DNA of 39,574 nucleotides from a virus, in the IMG/VR virus record IMGVR_UViG_3300027852_001410, positions 1 through 39,574 of that record. One strand, given 5' to 3'. A program made the translations under genes and the position numbers. Shown piece after piece: positions 1 to 39,574 of the stretch (the first letter of the stretch is position 1; each line of letters opens with the position of its first letter). The notes beneath the pieces are model-generated. The model saw only the letters and a list, made by a program, of their open reading frames with translations. It made no database searches and was not told the DNA's origin.

Positions 1-1137
1 TTATTTAATTCTGTAAATGCCAGTTTTAACAAATGGCTTTTTATTTGTCACGCAGTTGTCACGCATTGCCTTTTTGGACAAAATTTGTCTACTGCAATAT
101 TTCTGTATTTTAAGCATAAAAACTTCTATAGCTTCAATAGCTTGGCTTAAATATTTTGGGTCATAGATTGCATAATCATCAGTTGTGGTGCCTGTGCTAT
201 GTCCGAGCAATCCTGATACTTCCCATCTATCCACACGTTGCCTTCTTAACTCAGTGGCCACTACATGCCTGATAGACTTTCCAATAAATAATTCTGGAAG
301 CTCTGCGCGTTCTCTGGTTGCTACAAATGCCTTTTTATTTGATTTAACTCTTTGGTCCTTGTAATTAATCAAATACTCGCAATCATTCCATTGTTTTAAC
401 CAAAATTTCAAAGTAGGGGACATAGGAACTATTGGCCTGTATTTTTTTGTTTGTTCGCGGCCTTGAGGATTTAGATCTATTAAATTATCTTCAAAGTTGA
501 TTTGATCAAGTGTTAAATCAAATACAGCATCACCACGACACGCAGTACACAATCTTATGATAATGTATCGAAACATTCTTTCAGTATCACATGCATCAAT
601 AAACTTTGCAATTTGCTTTGCAGTTGGTCTGAATTTAAATGGCTTGCCTTTGGGTAATGATTTTATAAAAGGAGCTGCTGCAATTTCACCGTATTTGTAA
701 GCGCGATTTAATGCTGATCGGCCATCACATAAAATACGATTAATAGTTCCGTTTGCTTTTCCTTGTTTCTGTAGGTGTAGAATAAATTTATCAATTGATT
801 TGTGATCAACTTTTGATAGTGTTGCATTGACAAAATAATCTGACCAATATTTTAGAGAGTATCTAATCACATCAGGGCGCTTAGTTTCAATCAATGCGTA
901 TTTCTGATAATACCGGATTAATAATTCATCCAGCATTATTTCACCTGTTGTATCTTCTATGATGCCATGATCAATGAAATGTTTGTTAATAATTAACTTT
1001 GCGGTTTGAAGATTTCCTGTGCCAGTAGATGCATAGTCGTTTCTTCTTTTTTCTTGGTTGTACCAGGTAATGTACCAGTTTTCTCTATTTTTTCTTTGGG
1101 AGAGCCAAAACTCTCCGACTGTGTATTTTTCCGACAT
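1..1137 (-). CDS. int: Tyrosine-family phage integrase
   Basis: Site-specific recombinase that would integrate and, with a directionality factor, excise the prophage. The 378-residue length is normal for the family. Residues about 65-155 look like the SAM-like core-binding domain; the catalytic domain follows. Visible active-site residues are R201 (in TACRGD), K231 or K232, K287..R290 (KSIRH replaces the usual HxxR, with H291 next to it), H313 (LLGHS) and the nucleophile Y322 (TDDYA). The ATG at 1137 has a GGGG ribosome binding site about 8 nt upstream and lies inside the preceding gene in another frame. It is the last gene of the minus-strand operon and its stop is the first base triplet of the window, so the att site is probably just outside. 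The 50-residue tail after the Tyr is basic and longer than usual. Confidence 0.95.
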   Translation of the reverse strand: MSEKYTVGEFWLSQRKNRENWYITWYNQEKRRNDYASTGTGNLQTAKLIINKHFIDHGIIEDTTGEIMLDELLIRYYQKYALIETKRPDVIRYSLKYWSDYFVNATLSKVDHKSIDKFILHLQKQGKANGTINRILCDGRSALNRAYKYGEIAAAPFIKSLPKGKPFKFRPTAKQIAKFIDACDTERMFRYIIIRLCTACRGDAVFDLTLDQINFEDNLIDLNPQGREQTKKYRPIVPMSPTLKFWLKQWNDCEYLINYKDQRVKSNKKAFVATRERAELPELFIGKSIRHVVATELRRQRVDRWEVSGLLGHSTGTTTDDYAIYDPKYLSQAIEAIEVFMLKIQKYCSRQILSKKAMRDNCVTNKKPFVKTGIYRIK

Positions 1138-1319
1138 TGCTTTATCCCCTTAAAATAATCTGTTATGTCACCTTCAGTAAATGAAATATAATGGCCGTCC
1201 TTGCGATAATTAATCTTTCGTGCCTGTCTCGTCCGTTTAAGCTTAGATAAAGCCTTATCTGATGGCAGAGCAGGGAAGATTAACTGACTTGCTTGCTGTT
1301 CTGTGTAAATTTTCATCAT
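993..1319 (-). CDS. Excisionase-like small DNA-binding protein
   Basis: A 108-residue basic protein. The first about 60 residues (IYTEQQASQLIF, then KLKRTRQARKINYRKDGHYISF) resemble the winged-helix/HTH layout of phage excisionases and MerR/AlpA-type factors; no family is certain. Its start overlaps the stop of the upstream gene by ATGA. The last about 48 codons overlap the 5' end of integrase in a different frame and are Lys/Thr/Glu-rich, so the tail is probably unstructured. Position immediately before int fits a recombination directionality factor. The 145-bp overlap is large, and the C-terminal half may be little constrained. Confidence 0.6.
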   Translation of the reverse strand: MMKIYTEQQASQLIFPALPSDKALSKLKRTRQARKINYRKDGHYISFTEGDITDYFKGIKQCRKNTQSESFGSPKEKIEKTGTLPGTTKKKEETTMHLLAQEIFKPQS

Positions 1320-1639
1320 TCGCTTTGGTTGTCCTCATGTATATTGCCTACCACTTCATAAGGCTCTAAATCGGATATATCAATCGTTTTATTTTCAACG
1401 ACCACATAAAATATTAAGTCGTATTTGACTTCAAATGATTTATCGTTATCTTCCAAATAAATCAGATCACCAGCAAAAACCCAGTTGCCAACATTGTCTT
1501 GCTGGCTAGACCTCATCTCAGTTACAAAGTGACGACCTGAAGTAGCTACGTGTTTAAAAAAATAATCAATTGGTTGGCCTTCATTGCGTGCATAGCAAAT
1601 AAAGTTTTTTAAATCCCACATTCTGTATAGTTCTTTCAT
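1316..1639 (-). CDS. Hypothetical phage protein
   Basis: 107 residues, no family recognised. It is acidic towards the C terminus (DISDLEPYEVVGNIHEDNQSE) and has aromatic-rich beta-like stretches (NWVFAGDLIYL, KYDLIFYVVVE). Both ends are coupled by ATGA overlaps to its neighbours, which supports it being a translated member of the integrase operon. Confidence 0.7.
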   Translation of the reverse strand: MKELYRMWDLKNFICYARNEGQPIDYFFKHVATSGRHFVTEMRSSQQDNVGNWVFAGDLIYLEDNDKSFEVKYDLIFYVVVENKTIDISDLEPYEVVGNIHEDNQSE

Positions 1640-2118
1640 GATTTTTGCTCTTTTATTTCTGGCGGGTTTGGTAGAAAATAATTAGCTGCTTTTTTATAAA
1701 TGTCTTTGATTGTTGTCCATGAGACTGGAACTTTATATGTATAGAATGTATCGCCTTTACATACTTCACAATCTTGTTCTTCCTCAATATCTGGCTCATA
1801 TCCAGTAACATCACAGTGATTACATGACAATTCCATTTCTTCATAAAATTCTCCACTCAACAAATGCTTTGCACCATTCTCTGCAGTTAGCTCTGTTGGC
1901 ATTTGGTTTTTCTTCAACTGCTCAATCTCTTGATTCTTGATTTTAATGATTTGATCTTTAATCATGAGCTTTGTTTTAAACTGCTCAATCTCGGCTTGTA
2001 GTTGTTCTAGTGCTTTTACCCCATTGTTAATGGCATCTTTTGACCATTGAGAAACAAGCATTTCGGCTTCAAAAATACATTTTAAATCTAATTTAACTTC
2101 TTCAATATCAATACTCAT
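1636..2118 (-). CDS. Coiled-coil protein with a four-cysteine zinc-finger-like cluster
   Basis: 160 residues. Residues about 30-75 are a charged heptad-like helix (LEQLQAEIEQ, KIKNQEIEQLKK). They are followed at about 98-122 by CNHC and CEVCKG pairs, a DnaJ-type CxxC...CxxCxG arrangement likely to bind one zinc ion. Similar small coiled-coil plus zinc-ribbon proteins occur in accessory early operons of phages; function is unknown. ATGA overlaps at both ends. Confidence 0.7.
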   Translation of the reverse strand: MSIDIEEVKLDLKCIFEAEMLVSQWSKDAINNGVKALEQLQAEIEQFKTKLMIKDQIIKIKNQEIEQLKKNQMPTELTAENGAKHLLSGEFYEEMELSCNHCDVTGYEPDIEEEQDCEVCKGDTFYTYKVPVSWTTIKDIYKKAANYFLPNPPEIKEQKS

Positions 2119-2438
2119 AACTCACCTAATTCATTAACAAGTTGCTTAATTGTTTTGCCTTCATCCCAGCGGTCATAATTTATATCGATTTGAGCTATGT
2201 ATTCTTCTATTACACATTCAGAAAAAATATCAGAGGTAACGCCTTCATCTGCATATTGCATCATATCCAAATCACACAATAATCCCATACATTTAAGATG
2301 TGATTTAAATGTATAAACGTAATCATCAATCTTATTAGACTGGTTTTCGTAAATTTCGCCTTTTTCAATATCACATAAACATAAACCACATTGATGTATT
2401 TTATTTGCTTTTCTTTTTATAGTTCTTAAATTTTCCAT
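2115..2438 (-). CDS. Small putative zinc-binding protein
   Basis: 107 residues. The N-terminal part has a basic start (TIKRKANKIHQC) followed by CGLCLCDIEKGEIY and a later SHLKC, a C-x2-C ... H-x2-C pattern that could hold zinc. The C-terminal half is acidic. It resembles small phage proteins of unknown function that carry a treble-clef-like motif. The stop is coupled (ATGA) to the next gene. Confidence 0.65.
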   Translation of the reverse strand: MENLRTIKRKANKIHQCGLCLCDIEKGEIYENQSNKIDDYVYTFKSHLKCMGLLCDLDMMQYADEGVTSDIFSECVIEEYIAQIDINYDRWDEGKTIKQLVNELGEL

Positions 2439-2442
2439 TGTT

Positions 2443-2745
2443 TTATCCTACTTCTTCCAATTCTGAAAACATATACAGTAACGCCGTTTGCTTTATTTGG
2501 TATCTGAAATATTTATCGTTGCCTATCCAGTTTTCTCCCATTCTAAAAAGTTCGTTATTGCATTGTCTTTTGACTATAAGATCCTTATCTACAAGCGAAC
2601 TAATAACTTCATTGATTTTGTTACGGCCCTTTAATCCAACCTGGTTAAATTGGGCGTTCTTAATAACAGCGTTTTTATTGCCACAGTCTACAGTCAATCG
2701 CTTGATTGTTGCCAGTGCTATTTTTTCTGATTTTAATAATTTCAT
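2443..2745 (-). CDS. Hypothetical protein, possibly winged helix
   Basis: 100 residues. The order of segments (IALATIKRLTV, then KGRNKINEVISSLVDKDLIV) resembles a winged helix in which a recognition helix is followed by a 'DKDLIVKR' wing, as in small phage transcription factors. This is a fold guess from pattern only. It lies 4 nt from one neighbour and 3 nt from the other in the same operon. Confidence 0.6.
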   Translation of the reverse strand: MKLLKSEKIALATIKRLTVDCGNKNAVIKNAQFNQVGLKGRNKINEVISSLVDKDLIVKRQCNNELFRMGENWIGNDKYFRYQIKQTALLYMFSELEEVG

Positions 2746-2748
2746 AAT

Positions 2749-3015
2749 TTAGTACTCGCTTTCGCCGTAGTTTGAAATACTCTCAACGTGCGCTTCACAT
2801 TCTTCAATCCTATTTTTAAGTTGTTTGTTTTTTGCTTCGAGGTTGTCAATAATATCTAACAATTCTTGTATGCCATCGTTCTTAGCCACAATAATAGTTT
2901 CAATACGATTTAAATTATCTAATATTTCAGTAATTGTAATTTGTTTTCCATTCTCCAATATTGCTGCGCCATCTTGACAAACGCCTTCAGTATATTTTCT
3001 TCCACTCATAATCAT
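2749..3015 (-). CDS. Small coiled-coil protein
   Basis: 88 residues. Residues about 28-85 form a long heptad-like helix (ILDNLNRIETI, LLDIIDNLEAKNKQLKNRIEE). There is no enzymatic motif. The first ATG has AGGA 5 nt upstream; a second ATG two codons later is an alternative start. A gap of about 100 nt separates it from the upstream HNH gene, the only sizeable gap in this part of the operon. No clear promoter is visible there. Confidence 0.65.
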   Translation of the reverse strand: MIMSGRKYTEGVCQDGAAILENGKQITITEILDNLNRIETIIVAKNDGIQELLDIIDNLEAKNKQLKNRIEECEAHVESISNYGESEY

Positions 3016-3119
3016 TTTTCCTACAAACGTATAGCGTTTTTCCTATATTAATAAATTTGTCCATCTCTATAATGAACTTGTTGTCATTACCGACTATCGC
3101 AGTCCTTGGCTTTGGCAAC

Positions 3120-3773
3120 TCATGATGTTAAGCCCTGTTGATTGCTGTTAATTGGGCTTTTTTTATGTCTTGAGATTTTCTTAAAAGCAGTTGATTGAAG
3201 TTTAGCAATAGCTCTAATAGTTGGCTTTAGTTCATCGGGTGCTTGTTTGTGCCCAGCTTTGTTTAAAAGGACGTGTTCTGATCGTGTAATCATTTCCAAG
3301 TTATCAAGTTCTACATTTAAACTATTTCCATCTTTGAAAATAAGTATGCATCCTTTTGGTATTTTGCCATTGGCTTGCTCCCAAATATGCCTGTGCTTTA
3401 ATACAAATCGATTTGGGTAGCCCGTGTGTGGGTTAGTTTCATTAATTAAAACCTGCACGTAACCATCAACTGTTGTTCTTTCATAACCAATTGGTTTTGC
3501 GTTATGAGGAACGCTTCCTTTTTTGAAACTTGTTTTGTTCCACTTCATTAAACCCTTTGTACCTTTATTAAATGGCAATCTCCCTTTTTCAAATTGCCCA
3601 GTACGTCCGGTTCTCAATCCCATTCTCTTACATTTGGCGTTTATATTGGTATAGGATAAATTTCTTATAAATTTGGCATTGAATAACTTTGTGAGTTCTC
3701 GCCTTGGAGTTTTTTCATTTGCCTGCAAGAACTCTTGTTCAATAGTAGAATATTTGATTCTTTGACCTATCAT
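3120..3773 (-). CDS. HNH endonuclease (phage HNH_3 type)
   Basis: 217 residues. The N-terminal third is a basic helical region resembling the DNA-binding part of phage HNH proteins (EFLQANEKTPRRELTKLFN, KCKRMGLRTGR). A glycine/lysine-rich linker follows. The HNH core at about 125-175 reads KHRHIWEQANGKIPKG ... FKDGNSLNVELDNLEMI ... SEHVLLN, with the HIWE histidine, the N in DGN/NVELDNLE and a final His. Such free-standing nucleases are common in early phage operons and may be mobile. ATGA overlap with the upstream 76-residue gene; this pair of genes recurs in gammaproteobacterial phages. Confidence 0.88.
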   Translation of the reverse strand: MIGQRIKYSTIEQEFLQANEKTPRRELTKLFNAKFIRNLSYTNINAKCKRMGLRTGRTGQFEKGRLPFNKGTKGLMKWNKTSFKKGSVPHNAKPIGYERTTVDGYVQVLINETNPHTGYPNRFVLKHRHIWEQANGKIPKGCILIFKDGNSLNVELDNLEMITRSEHVLLNKAGHKQAPDELKPTIRAIAKLQSTAFKKISRHKKSPINSNQQGLTS

Positions 3774-4000
3774 GATTGATCTTCAACTTTAAATACTTGT
3801 GGTTGTTTATCTGGCTTTTCGTTGTAAACTTTTTGTGCTTCAAGTTGCAGCTTTGCACTGTTTATAATTTGAGTTGCAACTCCTGTCATTGCCTTGCTTT
3901 TATCAATTTCTTGTTTGACTTGTTTTTCTGTCAAATTTTCATTGGATAAATTTTTTATTTGTTTAAAAAGGTGATTGTTCAAAACGTCTAATGTGCTCAT
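3770..4000 (-). CDS. Small conserved phage protein upstream of HNH
   Basis: 76 residues, mostly helical: LNNHLFKQIKNLSNENL, then KQEIDKSKAMTGVATQIINSAKLQLEA. I recognise this pattern from small phage proteins that precede an HNH nuclease gene in several gammaproteobacterial prophages, but no function is known to me. ATGA-coupled to the HNH gene, so the two are probably made together. Confidence 0.75.
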   Translation of the reverse strand: MSTLDVLNNHLFKQIKNLSNENLTEKQVKQEIDKSKAMTGVATQIINSAKLQLEAQKVYNEKPDKQPQVFKVEDQS

Positions 4001-4001
4001 T

Positions 4002-4238
4002 TTATATCTCTGAAAGTTGCTGAATCAATTTTGCCGCTTGATTGTCCAGGTGTAAAAATTTTAAAGGTGGGACATGCTCAAACGGCGGCCATTTTTCTTT
4101 TTTTGGTTCTTTAGTTATTACTTGTGTACATTGCACTGGGGATGTTGGGCTACTATGTTTTGGACAGTTTATGTCCATATTTAAAAACGGCTTCCAATCT
4201 TGGTCCAAGTGTTCTGATTTTTTACATGTACAACTCAT
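4002..4238 (-). CDS. Hypothetical Cys-rich small protein
   Basis: 78 residues from the ATG at 4238 (MSCTCKKSEH); a longer reading from 4286 has no better start signal. It begins CTC and has further Cys/His residues (CPKH, PVQC) that could form a metal site. The last part is helical (HLDNQAAKLIQQLSEI). AAAGAGAA lies just upstream of the start. A small hairpin (4267-4284) sits in the leader. Confidence 0.6.
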   Translation of the reverse strand: MSCTCKKSEHLDQDWKPFLNMDINCPKHSSPTSPVQCTQVITKEPKKEKWPPFEHVPPLKFLHLDNQAAKLIQQLSEI

Positions 4239-4266
4239 AATATTCTCTTTGTTATATGGTGCAAGG

Positions 4267-4284
4267 GTCAGGTTTAAGCCTGAC
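4267..4284. repeat. Short inverted repeat in leader
   Basis: GTCAGG and CCTGAC form a 6-bp stem around a 6-nt AT-rich loop, about 30 nt upstream of the start at 4238. No T-run follows on either strand, so it looks like a leader hairpin or protein site rather than a terminator. Confidence 0.45.
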
Positions 4285-4364
4285 AATGTGTTTACAGCTT
4301 ACGACGCCTTTTAATACATTTGTTTATCCTGTCTCACTAAGTATGTACAACTTATTAACTTTGC

Positions 4365-4478
4365 TCATTTGGTGGAGCGGTTGCAAAATGCAAAATTTTC
4401 CACCCCGTATTTAAATCTGAAGACAAGCACCAGTAACATAAATTCCGCAATTAATAATAAAAGGGTGCTTGTCTTCAA
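4365..4478 (-). CDS. Possible 37-residue single-TM peptide (TTG start)
   Basis: A TTG-start ORF two bases after the stop of the upstream 55-residue gene, with GAGAGATAG as a possible ribosome binding site. It encodes KTSTLLLLIAEFMLLVLVF, one transmembrane segment, then a short polar tail. Its stop overlaps the ATG of a 14-codon micro-ORF (4324-4368) by ATGA. A 14-bp inverted repeat covers much of the reading frame, so the region could instead be a structured RNA. Low certainty. Confidence 0.35.
   Translation of the reverse strand: MKTSTLLLLIAEFMLLVLVFRFKYGVENFAFCNRSTK
4418..4477. repeat. 14-bp perfect inverted repeat
   Basis: TGAAGACAAGCACC (4418-4431) is exactly complementary to 4464-4477, with a 32-nt loop. 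It lies just downstream of the 55-residue gene on the minus strand and over the possible 37-residue ORF. There is no T-run after the stem on the minus strand, so a classical terminator is not supported. It may be an mRNA-stabilising stem or a processing site. Confidence 0.6.
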
Positions 4479-4480
4479 AA

Positions 4481-4648
4481 CTATCTCTCAATTGGTTCGT
4501 TGTGGCCTAGTCTTGCCCAATCGAGTTCTGATTGCTCCTGATCGCGCAACTGTTGTTTTTCTGCTGCACGGTCTTTGTCATAATCTTGTTTTGTTTTTAT
4601 TTGGCCCTCTTTGTATCGGTGAGGAAAGCCGCTGTCTTTGTTTAACAT
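4481..4648 (-). CDS. Small hydrophilic phage protein (55 aa)
   Basis: ORF starting ATG at 4648 with AGGAGA 9 nt upstream, overlapping the previous stop by 7 nt. The product (MLNKDSGFPHRYKEGQIKTK, then EKQQLRDQEQSELDWARLG) is highly charged and helical. No family recognised. The good ribosome binding site and operon position support translation. Confidence 0.65.
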   Translation of the reverse strand: MLNKDSGFPHRYKEGQIKTKQDYDKDRAAEKQQLRDQEQSELDWARLGHNEPIER

Positions 4649-4824
4649 TTGGTTAATCTCCTGTGGATCCTTCCTAGTATTTCTATTTGTTTGAGAGATA
4701 ATTTATTGTTTTTACTGTTTGCTGTTTTGGTAACTGAATTAATAAAATCACGTTCCCAAGTGGTGAGCTTATCTGCTACTTGTTCTATTTCTTGGATACA
4801 CTTTAATTGGGTATTTAGCTGCAT
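4642..4824 (-). CDS. Small helical phage protein (60 aa)
   Basis: 60 residues: CIQEIEQVADKLTTWERDFI, then LSLKQIEILGRIHRRLTKC. The 'LTTWERDFINSV' and 'LSLKQIEILGRIHRRL' pattern resembles small early phage proteins of unknown role that keep the same two-helix plan. AAAGGC precedes the ATG. It overlaps both neighbours by 7-10 nt. Confidence 0.7.
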   Translation of the reverse strand: MQLNTQLKCIQEIEQVADKLTTWERDFINSVTKTANSKNNKLSLKQIEILGRIHRRLTKC

Positions 4825-4970
4825 TTTTTAGCCTTTATTTTTGTTATTGGTGTCATTAGGTCGCTAATACGAATATTGGCGTATTTGATGGCTTTACCTT
4901 TGATGGTTGCTGTTTGGGTTTCTGGGTTTAAAACAATCACACTATCGCCCCATAAGCCATGATTACGCAC
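4815..4970 (-). CDS. Small hypothetical protein, GTG start (51 aa)
   Basis: From GTG at 4970 the frame reads RNHGLWGDSVIVLNPETQ, then TIKGKAIKYANIRISDLM. The composition is protein-like, with alternating beta pattern. It overlaps the end of the 41-residue membrane ORF by 34 nt and the start of the 60-residue gene by 10 nt. The frame is open for 10 further codons upstream without ATG, so the start is uncertain; a -1/+1 shift from the upstream ORF is another way it could be made. Confidence 0.5.
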   Translation of the reverse strand: MRNHGLWGDSVIVLNPETQTATIKGKAIKYANIRISDLMTPITKIKAKKCS

Positions 4971-5062
4971 ATAGTAAAAGCTAGGCCAAATATAAAATCT
5001 ATTGCAGCTTGTTTAAGCTGGGCAATGAATGGAAAGTCTGTTTTGTAGTTTGCTTGTTTCAT
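4937..5062 (-). CDS. 41-residue single-TM protein
   Basis: Starts at ATG 5062, overlapping the stop of the upstream gene by exactly ATGA. Sequence MKQANYKTDFPFIAQLKQ is followed by a hydrophobic helix (IDFIFGLAFTMCVIMAYGAIV) that ends the protein, so it is probably a small inner-membrane peptide. No family recognised. Confidence 0.55.
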   Translation of the reverse strand: MKQANYKTDFPFIAQLKQAAIDFIFGLAFTMCVIMAYGAIV

Positions 5063-5304
5063 GCTGCTTTCTCGCTTGTTTGGTTTATGAGGTTTATTAG
5101 TTCATCTGTTTTTAATTTGAAGTGTTTAATTGCTAGTTCAAAGCAATTGCGTAGTTGTTCTTCAAGGTAATCTACGGCGTTTAATAGTTTGGGTTGGTCT
5201 TGTGAATCAAGCTCTACAGATAGCTGGTATTGTTCAATTTTCTTGTTCAATTTATTTTCTAGATTTAAGTAGCTTTCTATTTCTGTTTTTAGTGCTTGGT
5301 TCAT
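5059..5304 (-). CDS. First gene of the integrase operon, coiled-coil protein
   Basis: 81 residues from ATG 5304, which has AGGA 7 nt upstream; an in-frame upstream ATG at 5361 lacks this. The product is almost entirely helical (TEIESYLNLENKLNKKIEQY, LNAVDYLEEQLRNC) and acidic. No family recognised. It is the promoter-proximal gene of the minus operon; the mRNA start is predicted near 5390, leaving a leader of about 86 nt. Confidence 0.65.
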   Translation of the reverse strand: MNQALKTEIESYLNLENKLNKKIEQYQLSVELDSQDQPKLLNAVDYLEEQLRNCFELAIKHFKLKTDELINLINQTSEKAA

Positions 5305-5396
5305 TTTTTGTTCCTGGTTGTTTATTTGATAAAAAAATCCCGCGGGGAGTAAATCAATCAATGTCGTTGTTTATGTTTATTTTCAAACATGGTGAT

Positions 5397-5425
5397 ATTA
5401 AAACATATCAAAAAGATAACGTCAA
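5397..5425 (-). promoter_or_regulatory. Promoter of the minus (integrase) operon
   Basis: On the minus strand, TTGACG (5420-5425) and TTTAAT (5397-5402) are separated by 17 nt, a good sigma-70 match. One operator-like palindrome lies in the spacer and another just upstream of the -35 box, so the immunity repressor probably shuts this promoter. Confidence 0.7.
5405..5419. promoter_or_regulatory. Operator copy O2 (integrase operon)
   Basis: ATATCAAAAAGATAA matches the palindrome ATATCANNNTGATAT at all but two positions and fills the -35/-10 spacer of the minus-operon promoter. Confidence 0.55.
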
Positions 5426-5431
5426 TAGCAA

Positions 5432-5446
5432 ATATCAAAATGATAT
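5432..5446. promoter_or_regulatory. Operator copy O1 (integrase operon)
   Basis: ATATCAAAATGATAT, a perfect 15-bp palindrome with a 3-nt centre. It is the exact reverse complement of the operator at 8689-8703 in the immunity region, which strongly suggests one repressor controls both. Confidence 0.7.
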
Positions 5447-5545
5447 GAAATAGATGTTATTCAACTTTAAGTTGTCTAAAATATGACAAGTGATATGTGG
5501 TTTGTTAATATTTGAGAACTACTAAAATAAAAGGGAGAAATTCAC

Positions 5546-5905
5546 ATGAAGAAAGTATTGACTGTAATAATAATATTGAGTTTTTTTGGTTGTGCAAAAA
5601 AAGCACAAAATCTAAAAGCTACATATGTTCCGCCATCTTATTATTCTAAACATACTTGCAATGAGCTAGAAGATGAAATGTTCAATGTAAATAGGCAGAT
5701 GCATATAGTCGCTGCTAGTGTTGATCAACATTCAAAAAGAGACAAAATAAAAACAGGTGTTGGCGCTGTGCTTTTTTGGCCTACCTTATTTTTTATTAAG
5801 GGTAAAACTTCTGAATCTGCTGAATATTCTAGATTGCTTGGAGAGAAAGATGCGATTGAATATAACCAGGTTAAAAAAGAATGTAGTGTGAGAAGTGCCA
5901 CATAA
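5546..5905 (+). CDS. Small outer-membrane-type lipoprotein (moron candidate)
   Basis: 119 residues. A signal peptide (KKVLTVIIILSFFGC) ends in a lipobox Cys at residue 16. The mature part reads YVPPSYYSKHTCNELEDEM, later TGVGAVLFWPTLFFIKG (a hydrophobic helix), then a charged helix. I recognise this PPSYY..TC..L.DE ... VLFWP.LFF pattern from small lipoproteins in proteobacteria and their prophages; the role is unknown, and cell-surface modification of the lysogen is a guess. GGGAG lies 8 nt before the ATG. It has its own upstream region and is followed by about 180 nt without a gene. Confidence 0.85.
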   Translation: MKKVLTVIIILSFFGCAKKAQNLKATYVPPSYYSKHTCNELEDEMFNVNRQMHIVAASVDQHSKRDKIKTGVGAVLFWPTLFFIKGKTSESAEYSRLLGEKDAIEYNQVKKECSVRSAT

Positions 5906-6107
5906 TATCAAAATTAAACAAACAAAAATAATACTCTAATCCAGTACATTTATTATAGTAATTGCTTGTAGGAGGTTATTATAAGGTGCGATAATTAGTA
6001 AAAGCGGTTAGAATTTGCGCAATTGTAGTACATTATGTTAATATATAGTTAATTTAATAATTTAAAGCTTCAGGGATGATTTCTTGGGGTTTTTTTGTAA
6101 AAAAAAT

Positions 6108-6629
6108 ATGAGTAATCTTAACCCTGAAAAAATAGCACAAGACGTACTTAGCTTGTACAAAGTAAAGGGTTTTCCTGTGTTCCCAGAACAAATAGCAAGA
6201 AAGATGGGGTTGGGAGTTCACAATCATGGTTTCCCTCCTGATATATCTGGAGCCTTGCAAAAAGAGAAGGGTAAGGACGCTATCATATTTATTAATTCAA
6301 ATGATAGTGATCAACGCAAAAGGTTTTCTATCGCTCATGAGCTTGGGCATTACATGTCAAGAGTGCTAACAGATGGCAATGACCAAGAATATGAGTTTAT
6401 TGACTTTAGAAATAATGTTTCAAAAAGTGGGTTAGATAGAGAGGAGGTATTTGCCAATAAATTTGCTGCTGAATTGTTGATGCCAGAAAAAGAAGTGAAA
6501 AGGCTGCATAAAAAAGGCCATAATTCAATTTCAATGGCTGACTACTTTAGTGTTTCACCAGATGCAATGTCTTACAGGCTTGACAATTTAAAACTAAAAA
6601 GAATTAGCTATGCTAGTTTGTTTGGTTAA
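6108..6629 (+). CDS. ImmA/IrrE-family metallopeptidase
   Basis: 173 residues from ATG 6108; a TTG at 6084 (8 residues longer) has a better AGGGA site 7 nt upstream, so that start is possible. The zinc motif HELGH is at 77-81, and REEVFANKFAAELLMP at about 111-126 supplies the usual third ligand region. Family members cleave phage or ICE repressors (ImmA of ICEBs1) or act in stress response and some toxin-antitoxin pairs. It is followed 3 nt later by a membrane protein gene, so the two may work as a pair. Targeting of the phage repressor is inference. Confidence 0.88.
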   Translation: MSNLNPEKIAQDVLSLYKVKGFPVFPEQIARKMGLGVHNHGFPPDISGALQKEKGKDAIIFINSNDSDQRKRFSIAHELGHYMSRVLTDGNDQEYEFIDFRNNVSKSGLDREEVFANKFAAELLMPEKEVKRLHKKGHNSISMADYFSVSPDAMSYRLDNLKLKRISYASLFG

Positions 6630-6632
6630 TTT

Positions 6633-6977
6633 ATGTCAAAAACAATAGAAATAAAATTATCTGATTTATTGAAAAATAACGAGACAGAGAACAATACAGA
6701 AACAGATTACATTGGTAAGATTGCCAAACAAAAAGCTGTTCAGGACCACAATCAAACTCAAGGACTGAGCTTTCATCTTTATACTGGTGCAAGGATTTTG
6801 ATATGGATATTAATAGTATTAACAGCGGTATTTATTTTAGTGCTTGCATGGCATATGATTGCAACTGAAGATTGGCAATGGATGAGTAAAGAACAAATCG
6901 ATAGGGTTAGAGATATAATGATGGCGGCGCTTGCATCTGGTTTTGTGACTGCATATTCTAAGAAAATATTAAAATAA
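6633..6977 (+). CDS. Two-TM membrane protein, partner of ImmA/IrrE
   Basis: 114 residues. The polar N-terminal about 45 residues begin SKTIEIKLSDLLKN and are followed by one strong transmembrane helix (ILIWILIVLTAVFILVLAW) and a weaker one (IMMAALASGFVTAYSKKI). No family recognised. Start 3 nt after the peptidase gene and a strong terminator right after it define a two-gene transcription unit. Confidence 0.75.
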   Translation: MSKTIEIKLSDLLKNNETENNTETDYIGKIAKQKAVQDHNQTQGLSFHLYTGARILIWILIVLTAVFILVLAWHMIATEDWQWMSKEQIDRVRDIMMAALASGFVTAYSKKILK

Positions 6978-6978
6978 A

Positions 6979-7006
6979 AAAAGCCCCAAATAGGGGCTTT
7001 ATTTTT
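6979..7006. terminator. Bidirectional intrinsic terminator
   Basis: AAAGCCCC (6980-6987), loop AAATA, GGGGCTTT (6993-7000), with T-rich tracts on both strands. It ends the ImmA unit on the plus strand and the secreted-protein gene on the minus strand. Confidence 0.85.
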
Positions 7007-7223
7007 ACTTACCACCAGTGCCTTCACCGTCGCCTTTTAAAAAAACAAAGTAACATACTTTTTCTTGTGCTTTTTTAGTTGGGTTATTGGTTTTTACACA
7101 GAACAATTGTGCTTCAGGTTTTTTAGGAACTTCGGTGCTTGTTGATTTACCACCTGTTCCTTCGCCATCTCCTGCAAAACTGTTTAATGAAATTATTAAC
7201 AACGACATTAATATAATTTTCAT
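7005..7223 (-). CDS. Small secreted protein with twin GDGEGTGGK motif
   Basis: 72 residues. A signal peptide (MKIILMSLLIISLNSFA) would release a mature peptide of about 55 residues. This starts with GDGEGTGGK, continues with a Lys/Pro/Thr-rich stretch and two cysteines (FCVKTNN..., VCYF), and ends with a second exact GDGEGTGGK. The acidic, glycine-rich repeats resemble neither known lectins nor known bacteriocins that I can name. Its ATG has GAGGT upstream. It is a single-gene minus-strand unit between terminators, typical of a lysogenic-conversion gene. Confidence 0.7.
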   Translation of the reverse strand: MKIILMSLLIISLNSFAGDGEGTGGKSTSTEVPKKPEAQLFCVKTNNPTKKAQEKVCYFVFLKGDGEGTGGK

Positions 7224-7241
7224 GATTGATTACCTCATAGT

Positions 7242-7955
7242 TCATAATTTATAATTCTCAAAAATTGAGACCATATATTCAGGAAAATTATTAATCCCAT
7301 CTTCTTCGTGGCTTTCAATAATTTCTTGAATTTCTTTCATTGCAACAGTTTTGAGGTGTTTAAAAATTGCAAGGTGTACATTATTAACATTTTCAGGCTT
7401 TATGGAATTTGTTTTGAATGAAAACTGATACATTTTATCTTTATTGTGCATATTATGTATAACAGTCTCAGTAAGTTTTAGAATATTTTTACACAATATT
7501 CTAATTGATTCACTGTCATTTTCTTTTACAATCATTGACTCAGATTTGATCAATAAATTATTTTCGTCAAAATGTTCAATGCACCCTGATTTAATTAAGT
7601 TGTTTAATACGCTTGTAGCCGAATAGTCAAAAGATATGTTTTTTGTGAGACTATAAAATGAATTGCTGCCATGAATCGAAAGTAAGTTATTATGGTTAGA
7701 ATTGTTCCAGCATTCTTTCAAGACCATACTTTCTTTACTTTGTACTTTTCTGGGAGGATCTTCTTCGAGTAAATCAGCTACAACTTTACGTGTTAAATCT
7801 GTAATACTAGATAAATGAGAGATTGTAGCTTGAGGATTATTCTTTTTTGCAGTATGAGCGAGTACAAAACGCAGTTGTTTTGTTATTTCTGTTTGCTTAA
7901 CTTCTGTATTTAATAAAACTAAAGAAACCGCTTCTAATAAGTTATTTATATTCAA
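7242..7955 (-). CDS. DUF6502-like protein
   Basis: 237 residues from TTG 7955; a stop lies just upstream in frame and no ATG is available, so a non-ATG start is needed. The segment ATISHLSSITDLTRKVVADL followed by EEDPP (about 43-67) matches the 'S-x-L-T-G-x-x-R-K-x-V' signature I associate with DUF6502 proteins, normally found as chromosomal proteins of unknown function. An N-terminal helical domain precedes it. No ribosome binding site is evident. Assignment is by pattern, not by search. Confidence 0.6.
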   Translation of the reverse strand: MNINNLLEAVSLVLLNTEVKQTEITKQLRFVLAHTAKKNNPQATISHLSSITDLTRKVVADLLEEDPPRKVQSKESMVLKECWNNSNHNNLLSIHGSNSFYSLTKNISFDYSATSVLNNLIKSGCIEHFDENNLLIKSESMIVKENDSESIRILCKNILKLTETVIHNMHNKDKMYQFSFKTNSIKPENVNNVHLAIFKHLKTVAMKEIQEIIESHEEDGINNFPEYMVSIFENYKL

Positions 7956-7988
7956 TTGTCAACTGGTTGTGTAAATTTATACACCCCA

Positions 7989-8017
7989 TTGTAAAACAAA
8001 AAAAACACAGATACAAT
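7989..8017 (+). promoter_or_regulatory. Plus-strand promoter upstream of a small ORF
   Basis: TTGTAA (7989-7994), 17-nt spacer, TACAAT (8012-8017). An operator palindrome begins at 8024, at the expected transcription start. It would drive the ORF at 8069 and run antisense into the 3' end of the repressor gene. Confidence 0.5.
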
Positions 8018-8023
8018 ACAAAG

Positions 8024-8036
8024 TATCATAATGATA
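8024..8036. promoter_or_regulatory. Operator copy downstream of the repressor gene
   Basis: TATCATAATGATA, a 13-bp palindrome with the same half-sites as the copies at 5432 and 8689. It sits just after the promoter at 7989-8017. Confidence 0.6.
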
Positions 8037-8068
8037 TTACATGCTAACAATAATAAATAGGAACCCAT

Positions 8069-8200
8069 GTGAACAATCAACCCACTAAAGATAAACTAAT
8101 TGACCTAATGACTAAAGTAATTGTAAATAGAGTAGAAATGAACCAGAAAGAAACTAAGAGGAAATTAGAACCAGAGAGGCGATCTTTTCCTTGTCAATGA
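8069..8200 (+). CDS. Possible small repressor-controlled ORF (43 aa)
   Basis: GTG start with AGGA 6 nt upstream, following the promoter/operator at 7989-8036. Product: NNQPTKDKLIDLMTKVIVNR, then EMNQKETKRKLEPERRS, a basic helical peptide. The last 47 nt overlap the 3' end of the repressor gene on the opposite strand. It may be a real small regulator, a truncated remnant of an HTH protein, or just the start of an antisense transcript. Confidence 0.35.
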   Translation: MNNQPTKDKLIDLMTKVIVNRVEMNQKETKRKLEPERRSFPCQ

Positions 8201-8606
8201 AGTTTTTCAATTCATAATCATCAATTGAAAGCTTGGTTATCTCTCTAATTTTTTCTTGAGAGATAGTTAAATCTTGTTCGCGAATAATTTCTGTAATTGT
8301 AAATATAATCTCCCATGCATAATCTGGGATATCAGCATGAGTTGTGTTGTCAAGATCGCCAGAACTAAGCCCTAAGTGAGATTCAATTTCGCGAGACTTT
8401 TTGTCTGAAAGATTTCTAACTCCGTGTATTATTAATTGCCAATAATCAGGCTTAACACCTAAAAATTCTGCGAACATTTTTTCAGTCACGTCATCTTTTG
8501 AAACTTGTCCATAAAACTTTAAAGACATCGGCACCAATCTAAAGATGTTTTTCAGTCTTTTGATTGTCGTGTCTTTTTTAACTTTTGATGAGACGGTTGT
8601 TTTCAT
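8154..8606 (-). CDS. Phage repressor (HTH, no peptidase domain)
   Basis: 150 residues. An XRE-like helix-turn-helix occupies about 41-80 (TEKMFAEFLGVKPDYWQLII, then NLSDKKSREIESHLGLSSG). The rest is helical and shows no S24/LexA Ser-Lys cleavage residues, so RecA-stimulated self-cleavage is not supported. Divergent orientation to the Cro-like gene with palindromic operators between them is the classic immunity layout. Its promoter (TTGTAA-16-TATTAT) overlaps an operator-like repeat, implying autoregulation. No gene symbol is assigned because the family is not identical to lambda cI. Confidence 0.82.
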   Translation of the reverse strand: MKTTVSSKVKKDTTIKRLKNIFRLVPMSLKFYGQVSKDDVTEKMFAEFLGVKPDYWQLIIHGVRNLSDKKSREIESHLGLSSGDLDNTTHADIPDYAWEIIFTITEIIREQDLTISQEKIREITKLSIDDYELKNFIDKEKIASLVLISS

Positions 8607-8624
8607 TCTGTTATATGGATTTGA

Positions 8625-8642
8625 TGATACGAAATAATATCA
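8625..8642. promoter_or_regulatory. Operator-like inverted repeat at repressor promoter
   Basis: TGATA (8625-8629) and TATCA (8638-8642) use the same half-sites as the main operators with an 8-nt gap. The repeat overlaps the -10 region (8634-8639) of the minus-strand repressor promoter. Confidence 0.5.
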
Positions 8643-8661
8643 TAAAATAAATAAATTACAA
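8634..8661 (-). promoter_or_regulatory. Promoter of the repressor gene
   Basis: On the minus strand: TTGTAA (8656-8661), 16-nt spacer, TATTAT (8634-8639); the gene starts at 8606. Confidence 0.55.
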
Positions 8662-8677
8662 TACTTATTTATTTTAG

Positions 8678-8706
8678 TTGCATTGCCAATATCATTTTGA
8701 TATGAT
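8678..8706 (+). promoter_or_regulatory. Early promoter (PR-like) of the Cro-like gene
   Basis: TTGCAT (8678-8683), 17-nt spacer, TATGAT (8701-8706). The predicted start site is about 8713 and the ATG is at 8715, so the first mRNA would be nearly leaderless. The spacer contains the operator at 8689-8703. Confidence 0.75.
8689..8703. promoter_or_regulatory. Operator in the early promoter
   Basis: ATATCATTTTGATAT, a perfect palindrome with 3-nt centre in the -35/-10 spacer. A second inverted repeat, ATGAT/ATCAT (8702-8716), overlaps the -10 box and start codon. Confidence 0.75.
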
Positions 8707-8714
8707 TCGTTATC

Positions 8715-8957
8715 ATGAAAAATCAACTAGATTACAAAGACTACATCAAGCTTTTGACGGCTGAACAAAAAAGAACATTGTGTCAGTATATTAATATAAG
8801 TGTAGCTTATTTATACCATTATAAGAACGGTTTCAGAAATCCAACTATAAAGAGAATTTCTAAAATAATAGAATGGGCAAACAAAAATACTCCTGACAAT
8901 ATCCCTACATTTGACGAATTAATCTCATTAAAGAACACTGACAACGGGGCGGTTTGA
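8715..8957 (+). CDS. Cro-like HTH regulator
   Basis: 80 residues. LLTAEQKRTLCQYINISVAY, then YKNGFRNPTIKRISKIIEWA, form a small XRE/YdaS-like helix-turn-helix unit at about 13-55. It is the first gene of the rightward early operon and divergent from the repressor, the position of Cro. The gene would be read from an almost leaderless mRNA. Its stop overlaps the next start as TGATG. Confidence 0.8.
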   Translation: MKNQLDYKDYIKLLTAEQKRTLCQYINISVAYLYHYKNGFRNPTIKRISKIIEWANKNTPDNIPTFDELISLKNTDNGAV

Positions 8958-9262
8958 TGTTAAAGCTTCTTAAGAAAATATATTTTCAGCTCAAATCATT
9001 ACTAAATTTCAGAAGTAATTTAAATAAGGGTAATTTACCGCCTAATTTATGTGTTCCTTTTGCTTTAATTGTTTTTCTAATTCTTCAATTCTTTTTGTTG
9101 TTTTACTACGCCAGTTCACAATATAGATTGTGTACTGAATCCAAGAAATCGCCATGTATAAACAAGAAGCTAAAAAATAATACAACACATAGCCAAGTTC
9201 AAAGTAAACATCTGTTACTTGTAGAGAAAATAATACAATCATCGGGAGCAAATAAAAGATGA
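8957..9262 (+). CDS. Plus-strand coupled ORF (bridging ORF 1)
   Basis: Starts at ATG 8957, sharing one base with the Cro-like stop (TGATG), after GGGGCGG. The first about 30 residues (MLKLLKKIYFQLKSLLNFRS) are basic and helical; after about residue 30 the frame runs antisense to the membrane gene 9042-9374. It contains one hydrophobic stretch (FALIVFLILQFFLLFYY). It ends with an ATGA overlap to the next ORF. Either a real small protein or a reading frame kept open for ribosome passage. Confidence 0.45.
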   Translation: MLKLLKKIYFQLKSLLNFRSNLNKGNLPPNLCVPFALIVFLILQFFLLFYYASSQYRLCTESKKSPCINKKLKNNTTHSQVQSKHLLLVEKIIQSSGANKR

Positions 9263-9374
9263 ATTTAATTTGTTCTTTATTTTTATTAATTGAGTCTGAA
9301 TACACTTTAAAAAACAAAGTAACAAGTAGTGTTATAAAAGCTGTGACTAGAATTAATATAATTTCTTTAGTCAT
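9042..9374 (-). CDS. Embedded minus-strand membrane protein A
   Basis: 110 residues. Helix 1 is MTKEIILILVTAFITLLVTL. After a charged loop (NKNKEQIKF) come two more hydrophobic segments (LPMIVLFSLQVTDVYFELG, YYFLASCLYMAISWIQY), and a C-terminal coiled coil (KRIEELEKQLKQKEH). AGGA precedes the ATG. The same plan is seen in the next minus-strand gene, 9541-9894, so the two are probably paralogues. Orientation against the early operon suggests lysogen expression, as for superinfection-exclusion proteins; that role is a guess. Confidence 0.65.
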   Translation of the reverse strand: MTKEIILILVTAFITLLVTLFFKVYSDSINKNKEQIKFIFYLLPMIVLFSLQVTDVYFELGYVLYYFLASCLYMAISWIQYTIYIVNWRSKTTKRIEELEKQLKQKEHIN

Positions 9375-9450
9375 AAATTTTCCTATTTTATTTGTTAAAA
9401 AATTCGATTATATCATAGCAACACCAACCCAAGAAATGCGGGTGGTTTGA
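9259..9450 (+). CDS. Plus-strand coupled ORF (bridging ORF 2)
   Basis: ATG overlaps the previous stop by ATGA; GGGAG lies 10 nt upstream. The 63-residue product (MNLICSLFLLIESEYTLKN ...) has no recognisable family and is antisense to the 5' part of membrane gene A for much of its length. It ends TGATG with the next ORF. Supported mainly by its place in the coupled chain. Confidence 0.4.
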   Translation: MNLICSLFLLIESEYTLKNKVTSSVIKAVTRINIISLVINFPILFVKKFDYIIATPTQEMRVV

Positions 9451-9770
9451 TGTCAATCTATTGGATTAATAAAACAATTAACTGTGTTAAGTCTCTCTTT
9501 AAAAATAAGCAAAGGGAACATGCCAAGGATTTTGGCAAGGTTATTTTTCGTTTAGAGTTACGGTCTTTAGTTGCTCTACTTGGGCTTCTAGTTTGTTCAA
9601 GCGTTGCTTTATATCGCGTTCATTCAGTAGATCGACCTTTAAGCTCTTGTAACGTAAAAACAGTAAATAAGGAAAAAATATTACAACCAAATAAATCCAG
9701 TACTCTGAGCCAAAGTACATGTCAACAAAAGACAATGTTAATAGTAAAGCAAGAGGAGTCCACGAAATGA
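9450..9770 (+). CDS. Plus-strand coupled ORF (bridging ORF 3)
   Basis: Begins GGTTTGATGT, almost the same junction as at 8951-8960, one repeat unit (about 490 bp) further on. The first about 30 residues (MSIYWINKTINCVKSLFKN) resemble the start of bridging ORF 1 in length, charge and KSL motif. The rest runs antisense to membrane gene B. It ends with an ATGA overlap. Confidence 0.45.
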   Translation: MSIYWINKTINCVKSLFKNKQREHAKDFGKVIFRLELRSLVALLGLLVCSSVALYRVHSVDRPLSSCNVKTVNKEKILQPNKSSTLSQSTCQQKTMLIVKQEESTK

Positions 9771-9894
9771 TTTCCTTAATTTTGAGCCTGTTTTTTTCAA
9801 AATCATCTTTGTATAACCACCTTAATGATTTAAATAATCCAGCTACAGCTACAAGGATGAATGGAGTGAATATTAATAATTGTGTTTCAGTCAT
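9541..9894 (-). CDS. Embedded minus-strand membrane protein B
   Basis: 117 residues with the same plan as protein A: N-terminal helix (LLIFTPFILVAVAGLFK), charged loop (EKNRLKIKEI), two further hydrophobic segments (TPLALLLTLSFVDMYFGSEY, IYLVVIFFPYLLFL) and a C-terminal coiled coil (DIKQRLNKLEAQVEQLK). The 'L.LSFVDMYFGSEY' and 'LFSLQVTDVYFELGY' segments of B and A align. Probably a diverged tandem duplicate; possible superinfection-exclusion protein. Confidence 0.65.
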   Translation of the reverse strand: MTETQLLIFTPFILVAVAGLFKSLRWLYKDDFEKNRLKIKEIISWTPLALLLTLSFVDMYFGSEYWIYLVVIFFPYLLFLRYKSLKVDLLNERDIKQRLNKLEAQVEQLKTVTLNEK

Positions 9895-9916
9895 GAGGTG
9901 TACCTATGTTGTTTAG
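9767..9916 (+). CDS. Plus-strand coupled ORF (bridging ORF 4)
   Basis: ATG overlaps the previous stop by ATGA and has AGGAG 8 nt upstream, a strong translation signal for a 49-residue ORF. The product (MISLILSLFFSKSSLYNHL ...) is antisense to the 5' half of membrane gene B. No family recognised. Its stop overlaps the next ORF by 11 nt. Confidence 0.4.
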   Translation: MISLILSLFFSKSSLYNHLNDLNNPATATRMNGVNINNCVSVMRCTYVV

Positions 9917-10520
9917 TCAGAAATCCAATTATAGCATAAGCCTTATGACTGTTTATAGGTGCCTACAGTCGAGCGATAAACAAGACTGTAGGGCTTTTCA
10001 AGGTCAGTATTTGTATGCTAACAACAGTGAGGCTATAGCTAGTATTACCTTTGCTATTGCTTTTATGATGTTGGCGACATTTATGACCTTTATTTCGATG
10101 CGTTTTTTCATAATAGTTCCTATGAATAGCGTCTCGGACGTCCAAGAGTTTATATTCTTGGATTTCTATACCGCCTTAATTTTAGGCGGTTGCATAGCAG
10201 TATTGACTAGTATTACTGCTATACGTCAGGAGGTGTGGTACTTGGGTTTCACGCATCGCGCTAGAATTGCCCAGTACTTCCACCCTTTAGCTGGCATGCT
10301 ACTGCCTACAAGCGGGATTAGCGATCCCGCACCTTATTTTAACATAAAACCCAAAAGAGCGTCTTGTCCCCTTATCAGTTGTTCTTTTGCCAGTGCATTA
10401 AATTCACTCACACTCTCTTTTATGCACTGGGTTTTATTTACTTGGTTGAACTGTGGGAAGGACAATCAAGCGGCTTGCCAGTGCCGTAATACTGGCTCCC
10501 TAATTGGAGTAGAAATATGA
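9906..10520 (+). CDS. Long coupled ORF over a hairpin-dense region
   Basis: 204 residues from ATG 9906 (GAGGTG upstream). The first half contains two likely transmembrane helices (SITFAIAFMMLATFMTFIS and FYTALILGGCIAVLTSI). The second half (FTHRARIAQYFHPLAGMLL ..., six Cys) looks less like a folded protein. Seven perfect stem-loops lie inside the frame, so part of its role may be at the RNA level. Its stop overlaps the next ATG (ATGA), which has GGAG upstream. No family recognised. Confidence 0.45.
   Translation: MLFSQKSNYSISLMTVYRCLQSSDKQDCRAFQGQYLYANNSEAIASITFAIAFMMLATFMTFISMRFFIIVPMNSVSDVQEFIFLDFYTALILGGCIAVLTSITAIRQEVWYLGFTHRARIAQYFHPLAGMLLPTSGISDPAPYFNIKPKRASCPLISCSFASALNSLTLSFMHWVLFTWLNCGKDNQAACQCRNTGSLIGVEI
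9962..9992. repeat. 9-bp stem-loop followed by GCTTTT
   Basis: CCTACAGTC / GACTGTAGG with a 13-nt loop, then GCTTTTC. Terminator-like on the plus strand. Confidence 0.5.
10141..10222. repeat. Three consecutive perfect stem-loops
   Basis: TCCAAGA/TCTTGGA (10141-10162), ACCGCCT/AGGCGGT (10170-10190) and ATAGCAGTA/TACTGCTAT (10194-10222) follow each other with 3-7 nt between them. Confidence 0.6.
10242..10437 (+). ncRNA. Candidate RNA switch with mutually exclusive pairings
   Basis: Segment A TTGGGTTT (10242-10249) and segment C TGGGTTTTAT (10428-10437) are both complementary to segment B ATAAAACCCAA (10344-10354). Only one pairing can form at a time. Between A and B lies GCGGGAT/ATCCCGC (10312-10330). 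The stem CCAGTGCAT/ATGCACTGG (10390-10430) competes with B-C pairing. The A-B-C logic resembles the seqA/CI RNA/seqC arrangement of phage P4 immunity; homology is not claimed. Confidence 0.45.
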
Positions 10521-10699
10521 TTGATTATACGGTTGGTATTTTGTTTATTGTGCAGTCTATTTTATTGGCGATTTATTTCTTTGAAAATAGAAATTTGAGG
10601 AACGAGAACCAAGTGGCATGTGATTTTTTAGATAAGGAATATAGAACAAATAAAAACTTAAGAAAGATTATTAATGATCAAACCGGTAAAAAATTATGA
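10517..10699 (+). CDS. Small single-TM protein with coiled tail
   Basis: 60 residues. One hydrophobic helix (YTVGILFIVQSILLAIYFF) is followed by a charged helical tail (ENRNLRNENQ, LRKIINDQTGKKL). GGAG is 8 nt upstream of the ATG, and both ends are ATGA overlaps. No family recognised. Confidence 0.65.
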   Translation: MIDYTVGILFIVQSILLAIYFFENRNLRNENQVACDFLDKEYRTNKNLRKIINDQTGKKL

Positions 10700-10869
10700 T
10701 TAAAGATAAAAGCAGTCAATTTGAGGGCCAGTTAGAATTTATAAAATCAGAGGTTAATGATAGGTTGTGCTCGCTTTTGGAAATTCTCATTAGAGATTTA
10801 ATTAATCGTAATAGATCCTTGGAATCAGAAGTTCAACTAATGCAAGAGTTCATGGGGAAGAATAAATGA
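10696..10869 (+). CDS. Small helical protein (57 aa)
   Basis: MIKDKSSQFEGQLEFIKSEV, then LEILIRDLINRNRSLESEVQ. Almost wholly helical with heptad-like spacing. It starts and ends with ATGA overlaps between the membrane peptide and the exonuclease gene. No family recognised. Confidence 0.6.
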   Translation: MIKDKSSQFEGQLEFIKSEVNDRLCSLLEILIRDLINRNRSLESEVQLMQEFMGKNK

Positions 10870-11378
10870 ATAATATTATGTTGGATATCGAAACTATGGG
10901 TACTGGTAGCAATGCGGCTATTGTGTCTATTGGTGCTGTTAGGTTTGATGATAATGGTGTTACTGATAAGTTTGATAAGGTTGTGAATTTAACCAGTTGT
11001 TTATTTGCTGGGTTTGATATTAACCAGGAGACTATTGATTGGTGGCGCAAGCAAAGTACCAAGGCACAAAAAACCCTGTTAAGACGTTCTGTTTCGATAT
11101 CAAGGGTATTAACTGAGTTTAGCGATTGGATTGGTGAAGATGCGGTTGTCTGGGGCAATGGTTCGGACTTTGATAATGTAATTTTATCGAATGCTTATAA
11201 GGTTATGGAGAAAGAACTCCCTTGGAAGTTTTACAAAAATCGCTGTTATAGATCTGTTAAGGCTTTGTATCCTGATATTGAGATTAAGCGTGTTGGCACA
11301 CACCACAATGCTGTAGATGATGCCGAATCTCAAGCACTGCATTTGATTGCCATGATTGGTGGGAGTGGGTTGTTGTGA
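10866..11378 (+). CDS. 3'-5' exonuclease, Rv2179c-like (DEDD fold)
   Basis: 170 residues. RNase H-like exonuclease with LDIET (D7, E9) as motif I, GNGSDFDN at about 97-104 as motif II, and HHNAVDDAESQA near 147-158 as motif III (H..D). The WW in TIDWWRKQS is typical of the Rv2179c/DUF5051 branch found in many lambdoid phages. It probably trims 3' ends of DNA or RNA during early phage growth. ATGA with the upstream gene and GTGA with the downstream ORF. Confidence 0.9.
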   Translation: MNNIMLDIETMGTGSNAAIVSIGAVRFDDNGVTDKFDKVVNLTSCLFAGFDINQETIDWWRKQSTKAQKTLLRRSVSISRVLTEFSDWIGEDAVVWGNGSDFDNVILSNAYKVMEKELPWKFYKNRCYRSVKALYPDIEIKRVGTHHNAVDDAESQALHLIAMIGGSGLL

Positions 11379-11707
11379 GTTTGTTAAATCGAATCTTTTA
11401 TATCTGTATATGGAGTAATTTTACCATCATTCACAATCATATTTTCAGTGTTGCAAGCTTTGCAAAAATACCGACAGTTTTTAATTGTAACCGTATTAGG
11501 ATTTATTCCTCTGTTAAGAGAATCTATCAAATCACTTTCAAGAAATTGATGATCCTTAAGTTGTGCGAGAAGGACTTGGCATTTTTTACAATGAGGTTGT
11601 TTGTTTCTATCCCAAAGAATACCAAATTTAGCCGTCAATTTTGTGTCAAGAATGCGTTTGATTTCATGATGCCTGATCCTAAGGAGAATAGACAATGCTG
11701 TCACTAG
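11375..11707 (+). CDS. Plus-strand coupled ORF (bridging ORF 5)
   Basis: GTG start overlapping the exonuclease stop as GTGA, with GGGAGTGGG upstream. The frame runs for 110 codons almost entirely antisense to the minus-strand gene 11384-11881. No family recognised. The stop overlaps the next ORF, whose ATG has a strong AAGGAG, by 13 nt. Role as a ribosome path over the antisense gene is inferred from the chain. Confidence 0.4.
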   Translation: MSLLNRIFYICIWSNFTIIHNHIFSVASFAKIPTVFNCNRIRIYSSVKRIYQITFKKLMILKLCEKDLAFFTMRLFVSIPKNTKFSRQFCVKNAFDFMMPDPKENRQCCH

Positions 11708-11881
11708 GATTAACAGCAATACTGATAATTGCGCCCATCTATCCAGCTTTATCGATGGCAATATGGATGGGACAAAAGAAAGAGGTAAATATTTATACAC
11801 TATTAGCAGTATGCCTGCTGTCAGTGTCAACCATAGTTTTGTTGAGTGGTTTCGTAAACCTTTTATTATTGCATCAAGCAC
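11384..11881 (-). CDS. Embedded minus-strand membrane protein with two CxxC pairs
   Basis: 165 residues from GTG 11881 (AGAGG 9 nt upstream). Two transmembrane helices (LWLTLTAGILLIVYKYLPL and LSVLLLILVTALSILLRI) are followed by a cytoplasmic part with GILWDRNKQPHCKKCQ and FCKACNTEN, a four-Cys zinc site. This TM plus zinc-ribbon plan is frequent in small phage proteins set against the early operon; superinfection exclusion is a guess. Confidence 0.7.
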   Translation of the reverse strand: MLDAIIKGLRNHSTKLWLTLTAGILLIVYKYLPLSFVPSILPSIKLDRWAQLSVLLLILVTALSILLRIRHHEIKRILDTKLTAKFGILWDRNKQPHCKKCQVLLAQLKDHQFLESDLIDSLNRGINPNTVTIKNCRYFCKACNTENMIVNDGKITPYTDIKDSI

Positions 11882-11946
11882 AGTATGAACCTCTGAAATA
11901 TTGTGAGCAGTATATCACAAGCCAAAAAGATCGAGGAGAACTATGA
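11695..11946 (+). CDS. Small membrane protein (83 aa), antisense overlap
   Basis: ATG 11695 has AAGGAG 8 nt upstream, one of the best ribosome binding sites here. The product has two hydrophobic segments (LGLTAILIIAPIYPALSMAI and YTLLAVCLLSVSTIVLL) and a polar tail (YCEQYITSQKDRGEL) that reads like real protein. It overlaps 187 nt of the minus-strand gene 11384-11881. It ends ATGA with the ORF entering the C4-like RNA. Confidence 0.55.
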   Translation: MLSLGLTAILIIAPIYPALSMAIWMGQKKEVNIYTLLAVCLLSVSTIVLLSGFVNLLLLHQAQYEPLKYCEQYITSQKDRGEL

Positions 11947-11989
11947 ATTTGACAACGAACACGCAAAAGAGTAATATGGGAATCCTAAC

Positions 11990-12150
11990 AACGATCAGCG
12001 GTAATCCGCACCCGACAGCTCTATGCGGTTTTTTTTCGCCAAAATTATATGGCGGGTCTGGAGAGCTTAATAAAATACCTTCGGGGAATAAGCTCCGCCG
12101 TCTGATCGCGGTTAGTGAAGCCCGCCACCATCTAAAAAGTGGCGAAAAAA
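11990..12150 (+). ncRNA. C4-like antisense RNA upstream of antirepressor genes
   Basis: A dense set of pairings: CGCCA/TGGCG (12037-12054), AGCTTA/TAAGCT (12064-12094), GGCGGG/CCCGCC (12051-12056 with 12121-12126) and CGCCAC/GTGGCG (12123-12144, followed by A6). CTGATCG (12102-12108) is complementary both to CGATCAG at 11992-11998 and to CGATCAG at 12158-12164, next to the AGGAG of the following gene. C4 RNAs of P1/P7-type phages block translation of downstream icd/ant genes in this way. An ORF from ATG 11943 is open right through and in frame with the next gene. Confidence 0.6.
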
Positions 12151-12173
12151 CTAAATACGATCAGGAGACTACA

Positions 12174-12524
12174 ATGTCTATAAAACCAATCAAGGGACAA
12201 ATCCGTCCAAACCTTTCTATCGAGCAAAATATAGATTTGCTTAACTCTATTGAATTTATCAATGGCAAAAACTACTGGCAAGTAACGCCTACTGGTGATT
12301 ACGCTGTTGATTGCAATACTGGCAATAACTTTGCTAACACCGCCTTAAACTACATGTATCAAGCCAATTTCACCCCATTGTTGGGATGGATTACCAACTC
12401 AATGATTGCTAATGGTGAATTTACGGGTATTGAGGTTGGGTTTATGGCAAAGATATCTAGCCACTCTACACAAAACTTTCGCGTTGAAACATTGATCCAA
12501 AAAATGCAGGAGCAATCGGCATGA
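12174..12524 (+). CDS. Conserved small phage protein between C4-like RNA and antirepressor
   Basis: 116 residues from ATG 12174, which has AGGAG 6 nt upstream; an in-frame start at 11943 would add 77 residues encoded by the C4-like RNA region. The core (FANTALNYMYQANFTPLLGW, then GEFTGIEVGFMAKI) belongs to a small family I have seen beside antirepressors in many prophages, without a known function. The ribosome binding site lies inside the antisense target, so its translation is probably RNA-controlled. Confidence 0.75.
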   Translation: MSIKPIKGQIRPNLSIEQNIDLLNSIEFINGKNYWQVTPTGDYAVDCNTGNNFANTALNYMYQANFTPLLGWITNSMIANGEFTGIEVGFMAKISSHSTQNFRVETLIQKMQEQSA

Positions 12525-13210
12525 GTAATTTAATCCCTTTCGATTTTAACAATCACCAAGTTCGCGTAATTAATAGTGATCCGAACAATCCTTTGTTTGT
12601 CGCCATTGATATTGCTAAGGCACTTGGATATAAGAAACCTCGTAATGCAATCCAGCGTTTTTGTAAGAAACAAAGCACCGCCCCAAAGCAGGGCGGTGGA
12701 TTTATGGTGTTAATTAATGAGACTGATATGTATAGGTTGATATTCGGTTCAAAATTAGAAGCTGCTCAAAAATTCCAAGACTGGGTATTTAATGAGGTCC
12801 TGCCATCTATTCGCAAAACAGGTCAATACGTTGCACCTGAGCCTACTGGTTTAACTAAATTACAAAAGGGGCACATCCATCAGACTGTCATGAGTATTGC
12901 TAGTAACGGCTTTTTCTCGCATTCTTCTTTATTTGGTCAGCTTAAAAGACATTTTGGCGTATCTAAATACGATGAAATTAATGCGACTGATTATGGTCGT
13001 GCTTGTCAATTGTTGGGTGTTTCCCCGAGAAAATCGCTATTAGTCGCTAAAAAAGAGCCAATTGAGGCCTTGCCAGTGCTTTCAATCAATGAGAGGAAGT
13101 TAAGGAGTGATATCCATGATTTAAGCCAGCAGTTGAATGTTGTGAATAATTTATTTAATAAGGTCGTTAAGGAAGTCTTTGTTTCACCAAATAAAAGGGC
13201 GGTGCATTGA
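12521..13210 (+). CDS. BRO-N domain antirepressor
   Basis: 229 residues. The BRO-N domain covers about 1-100: FDFNNHQVRVI, DIAKALGYKKPRNAIQRFC, VLINETDMYRLIF, then FQDWVFNEVLPSIRKTGQY, the family's hallmark order. The C-terminal part is a separate, partly helical domain. In P1/P22-type phages such Ant proteins bind and inactivate repressors. ATGA overlap with the preceding gene and AGGAG 8 nt upstream suggest it is co-regulated by the C4-like RNA. Confidence 0.88.
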   Translation: MSNLIPFDFNNHQVRVINSDPNNPLFVAIDIAKALGYKKPRNAIQRFCKKQSTAPKQGGGFMVLINETDMYRLIFGSKLEAAQKFQDWVFNEVLPSIRKTGQYVAPEPTGLTKLQKGHIHQTVMSIASNGFFSHSSLFGQLKRHFGVSKYDEINATDYGRACQLLGVSPRKSLLVAKKEPIEALPVLSINERKLRSDIHDLSQQLNVVNNLFNKVVKEVFVSPNKRAVH

Positions 13211-13211
13211 T

Positions 13212-14237
13212 ATGAGTAAAAGAAACCCTGAATTGGCTTTAAATGATGTAGCTGATGATTTGTTTATTTTAAACAAGATAACCATCGATAAGCTGTTTGC
13301 ATTGGATAAACCAACTGAGCCATTGGCTTTGTATATGTTTTACTACAAAACGGCTAAATGGCAAAAAACAAACCGCATTAAGGCCAATGATGTTTATGTT
13401 AGAAAGTGCTTAAAATGGGGTGCTGCTAAGGTGACTTCTACTAAGAAAAAACTCAAAGAAATGGGCTTGATTAAGGTTGTTCAGTCAAGAAAGAATAACC
13501 AAGTTGCTAAATGGTTTATTGAGATTTCTTATATTGTTTCTTCGGAAAAGAGCAAGAACACTCATATGAGTGTTGTAGACAATGATAATCCTGAACAAGT
13601 GGCGAATTTAAAGGGTTCGGGCAAGAACACTCAAACGAGTGTTGTAGGTAGCAAGAACACTCCTGAGCAAGAACACTCGAAAGCAAGAACACTCAAACGA
13701 GAAACAAATGCTTTAAAACAATCAATTAAAGTGCTTGAAAACAAAACTAAAGAGGTTTTTGGTTTTTGGATAAAGATTTTTGAAAAGCATGAAGCTGTTT
13801 TGGATGATTCAAGAATTGAGATAATTGGTAGGGCATTAAAAAACTATTCTACCGCCGATGTGAAAAATGCCATTGTTGGTTGTAGTTTGTCTGATTTCCA
13901 TATGGGTGTAAGTCCTGCCAGCAAAAATGGTATTAAACATAATTCATTATCTATCATCTTGCGAGATTCTGAACAGATAGAGAAATTTATCGCTTTATCG
14001 GGTTCTAAAAGCCATAAAGCCAAAGTATTACCAAGTTTGGATGAGGTTACTGATCAATTGTGCAATGTTTATCTCCAATCACAAGAGAGAAAATACACAC
14101 ATCCAATCACCGGTGATATTGATTATAAGATTCAGGAATATTTGAATGATGGCAATAGTTTTAAAAAAGTAGAAATATTTAAAGAGTTTATTGAAAGCAA
14201 ATACCAAGAACTTAGCAAAGAAAAGGTGGCAGCATGA
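13212..14237 (+). CDS. Replication initiator-like protein (winged helix, iterons in gene)
   Basis: 341 residues from ATG 13212. The N-terminal 110 residues look like a winged-helix domain (ALYMFYYKTAKWQKTNRIK, VTSTKKKLKEMGLIKVV). A Ser/Asn/Thr-rich linker (about 118-175) is the part encoded by the five GCAAGAACACTC repeats. A helical C-terminal domain follows. This order (DNA-binding domain, iterons in the middle of the gene, partner-binding domain) is that of lambda O-type initiators. No helicase or loader gene is recognised next to it, so a host loader may be recruited. Confidence 0.75.
   Translation: MSKRNPELALNDVADDLFILNKITIDKLFALDKPTEPLALYMFYYKTAKWQKTNRIKANDVYVRKCLKWGAAKVTSTKKKLKEMGLIKVVQSRKNNQVAKWFIEISYIVSSEKSKNTHMSVVDNDNPEQVANLKGSGKNTQTSVVGSKNTPEQEHSKARTLKRETNALKQSIKVLENKTKEVFGFWIKIFEKHEAVLDDSRIEIIGRALKNYSTADVKNAIVGCSLSDFHMGVSPASKNGIKHNSLSIILRDSEQIEKFIALSGSKSHKAKVLPSLDEVTDQLCNVYLQSQERKYTHPITGDIDYKIQEYLNDGNSFKKVEIFKEFIESKYQELSKEKVAA
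13552..13694 (+). repeat. Iteron array, probable replication origin
   Basis: Five exact copies of GCAAGAACACTC start at 13552, 13621, 13651, 13667 and 13683; the last three are spaced 16 bp apart. Copies 1 and 2 extend into AACACTC-N4-GAGTGTT palindromes. The array lies inside the initiator gene, as ori does in lambda O. Confidence 0.75.
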
Positions 14238-14518
14238 AAAAGAAACTAATGACCGGTGTTAAACAATGCAGAAACAAGATGTTTAGTGCCAGCATGTCGC
14301 ATAATTCCAGAATCATAAGCCTTGGTGTGTTTAACACTGAAAAGCAAGCTGGACAGGCTTATCTTGATGCTAGAAAAGCATTACCAATTAAATCAAACGC
14401 CAAAAACAAAGAATGCAGTCCAAGAGAATATTTAATACATCGGCTTAAAGACAAAAACTGTCCTTTGCTGATAGAGAACCAACGTACGCCAATATCATTT
14501 GCAAGAAGTGAGTATTAG
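14234..14518 (+). CDS. AP2-like DNA-binding domain protein
   Basis: 94 residues. GVKQCRNKMFSASMSHNSRI, then LGVFNTEKQAGQAYLDARKA, match the three-strand-plus-helix pattern of AP2 domains in phage and homing-endonuclease proteins (G..F.T.E.A..AY). The C-terminal about 35 residues are basic and unassigned; no nuclease motif is present. ATGA overlap with the initiator gene. Confidence 0.75.
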   Translation: MKKKLMTGVKQCRNKMFSASMSHNSRIISLGVFNTEKQAGQAYLDARKALPIKSNAKNKECSPREYLIHRLKDKNCPLLIENQRTPISFARSEY

Positions 14519-14723
14519 GGTGAACCATGGTTGCATCAATGGCGAATTATTCAAACACAATACCCGTGAAAGCGTTATTGAGTATCTTGGCAGTTTGGAT
14601 TTAACACCAGATGAGAAGAACGGGTTTTATGTGTATTGGAAAGGAATTATGAACCGTAAGGCGGTAGCTAAACAATTGGCTAATAACAAACGATTAGAGA
14701 AAGAGAGGAAGTTGAGAAGATGA
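14508..14723 (+). CDS. Small hypothetical protein (about 71 aa)
   Basis: Start uncertain: TTG 14499, GTG 14508 or GTG 14520 are all possible and no site has a clear ribosome binding site. The core (YLGSLDLTPDEKNGFYVYWK, then AVAKQLANNKRLEKERKLRR) is helical and ends very basic. No family recognised. Its stop overlaps the next ATG. Confidence 0.6.
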   Translation: MSIRVNHGCINGELFKHNTRESVIEYLGSLDLTPDEKNGFYVYWKGIMNRKAVAKQLANNKRLEKERKLRR

Positions 14724-14887
14724 GAGCGGTCCACAATACATTAATCGCAATTATTATCATGCTGTTTATTGGCGTGTTGATACAGTCCAATATTAAGCAC
14801 AATGCTGAAATTCATGAGATGGAAACCAAGATTAAGCAGTTGCCTTTGAAGTGCCAACATGAATATTATCATTTGGTAAAACTATGA
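14720..14887 (+). CDS. 55-residue single-TM protein
   Basis: ATGA overlaps at both ends. A hydrophobic helix (TLIAIIIMLFIGVLIQ) is followed by a charged helix (IHEMETKIKQLPLKCQHEYY). The layout resembles the small membrane proteins of phage early operons. No function known. Confidence 0.6.
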   Translation: MRAVHNTLIAIIIMLFIGVLIQSNIKHNAEIHEMETKIKQLPLKCQHEYYHLVKL

Positions 14888-15063
14888 CAACGATATTTCT
14901 TATATTTGTAACGATTACTAGTATGGCAGGAGCTTTTATCGGTGTCATGCTCGCATTTAGAATAAAGGATATAAAAACTCTAGAGCAAAGAATGGGTGGC
15001 TACCAACCTAAAAAACCAAAGTATCCTGATATGCCAATATGTAAGCCGCCGAGAAAGAAATGA
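14884..15063 (+). CDS. 59-residue single-TM protein
   Basis: ATGA-coupled. Transmembrane helix TTIFLIFVTITSMAGAFIG, then a polar tail with a Lys/Pro-rich end (YQPKKPKYPDMPICKPPRKK). No family recognised. Confidence 0.6.
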   Translation: MTTIFLIFVTITSMAGAFIGVMLAFRIKDIKTLEQRMGGYQPKKPKYPDMPICKPPRKK

Positions 15064-15203
15064 AGATTCAAATAAAAATAACAAACGTAATTGATCTAAT
15101 ACCAATACTAAGACATGGCGATACGTATCATGCTGAAAGATACAGAGTGAGTTTAAAATTATTATTTATTGAAATTAATGTAATTTGGAATAAGCGACTA
15201 TGA
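15060..15203 (+). CDS. 47-residue hypothetical protein
   Basis: ATGA-coupled at both ends. Product MKIQIKITNVIDLIPILRHG, then ERYRVSLKLLFIEINVIWNK, with alternating beta-strand pattern. No family recognised. Confidence 0.55.
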   Translation: MKIQIKITNVIDLIPILRHGDTYHAERYRVSLKLLFIEINVIWNKRL

Positions 15204-15550
15204 ACCCTCAACCAAAAATAAAACCAGATAAGGACCAAAAGTATTTGGATTGGGTAAAGACTCTATTGTGTGTAGGTTGTGGCGCACCGGCAGACGATGC
15301 CCATCATGTTAAGGGTTATGGTTTGTCAGGCACTGGCATGAAAGCTCCTGATTATTTATCAATGCCTATGTGCCGTGGTGATCATAATAAGTTTCATATT
15401 CATCCAAAACGCTGGGAGAAGGAAAACCACTGTCAGATACCTTGCATTATGTTTACATTGGATGAGGGATATAAACAGGGAAAGATTAGCATTGATAATT
15501 ATGAGAAGTACACACAAATTTGTTTAGACACATGGGATAAAAAATTATGA
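15200..15550 (+). CDS. HNH-type putative nuclease (DUF968/Ref-like)
   Basis: 116 residues. The zinc and active-site region begins CVGCGAPADDAHHVKGYG (CxxC plus HH) and continues to MCRGDHNKFH, in the order seen in phage HNH-like proteins of the DUF968/Ref group that act in recombination. The length is that of the bare domain. ATGA overlaps on both sides place it in the recombination part of the early operon. Confidence 0.75.
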   Translation: MNPQPKIKPDKDQKYLDWVKTLLCVGCGAPADDAHHVKGYGLSGTGMKAPDYLSMPMCRGDHNKFHIHPKRWEKENHCQIPCIMFTLDEGYKQGKISIDNYEKYTQICLDTWDKKL

Positions 15551-15723
15551 GCATAGCAATTACACAAGAAAACCCAAGATTATATAAGCACTATGATAAT
15601 CAAAAGATTAGTGATGATGGAATCAGAGCAAGGATGAAAGAACGTCTGGATGCCACTAACAAATATAACAAAATTAAACGTGGTGTGATTAAGCTTAAAA
15701 AATTCAGTGTGATTGATAAGTAA
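15547..15723 (+). CDS. 58-residue hypothetical protein
   Basis: ATGA-coupled to the nuclease gene; the next gene starts directly after its stop. Product is basic (RLYKHYDNQKISDDGIRARM, KYNKIKRGVIKLKKFSVIDK). No family recognised. Confidence 0.6.
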   Translation: MSIAITQENPRLYKHYDNQKISDDGIRARMKERLDATNKYNKIKRGVIKLKKFSVIDK

Positions 15724-16044
15724 ATGATTGAAACCATTCTCAATAAGCTCAAGAAAGAATTTCCTTGGATGTCCATTGATAATTCTGACGGTCATGTATT
15801 AATCGGTACGGCTGATAAAACTTACTGGATCGAACTACTGGACGAATCTCCACTGGTAGAAGGCCACAAGATGATTAAGCCTATCCCTAAGTATGATGAC
15901 ATCAGAAGACACTTAGAAACAAACAAGGGTGCTTTTTATGTGTGTTGGAACATAGAGCAAATATACCAGTTGTTAACCAATAATAAAGGGGATTATATTA
16001 CCCCGAAAAAATACCAAGAGGAGTTTAGTGCTAGTTATGAGTGA
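15724..16044 (+). CDS. Hypothetical protein (106 aa)
   Basis: Starts immediately after the previous stop and overlaps the next gene by 8 nt. Pattern: helix (ETILNKLKKEFPWMSI), beta strands (GHVLIGTADKTYWIELL), then helices (DDIRRHLETNKGAFYVCWNI). No catalytic motif or family recognised. Confidence 0.65.
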   Translation: MIETILNKLKKEFPWMSIDNSDGHVLIGTADKTYWIELLDESPLVEGHKMIKPIPKYDDIRRHLETNKGAFYVCWNIEQIYQLLTNNKGDYITPKKYQEEFSASYE

Positions 16045-16405
16045 ATCACATCAACAAGCGGCTGTAGTTGCTCATTTCAAATGGAAGTATCCAAAACATA
16101 TTATTTGTGCCAGTGCTAATGGTGCTCATATTGCCGGTACTAAGCACCAAAGAATGTTGAAGATTGTCAAGATGAAGCGTGAGGGTATGCTACCTGGTAT
16201 GTGTGACTTGTCGATACATGTGGCCAGAGGTGGATATCATGGTTTGTTTATTGAGATGAAGGACGTTGGTAAAACTTATAGTTCGGTAAGTAAAGAGCAA
16301 AGAGCAGTGATTAAGCAATTAAACGATGATGGTAATCTTGCTACTTGGTGCGCTGGTGCCAGTGCTGCAATAAAAGAAATTGATAAATATATGGGGTTGA
16401 AATGA
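16037..16405 (+). CDS. VRR-NUC domain nuclease
   Basis: 122 residues from ATG 16037. It begins SESHQQAAVVAHFKWKYP (E3 and the QQA helix). It continues with ASANGAHIAG, KREGMLPGMCDLSI (GxPD-type motif with D), GGYHGLFIEMK (ExK) and the closing SKEQRAVIKQL. All core residues of the PD-(D/E)XK fold are present. Such stand-alone VRR-NUC proteins are common in phages and may act on branched DNA. ATGA overlap with the next gene. Confidence 0.88.
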   Translation: MSESHQQAAVVAHFKWKYPKHIICASANGAHIAGTKHQRMLKIVKMKREGMLPGMCDLSIHVARGGYHGLFIEMKDVGKTYSSVSKEQRAVIKQLNDDGNLATWCAGASAAIKEIDKYMGLK

Positions 16406-16728
16406 AGAAAACAATATACATTAGCGGTGCAATTTCAGGACGTGAAGCAGAGGCTGAAAAACAATTTAACATTGCTGAAAACATTTTAAAGGCTTGCGGA
16501 TATGAAGTTGTTAATCCAATGAAATTAAATCACGATCATGACTTATCATGGAGCCAGTATATGCGAGTTGATATTAAGGCATTAATGGACTGTGATTGTA
16601 TTTATATGCTGGAGGGCTGGGATGATTCAAGAGGGGCGAAATTAGAAAGCGAAATTGCCAAGGAATTGAGAATTGATTTTATTTTTGACACGCTTACAGG
16701 AAATTGCTTAAAGCGTGAAACTATCTAA
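16402..16728 (+). CDS. DUF4406 (nucleoside deoxyribosyltransferase-like) protein
   Basis: 108 residues. KTIYISGAISGREAEAEKQF, NPMKLNHDHDLSWSQYMRVD, then DCDCIYMLEGWDDSRGAKLE fit DUF4406, a Rossmann-like family related to nucleoside 2-deoxyribosyltransferases. A role in nucleotide handling is family-based; the substrate is unknown. ATGA overlap with the VRR-NUC gene. Confidence 0.85.
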   Translation: MKKTIYISGAISGREAEAEKQFNIAENILKACGYEVVNPMKLNHDHDLSWSQYMRVDIKALMDCDCIYMLEGWDDSRGAKLESEIAKELRIDFIFDTLTGNCLKRETI

Positions 16729-16894
16729 TAAACAATTAGCCAGTGAATTAGAAAAGCTTTCTAGGCACATGCTTAATACTGCATTCAAGCTAAAGAGTGG
16801 CGAGTCTGAAGGTAATGAGTTGTTAACCATGGCTTGTCAGTTAAAAAAATCTAGTAATATTATAAATAATTGGGCACAGGAGCTAAAACAATGA
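16715..16894 (+). CDS. Small helical protein (59 aa, GTG start)
   Basis: GTG 16715 lies inside the end of the DUF4406 gene; AGGA is about 13 nt upstream. Product: KLSNKQLASELEKLSRHMLN, then NELLTMACQLKKSSNIINNW. Helical, no family. Its stop overlaps the start of the Q-like gene by ATGA, so the two are probably coupled. Confidence 0.6.
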   Translation: MKLSNKQLASELEKLSRHMLNTAFKLKSGESEGNELLTMACQLKKSSNIINNWAQELKQ

Positions 16895-17361
16895 GTTTTG
16901 TCGAGTCTTTAAAGAAAACTAATGCTAAGACTGGTAATCTATCAGGCGGTGGAGGTGGCGGTGTTGTACCAGAGACACCACAGGATCTACTTGCTTGTTA
17001 TGTTGGTTGTAATACTGTGTTTTCTGATTTACATATGATGGTGGGTAGAAACTGTTTAACCCCTACACGTAAAATTAATGATGCGCTTGTTAAAATGCTG
17101 ATGAATTACTATAACAAGAAAGCAAAGCACCATTTACATAAGCCTGATAAAATCAAGGCACTGGCAAACTTTGCAATCACCGCTAACTTAAAATATTTTG
17201 GGGTTAATAAGTCTTATACTATCAGGGAGGTTGCTGATATTTGTGATATTAAAACCATGACTTTTAATGATAACTACAAATCGTTATTTCATGATTTTTA
17301 TTCACTCATTGAGATGGGTTTGTATAAGGTTGAAAAAAGGGGCCAATCGAAGAGATTTTAG
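16891..17361 (+). CDS. Putative late antiterminator (Q-like)
   Basis: 156 residues from ATG 16891. After a Gly6 linker and a region with two Cys (LLACYVGCNTVF, VGRNC) comes a helical domain (INDALVKMLMNYYNKKAKHH). A C-terminal HTH-like part follows (SYTIREVADICDIKTMTFND, SLFHDFYSLIEMGLYKVEKR). This fits the HTH-plus-helix plan of phage antitermination proteins loosely. The main support is position: last gene of the early operon, upstream of a promoter with an immediate terminator at 18022-18097. Confidence 0.55.
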   Translation: MSFVESLKKTNAKTGNLSGGGGGGVVPETPQDLLACYVGCNTVFSDLHMMVGRNCLTPTRKINDALVKMLMNYYNKKAKHHLHKPDKIKALANFAITANLKYFGVNKSYTIREVADICDIKTMTFNDNYKSLFHDFYSLIEMGLYKVEKRGQSKRF

Positions 17362-17370
17362 CATTATTAC

Positions 17371-17399
17371 TTGTTAATCATGTGTATAGTGTGTATAAT
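17371..17399 (+). promoter_or_regulatory. hicA promoter
   Basis: TTGTTA (17371-17376), 17-nt spacer, TATAAT (17394-17399). The repeats GTGTATA and TATACAT overlap the -10 region and may be the HicB operator. The predicted start coincides with the hicA ATG at 17406. Confidence 0.75.
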
Positions 17400-17405
17400 A
17401 TATAC

Positions 17406-17588
17406 ATGAACAGCAAAGATATAATTAAAAGATTAAAAAAAGAAGGTTGGAAAAGAGTTTCGGTAAACGGAAGTCATCAAAAATTCAAACATCCTAAAAT
17501 ATCACATCACATTGTTGTTCCACACCCTAAAAAGGATTTACGAATAGGGCTAGTGAGAAGTATAGAAAAACTAGCGGGATGGAAATAA
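17406..17588 (+). CDS. hicA: HicA-type mRNA interferase toxin
   Basis: 60 residues from ATG 17406 (MNSKDIIKRLKKEGWKRVSV, then NGSHQKFKHP with the catalytic His24). The dsRNA-binding-like alpha-beta-beta-beta-alpha fold and length are typical. It ends PKKDLRIGLVRSIEKLAGW. HicA cleaves mRNA until bound by HicB. The ATG is 7 nt after the -10 box, so the transcript is probably leaderless. It sits between the Q-like gene and the late promoter, an inserted toxin-antitoxin unit with its own promoter. Confidence 0.92.
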   Translation: MNSKDIIKRLKKEGWKRVSVNGSHQKFKHPKISHHIVVPHPKKDLRIGLVRSIEKLAGWK

Positions 17589-17615
17589 CATCTCGCAATT
17601 TAAGAGGATAAGATT

Positions 17616-18005
17616 ATGAGATATTTAGGTTATGTAGAAATAGGGGATAGTAAACACGCTTATTCAGTTGCGTTCCCTGATTTCCCTGGTTGTTTTGCCG
17701 CAGCTGATGAAGAAGAGGGTTTGAACGATGCTGTACAAGAGGCTGTTGAAGTTCATTTTGATGGTGAGGATTTTGTTTTGCCAATTCCTTCAAAGATTGC
17801 TGATTTAAAAAATAGTGAAGACTATGATTATGATGGTGTTTGGATGTGGTTTGATATTAATATATCTAAGTTATCAAAAAAGCATAAGAGAATTAATATC
17901 ACTGTACCTGAAGGTGCATTGTATACAATTGATAAGGCGGCAAAAGCTAGAGGAAAGTCACGTTCTGAATTTTTAACTGAGTCTGCTATTAATGCAATTC
18001 AGTAG
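17616..18005 (+). CDS. hicB: HicB-type antitoxin
   Basis: 129 residues. The N-terminal part is the partially degraded RNase H fold of HicB (FPDFPGCFAAADEEEGLNDA). The C-terminal RINITVPEGALYTIDKAAKA ... SRSEFLTESA is a ribbon-helix-helix DNA-binding domain, for autoregulation at the promoter upstream of hicA. Start 27 nt after the hicA stop, with GAGGATA upstream. Confidence 0.92.
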   Translation: MRYLGYVEIGDSKHAYSVAFPDFPGCFAAADEEEGLNDAVQEAVEVHFDGEDFVLPIPSKIADLKNSEDYDYDGVWMWFDINISKLSKKHKRINITVPEGALYTIDKAAKARGKSRSEFLTESAINAIQ

Positions 18006-18021
18006 TAAATTATAAAAAATA

Positions 18022-18049
18022 TTGCATCCGTACAAAAAACCCGTATAAT
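18022..18049 (+). promoter_or_regulatory. Late promoter (pR'-like)
   Basis: TTGCAT (18022-18027), 16-nt spacer, TATAAT (18044-18049). It is followed within about 45 nt by an intrinsic terminator and then by the lysis and head genes, the classic layout of a Q-dependent late promoter. Confidence 0.75.
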
Positions 18050-18063
18050 TCCTAGTGTCGAGT

Positions 18064-18097
18064 AAGTCCGCAAACATTCTGTTTTCGGGCTTTTTTT
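18064..18097 (+). terminator. Promoter-proximal intrinsic terminator (tR'-like)
   Basis: AAGTCCG/CGGGCTT (18064-18070 with 18086-18092) extended by AAAC/GTTT across one mismatch, loop ATTCT, then seven T. The predicted RNA from the late promoter would end after about 42 nt unless antiterminated. Confidence 0.8.
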
Positions 18098-18128
18098 ATG
18101 CCTGAAATAAATTCCTGAGTACAATCCT

Positions 18129-18422
18129 ATGAAAAACTTTATCTTGTCACATTGGCGACAAATTGCTGGTGTGCTTATCTTATTGGTTGCTGTTTTCTTA
18201 TTTACACCTGATCAAGCTTACAATGTTGTTTATGCGGTTGGTGGGTTGTTATTGCTTAGACATGCTATTACTGCTATTGATCGTTATTGGGCGCGTAAGG
18301 GTAAAGATATAAGCTTATCAAATTTTATGCAGAATGCTAATAACGACCAAAGGAGTGTTATCTATGCCAGTATTATACTTGCTATTGCTTTTATTATCGG
18401 TTCAGTCATGGGCGGTAACTGA
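18129..18422 (+). CDS. Putative holin (three TM segments)
   Basis: 97 residues with three hydrophobic segments (IAGVLILLVAVFLFT, VVYAVGGLLLLRHAITAI, VIYASIILAIAFIIGSVMGG) separated by a basic loop (DRYWARKGKDISL). First gene after the late promoter and overlapping the endolysin gene, the usual place for a holin. The family is not identified, and an accessory membrane protein is possible. Confidence 0.65.
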   Translation: MKNFILSHWRQIAGVLILLVAVFLFTPDQAYNVVYAVGGLLLLRHAITAIDRYWARKGKDISLSNFMQNANNDQRSVIYASIILAIAFIIGSVMGGN

Positions 18423-18882
18423 ACAATATGATAAGCAGTTTAAAGCTGCATCGAATAAATTTCTGCCATACTGGGAATGGCAATGGCTCAAAGCCCAGTG
18501 TTACCAAGAAAGCTTATTAGATCCTAAAGCTGTCAGCCATGTTGGCGCTAAAGGCTTGTGTCAGTTTATGCCAGCTACATGCAATGAAGTATTTACAATG
18601 CTTGGTTTCAAGTGTGAGCCTTACAATGCAGAGAAATCAATTATTGCCAGTGCCTTCTACATGTCTAGGCTTCGTAAGATATGGAGAGCAAGACGCTCAG
18701 AAGATGACAGGCGCAAATGGGCACAGTGTTCATACAATTTTGGAGCAGGTAACTGCATTAAGGCCCAATCAAGATGTGGGAATCATTCGAGCTTTGAAAA
18801 GGTTATTGGCTGCTTGCCTGAAGAAACAAAAACATATGTTGAAAGAATTAAGCTCTACTTTCAAAAGTTCTCATGTGATTAG
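18364..18882 (+). CDS. Secreted SLT-type transglycosylase endolysin
   Basis: 173 residues from ATG 18364, which has AAGGAG 8 nt upstream; 59 nt overlap with the holin-like gene. Sec signal sequence PVLYLLLLLLSVQSWA. Catalytic Glu49 in CYQESLLDP, followed by VGAKGLCQFMP (GxxGLxQ motif) and CSYNFGAGNC, identify the goose-lysozyme/SLT fold. It cleaves peptidoglycan. The signal sequence implies export by Sec before holin action, as in pinholin or SAR systems. Many cysteines (nine) fit a periplasmic, disulfide-bonded enzyme. Confidence 0.9.
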   Translation: MPVLYLLLLLLSVQSWAVTEQYDKQFKAASNKFLPYWEWQWLKAQCYQESLLDPKAVSHVGAKGLCQFMPATCNEVFTMLGFKCEPYNAEKSIIASAFYMSRLRKIWRARRSEDDRRKWAQCSYNFGAGNCIKAQSRCGNHSSFEKVIGCLPEETKTYVERIKLYFQKFSCD

Positions 18883-18920
18883 CTAGGGTTAAACTCCAAA
18901 AATATTTATTTAATACAGTA

Positions 18921-18950
18921 AAAGCCCTTGTCTCCGTGAGGGCTTTTTTA
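18921..18950 (+). terminator. Intrinsic terminator after the endolysin gene
   Basis: AAAGCCCT / AGGGCTTT with a 10-nt loop and a run of T. It lies inside the late operon, so downstream genes need antitermination or partial readthrough. Confidence 0.8.
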
Positions 18951-18972
18951 TTTCACAAACAATCAATGCGAA

Positions 18973-19281
18973 ATGGTTCGCAGCAACACATTAAGAATGA
19001 GAATAACAAAAGATAACTATTTTTTTTGTCATAGCCACGGCTTATGGTGTTGCGAAATATACAAGCCAAAATTTCTAGGTATAACAAAAGATAATTCTAA
19101 GCCAATCGAACGCTTTAAACCTGAATTGGTTTCATGGGCATGGTCCACAAGTATGACTAATGCTGCAATACTAGCTAAAAAGAGATTGGAAGAAGAATAT
19201 AAAAGACGTAGAAAAATGAAAGATGATGATTGGGGCTTTTTAGATAATAGTAATCCTGTAAAAAACTTATGTGGACATTAG
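18973..19281 (+). CDS. Hypothetical protein (102 aa)
   Basis: No family recognised. Basic, Trp- and Cys-containing N-terminal half (FFCHSHGLWCCEIYKPKF) and a charged helix (AKKRLEEEYKRRRKMKDDDW). No good ribosome binding site at ATG 18973; ATG 18997 is an alternative. It overlaps the i-spanin start by 13 nt. Confidence 0.55.
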   Translation: MVRSNTLRMRITKDNYFFCHSHGLWCCEIYKPKFLGITKDNSKPIERFKPELVSWAWSTSMTNAAILAKKRLEEEYKRRRKMKDDDWGFLDNSNPVKNLCGH

Positions 19282-19694
19282 TTTTAAAAAGTGTTGGGTC
19301 AATTCTTTCAGGCTTTATTGCTAAATGGCGAATCATTGCTTTTGTTTCTGTGTTTGTTGCCGGTGTTGGTGCTTATGTACTCAAAATCAAGGGACTTGAG
19401 CGACAAATAACAGAAGCTAATGACGAACTGGCTATAAAGACAATTGAAGCTTATGTGTTGAACATATCAAACAAAGCTTATGTCCTCACTCAAGATAGCT
19501 TAGTTAAAGCTAATAGGCAATGCGTACTTAACAATCTAGCTAATGATGATGCTACCAAGCTGGCATTAACCGAACTAGAACTCTCAAGCAAGATAATCAA
19601 TAAAAAATATGAAGACCTTAAGAATACAAAAGTTATTAGCATATGCGGTAACGCTAAGCTTGATGATTCTGTTATCGAGCTCCTGTACAAATAA
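19269..19694 (+). CDS. Rz-like inner-membrane spanin
   Basis: 141 residues. N-terminal anchor (WRIIAFVSVFVAGVGAYVL) followed by a long periplasmic helix (LERQITEANDELAIKT, ATKLALTELELSSKI) as in lambda Rz. The o-spanin gene begins inside it in another frame, which is diagnostic of the Rz/Rz1 pair. It would fuse inner and outer membranes in the last step of lysis. Confidence 0.82.
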   Translation: MWTLVLKSVGSILSGFIAKWRIIAFVSVFVAGVGAYVLKIKGLERQITEANDELAIKTIEAYVLNISNKAYVLTQDSLVKANRQCVLNNLANDDATKLALTELELSSKIINKKYEDLKNTKVISICGNAKLDDSVIELLYK

Positions 19695-19929
19695 AAAGCC
19701 AAGGGTTATTCCTGAGTGTAAACCTTATCCGGTTGAAGTGTTGGTTGATAAATATGTGCCAGTGCCAAAGGAGCTAACAGCAAGGAGCGAACCAGTTTAT
19801 AGCTTATACCCAATATGGTTTAAGACTGCAACGTGGCTAGATTTGCATTTTGAAGATGCAAGGACCTTAGAGCATTGCAATAATAAATTGGAATTAATTG
19901 AAAGCCTAACAACATCACAAGAAGAATAA
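19609..19929 (+). CDS. Rz1-like outer-membrane spanin lipoprotein
   Basis: 106 residues, start embedded in the Rz-like gene (86-nt overlap). The signal peptide ends LSSSC, a lipobox. The mature part is Pro-rich at first (KPRVIPECKPYPVEVL, YVPVPKEL), as in Rz1, then unusually long with a helical tail. The partner is the i-spanin. Confidence 0.82.
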   Translation: MKTLRIQKLLAYAVTLSLMILLSSSCTNKKPRVIPECKPYPVEVLVDKYVPVPKELTARSEPVYSLYPIWFKTATWLDLHFEDARTLEHCNNKLELIESLTTSQEE

Positions 19930-19932
19930 TAA

Positions 19933-20160
19933 ATGCCAGGAAATAAGTTTGACTACAAGAGTGCAGAACACGCACATTTTAGGATTGATGAACTAGAGAA
20001 AGATTTTAAAACTATGGCGAAGTGTATCGAACAAATTGCAAAGAGTAGCGAAAAAACAGCGCAGATTAATCAGCGTATAAAGTGGGTGTTAATTGGCGGC
20101 TTATCGTTTTACATAATTGAAAGCATTGGGATTATAGAGTTTCTAAAAATAGCAATATGA
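19933..20160 (+). CDS. XhlA-like small membrane protein
   Basis: 75 residues. A charged helix (AEHAHFRIDELEKDFKTMAK ... QINQRI) precedes one C-terminal transmembrane segment (WVLIGGLSFYIIESIGIIEF), the layout of XhlA/haemolysin-type lysis helpers. Stop overlaps the next ATG as ATGA. Confidence 0.65.
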   Translation: MPGNKFDYKSAEHAHFRIDELEKDFKTMAKCIEQIAKSSEKTAQINQRIKWVLIGGLSFYIIESIGIIEFLKIAI

Positions 20161-20483
20161 AAATATTAATTTTAATAATGCTATTAACTGGATGCAGTGG
20201 TTCAGTAGTTACGCTTAAAAATGCCAAAGAAGTGGATCATTTCTATGATTTCAATTGCAGAATATTAAGAACAGACGGAATTGAACCTACAGTCATAATT
20301 GATAAGGAAGTGGCCAAGAAAGTGTGTAGCGGAAAAGTAGAGTGTTACGACTCTATAAGCGAAACAATTTATATGCAGAATAAAGACTGGAAAGCATTAG
20401 GGCACGGGAAACTTCACCACTATTGCAAAGTCGGTGAGCACATGAGAATTAAGAAAGGCCCACGACCACCTGGGAGTATTTAA
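20157..20483 (+). CDS. Lipoprotein with degenerate HxxxH motif
   Basis: 108 residues. Lipobox at KILILIMLLTGC. Near the C terminus, KALGHGKLHHYC resembles the LGHELxH zinc motif of small phage/plasmid metallopeptidase-like lipoproteins, but the catalytic Glu is Gly. Four other Cys may form disulfides. Probably surface-exposed; function unknown. Confidence 0.65.
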   Translation: MKILILIMLLTGCSGSVVTLKNAKEVDHFYDFNCRILRTDGIEPTVIIDKEVAKKVCSGKVECYDSISETIYMQNKDWKALGHGKLHHYCKVGEHMRIKKGPRPPGSI

Positions 20484-21295
20484 TGATGAATCTAAGTTTA
20501 GGCATTGATATTAATAGCAAGGTGATTAGTGATGATAGTGGAATAATCACGCCACCATTGGATTTATACACGGGCGCACAAACAGCCATTTCATTCGCTC
20601 GTAAGCTAAGGACTGCATATACAGGCTATGCAATGAAGGTCATCAATGAAGATTCAGCAGAATTAGAAGTTGGTTATGATGGTTTAGACACTAATGAAAC
20701 TGCACTAGAAAATCACAGGACTGGTACAGGTATATTAAAAGTCATTACAGCTTATGATAATGGTTTAAATGGAAACGATTGGACGCAAGCTACAGACAGT
20801 AAAAGGCCGTTAATAGCAGACGCAAGTGGGTTGATTAAAGATAATGGAAAGTTGGCTATTTTAAGTGATAGTGATGATTTATTAACAGTAATATTAACAG
20901 GTTCAGCTACTACTACAGCGTTTCATGTTTTTAAAACAACAGTAAATTCAACTATTACGTGTAATGACACAAATAATGGTGGTAGGTATTACGGATTATC
21001 TAAAAGCGGTCAAGTGTATGTGGATTATGCAGGATGTGGCACTCCAACAACTTACGTTAATGGCAGTATAACAACAACGGCGGGAGAACTTTATACTGCA
21101 TTAATAAACAAACAAGTTGTTAATACATTCACGAGTTTAAACCTTTCTGCATGGTTAGAATTTTCTACATGGTATGGTTCAGGATTCCCAGCACCAACAT
21201 ACATCCAAGAAAAAATCATCTACGATATCGACAAATCAAGCGATCGAGCAGATATTGAGAACAATCAAATAGCATACTTTTCAATACCTGTTTAA
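20483..21295 (+). CDS. Surface protein with arabinofuranosidase B-like lectin fold
   Basis: 270 residues. LDLYTGAQTAISFARKLRTA, VINEDSAELEVGYDGLDTNE and ITAYDNGLNGNDWTQATDSK, then RPLIADASGLI follow the pattern of the 'arabinofuranosidase B catalytic-like' concanavalin domain common in phage structural proteins. There are no obvious enzymatic residues, so carbohydrate binding is more likely. TAATG overlap with the previous stop. A related domain occurs in the tail protein 36499-38739. Confidence 0.7.
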   Translation: MMNLSLGIDINSKVISDDSGIITPPLDLYTGAQTAISFARKLRTAYTGYAMKVINEDSAELEVGYDGLDTNETALENHRTGTGILKVITAYDNGLNGNDWTQATDSKRPLIADASGLIKDNGKLAILSDSDDLLTVILTGSATTTAFHVFKTTVNSTITCNDTNNGGRYYGLSKSGQVYVDYAGCGTPTTYVNGSITTTAGELYTALINKQVVNTFTSLNLSAWLEFSTWYGSGFPAPTYIQEKIIYDIDKSSDRADIENNQIAYFSIPV

Positions 21296-21326
21296 ACAAA
21301 CACAAACAATTTACTAAGAGAATAAC

Positions 21327-21602
21327 ATGAGCAACGATTACATAGATCCATATACTCTGAAACAAAAATCAATAACCGCTCCGTGGAATGATGGGCAAAT
21401 AGTTGTACCAGATACACCTTTTTCTAATGGATCTGTGTGCCGTGGAATCATCCTCACAGTAGCTGGCACTATTGAGTTTAGAAAGAAAGACGGAACTACA
21501 TTAGTTCTACCACCTTTGGTAGCTGGTGTTGTACACGCATGCAGAACGACAGAAATTGTTGGTGCTGGTACAACTGCAACTGGAATCGTTGCTGTTTGGT
21601 AA
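21327..21602 (+). CDS. Spike base-like protein (RCAP_Rcc01079 type)
   Basis: 91 residues. Small all-beta protein: DTPFSNGSVCRGIILTVAGT, LPPLVAGVVHACRTTEIVGA, then GTTATGIVAVW. The order 'CRGI.. AGT.. LP.L.AG..... TGTTAT.IVA.' is that of small beta proteins annotated as spike base or capsid decoration proteins. Probably a virion surface component. Confidence 0.7.
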   Translation: MSNDYIDPYTLKQKSITAPWNDGQIVVPDTPFSNGSVCRGIILTVAGTIEFRKKDGTTLVLPPLVAGVVHACRTTEIVGAGTTATGIVAVW

Positions 21603-21611
21603 TATAAGACC

Positions 21612-21956
21612 ATGAATAAGAATTTAGAAAAAGGTATTGCTGAATACATTAAAGCAGAGGCAAGGGATTGCGAAATTATTGGTGCAGCAGTTTCAGATAT
21701 AATTATTTCTGAAATAAAAAATAAAGATATTAATATTGAAATGTGGGGAAATGGAGTCGAAATAACAGGCGGAATTAACTCTTGTATCGATATAAATGAC
21801 AACTACAATAATCCAACTATATTAATAAGTGACATTGTGCAAGGTGCTATTAACGAAGATAGAATTTTTGTCGATGAAAAGACTAACGTCTATAATGACA
21901 TAATTAAAGATCTTGAGCTTTCAATAGAGCTATTAAAAAAAGCTAAATATACCTGA
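21612..21956 (+). CDS. Hypothetical protein (114 aa)
   Basis: No family recognised. Acidic, mixed alpha/beta (DCEIIGAAVSDIIISEIKNK, KTNVYNDIIKDLELSIELLK). Start 9 nt after the previous stop. No motifs. Confidence 0.6.
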   Translation: MNKNLEKGIAEYIKAEARDCEIIGAAVSDIIISEIKNKDINIEMWGNGVEITGGINSCIDINDNYNNPTILISDIVQGAINEDRIFVDEKTNVYNDIIKDLELSIELLKKAKYT

Positions 21957-21978
21957 CAATGCAATGGAGATTACAAGA

Positions 21979-22224
21979 ATGAAAGTTAAAGATTTAATAA
22001 AGGAACTATCGAAACAGCCTGAAGATATGGAAGTAATGGCTGTTACTGATTCGCTAGATGGAAGTCCTTATCCTTTTATGATTAGTGGATTGAAGGTTAT
22101 TAGTATTAAAGAGCTAAATGATAACTCTGAATTCTATCCTAAAATAGAAACACCTCACGAATATAAACATTGTGAAGTCCTTCGGTTATTAGAAGATCAA
22201 GAATATCCATGGTTGTCGAGTTAG
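21979..22224 (+). CDS. Small conserved phage protein (81 aa)
   Basis: ATG 21979 has GGAG 9 nt upstream, preferred over ATG 21964. MKVKDLIKELSKQPEDMEVM is a pattern found in small phage proteins of unknown function. The rest reads VTDSLDGSPYPFMISGLKVI, then a short acidic end. Confidence 0.65.
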   Translation: MKVKDLIKELSKQPEDMEVMAVTDSLDGSPYPFMISGLKVISIKELNDNSEFYPKIETPHEYKHCEVLRLLEDQEYPWLSS

Positions 22225-22230
22225 TATTAA

Positions 22231-22899
22231 ATGGCAAGGTTGTACGATAGAAGAAGGTGGCGTGATGTTGTATCACCAATGCACCTAAAGAAAGAACCTC
22301 TGTGCCGTATGTGCCCTAAGCCAGTACCAGCTAATGTAGTTGACCACATAATACCCCATAATGAAGATCCTATATTATTTTGGGATTTAAAGAACTTACA
22401 ATCATTGTGTAAGTCATGTCATGACTCAAAGACATATTACGAAACCAATAGAAGTTTGTACCTGCCTAGCTCGGTTAAGCCTGTAGCAAATGAAATTATC
22501 TTATTATGTGGAGCACCAGCAAGCGGCAAGAGTACTTGGGCTAATAATCAGGTTGGATACACGGTCATCGATTTAGATGTAATCAAGTGTAGTGTGTCAG
22601 GCCAAGAGATGTATGAAGTTGATAGTAAGTACTTATCTCAGTCAATCGCTATAAGGAACAAACTAATAACAAATACTAAAGGCAATATGATTATCATTGC
22701 CACTCTCTCAAATAACAAAGTCAGAGCAAAGTGGCGTGATGATTTAGGTGCAAAGCTTATTGTTATGAGCACATGTGAATACGATTGCATTCAGAGAATT
22801 AAAGCAGATAAAAACCGAAAAGACAAAGCCAAACACATTGCTTTAGCCAAAGGATTTTATAAGCGATACAAACCAATCGCAAATGAGCATTATGTATGA
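22231..22899 (+). CDS. HNH nuclease fused to P-loop kinase-like domain
   Basis: 222 residues. The HNH domain spans about 20-70: CRMC, VVDHIIPHNEDPILFWDLKN, then LQSLCKSCHDSK with four zinc Cys. The second domain starts at about 88 with the Walker A motif GAPASGKST and continues with VIDLDVIKCS and a helical end, like T4 polynucleotide-kinase or AAA-type kinases. HNH proteins beside terminases assist DNA cleavage at cos. A kinase could act on the ends; that is inference. ATGA overlap with the next gene. Confidence 0.85.
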   Translation: MARLYDRRRWRDVVSPMHLKKEPLCRMCPKPVPANVVDHIIPHNEDPILFWDLKNLQSLCKSCHDSKTYYETNRSLYLPSSVKPVANEIILLCGAPASGKSTWANNQVGYTVIDLDVIKCSVSGQEMYEVDSKYLSQSIAIRNKLITNTKGNMIIIATLSNNKVRAKWRDDLGAKLIVMSTCEYDCIQRIKADKNRKDKAKHIALAKGFYKRYKPIANEHYV

Positions 22900-23123
22900 G
22901 TAAAAAGATAACTGCATTCCAAGTTGATATTGGATTTAATACTCCAATTGACACAGATAAAAAGAAAGAAGAACTCTGTTTAATGATTGATAGGTTAGTA
23001 AAAGAGGTTAGAAAAGGCTTTGATTGTGTTGGTTTAGGTATAAGTTTCGAGACATTACCTGATATTGAAGAGAATATTAAAGAAGAATCTCAACTTGAAG
23101 AACTAGAACGCGAAGAATATTGA
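22896..23123 (+). CDS. Small acidic protein (75 aa)
   Basis: No family recognised. TAFQVDIGFNTPIDTDKKKE and DRLVKEVRKGFDCVGLGISF, then a Glu-rich end. Last gene before the probable cos region. Confidence 0.6.
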   Translation: MSKKITAFQVDIGFNTPIDTDKKKEELCLMIDRLVKEVRKGFDCVGLGISFETLPDIEENIKEESQLEELEREEY

Positions 23124-23199
23124 ACTAAATAGAAGCACTCTAAGCAACGATAATAATATAAGAATGATAGTCATCAAAATACAATTAAAAACCAAGCAA

Positions 23200-23275
23200 A
23201 ACCCTATAGACGGGGGTATTTTAAAGTCTGAAACGGTTTCCGTGACGACCGAATCCCACAGGTAAATTTTTACAT
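23200..23275. other. Probable cos / packaging region
   Basis: The 188-nt gap between the HNH-kinase cluster and terminase small subunit has no ORF. It includes a GC-rich island in AT-rich DNA: ACCCTATAGACGGGGGTA (23201-23218) and the palindrome GAAACGGTTTC (23230-23240), then CCGTGACGACCGAATCCCACAGG. Cos sites of HK97-like phages lie in this place with HNH on the left and terS on the right. The nick positions cannot be read from sequence alone. Confidence 0.5.
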
Positions 23276-23311
23276 TCACAGAATTTCATTTTTCAAAATA
23301 GAATTAAAATA

Positions 23312-23704
23312 ATGGCACGTAAACCACAACCAAATAATATCAGGGCTTTGAAAGGAGACCCAAATAAAGAAAGATATTTGCCTGATGGTGTGGAAGTTGA
23401 AAAACTATCTGAAGCTCCAAAACCTCCAACATGGTTAGTAGCTGCCGCAAAGAAAAAATTTGTTGAAAAAGCTGATTTACTGATTAGTCATAAATTAATG
23501 ACTTTGATGGATGTAGATTCTTTAGCTATGTTGTGTGCACTTGAGATAAAAATGCAAAAACTTTGGAGAGCTGATGAAACGCCTCCAATGGCGATGTACA
23601 CACAATACAAATCTTTTGCTAGTGACTTTGGTTTTAATGTTATTGCCAGGGAAAAAATAAAAGCACCTACAAAGGGAAAGGCAACAAATAAATTTGCAAA
23701 ATGA
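23312..23704 (+). CDS. terS: Terminase small subunit (P27 family)
   Basis: 130 residues. KPQPNNIRALKGDPNKERYL, PPTWLVAAAKKKFVEKADLL and MDVDSLAMLCALEIKMQKLW follow the P27 family order (RALKGNP..., W....A...W......L...G.....D...L). It binds the packaging site and helps start DNA translocation. Basic C terminus (KAPTKGKATNKFAK). Confidence 0.9.
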   Translation: MARKPQPNNIRALKGDPNKERYLPDGVEVEKLSEAPKPPTWLVAAAKKKFVEKADLLISHKLMTLMDVDSLAMLCALEIKMQKLWRADETPPMAMYTQYKSFASDFGFNVIAREKIKAPTKGKATNKFAK

Positions 23705-23707
23705 TAA

Positions 23708-25399
23708 ATGAAAGATTATGTTGCGGTCGCTTTAAAATATGCTAGAGCTGCACAGAAATCTAAGAAGCATGGTAAATGGTCTAAGCTTGCATGTAAAAGA
23801 TTTTTAGAAGATTACAAAAAAGCAAAGAAAAAAAGTAATAGCTATTACTTTGATGAATATTTAGCAAATGATCCATGTGACTTTGTTGAAAAGATGCCAC
23901 ATGTTGAAGGTGAGTGGGATACTCCAACAATCACACTTCATGCCTCTCAGATATTTTTCATTGTTAACATATTTGGGTTTCGAGATAGTGAAACTCACGC
24001 AAGAAGATTTTCCACGGCACTTTGGGCTAGTGGCAGAAAAAATGGTAAGTCAACATTGGCAGCTCCCCTTGGTATCTATTGCCAAGTTTGCGAAGAAAGC
24101 AATGGGGCACAAGTTGTTAGTGCTGCAACTACAGGTGATCAAGCAAAGATTGTTTGGAATGTTGCAAAGCGGATGGTCGAGAAGGAAATTGACCTACAAG
24201 AATACTATGATATTAAACCATATTCTAGGACTATTGCAGGACTGGCAAACGGCTCAATATTCAAATACATTTCAGCTAAGGCAAGTACTCAAGATGGATT
24301 AAATCCAAGCTGTGCAATTATTGATGAGGTCCATGCTCACCCAAACCACGATTTAATCAATGTTCTTAAGTCTGCAGCCGGTGCAAGGCTCAACCCGTTA
24401 TTTTTATTTGTAACCACTGAAGGTTATTCAAATGAAAATAGCCCTTGGGCTGAGATGCGAAAATTTGCACATCAAATATTACAGGGAATTGTAACTGCCG
24501 ATCATTTCTTTTGTGTGATCTTTGCAGTTGACGAAGAAGACGATGAATATGACCCAAAAGTTTGGATTAAAGCTAATCCAATCATGGAAGTCAATCCCAT
24601 TCTTGCAAAGGAAATTGCTAAAGAAGCGATTGAAGCCAAACAAATGCCAGGCAAGGCTGCTGAATTTAGAGTCAAAAGATTAAATAAACCTAGTGCCAGT
24701 GCTGATTCATTCATTGATCTAACATCTTGGAACAAATGCAACGCATCAAAAACCCTTGATGAATTAGAAGGGGCTACATGTTGGGGAAGTCTTGATTTGG
24801 CTTCTAATCGAGATTTGGTATCTTTTAGAATACTTTGGTACCTAGAAGGCAAATACTATACACATGGTTGGCGTTATTGTCCGAGTGAAGCTATTCATTT
24901 TAAAAATTTAACTGGCACCAGTAAATACCCTGGTTGGGTTGAAGAAGGTTTGTTGTTAGAAACAAAAGGAAAAACAAACAACCATGAAATTATATTAAAA
25001 AATATAGTTGAGCAAGTTAAAAGATTCAAACCATCAAAGCTAGTTGCAGATGACTGGAACACAAGTGAAATTGTTAGAAAGCTTGATGAAAATCATAATA
25101 TAGAAATGCTCCCGTTTATACAGGGCCCGAAATCATATCATCCAGCAATTAAGAAATTTGAAAAATCATATATAGATGGTGAACTTGGCCATTGTGATGA
25201 TCCAATTTTGAAATGGTGCGCGACAAACCTAGTAGTTAAAAGAAATGAAAACGCAAATATGATGCCCGATAAAAAAAGAAGCACGGACAAAATAGATGAC
25301 ATTGTAACACTTATTATGTGCTACGGCGCAAGCCTTGATTTTAAACCCAAAAGAAGCCTCCAAAGCTATCTTGATAACAAAGTATCAATTAATTTATGA
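23708..25399 (+). CDS. terL: Terminase large subunit
   Basis: 563 residues, full length for the HK97/P27-associated family. ATPase: Walker A GRKNGKS (109-115), Walker B CAIIDE (202-207), coupling motif VTTEG. Nuclease: SLDLASNRD, VADDWN and DKIDDIVTL supply the acidic residues. It pumps and cuts the DNA. It begins 3 nt after terS and overlaps the portal gene by ATGA. Confidence 0.95.
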   Translation: MKDYVAVALKYARAAQKSKKHGKWSKLACKRFLEDYKKAKKKSNSYYFDEYLANDPCDFVEKMPHVEGEWDTPTITLHASQIFFIVNIFGFRDSETHARRFSTALWASGRKNGKSTLAAPLGIYCQVCEESNGAQVVSAATTGDQAKIVWNVAKRMVEKEIDLQEYYDIKPYSRTIAGLANGSIFKYISAKASTQDGLNPSCAIIDEVHAHPNHDLINVLKSAAGARLNPLFLFVTTEGYSNENSPWAEMRKFAHQILQGIVTADHFFCVIFAVDEEDDEYDPKVWIKANPIMEVNPILAKEIAKEAIEAKQMPGKAAEFRVKRLNKPSASADSFIDLTSWNKCNASKTLDELEGATCWGSLDLASNRDLVSFRILWYLEGKYYTHGWRYCPSEAIHFKNLTGTSKYPGWVEEGLLLETKGKTNNHEIILKNIVEQVKRFKPSKLVADDWNTSEIVRKLDENHNIEMLPFIQGPKSYHPAIKKFEKSYIDGELGHCDDPILKWCATNLVVKRNENANMMPDKKRSTDKIDDIVTLIMCYGASLDFKPKRSLQSYLDNKVSINL

Positions 25400-26613
25400 A
25401 TATAACAAGTAGATTCATGGGATGGTTTGGCCGCAGAACAAACATTGATCAAGCCAAAGGCGAACAAGAGACTAGCCCAAGAACCAAAACAACAAAACAA
25501 AAAATTGCAGTTAACTTTGATAGCGCAATGCAGTTGTCTTCTTTTTGGGCAGCAGTAAGAATTTGGGCTGAAGTAATTTCCTCATTACCAATATCATTTA
25601 AAAAATTTGAAGATGGCATGTGGGTTGATGACCTAGACAGCTCTTTGGCATTTTTATTTTCTGGAAAAGTTAACCGGTACCAGAACAAAATTGAATTCTT
25701 TGAAACTGTAGTATTGAATTGGGTAGTATTTGGCAATGCTTATTGCATTATTCAAAGAGATGCATCTGGTGAAGTTATAGGTTTAATGCCCATGTCTTCC
25801 TCGCAAGTTGAAGTAAAAGTATTGGACAACGGGGATCTATTATTTTTACATCATGTAAATAACAATATTACCGTATATTCTGAAGAAAACATTTGGCATT
25901 TAAAAATGTTTGGCAATGGCATAACTGGTTTAAACACAATGGGATATGCCAGCAATAGCATATCGATAGGCTTGTCAGCTGAAGAAAGGGTCAGCCAAAC
26001 ATTCAACAATGCAGGGAAACCACCAGGAATATTAACTTTCGATGGTGAGGTTAACGAAAAGCAAAGAAAAATGCTGAAAGAAGAGTTTCGTGAACTTGTG
26101 GAAGGCGACAATTTGATGGTCCTTGAGAAAGGATTTGAATACGATAAGACCGCAATGTCCCCAATTGATTTACAGCTTTTAGAATCTCGTAGATTTTCAA
26201 TTGAAGATAACGGCCGCTTCACTGGTATTCCATCAGTTTTAATTAACGATACAGCAAATTCTACTGTCTGGGGTTCAGGTATATCTGAAGTTATAAGAGG
26301 TTGGTATAAGTTGGGCTTGCGCCCTCGTGTTAGGTCTCTTGAATTATCAATGTTGATTCGACTAATTAAACCATCAAAAAGAAGCAAAACAAAAATATTA
26401 TTTGATTTCGATGATTTGTTACAGCTTGACCGCAAGGATCGTTCCGAGTCTCAAATGAAACAAATTAATTCAGGTGTTATCACACCAAACGAAGCTCGTG
26501 AAGAAGAAGGCCGCAAACCTCATGAATCAGGTAACGAGTTAATGATCAATACAGCAATTCAACCTATTAAAACACTGGTAGCACAAAATGAAGCAGAAAC
26601 TATTACAGATTAA
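25396..26613 (+). CDS. HK97-type portal protein
   Basis: 405 residues. AVRIWAEVISSLPISFKKFE, FGNAYCIIQRDASGEVIGLM, then NNAGKPPGILTFDGEVNEKQ, LVEGDNLMVLEKGFEYDKTA and RFTGIPSVLI are the family hallmarks. It forms the dodecameric vertex through which DNA passes. The C terminus (TPNEAREEEGRKPHESGNEL) is typical. ATGA after terL; the protease gene starts inside its last codons. Confidence 0.95.
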   Translation: MNITSRFMGWFGRRTNIDQAKGEQETSPRTKTTKQKIAVNFDSAMQLSSFWAAVRIWAEVISSLPISFKKFEDGMWVDDLDSSLAFLFSGKVNRYQNKIEFFETVVLNWVVFGNAYCIIQRDASGEVIGLMPMSSSQVEVKVLDNGDLLFLHHVNNNITVYSEENIWHLKMFGNGITGLNTMGYASNSISIGLSAEERVSQTFNNAGKPPGILTFDGEVNEKQRKMLKEEFRELVEGDNLMVLEKGFEYDKTAMSPIDLQLLESRRFSIEDNGRFTGIPSVLINDTANSTVWGSGISEVIRGWYKLGLRPRVRSLELSMLIRLIKPSKRSKTKILFDFDDLLQLDRKDRSESQMKQINSGVITPNEAREEEGRKPHESGNELMINTAIQPIKTLVAQNEAETITD

Positions 26614-27223
26614 AGATTTTAAGTTTAATGACGAAAAAATGACCTTTTCTGGTTATGCGTCAACCTTTGGAAATGTAGATTCCTATGGTGATACCGTTTT
26701 CAAGGGAGCATATAAGGATACATTAGAAAACCGTGAGCGCTCAATTAAAATGAGATGGAATCACTGGGGTGAAGTTATTGGCAAATGGACAAGTATCAAA
26801 GAAGATGAAAAAGGTTTATTTGTAGAAGGTGAGCTTACACCAAATCATTCAAAGGCAAGTGATGTTTATGCAAGTCTGCAACATGGTGCTATCGATGGTT
26901 TAAGTATTGGTTACATGCCAACAAAAGAGGCTCCTAATGAAACGGGCGGCTGGGATTTAAAAGAAATTCATTTGTATGAGATATCAATAGTTGAAGAACC
27001 AGCGGACATCCATGCAACGGTTGACAATGTGAAAAGTCATATCGAAAGCCTTAAAACTATCAAAGAAATTGAAAGCTTCATGCGCGATGCAATGAGGTTA
27101 TCACCTAGTGCGGCAAAAGCTTTAATAAGCCGCATTAAAAACGGTCAGCGCGATGTTGACGTAATTGACTGTAGTGAGTTAATAAAAAACGACCCATTAC
27201 TTAATTTTATAACACGCGGATAA
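26588..27223 (+). CDS. HK97-family prohead protease
   Basis: 211 residues. FSGYASTFGNVDSYGDTVFK at the N terminus, then catalytic His59 (RWNHW) and Ser106 (GLSIGY), with IHLYEISIVEEPA following. It processes the capsid precursor during maturation. 26-nt overlap with the portal gene. Confidence 0.93.
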   Translation: MKQKLLQIKDFKFNDEKMTFSGYASTFGNVDSYGDTVFKGAYKDTLENRERSIKMRWNHWGEVIGKWTSIKEDEKGLFVEGELTPNHSKASDVYASLQHGAIDGLSIGYMPTKEAPNETGGWDLKEIHLYEISIVEEPADIHATVDNVKSHIESLKTIKEIESFMRDAMRLSPSAAKALISRIKNGQRDVDVIDCSELIKNDPLLNFITRG

Positions 27224-27245
27224 CCGCAATAAACAGAGAAATATT

Positions 27246-28475
27246 ATGGAAATTAAAAACGCAGAAGATTTGCTAAAAGCAATCGAAGCAAAAACAAAAG
27301 CAACTTTAAAAAAATATGAAGAAGAAGTTGCTGCAAATGGCGTGGCAACCCAAGCCGTTAAAGACGAATTAGTCAAAATGGAAGCACAACTAGCTAAAGC
27401 TAAAGAAGAAAAAGAAGCTTTATTCATTGAGTGGAAAGAATGGCAACAAAAAAACACTGGAAATCCAACGGGTGGCTCTAAAGTCAAAACAATGGCTCAA
27501 GAGTTAAAAGAAAATTCCGAAGATTTGAAGTCAATTGCAAAGGGCTTGTCATCAACTGAAGTCTTAATCAAAGCTGATACTGTACGTGCATCAGTTTCAG
27601 GTGATGAAAATGCACTACAGTTACCAAGCGTTGGTCAGTTAGCCCATGCGAAACTAACGGCATACGATATTTTCACAAAGATTCCAGTATCGGACTCTAA
27701 CACGGGTGGAACAATCAGATATTATGATTGGGATGACGCGACTATTGTTAGATCAGCGGCTGCAATTGCCGAAGGCGCTGTATTTCCTGAATCAACAGCT
27801 AAATTCATCAAGCGAACTTTAGAAATTGAAAAAGTTGGTGATACCTTGCCTGTATCTGAAGAGTTTTTCGAAGATGAAGCAATGTTTGCAGCTGAGTTGG
27901 GAATGTTCTTAGATACCAATGTCAAGATTAAACGCAATTCTCAAATTGTTAATGGCGATGGCGTAACACCAAATCTTAAAGGTTTAGTGACAACGGTTTC
28001 AGCATACACGGCAACAGCATCAGGTATTTCAGATGCTAATATTTATGATTTACATGTAAAGGTCTCTGAAGATATTACTGCAACAGGTGGCGCTAAATAC
28101 GCACCTAACTTTAGCTTCATGAATATCGTTGATATTAACAGAATGAAATTGAAAAAAGATGCTAATGAAAATTACATCATACCACCTTTTGTTTCAAGAG
28201 ATGGAGGCGAAGTAGCTGGCATGGTTGTATTAGAAGAAAATACAATAACAGCCAATACAATGGTAATTGGCGATAGTCGATATGGTCGAATCTATGAAAA
28301 AGAAGGTGTTACCCTATCTAGAGGCATGGTAAATGCTCAATTTGTTGAAGATATGGAAACTTTAAAAGTTCGTACAAGATTAGCGTTCCTCATTAGAGGT
28401 GCTGACGTTGGTGGCTTTAGAAAAGTTACTGATATTGATGCAGCATTGGTCCTTTTAGCAACCGTACCTGCTTAA
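27246..28475 (+). CDS. Major capsid protein (HK97 fold)
   Basis: 409 residues. The N-terminal about 100 residues are a charged coiled coil (delta/scaffold domain, AKAKEEKEALFIEWKEWQQK) likely removed by the protease. The mature part has E-loop and P-domain patterns (GGTIRYYDWDDATI, VGDTLPVSEEFFEDE, VNGDGVTPNLKGLV, RTRLAFLIRGADVGGF). A strong terminator follows 21 nt after the stop. Confidence 0.95.
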   Translation: MEIKNAEDLLKAIEAKTKATLKKYEEEVAANGVATQAVKDELVKMEAQLAKAKEEKEALFIEWKEWQQKNTGNPTGGSKVKTMAQELKENSEDLKSIAKGLSSTEVLIKADTVRASVSGDENALQLPSVGQLAHAKLTAYDIFTKIPVSDSNTGGTIRYYDWDDATIVRSAAAIAEGAVFPESTAKFIKRTLEIEKVGDTLPVSEEFFEDEAMFAAELGMFLDTNVKIKRNSQIVNGDGVTPNLKGLVTTVSAYTATASGISDANIYDLHVKVSEDITATGGAKYAPNFSFMNIVDINRMKLKKDANENYIIPPFVSRDGGEVAGMVVLEENTITANTMVIGDSRYGRIYEKEGVTLSRGMVNAQFVEDMETLKVRTRLAFLIRGADVGGFRKVTDIDAALVLLATVPA

Positions 28476-28496
28476 GTCTAGTTATTTGAACTTAAC

Positions 28497-28524
28497 AAAG
28501 GCAGCTTAGTAGCTGCCTTTTTTT
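28497..28524 (+). terminator. Strong intrinsic terminator after the capsid gene
   Basis: Ten-bp stem AAAGGCAGCT / AGCTGCCTTT with loop TAGT and seven T. Inside the late operon. Confidence 0.88.
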
Positions 28525-28537
28525 ATTGGAAAAGAAT

Positions 28538-28762
28538 ATGTATAAAGCAAAAAAAGATTTTAATTGTGCCGTTTTAGGCGGGTTTACCAAAGACCAAGAA
28601 GTTGAAGAGTCTGAAAGAGCTGAACAACTTCATCGCTTGGGTTATCTTGAAAAATTAACTGTCGAAACCAAGGTCGTAGAAGAAGAAGTCGAAACCAAGG
28701 TCGTAAAAAGAAAACCAGCCAAAAGAAAACCAGTCCAAAGAAAAACAAAATCCAAAAAATAA
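28538..28762 (+). CDS. Small basic-tailed protein (74 aa)
   Basis: ATG 28538. N-terminal part MYKAKKDFNCAVLGGFTKDQ ... AEQLHRLGYL, then a tail made of two ETKVV repeats and a Lys/Arg-rich end (KRKPAKRKPVQRKTKSKK). The DNA repeats GTCGAAACCAAGGTCGTA twice. The N-terminal part aligns with the next gene (AK.DF...G..TK....E.....H.LGY). These head-region proteins are of unknown role; capsid decoration or DNA contact is a guess. Confidence 0.7.
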   Translation: MYKAKKDFNCAVLGGFTKDQEVEESERAEQLHRLGYLEKLTVETKVVEEEVETKVVKRKPAKRKPVQRKTKSKK

Positions 28763-28782
28763 CAATCAATCCAGGATAAATT

Positions 28783-28992
28783 ATGAACAAAAATTATTAT
28801 ATAGCAAAAGTTGATTTCCAAAGACCAGGCTTTGGGAATGTAACAAAAGGCGACATGTTTGAAAAGACACCTCAATCCGACCATATGAAATCATTGGGTT
28901 ATTTTGTAAAAAATCCTGATTTTGATGATGTTAAAGTCAAAGATGTTGGTACAAAGCCAGCGGCAACCAAGCAAAAAACTGCTAAGAAGTAA
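28783..28992 (+). CDS. Small basic-tailed protein (69 aa), paralogue of the previous one
   Basis: NKNYYIAKVDFQRPGFGNVT, then KGDMFEKTPQSDHMKSLGYF, then a Lys/Thr/Ala-rich tail. Same plan as the preceding gene. AGGA is 8 nt before the ATG. No family name recognised. Confidence 0.7.
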   Translation: MNKNYYIAKVDFQRPGFGNVTKGDMFEKTPQSDHMKSLGYFVKNPDFDDVKVKDVGTKPAATKQKTAKK

Positions 28993-28994
28993 AG

Positions 28995-29543
28995 ATGATT
29001 AACTCTCATATTGCATCAAGTGTTAATGGAACATATCCAGTAACTCTTGATGAGGCCAGAGATATATTAGAAATTGTTGACACACGACATAATTCAAAAA
29101 TTAATATGCTGATAGCCGCAGCGACTTCAAAAGCTGAAAATTATACTGGCCAATATTTTGTAAGTAGGTCGGTTGTATTTAATCTTGATAGATTGTACTC
29201 AAAAATAAAATTACCAATTCATCCAATAACTTCAATCAACAGTATTGAATATTTGTCTGAAGGAAATTTTGTGAATCTTGATGCAACTGAATATGAAACT
29301 GATGTAAATGCGTTCCCTCCATTTATTAAAATATTAAATATACCAAATTCCGACACCGTCACTAATGCAATAAAGATAACCGCAACTGCCGGCTATCCTA
29401 CAATTGAATTAATTCCTGATGATGTTAAACAGGCAATATTGTTTTTTGTATATCAATCATTCCTGAATCGTGGGAACAATGATGACCAAGTTGATAAAAC
29501 CTTCAAAGACATGCTTTATTCATATAGATACATGAAATTATGA
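28995..29543 (+). CDS. Head-tail connector (gp6-like)
   Basis: 182 residues. VTLDEARDILEIVDTRHNSK, LIAAATSKAENYTGQYF, PIHPITSINSIEYL and DDVKQAILFFVYQSFLNRGN fit the phage connector/DUF family that sits under the portal. ATGA overlap with the next gene. Confidence 0.88.
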   Translation: MINSHIASSVNGTYPVTLDEARDILEIVDTRHNSKINMLIAAATSKAENYTGQYFVSRSVVFNLDRLYSKIKLPIHPITSINSIEYLSEGNFVNLDATEYETDVNAFPPFIKILNIPNSDTVTNAIKITATAGYPTIELIPDDVKQAILFFVYQSFLNRGNNDDQVDKTFKDMLYSYRYMKL

Positions 29544-29875
29544 TCAAGATAAAACCCTCTTTATTAAGGCATACAGCAACAATCCAAAGGAAAGTTTCAT
29601 CTAAAGACTCCGAAGGCTTGGAAAGCTATGAATGGGAAGATGTGCATACAGAAGTTCCATGCAGGGTAAAGAGTATCAGTGGGAGCGAGATGCTTTCATC
29701 AAATCAACTAATAAATCAAATAATTTCAGAAATAACCATTCATCATATAAGTCCAATTGATCCATCAATGAGAATAGTTGTTAATAACAAGAACAATTAT
29801 ATTAAATCAATCATGCCTGATGAATATGACAATATGTTCTTTAAAATCATGACTCAGCAAAACTTTAATGAGTGA
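29540..29875 (+). CDS. Head closure protein (head-tail adaptor)
   Basis: 111 residues. LLRHTATIQRKVSSKDSEGL, then WEDVHTEVPCRVKSISGSEM, fit the SPP1 gp16/HK97 gp7-type head-tail joining family: small beta-barrel that closes the connector. Overlaps on both sides. Confidence 0.88.
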   Translation: MIKIKPSLLRHTATIQRKVSSKDSEGLESYEWEDVHTEVPCRVKSISGSEMLSSNQLINQIISEITIHHISPIDPSMRIVVNNKNNYIKSIMPDEYDNMFFKIMTQQNFNE

Positions 29876-30329
29876 ATTAGTAAAACTTGAAGGGCTTGAA
29901 GAAACAACCAGAAATATGCTCAAGTTTAATACTAGATTTGATAAGAATGTTGTAGCAATCTCATTAAGAAAAGGGGCAAATATTATAAAAGCCCAGGCTA
30001 TAGAAAATGCACCACATGATCCATCTCCTGATGGGGTTCATATTAAAAAAGATATAAAAGTAAGGAGAGATCCAAGGCCTCAGTCTCAAGGAATGACGGA
30101 AATAATGTATGTAAAGCCATACGGGAAAAAAGGAAACAGAAAGTGGGGCAAAAAAAGAATCAAGTCAACAAGACAGTATTGGCATATTGTGGAATTTGGA
30201 AGCATCAAACATAAAGGAAAAAGGTATATGACAAGAGCTTGGGAATCAAAAAAAATTGAAGCACACAATGCAATATTAAATGACCTAAAAAAACAAGTTG
30301 AAAAACAAGTAACAAGAATAAAAAAATGA
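29868..30329 (+). CDS. HK97 gp10-family tail completion protein
   Basis: 153 residues. LEGLEETTRNMLKFNTRFDK, RKGANIIKAQAIENAPHDP, then HIVEFGSIKHKGKRYMTRAW, typical of the family. It joins head and tail with its neighbours. Confidence 0.92.
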   Translation: MSELVKLEGLEETTRNMLKFNTRFDKNVVAISLRKGANIIKAQAIENAPHDPSPDGVHIKKDIKVRRDPRPQSQGMTEIMYVKPYGKKGNRKWGKKRIKSTRQYWHIVEFGSIKHKGKRYMTRAWESKKIEAHNAILNDLKKQVEKQVTRIKK

Positions 30330-30676
30330 GCATTTACACCACATTAATCAACAATACCGATGTAACAGATATTGTTGGTGAAAACATTCATACTTCACAG
30401 GCTCCTGATAACGCACAAGCTCCTTATATTATTTTGGAACACATAACCGGCACTCCTGAAAACTATACTGACGAACCGCCAGATGCTGACTATCTAAGAG
30501 TGGCAATAAAATGCATCGGTAATACTCAAGTTGAATCTATTTCATTATATAAAAAAACTAGAACAGCCCTTGCCTTGATTGGTTACGAAAAACTGCGCTC
30601 AGATTATGGAGAATTTGATAAAAGTACAAAATTGTACTTAACCACATTTGATTTTAGTAATTGGGAAAACAGATAA
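30326..30676 (+). CDS. Tail terminator-like protein (DUF3168)
   Basis: 116 residues. IYTTLINNTDVTDIVGENIH, APYIILEHITGTPENYTDEP, then VAIKCIGNTQVESISLYKKT, with a closing RSDYGEFDKST..LYLTTFDF. The family caps the tail tube. ATGA with gp10-like gene. Confidence 0.88.
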   Translation: MSIYTTLINNTDVTDIVGENIHTSQAPDNAQAPYIILEHITGTPENYTDEPPDADYLRVAIKCIGNTQVESISLYKKTRTALALIGYEKLRSDYGEFDKSTKLYLTTFDFSNWENR

Positions 30677-30700
30677 CTCCAATTGCATAGGTCGATACAC

Positions 30701-30724
30701 AACCCGCTTAACGCGGGTTTTTTT
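30701..30724 (+). terminator. Intrinsic terminator upstream of the tail tube gene
   Basis: AACCCGC, loop TTAAC, GCGGGTT, then T-run. Confidence 0.85.
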
Positions 30725-30768
30725 ATGCCCGCAATTTCGCAGGCGAATATTAATAGAGGTAAATTATT

Positions 30769-31263
30769 ATGGCTTTAGTACTTACTCAAGGCTCTGCGTT
30801 ATTCTTTTTAGATGATAGTGACGCGAACAACGAAGTCCGCAAAATCAAGGGCATAACAAACATGGGTTCATTCAGCCCAAGTGTAACAAAAATCCCAGCA
30901 ACTGATTTGGACTCAGTAGCGGTTGAATCGATTTTAGGGCTGATTGACAATGGTTCTATTACATACGGTTATAACTTTCATGCAGATGATGCTTCTCAAG
31001 CTGCTGTAAAAGGGAAAGAAGGTTCATCAACCAACTACAGATTTGTGCAATGCGCAGGAGATGGCACGGTTATCCCTGTTTACAGCACACCTGGCATACC
31101 TGGAGGAACTTTCACTTTACCTACAAATGCAGAGCGCACTAGTTGGGATTATATGGCAGGAGTTGAATCAATGACAACTGGTGGCGGTACTGATGATGCG
31201 TATCGTGGAGATCTTAATTTATCCGTTTCAGGTGCAGTTACATTAACACGTAAAAACGCCTAA
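30769..31263 (+). CDS. Major tail tube protein
   Basis: 164 residues. ALVLTQGSALFFLDDSDANN, KIKGITNMGSFSPSVTKIPA, TDLDSVAVESILGL, and SWDYMAGVESMTTGGGTDDA match tail tube proteins of siphoviruses. It has its own strong ribosome binding site (GAGGT) and is preceded by a terminator, which would tune its expression. Confidence 0.88.
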   Translation: MALVLTQGSALFFLDDSDANNEVRKIKGITNMGSFSPSVTKIPATDLDSVAVESILGLIDNGSITYGYNFHADDASQAAVKGKEGSSTNYRFVQCAGDGTVIPVYSTPGIPGGTFTLPTNAERTSWDYMAGVESMTTGGGTDDAYRGDLNLSVSGAVTLTRKNA

Positions 31264-31276
31264 TAAACCAACTTAA

Positions 31277-31298
31277 AAGAGCGGGGAAACTCGCTCTT
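31277..31298. repeat. Hairpin after tail tube gene
   Basis: AAGAGCG / CGCTCTT with an 8-nt loop. No T-run follows, so it is more likely an mRNA-end stabiliser or pause site than a terminator. Confidence 0.5.
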
Positions 31299-31321
31299 AA
31301 ATTAAACAGAAGAATCAAAAT

Positions 31322-31720
31322 ATGAACTTAGAAGAATATACAAAAAAAACCAGAACCACAGAATTAAGCGTTAGCCATCGAGGAAAAGATATTACATTCC
31401 ATATCAAGCCGCTTATGTCAGGTGATCAAGAAGTTATATTGGAAGGACTTGGTGATTTAATGTCCATACAAGGCAAATCACAAGCAGCAGAAAAAGAAGG
31501 CAAGTTATATATTCCTACCGGCCAAGAGTTTAAAGATTTACAAACATATGATCGTAAAGTTACACAATTTGTATTGTGTAATAGCGAAGGGAAAAGGTCA
31601 TATAACTCTTATGCGTCAATGGTAGGCAAAATAGAATCAAATTTATTAACAAAAATATCTGACAAGATTAAAGATGAGTTAGAAACACCAGAAGATACAG
31701 AATCTGCTGAGGGAAACTAA
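31322..31720 (+). CDS. Tail assembly chaperone (lambda gpG-like)
   Basis: 132 residues. LEEYTKKTRTTELSVSHRGK, ITFHIKPLMSGDQEVILEGL and FKDLQTYDRKVTQFVLCNSE, then an acidic end. It coats the tape measure before tail polymerisation. The heptamer GGGAAAC precedes its stop at exactly the slippery frame. Confidence 0.85.
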   Translation: MNLEEYTKKTRTTELSVSHRGKDITFHIKPLMSGDQEVILEGLGDLMSIQGKSQAAEKEGKLYIPTGQEFKDLQTYDRKVTQFVLCNSEGKRSYNSYASMVGKIESNLLTKISDKIKDELETPEDTESAEGN

Positions 31721-32043
31721 CGAAATCCGCAAGACTAAGGTTCCTTATTGGCCTTGCGGACAGACACGGAAAATCACTTACTGAAGTATTAACAACTTAT
31801 CCAGCATGGGAAGTGCCTTATTGGGAAGTACAGTGCTCAAAAGAAGGAAACCATACAGGAAAATCAAGTGAGGTTCTACTTGCACAAATTTTATCCTACC
31901 TAGAAAGATACTTTACTAAATCAAAAAGAAAAGTTGATGAAATCATGCTATCAAATAAGTGGGAACTACCTCAGAAAGAAATCAGCGAAGAAGAAAACAT
32001 AGATCAAATCACAGCAATGTTCGGGAATATAAATGTTAAGTAA
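31322..32043 (+). CDS. G-T fusion tail assembly chaperone by -1 frameshift
   Basis: Predicted 240-residue product: 132 codons in frame 0, then a -1 shift at G GGA AAC (31711-31717) into a 108-residue extension (LTKSARLRFLIGLADRHGKS, PYWEVQCSKEGNHTGKSS, SYLERYFTKSKRKVDEI). A stem TCCGCAAG/CTTGCGGA (31726-31733 with 31753-31760) begins 8 nt after the heptamer, the ideal spacing. The extension has no convincing start of its own (GTG 31813 falls in mid-domain), so it is probably made only as the fusion, as in lambda gpGT. Confidence 0.85.
31711..31760 (+). promoter_or_regulatory. Programmed -1 frameshift signal
   Basis: Slippery GGGAAAC in X-XXY-YYZ frame, 8-nt spacer, 8-bp perfect stem with a 19-nt loop. 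The zero-frame stop TAA (31718-31720) is directly after the heptamer. Confidence 0.87.
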
Positions 32044-35000
32044 TAGAATCGGCAACATGGCTATTCAGCTAGGCCTTAATCTTACAAAGTTTACTAGCGA
32101 TTGGAAACGTGCAGCGCGTGACAATAAAAAACACGCCAAAAAAATGCGTCAAGATTTAGAAAAATCTATGAAAGCAATGGCTGCCGCAACAGCTAGTGCA
32201 ACCGCAGCCCTTGCATTGATGGTAAATAAGACAGCTAAGACAGGTGATCAATTATCCAAAATGTCACAAAAACTTGGTGTTGGTGTTGATTTTCTGAGCA
32301 AGTATGATTTTATTGCTGGACAAGCTGGTACCAATCTTGAAACCGTTGGTACTGCCGTTAAAAAGATGGAAAAAAGCATCAATGATGCAAACAATGGATT
32401 AACAACCTCAATACGTGCCTTTGATTCACTAGGCATATCATTAGATACACTCAATCAACTCTCACCTGAAGAACAATTCAAACTGCTTTCAGAAGCAATG
32501 GGCAAGGTAGAAACCCAAAGCGTCAAAACAGGTGCTGCTATGGATATTTTCGGACGTGCCGGTACTGAATTAATTCCGATGTTTGAAATGTCAACGGCTG
32601 AAATGAACAAGCTGAACGATGCCAATGAAAGGTTTGGCGCAGTTGTTAGTGATATTCAAGCAAATTCCGCAGTTCAATTTACAGATGCTTTAGACGCACT
32701 ACAAAGAAACGCAGAAGGCTTTAGCAATACATTATCATTTGCGCTAATGCCAGCGTTAACTGAAATTATAAGCCAGTTTAATGACAGCACCATTCGTGAT
32801 GCTGATGATGATTGGCAAGGTCTTCAAACAACCTTGGCTAGTGTATATGGCGGTGTTTTATTGGTTAAAGGTGCATTTGAGACAGTTGGGAATGCATTAG
32901 GTCAAATAGCTGCAAAAACTGTAGATTCATTTGTGTTAATGGCAACAGGCCTAGAGTCTTTTATTAAAAGAGTTCATCGAGGATCTGCAATTATTGCGAG
33001 TTCTTTTTCGGATGATGCAGCAGCTACCGTAATAGAGTTAGACAATGAAATAGCGGCTCTTGATGCAAAATGGGAAAGCTTATATGCCACAATAGCCAGT
33101 GCCCCCGACACAACCATACTGCAAGACACATCAAAAATATTCGAAGACATATTCAAAAAAATAGACAAGGTTAAAAATGCTTATTCTAAAAACACTAAAG
33201 AATTTAAAAAAGGTGATAATCAATTAAAAAACACAGCTAAAGGCATTGGTGAAATAGGAAAACAAGCAGGCCTAACAGAAAAGGAATTAAATAAGTTAGA
33301 TAAAGATTTTAGTTCAATAATCGATAAATATTTAACACCGCTTGAAAGATTGGAAAACCAATTCCATTCTGAAATAGACACTATTGACAAGTGGTTAAGT
33401 CAACAAGAAGATTTTAGTACAGCAATGGTTACTGCAGCAAATCTTTCAAATGCAGCAAACGAAGCTTATGAAGCTGGTAAAAAAGCCATAGAAGAACAAT
33501 TAACGCCTTACGAAGAATTAATTAAATCAATGAAAACTGAACTTGATTTAATTGGCAAGAAAGGTCCGGAACTAGATCGAGCAATTGCAGTCCAGGAACT
33601 TGCAAGAGCAGGGATAATTAAGACTGCGGACAATCAAGATGAATACAATAGAAAACTAGCTGAATATTTAGGTTTATTAGAACAAATAAACTCAGAAAAT
33701 GGAATATTTGGTGATGGAATAAATAGCTTTGGCGATTTACTAGGCAAAGCATTCGAGGGCGGGAACTTCTTCGATGATATGAAAAAAGGATTTGATAACA
33801 TGTTTAATCATGCTGAGAATAGAGCTGAAAACATGGCACAAGGATTTGCTGAGATTGCAAACTTTGCACAATCTGCAATTGATAGCTTTGATTCACACTC
33901 TGGCAAGGATGATGTTGGTCAGGCTTTGGCGACAATTAATGATATTGCTTCATCAGGGGCATTAGGTCCTATTGCACAAGCTGTATCTCAAGTAGCAACA
34001 TTTGTTGATGCAATAACTGGCGGCCGATTATTTGGAACTGATTACGCATTAGAATCAGCACAAACAAACTATAGTATAGATCAATCAGGCGGAGGTGGTT
34101 CGCAATCACAAACAAATGTTAGACAGCGTTCATTGTTTCGTGGTCGTCAATGGGAAACAATTACAAGCGATTTAGAAAGCTCTGCACAACAAGCAATAGA
34201 TAGTTTATTCAATCAAGTTGGCAGTATATTTGATGCCAGTGCATTAGCTGTTGGAAGTAGTTTAACAGATATTGTTTCAGGTGCATTTGAACAACAATTT
34301 GATGCTGATGGTAATTTAACAAGTGAAATATCAACAATTCTTGGACGTACATACAACGAAGATTTTGCAGGGTTTTCACAAAGATTAATTGCTGAAAATA
34401 TAATATCTGTATTAGATAGCGTATTGCCACAAGTCGAACAAGAAGTTACATCTTTTGTCGGTGGTTTTGATAGAGAGTTTGGTGGCATTATTGGCGGAGA
34501 ATTTACAAGCACTCAATTGGTAGGTGAAGCTACAGCATTAGCAGAACAATTCAGAAGTCAAGGAGCTGAAGCATTGTTAGATTTTGCCAATTATGCTTTG
34601 CAAGCCGTTGCAGATATTCAGTCAGGAAATGAATTACTGCTGTCATTGACCGATACCACAGGATTGATTCAGGAACTAGCAACATCAAACGAAACACTCA
34701 CAGAAACATATGCACGGGTATCAAGTTCAACACAGTTACTCGAATCATCACTAGAAATAATAGGCCAATCACTTGATTTAACCCGCGATCAATTTATTCG
34801 ATTTTCTGTTGATATTACAGAAGCCGCAGGAGGTGTTGAACAAGCAGCTGGACTATGGCAATCATATTTCGATACATTCTACAGCACTCAAGAATTATTA
34901 GATCAAGCCATTGCCAGTGCTACAGCTAATCGAGATGATTTACTTGCCGGACTAGGTATTGAACCAATCACACCTGAAGCCTTTAGAAATTTATTCGAAT

Positions 35001-36499
35001 CAGTTCTACCAACATTGTCAGCAGATGCAATTGTTCAGTGGCTACAAGCCGCCGACGCAATTGGTGTAGTCATAGACTTAACAGCAGATTTGACAGCCGC
35101 ACAGGAACAACAAGCCGAAGATTTAGCGGCAATGATGAGTGATATATCATCAGCAATGGAAGATATGGACTTATCACCTTTTGCCAAATCATTAAAAGAT
35201 ATTAAAGACGCCTTTAATGACCAAATAGCAGCAGCGCGAAAACTTGGAGCATCAGAAAAAGAATTGGCAATGATTCAACGCTATGCAACGCGCCAAATTA
35301 AACAAGCAATTGCAGAACTAGAAAACACAATATCGTCATCGATAACAGATTTATATGGTTCCAGTCTTGATGCTATAGAAAATCAAATTTCTGCATTAGA
35401 AGAACAACAGTCATTATCACAGCAAGTTGCACAAGAAAACATACAAAGGTACCAGGCAGAACTTGCGGCTATTAAAAATATTCATGATTATGTTGATTCA
35501 TTACTTCTCAATTCAACATTAACACCATTAAATTTAGGCCAACAATTAAATGAAGCACAATCTCAATTTGATGCTTTGTACGCTAAAGGCAAAAGCGGTG
35601 ACGTTGAAGCATTAAATGCTTTACCAGGAATAGCGAGTACATTATTAAGTCTAGGGCGCGAGAACTATGCAAGCTCTCAAGGATATACTGATTTATTTGA
35701 TTCTGTTAGAGGCCAACTTTCAAGCCTTGGTATCTCTGGCTCGGAGCCATCTGTTCCGGCTAATTACGCCGATCCAAGATTGCTGGATCTACAAGAGCAA
35801 CAAAGAGTTTTATTAGAGCAAATAGCGACAGGTGAAAGATTCACTGAAGTATTGGCATTAGCTGACCAAATCGCAGAACTAACAAGCGTAACAGGCGAGT
35901 CGTTTACAGGTTTAGCTGATAGACTCGGTTTGCCAATCGAACAATTTATTACAGATTTAGGTGTCAATCTTGAAACATTAACAATTGATACCGCTGTTGC
36001 ACTTGCAGACGTTGCGCAATTATTAGGAATCGAATTAACTGAATTAGCTGATAGTGTTGGTGTATCTCTTGGTGATTTAGCAGATGCAAATAGTTTGTTA
36101 AATGATGCTCTAGAAACAACAATATCAGGACTTCCAACAGGAATACAAACCGAACTTACACCCTTACTGCAAAATGTCGAAAACGCAGCTGATGGAACAG
36201 CGCAAGTTGATGCATTAACAACATTAAGCAGCTATGTTGATAACTTAGCTGATGATCAACGTGATGCACTTGCACCATATTTTGAGCAAATAGATCCAAC
36301 AACAGATGCACAACGTCAAATCGACTCAATGACATCTATAAATAACACAAATGAAAAAATTGTTAATAGTGTTGATAAAACTACTCAAGCAATAATTGCA
36401 GAACAAGCCGAAACCCAATTACAAATTGGGCTGGTACGAGATGAAATAGAAGACTTAGTTAAAGAAATTAGAAATCTAGCAAGTCAGGCGGCTGCATAA
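32033..36499 (+). CDS. Tape measure protein
   Basis: 1488 residues, by far the largest gene. The PhageMin_Tail-type domain is near the start (TAKTGDQLSKMSQKLGVGVD, MGKVETQSVKTGAAMDIFGR). Long coiled and hydrophobic segments follow. Near residues 1285-1370 is a degenerate repeat (TGLADRLGLPIEQFITDLGV, LLGIELTELADSVGVSLGDL). At about 0.15 nm per residue the tail would be roughly 220 nm. It overlaps the chaperone frame by 11 nt; ATG 32057 is an alternative start. Gln/Ala-rich composition is normal for the family. Confidence 0.93.
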   Translation: MLSNRIGNMAIQLGLNLTKFTSDWKRAARDNKKHAKKMRQDLEKSMKAMAAATASATAALALMVNKTAKTGDQLSKMSQKLGVGVDFLSKYDFIAGQAGTNLETVGTAVKKMEKSINDANNGLTTSIRAFDSLGISLDTLNQLSPEEQFKLLSEAMGKVETQSVKTGAAMDIFGRAGTELIPMFEMSTAEMNKLNDANERFGAVVSDIQANSAVQFTDALDALQRNAEGFSNTLSFALMPALTEIISQFNDSTIRDADDDWQGLQTTLASVYGGVLLVKGAFETVGNALGQIAAKTVDSFVLMATGLESFIKRVHRGSAIIASSFSDDAAATVIELDNEIAALDAKWESLYATIASAPDTTILQDTSKIFEDIFKKIDKVKNAYSKNTKEFKKGDNQLKNTAKGIGEIGKQAGLTEKELNKLDKDFSSIIDKYLTPLERLENQFHSEIDTIDKWLSQQEDFSTAMVTAANLSNAANEAYEAGKKAIEEQLTPYEELIKSMKTELDLIGKKGPELDRAIAVQELARAGIIKTADNQDEYNRKLAEYLGLLEQINSENGIFGDGINSFGDLLGKAFEGGNFFDDMKKGFDNMFNHAENRAENMAQGFAEIANFAQSAIDSFDSHSGKDDVGQALATINDIASSGALGPIAQAVSQVATFVDAITGGRLFGTDYALESAQTNYSIDQSGGGGSQSQTNVRQRSLFRGRQWETITSDLESSAQQAIDSLFNQVGSIFDASALAVGSSLTDIVSGAFEQQFDADGNLTSEISTILGRTYNEDFAGFSQRLIAENIISVLDSVLPQVEQEVTSFVGGFDREFGGIIGGEFTSTQLVGEATALAEQFRSQGAEALLDFANYALQAVADIQSGNELLLSLTDTTGLIQELATSNETLTETYARVSSSTQLLESSLEIIGQSLDLTRDQFIRFSVDITEAAGGVEQAAGLWQSYFDTFYSTQELLDQAIASATANRDDLLAGLGIEPITPEAFRNLFESVLPTLSADAIVQWLQAADAIGVVIDLTADLTAAQEQQAEDLAAMMSDISSAMEDMDLSPFAKSLKDIKDAFNDQIAAARKLGASEKELAMIQRYATRQIKQAIAELENTISSSITDLYGSSLDAIENQISALEEQQSLSQQVAQENIQRYQAELAAIKNIHDYVDSLLLNSTLTPLNLGQQLNEAQSQFDALYAKGKSGDVEALNALPGIASTLLSLGRENYASSQGYTDLFDSVRGQLSSLGISGSEPSVPANYADPRLLDLQEQQRVLLEQIATGERFTEVLALADQIAELTSVTGESFTGLADRLGLPIEQFITDLGVNLETLTIDTAVALADVAQLLGIELTELADSVGVSLGDLADANSLLNDALETTISGLPTGIQTELTPLLQNVENAADGTAQVDALTTLSSYVDNLADDQRDALAPYFEQIDPTTDAQRQIDSMTSINNTNEKIVNSVDKTTQAIIAEQAETQLQIGLVRDEIEDLVKEIRNLASQAAA

Positions 36500-38739
36500 T
36501 GAATAACACAGTTGTCAGATTATATAATCGAACCGTTACATTTCCGACAACTACTGAAGACGTTCCATATAAGCGCTTAAGCGAAATTTCAACATATAAA
36601 GTTTTGTTTTCTTTAATGCATGAGGTGATTGGTTATACAGGCGCATTAATTAGAGTGATAAATACAACTACACTTGTTGAACTTGATATACACCCAAAAA
36701 GTAACGGATTTCTTGATACAGCCGCTTTGCTGGCTCATGCAGGAGTTAATGATTGTGAAATCATGAAGTGGTACGATCAAATGGAAGTTGAAGATTTAAT
36801 CGCTGGTGTAGGACGTAGACCAAAAATTGTGACTGCTGGAGTTTTAAATACCAATCAACATGGTCAAGTAGCGATGCAATTTAATGATACTTTGTTCACA
36901 TCAACAATGCCTTATGGTGCAACAGACACGCCCGTCACAATATCCTGTATTTTTGAAACACCATCAGGTTCAACGATATCTGGTAGGCTATGTGCATCTG
37001 ATACAAGCGGGGATTATGGAATCGAATTGATCACAATATCGAGTGATTACCTTTATATTAATACAAATACTACATCTGGAAATTATCTTACATCTAATAA
37101 CACTAAGACAATTGAGGGTCACAATCGTTATGGTGCGTTTGTTCACATTAAAGCCGGCACAAGTGAGTTGTTTCAAGATGGGATATCAATTGATACATCA
37201 ACTGCTTTAAACGCAAATTTAGACGTTGGAACAGCAAAATGGGCGGTCGGAGATAGAAAAACTACAGTTGACCTCCCTTTTAATGGAACAATGCAAATGA
37301 TTGCAGTTCAACTATCTGATGAAAAAAGTAATCAATCTGAAAATTTCACAGAAGCTAACCCAAGGTATGAAATTGACGGTTCAGAAACGTGGACACCAGA
37401 AACAATCACAATAAAATTGCCAAAAGTAGTAATAGAAACAACAGGCGAATATTTTTCAGACACACCCGAATTATTACCAAACGGCGAATATGCAAACGGG
37501 CGTATAGTTGGCGATATAAATTTCAACCAACAAATGTATTTTTCAACATGGAATAGACCTAATGGCGGTTTGGGCAATGTGGACCTAGTAGGAATAGACA
37601 AAAAAATAAACCATCTGCCTGAAAGTGACTACAACAGAATAGATGTACTTAAAAGTGACGGCACAACATTATCAACATTCGGCAAGGCTGACATCGATAA
37701 TATTGGTTTTATCGAGAAAGGACGAATTAGAATTTCAATCAAGTCAGCATTAGATAAACTCAATACACATTTACCAACAGAATTATTTGATAACACTTAT
37801 CCAAATTTAGAAAACGAGCGAAAAATGCTAGTAATGGGTGAATGTTATTTAGTCAAACCAACCCTGGTAGATGCAACAACCAATAAATATTTTGTTTCTG
37901 ATAATGTTCACAATATTGTCACAGTTTATGATCGTGGAAAAAGTGTCTTATTCACTCAAGTTACAAATGGCTTTACATTAAATCAGCAGCCTAATGGAAA
38001 AATATTAGTAGTTGCACAAGGCCACACGGATGGCGGCACTTATGAAAAATACATTGGCCAACACATAGCAAGACTATTAACTAACATTGATTTTGAAATA
38101 GTGCCAACTGATTTTGACGGTATCTATCCAACAATTGAAACATGCTGGAGCGGAACAAGCGAAACCGTTGGTGATGCTATCCGTGAATTAATAGACGGCT
38201 TAAACATGTATATGTATGTAGATGAAGAAGCCCGTTTAAGATTTGGTAAATTAGCACTACCAGTTTCACCAACAGATACATTGCAAGAGTTCGAAGTGCT
38301 TGGGGATATTAAAGCATTCAAAGATCGTGCGGCTACATTGTCATTAAACATGTCCAATAACCGTAATTTCAATCAATTTGAAGAAAGCGAAATAGTTTAT
38401 ACAGCACTAGAAGCAGACAAAGTTAATTTCCAGAAAAAATACAAAACAACAGCCATCGGAACAGGGCTAGATCCTTTCTACATTAAAAACAACGAATCAC
38501 AAAAATCACAATCAACAGGCGGTATTGCAAATGCACAAACAATACTTGATGACAAAATAGCACTATATTCATCCCTTAGATATTTCTACGATTCAGCTTC
38601 AGCAAGAGGATACACAATGAACCAAGTAATAACAGTAACGCATAGTGAAAAGAACCTAGAAAATGGAAAAAATTTACTCGTGATTGGAAAAAATAAACAT
38701 GCACTTACTAATAAAATAGAATATATATTGTGGGGTTAA
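36499..38739 (+). CDS. Tail protein with concanavalin-like N-terminal domain
   Basis: 746 residues. The N-terminal about 270 residues (YTGALIRVINTTTLVELDIH, GFLDTAALLAHAG ... CEIMKWYDQ, then a LamG-like beta domain with GAFVHIKAGTSELFQDGISI) follow the arabinofuranosidase B/LamG lectin pattern. The following about 470 residues resemble tail hub proteins (TWTPETITIKLPKVVIE, YFSTWNRPNGGLGNVDLVGI, ELIDGLNMYMYVDEEARLRF). It starts TAATG on the tape measure stop. Probably a hub/baseplate protein carrying a sugar-binding module. Confidence 0.7.
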   Translation: MNNTVVRLYNRTVTFPTTTEDVPYKRLSEISTYKVLFSLMHEVIGYTGALIRVINTTTLVELDIHPKSNGFLDTAALLAHAGVNDCEIMKWYDQMEVEDLIAGVGRRPKIVTAGVLNTNQHGQVAMQFNDTLFTSTMPYGATDTPVTISCIFETPSGSTISGRLCASDTSGDYGIELITISSDYLYINTNTTSGNYLTSNNTKTIEGHNRYGAFVHIKAGTSELFQDGISIDTSTALNANLDVGTAKWAVGDRKTTVDLPFNGTMQMIAVQLSDEKSNQSENFTEANPRYEIDGSETWTPETITIKLPKVVIETTGEYFSDTPELLPNGEYANGRIVGDINFNQQMYFSTWNRPNGGLGNVDLVGIDKKINHLPESDYNRIDVLKSDGTTLSTFGKADIDNIGFIEKGRIRISIKSALDKLNTHLPTELFDNTYPNLENERKMLVMGECYLVKPTLVDATTNKYFVSDNVHNIVTVYDRGKSVLFTQVTNGFTLNQQPNGKILVVAQGHTDGGTYEKYIGQHIARLLTNIDFEIVPTDFDGIYPTIETCWSGTSETVGDAIRELIDGLNMYMYVDEEARLRFGKLALPVSPTDTLQEFEVLGDIKAFKDRAATLSLNMSNNRNFNQFEESEIVYTALEADKVNFQKKYKTTAIGTGLDPFYIKNNESQKSQSTGGIANAQTILDDKIALYSSLRYFYDSASARGYTMNQVITVTHSEKNLENGKNLLVIGKNKHALTNKIEYILWG

Positions 38740-38740
38740 T

Positions 38741-39574
38741 ATGACATTTAAACCATTTATTGGATTTGACAACGCTTTCGATGAAAACTCAACAGCATCA
38801 ATCAGTGTTGCAAGCGGAGGAGGCACATTAACGAACAAAACAGATTTAAACAAAATAAAAAATAGAAGTTTGCAAGATAAGTATATATTTAATTTATCAG
38901 CCGCTGGCAATGTTGAAATTATCTTGACAGATTTAAATCATAATGTCGATTTTGGCCAATATCTTTGCTTAATGAATTTAGACTTTAGATTGTCGGCAAG
39001 TGTAACATTTGAATTTTACCTAAATGGAACGTTACAAACTCATGCAGTTGAGGTGTTAATTAAAAAAAATATATATATTGAATATGGAAATATAAGCGCA
39101 CATAGATGTTATTATTTCATTTCGGAATTAAATTTTGATGAAGTTAGAATAACATTAAATGGCGTGAATGACCCTCTTACAGATTATAGCTTGGGAAATG
39201 TGTATATTGGAGGACTAGAATATTTATCAATTAAGCCAAACATGAAGATTACATCAATTGACAGATCAAAAACAGATGAAAGCAATGGTGGTCAAAAGTA
39301 CGCACAAGAGGGTGTAATTAGTGAAGTTGTTAATGTAGAAACAAATCCTTTGCCTTCCTATGAAACATTTATTGAATCAGCGAGCATAAAATATATTAAT
39401 CAAAAAGTAGGTACGTTTAAACCTGTTGTTTTCATACCGTCTTCCGATGAAGCAAGCACTCTATATTACGGTGCATTAACAAAGCCTATTGAATTTACAC
39501 AAATTAAAGCAAAAGAAAAATCAACTGGTAACTGGCTATGGACTGCAAAATTCCAAATTGAAGAAGAGTTATAA
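38741..39574 (+). CDS. Putative tail tip protein
   Basis: 277 residues, no family recognised. Beta-rich (NVEIILTDLNHNVDFGQYLC, SVTFEFYLNGTLQTHAVEVL, YFISELNFDEVRITLNGVND), consistent with a baseplate or receptor-binding structural protein. It starts 1 nt after the previous gene. The window ends at its stop, so more tail genes probably follow. Confidence 0.6.
   Translation: MTFKPFIGFDNAFDENSTASISVASGGGTLTNKTDLNKIKNRSLQDKYIFNLSAAGNVEIILTDLNHNVDFGQYLCLMNLDFRLSASVTFEFYLNGTLQTHAVEVLIKKNIYIEYGNISAHRCYYFISELNFDEVRITLNGVNDPLTDYSLGNVYIGGLEYLSIKPNMKITSIDRSKTDESNGGQKYAQEGVISEVVNVETNPLPSYETFIESASIKYINQKVGTFKPVVFIPSSDEASTLYYGALTKPIEFTQIKAKEKSTGNWLWTAKFQIEEEL

Follow-up and report, generated by a model that had tools for sequence, protein, structure and literature searches.

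The plus strand of the early region in a prophage-like genome runs unbroken, as a chain of coupled open reading frames (ORFs), over three genes of the minus strand. A preliminary description of the locus had pointed to this chain, and our analysis of the window (the whole 39,574 nucleotides of IMG/VR record IMGVR_UViG_3300027852_001410) bore it out; base composition does not account for it. That the plus strand is kept both open and startable by ribosomes hints at selection on it, either for being translated at all or for overlapping proteins that have gone unnoticed.

Coupled plus-strand ORFs cross three minus-strand genes

The rightward early operon opens with a Cro-like HTH gene (8715..8957, plus strand), whose match to HTH_3 (PF01381, E=8.8e-5) falls just below the curated cut-off, and diverges from a probable repressor-like regulator (8154..8606, minus strand), assigned from its position and from weak matches to PHROG transcriptional regulators (E 0.001–0.002). 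All further members of the chain lie on the plus strand. Bridge ORF 1A (8957..9262) starts on the cro stop and lies over minus gene 1, and is followed by the ATGA-coupled bridge ORF 1B (9259..9450); bridge ORF 2A (9450..9770) lies over minus gene 2 and is followed by bridge ORF 2B (9767..9916), again ATGA-coupled. A 204-codon ORF over a strongly structured stretch (9906..10520) then ends in an ATGA on the first of two small early genes (10517..10699 and 10696..10869), both with positive codon scores, beyond which lies a gene for an Rv2179c-like 3'-5' exoribonuclease (10866..11378; PF16473, E=3.2e-47). Bridge ORF 3A (11375..11707) runs opposite the C-terminal portion of minus gene 3, bridge ORF 3B (11695..11946) is perhaps a small membrane-protein gene, and the chain continues into an N-terminal extension (11943..12173) of ORF 11943-12524. 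In total, ATG/GTG ORFs cover 100% of the plus strand from 8715 to 14723, compared with 25–36% of other non-coding strands.

Every junction listed in the preliminary description was present, as TGATG (8957 and 9450), ATGA (9259, 9767, 10517, 10696, 10866 and 11943) or GTGA (11375), or as longer overlaps of 11 and 13 nt (9906 and 11695, respectively). The junctions at 10517, 10696 and 10866 fall between ordinary sense genes and are nothing unusual, which leaves eight starts that bridge non-sense stretches (8957, 9259, 9450, 9767, 9906, 11375, 11695 and 11943). GGAG-like sites had been ascribed to most of the junctions, and all eight of these starts have one, each with an SD duplex energy of –6.6 kcal/mol or lower, whereas only 4–5% of background ATG/GTG codons reach –6. 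The energies were –7.2 (ORF 1A), –6.6 (1B and 2A), –8.6 (2B), –6.9 (3A) and –8.9 (the extension at 11943), with the strongest site, AAGGAG at –9.1, preceding ORF 3B. Most junctions offered a single ATG/GTG as a choice of start; at 9259, for example, no other lies near the stop.

The plus strand is open beyond chance

The four main plus frames over the minus genes contained no stops, compared with 4.5 expected for ORF 1A (P=0.0013), 3.6 for 2A (P=0.007 with pooled codons, 0.04 with a within-gene shuffle), 7.8 for 3A and 5.3 for 3B (P=0.0013); summed over the three minus genes, about 22 were expected. When synonymous codons were shuffled with each minus protein held constant, a crossing chain arose in ~0–0.4% of trials for 9042-9374, 0.2–3.6% for 9541-9894 and 0–2.2% for 11384-11881, the ranges reflecting the strictness with which coupling was defined. 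Antisense to other AT-rich genes, the same frame was open over the same length in only 0.35%, 0.2%, 0.43% and 0.86% of windows. Long ORFs are thus open on both strands above chance, as in an antisense overlapping gene pair. Plus-strand codon scores over the minus genes were mostly negative, and two terminator-like plus-strand hairpins (9521-9537 and 10312-10330) both lie within bridge ORFs.

Codon usage in minus gene 3 fits this openness. Under ORF 3A the gene lacks TTA and TCA, whereas its remainder contains four TTA and two TCA codons, so that the avoidance is frame-specific and switches where the plus frame switches. Reverse-stop codons are avoided here as in ambigrammatic sequences, and codon bias is no explanation. 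Modules 1 and 2 (minus genes 1 and 2 with their plus frames) have different frame offsets and were assessed by stop counts.

A coincidental shortage of stops opposite three genes, come upon by reading many windows, seems improbable to us. The region was chosen post hoc, it is one locus only, and the null is imperfect, given that GC-rich loci showed 16 crossings against 9.7 expected. However, two separate islands in the window are both crossed (P<0.0005 and about 0–0.02), openness and SD strength agree as separate lines of evidence, and chance would also have to produce the codon switch inside minus gene 3.

The minus-strand genes look real

Judged from sequence, all three minus-strand ORFs look like genuine genes. 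Minus gene 1 (9042..9374) is predicted to encode a helical membrane protein of 110 amino acids with a C-terminal coiled coil; minus gene 2 (9541..9894, 117 amino acids) is its paralogue (E=3e-7, 31% identity between the proteins); and minus gene 3 (11384..11881, 165 amino acids, SD –6.5) has two CxxC pairs and is predicted to form membrane helices in its N-terminal region. An extended –10 box, identified by sequence match only, lies 27–33 nt upstream of all three: TGATATAAT for minus gene 1 (9407..9415, 32 nt), TGCTATAAT for minus gene 2 (9928..9936, found by two scans) and TGATATACT for minus gene 3 (11909..11917, 27 nt), all on the minus strand. The two strands of the window together contain only nine sites of this kind. 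The sole terminator candidate for the minus genes was a weak bidirectional hairpin past minus gene 2 (9521-9537). AlphaFold models reached pLDDT 54 and 68, with low confidence for minus gene 3, and were too weak for a fold search.

The earlier impression that these are real genes is well supported for the two paralogues and less so for minus gene 3, which has no homologue and a negative codon score, and in whose place a simple gene caller chose plus-strand ORF 11695-11946. These weaknesses of minus gene 3 are what speaks for ordinary early genes on the plus strand and at least one spurious minus ORF, minus gene 3 above all, a reading that we consider improbable. Against it, the paralogous minus genes 1 and 2 show conservation that is strongest at the second codon position (.44/.63/.45 for positions 1, 2 and 3); the promoter-like boxes recur at similar distances in a window that holds so few; and the openness of the minus frames is itself improbable when the plus proteins are held constant (P=0.011, 0.0007 and 0/3000).

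Openness, but not plus-strand protein sequence, is shared by the paralogous modules

The two modules, although diverged, share the minus protein, the junction, the plus frames, their openness, the starts and the ribosome sites. They also share a junction repeat, present as GGGCGGTTTGATGTTAA (8947..8963, plus strand) and as GGGTGGTTTGATGTCAA (9440..9456, plus strand; 88% identical to the first copy), which forms a well-kept stretch between the modules. The minus proteins are clearly alike (score 105 against a shuffle maximum of 55), whereas plus ORF A shows no similarity between modules (27 against a shuffle mean of 29). An apparent raw similarity of the plus strands (P=0.007 and 0.031) was lost against a null that had to be open as well, at P=0.19 and 0.09, which is what openness alone predicts; the hydropathy of the plus ORFs was likewise explained by openness. 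This evolutionary comparison rests on one pair of paralogues and has low power. By computation, then, openness, ribosome sites and junctions are kept and the plus amino acids are not.

These comparisons bear on the possibility that both strands code, with the plus ORFs encoding small proteins of the early phase that overprint, or are overlapped by, antisense genes expressed in lysogeny. The openness and SD statistics fit this reading equally well, and it has a precedent in phage Fc02, where an antisense overlap after ner yields two products that both exclude phages (PMC9936078). Its best candidate is ORF 11695-11946, with the best SD, selection by the gene caller and a marginal excess of hydropathy (P=0.06–0.10 when conditioned on openness). 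However, the plus ORFs A differ where the minus proteins agree, openness alone accounts for the plus similarity, and neither 9906-10520 nor 11695-11946 had a homologue when phages were searched. We regard coding on both strands as rather unlikely but as a serious rival.

Structured RNA lies under the chain

The chain also passes over structured RNA. Within 9906-10520, 12.1 stops were expected and none seen, RNA folding gave z=–7.4, and the codon score was very un-gene-like; an Rfam search of the stretch returned no match. Farther along, the extension at 11943..12173 (3.9 stops expected, none seen, P=0.02) covers an sRNA-Xcc1-like RNA (RF02221; 12051..12134, plus strand), matched over its full length at 52.7 bits against a gathering score of 53 (E=1.1e-7). 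The real coding sequence is likely to begin 3' of this RNA (12174..12524, plus strand, SD –7.4), since residues 112–172 of ORF 11943-12524 match Rhodobacter phage proteins. We rejected the ORF over sRNA-Xcc1 as a conserved bridge: among 31 sites from 30 further loci, 18 lack any frame that stays open across the entire RNA.

Bridging is not a general feature

No homologues of the minus genes were found in viral_contigs, phages, plasmids or 369 Gammaproteobacteria genomes; a single match (E=9.5e-4, within a 488-codon frame) was judged to be chance. No family in Pfam, PHROGs, NCBIfam or PADLOC matched the minus genes convincingly, and anchoring on the repressor, terminase and exonuclease gave no close relative (best ~50%), so that no homologous locus for comparing plus and minus frames emerged from these searches. 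In a set of 38 further antisense islands of AT-rich viral DNA, none was bridged, nor was the leftward operon of the same genome bridged on the minus strand across 5546-6977.

Discussion

Accessory genes often oppose phage operons, and survival of the sense transcript over the resulting untranslated stretch is usually ascribed to antitermination. The preliminary description proposed instead that translated bridge ORFs protect the early transcript from Rho-dependent polarity. The idea fits in that the two modules have retained their starts, their ribosome sites and their openness, while the plus amino acids are not conserved beyond openness; its Rho-specific part gained no direct support, no rut-like C-rich plus strand being found over the minus genes (C/G 0.93–1.05, ordinary YC density), and Rho as the agent is only assumed. 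We envisage three accessory genes, each with a promoter-like site, sitting opposite the rightward early operon of a temperate phage, with the plus strand over them and over the structured stretch maintained open with coupled ribosome sites, such that ribosomes could trail RNA polymerase along the entire early transcript. The most likely benefit would be that translated RNA escapes the termination or degradation that naked RNA would meet, allowing distal early genes to be expressed. Translation of the plus ORFs, a single transcript for the operon and a benefit through protection from termination are all inferred, and we give the explanation as a whole just short of an even chance. If selection acts on bridges only through their being translated, many small early ORFs that are orphans or lack annotation would be explained without protein function, and the cost of antisense genes would become measurable; if both strands code, the cluster of antisense overlapping gene pairs within one operon would be a rare case.

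Phage morons, or lysogenic conversion genes, are small accessory genes that oppose the direction of an operon and carry their own promoter. The minus genes resemble them in size, orientation and promoter-like sites, present for all three by sequence match, but differ in the kept open frame opposite; to our knowledge, morons are usually described without any such translatable frame. In phage Fc02, the gene after ner (gene 10/olg1 overlap) is antisense to an exclusion gene (PMC9936078). There too a lytic-operon gene adjoining cro/ner overlaps a lysogen-expressed antisense gene in the lysis–lysogeny region, with expression here being predicted, although Fc02 is a B3-like transposable phage for which no coupled ORF chain or repeated module was described. 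Escherichia coli EDL933 likewise has long expressed ORFs antisense to annotated genes, with protein phenotypes (PMC9927249), but as single genes rather than coupled operon chains. In ambigrammatic narnaviruses, the reverse frame is kept open through avoidance of UUA, CUA and UCA, and analysis suggests that openness and translation outweigh the product (PMC7010960, PMC8316113, PMC8155312). The resemblance is in working only: those are eukaryotic RNA viruses with one long, near full-length reverse ORF per segment, whereas here a DNA phage operon carries several SD-coupled ORFs in different frames. It is possible, if on balance doubtful, that we are looking at an ambigrammatic operon, in which a DNA phage early transcript is continuously translated through non-functional SD-coupled bridge ORFs over antisense accessory genes and structured RNA, with translation rather than its product being selected.

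Layout of the early operon and its antisense genes

Because a repressor-like gene (8154–8606, minus strand) and a Cro-like gene (8715–8957, plus strand; HTH_3, E=8.8e-5) are divergent, we took 8715 onward as the rightward early operon of this virus record (39,574 bases, 35.5% G+C). Every plus-strand junction listed in the preliminary description was found in the sequence; those at 10517, 10696 and 10866 link ordinary sense genes, the last being where an Rv2179c-like exonuclease gene (plus strand) starts. No close sequenced relative of the phage was found by comparing terminase and capsid (23708–28475 region), which were closest to those of Pseudomonas phages (49%) and Tenacibaculum/Flavobacterium phages (about 50%), respectively. 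A Peptidase_M78/ImmA-like gene at 6084–6977 (PF06114, E=1e-20; PADLOC capP, 2.5e-27) precedes a gene for a small membrane protein whose SLATT-type match is weak; the two may form an accessory or defence pair. A minus-strand gene at 7242–7955 matches DUF6502 (E=3e-8).

The proposal that the three minus-strand genes are real held for 9042–9374 and 9541–9894, which are paralogues (31% identity, E=3e-7) in which codon position 2 is best kept, a pattern that places the constraint on the minus strand. The third, 11384–11881, is the least certain, given its weak codon score and the preference of a simple gene caller for plus-strand 11695–11946. All three have TGNTATANT 27–33 nt upstream; the nine such sites found in the window, counting both strands, are all on the minus strand, and six lie antisense to mid/late plus genes (15670, 15968, 17116, 21073, 25407 and 29345). 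Searches of Pfam, PHROGs, NCBIfam and PADLOC, and of phages, plasmids and 369 Gammaproteobacteria genomes, returned no convincing family or homologue for any of the three.

The plus strand is open and carries strong ribosome sites

Antisense frames in AT-rich DNA had been expected to be broken, and indeed the four main plus frames over the minus genes (8957–9262, 9450–9770, 11375–11707 and 11695–11946) should contain 4.5, 3.6, 7.8 and 5.3 stops, of which none was seen. When codons were redrawn with the minus protein kept constant (2000 trials), a coupled plus chain crossed the gene in 0–0.4% (9042–9374), 0.2–3.6% (9541–9894) and 0–2.2% (11384–11881) of trials, the ranges reflecting strictness of the coupling definition. 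Shuffling codons within each gene gave joint probabilities of no stop of 0.0006, 0.015 and 0/5000 trials. Natural AT-rich genes, taken from this window and 140 viral loci, served as a further comparison: antisense frames matched for register and length were open in 0.35%, 0.2%, 0.43% and 0.86% of windows. These probabilities refer to chosen places and not to a whole scan, and the null is imperfect, with 16 crossings against 9.7 expected in GC-rich loci.

Strength of ribosome sites is a line of evidence separate from openness. GGAG-like sites had been noted at most junctions; anti-SD pairing is −6.6 to −9.1 kcal/mol at all eight bridge starts (8957, 9259, 9450, 9767, 9906, 11375, 11695 and 11943), and −6 kcal/mol is reached by 5.4% of other ATG/GTG codons in the window and 4.1% of those antisense to late genes. 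In the interval from −30 to +10 around the stop, most junctions offer just one ATG/GTG, so start choice accounts for little of this strength.

Codon choice also switches within 11384–11881. Over its C-terminal part the plus frame is in register with the minus codons, so that TTA, CTA and TCA there would be plus stops; these 108 codons lack TTA and TCA altogether, and their single CTA is where the plus frame itself terminates, whereas the 58 N-terminal codons, under a different plus frame, include four TTA, two CTA and two TCA. Although the numbers are small, such a switch would not be expected if the gene as a whole simply had foreign codon usage. We regard the bridged chain as real and unusual, with sound statistics within their limits, at a single locus.

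Two diverged modules keep openness

The main rival explanation is that both strands encode proteins. Segments 8957–9449 and 9450–9905 look, from their sequences, like a tandem duplication: the junction GGGYGGTTTGATGTYAA is kept between them (88%), their two plus frames are offset identically from the minus codons, and both have an internal ATGA with SD, at positions one codon apart. Their minus proteins align (score 105 versus a shuffle maximum of 55), whereas the first plus ORFs (8957–9262 and 9450–9770) do not (27 versus a shuffle mean of 29) and the second (9259–9450 and 9767–9916) are borderline (8/500 shuffles). For the two open plus frames, a first test of in-register similarity returned P=0.007 and 0.031, but 0.19 and 0.09 once null sequences, too, had to be free of stops. 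Openness likewise accounted for plus-protein hydropathy, with a marginal excess for 11695–11946 (P 0.06–0.10). In this one pair, with low power at this divergence, openness is kept between modules and plus amino acids are not detectably kept.

The chain continues over structured RNA

Stretch 9906–10516 is strongly hairpin-rich, with a predicted fold much more stable than those of shuffled sequences (z=−7.4). It has no Rfam match and an un-gene-like codon score, and searches of phages, plasmids and 369 Gammaproteobacteria genomes gave no match. It is nevertheless spanned by an open frame of 204 codons (12.1 stops expected, none present), with an SD at its start and ATGA onto the next gene at its end. 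Farther along, an sRNA-Xcc1-like RNA (12051–12134; 52.7 bits, just below the gathering score) lies under the start of ORF 11943–12524. Similarity to Rhodobacter phage proteins is limited to the C-terminal part of this ORF, which makes 12174, directly downstream of the RNA, the probable start of the true gene. Integron cassettes are known to carry sRNA-Xcc1 (PMC12444791). We considered whether an overlying chain is a kept feature of this RNA and rejected the idea: 30 other loci carry the RNA, at 31 sites, and at 18 of these the overlying frame was closed.

Translation cover as a candidate function

The bridge ORFs would keep ribosomes on the early transcript where antisense accessory genes and the structured stretch would otherwise leave RNA bare, and a plausible benefit would be protection from termination; two plus-strand terminator-like hairpins are located inside bridge ORFs. 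Of the original suggestion, that translated bridges shield the transcript from Rho, translation cover stands as the best reading. Rho is reported to suppress pyrimidine-rich antisense transcripts in some bacteria (PMC13323073). Its part here found no direct support: the minus-gene stretches have a C/G ratio of 0.93–1.05 and ordinary YC density. Predicted from one locus, bridging is the best-supported explanation and not an established one.

Nor was bridging general in what could be examined. With a home-made gene caller we surveyed 140 loci (92 usable islands), and in AT-rich loci one of 39 antisense islands was crossed, the one in this window, with 0.05 expected; the surveyed islands were not shown to lie within single transcripts, and the survey therefore sets only a loose limit on how general bridging is. 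The leftward strand across 5546–6977 of the same genome showed no bridging.

Two known systems offer comparisons. Two-strand coding has a precedent in phage Fc02, where gene 10 and olg1, in the corresponding position next to ner, were both shown to encode proteins (PMC9936078). The reverse ORF of narnaviruses (PMC7010960, PMC8316113, PMC8155312) comes closest as an analogue of a frame kept open without a protein.
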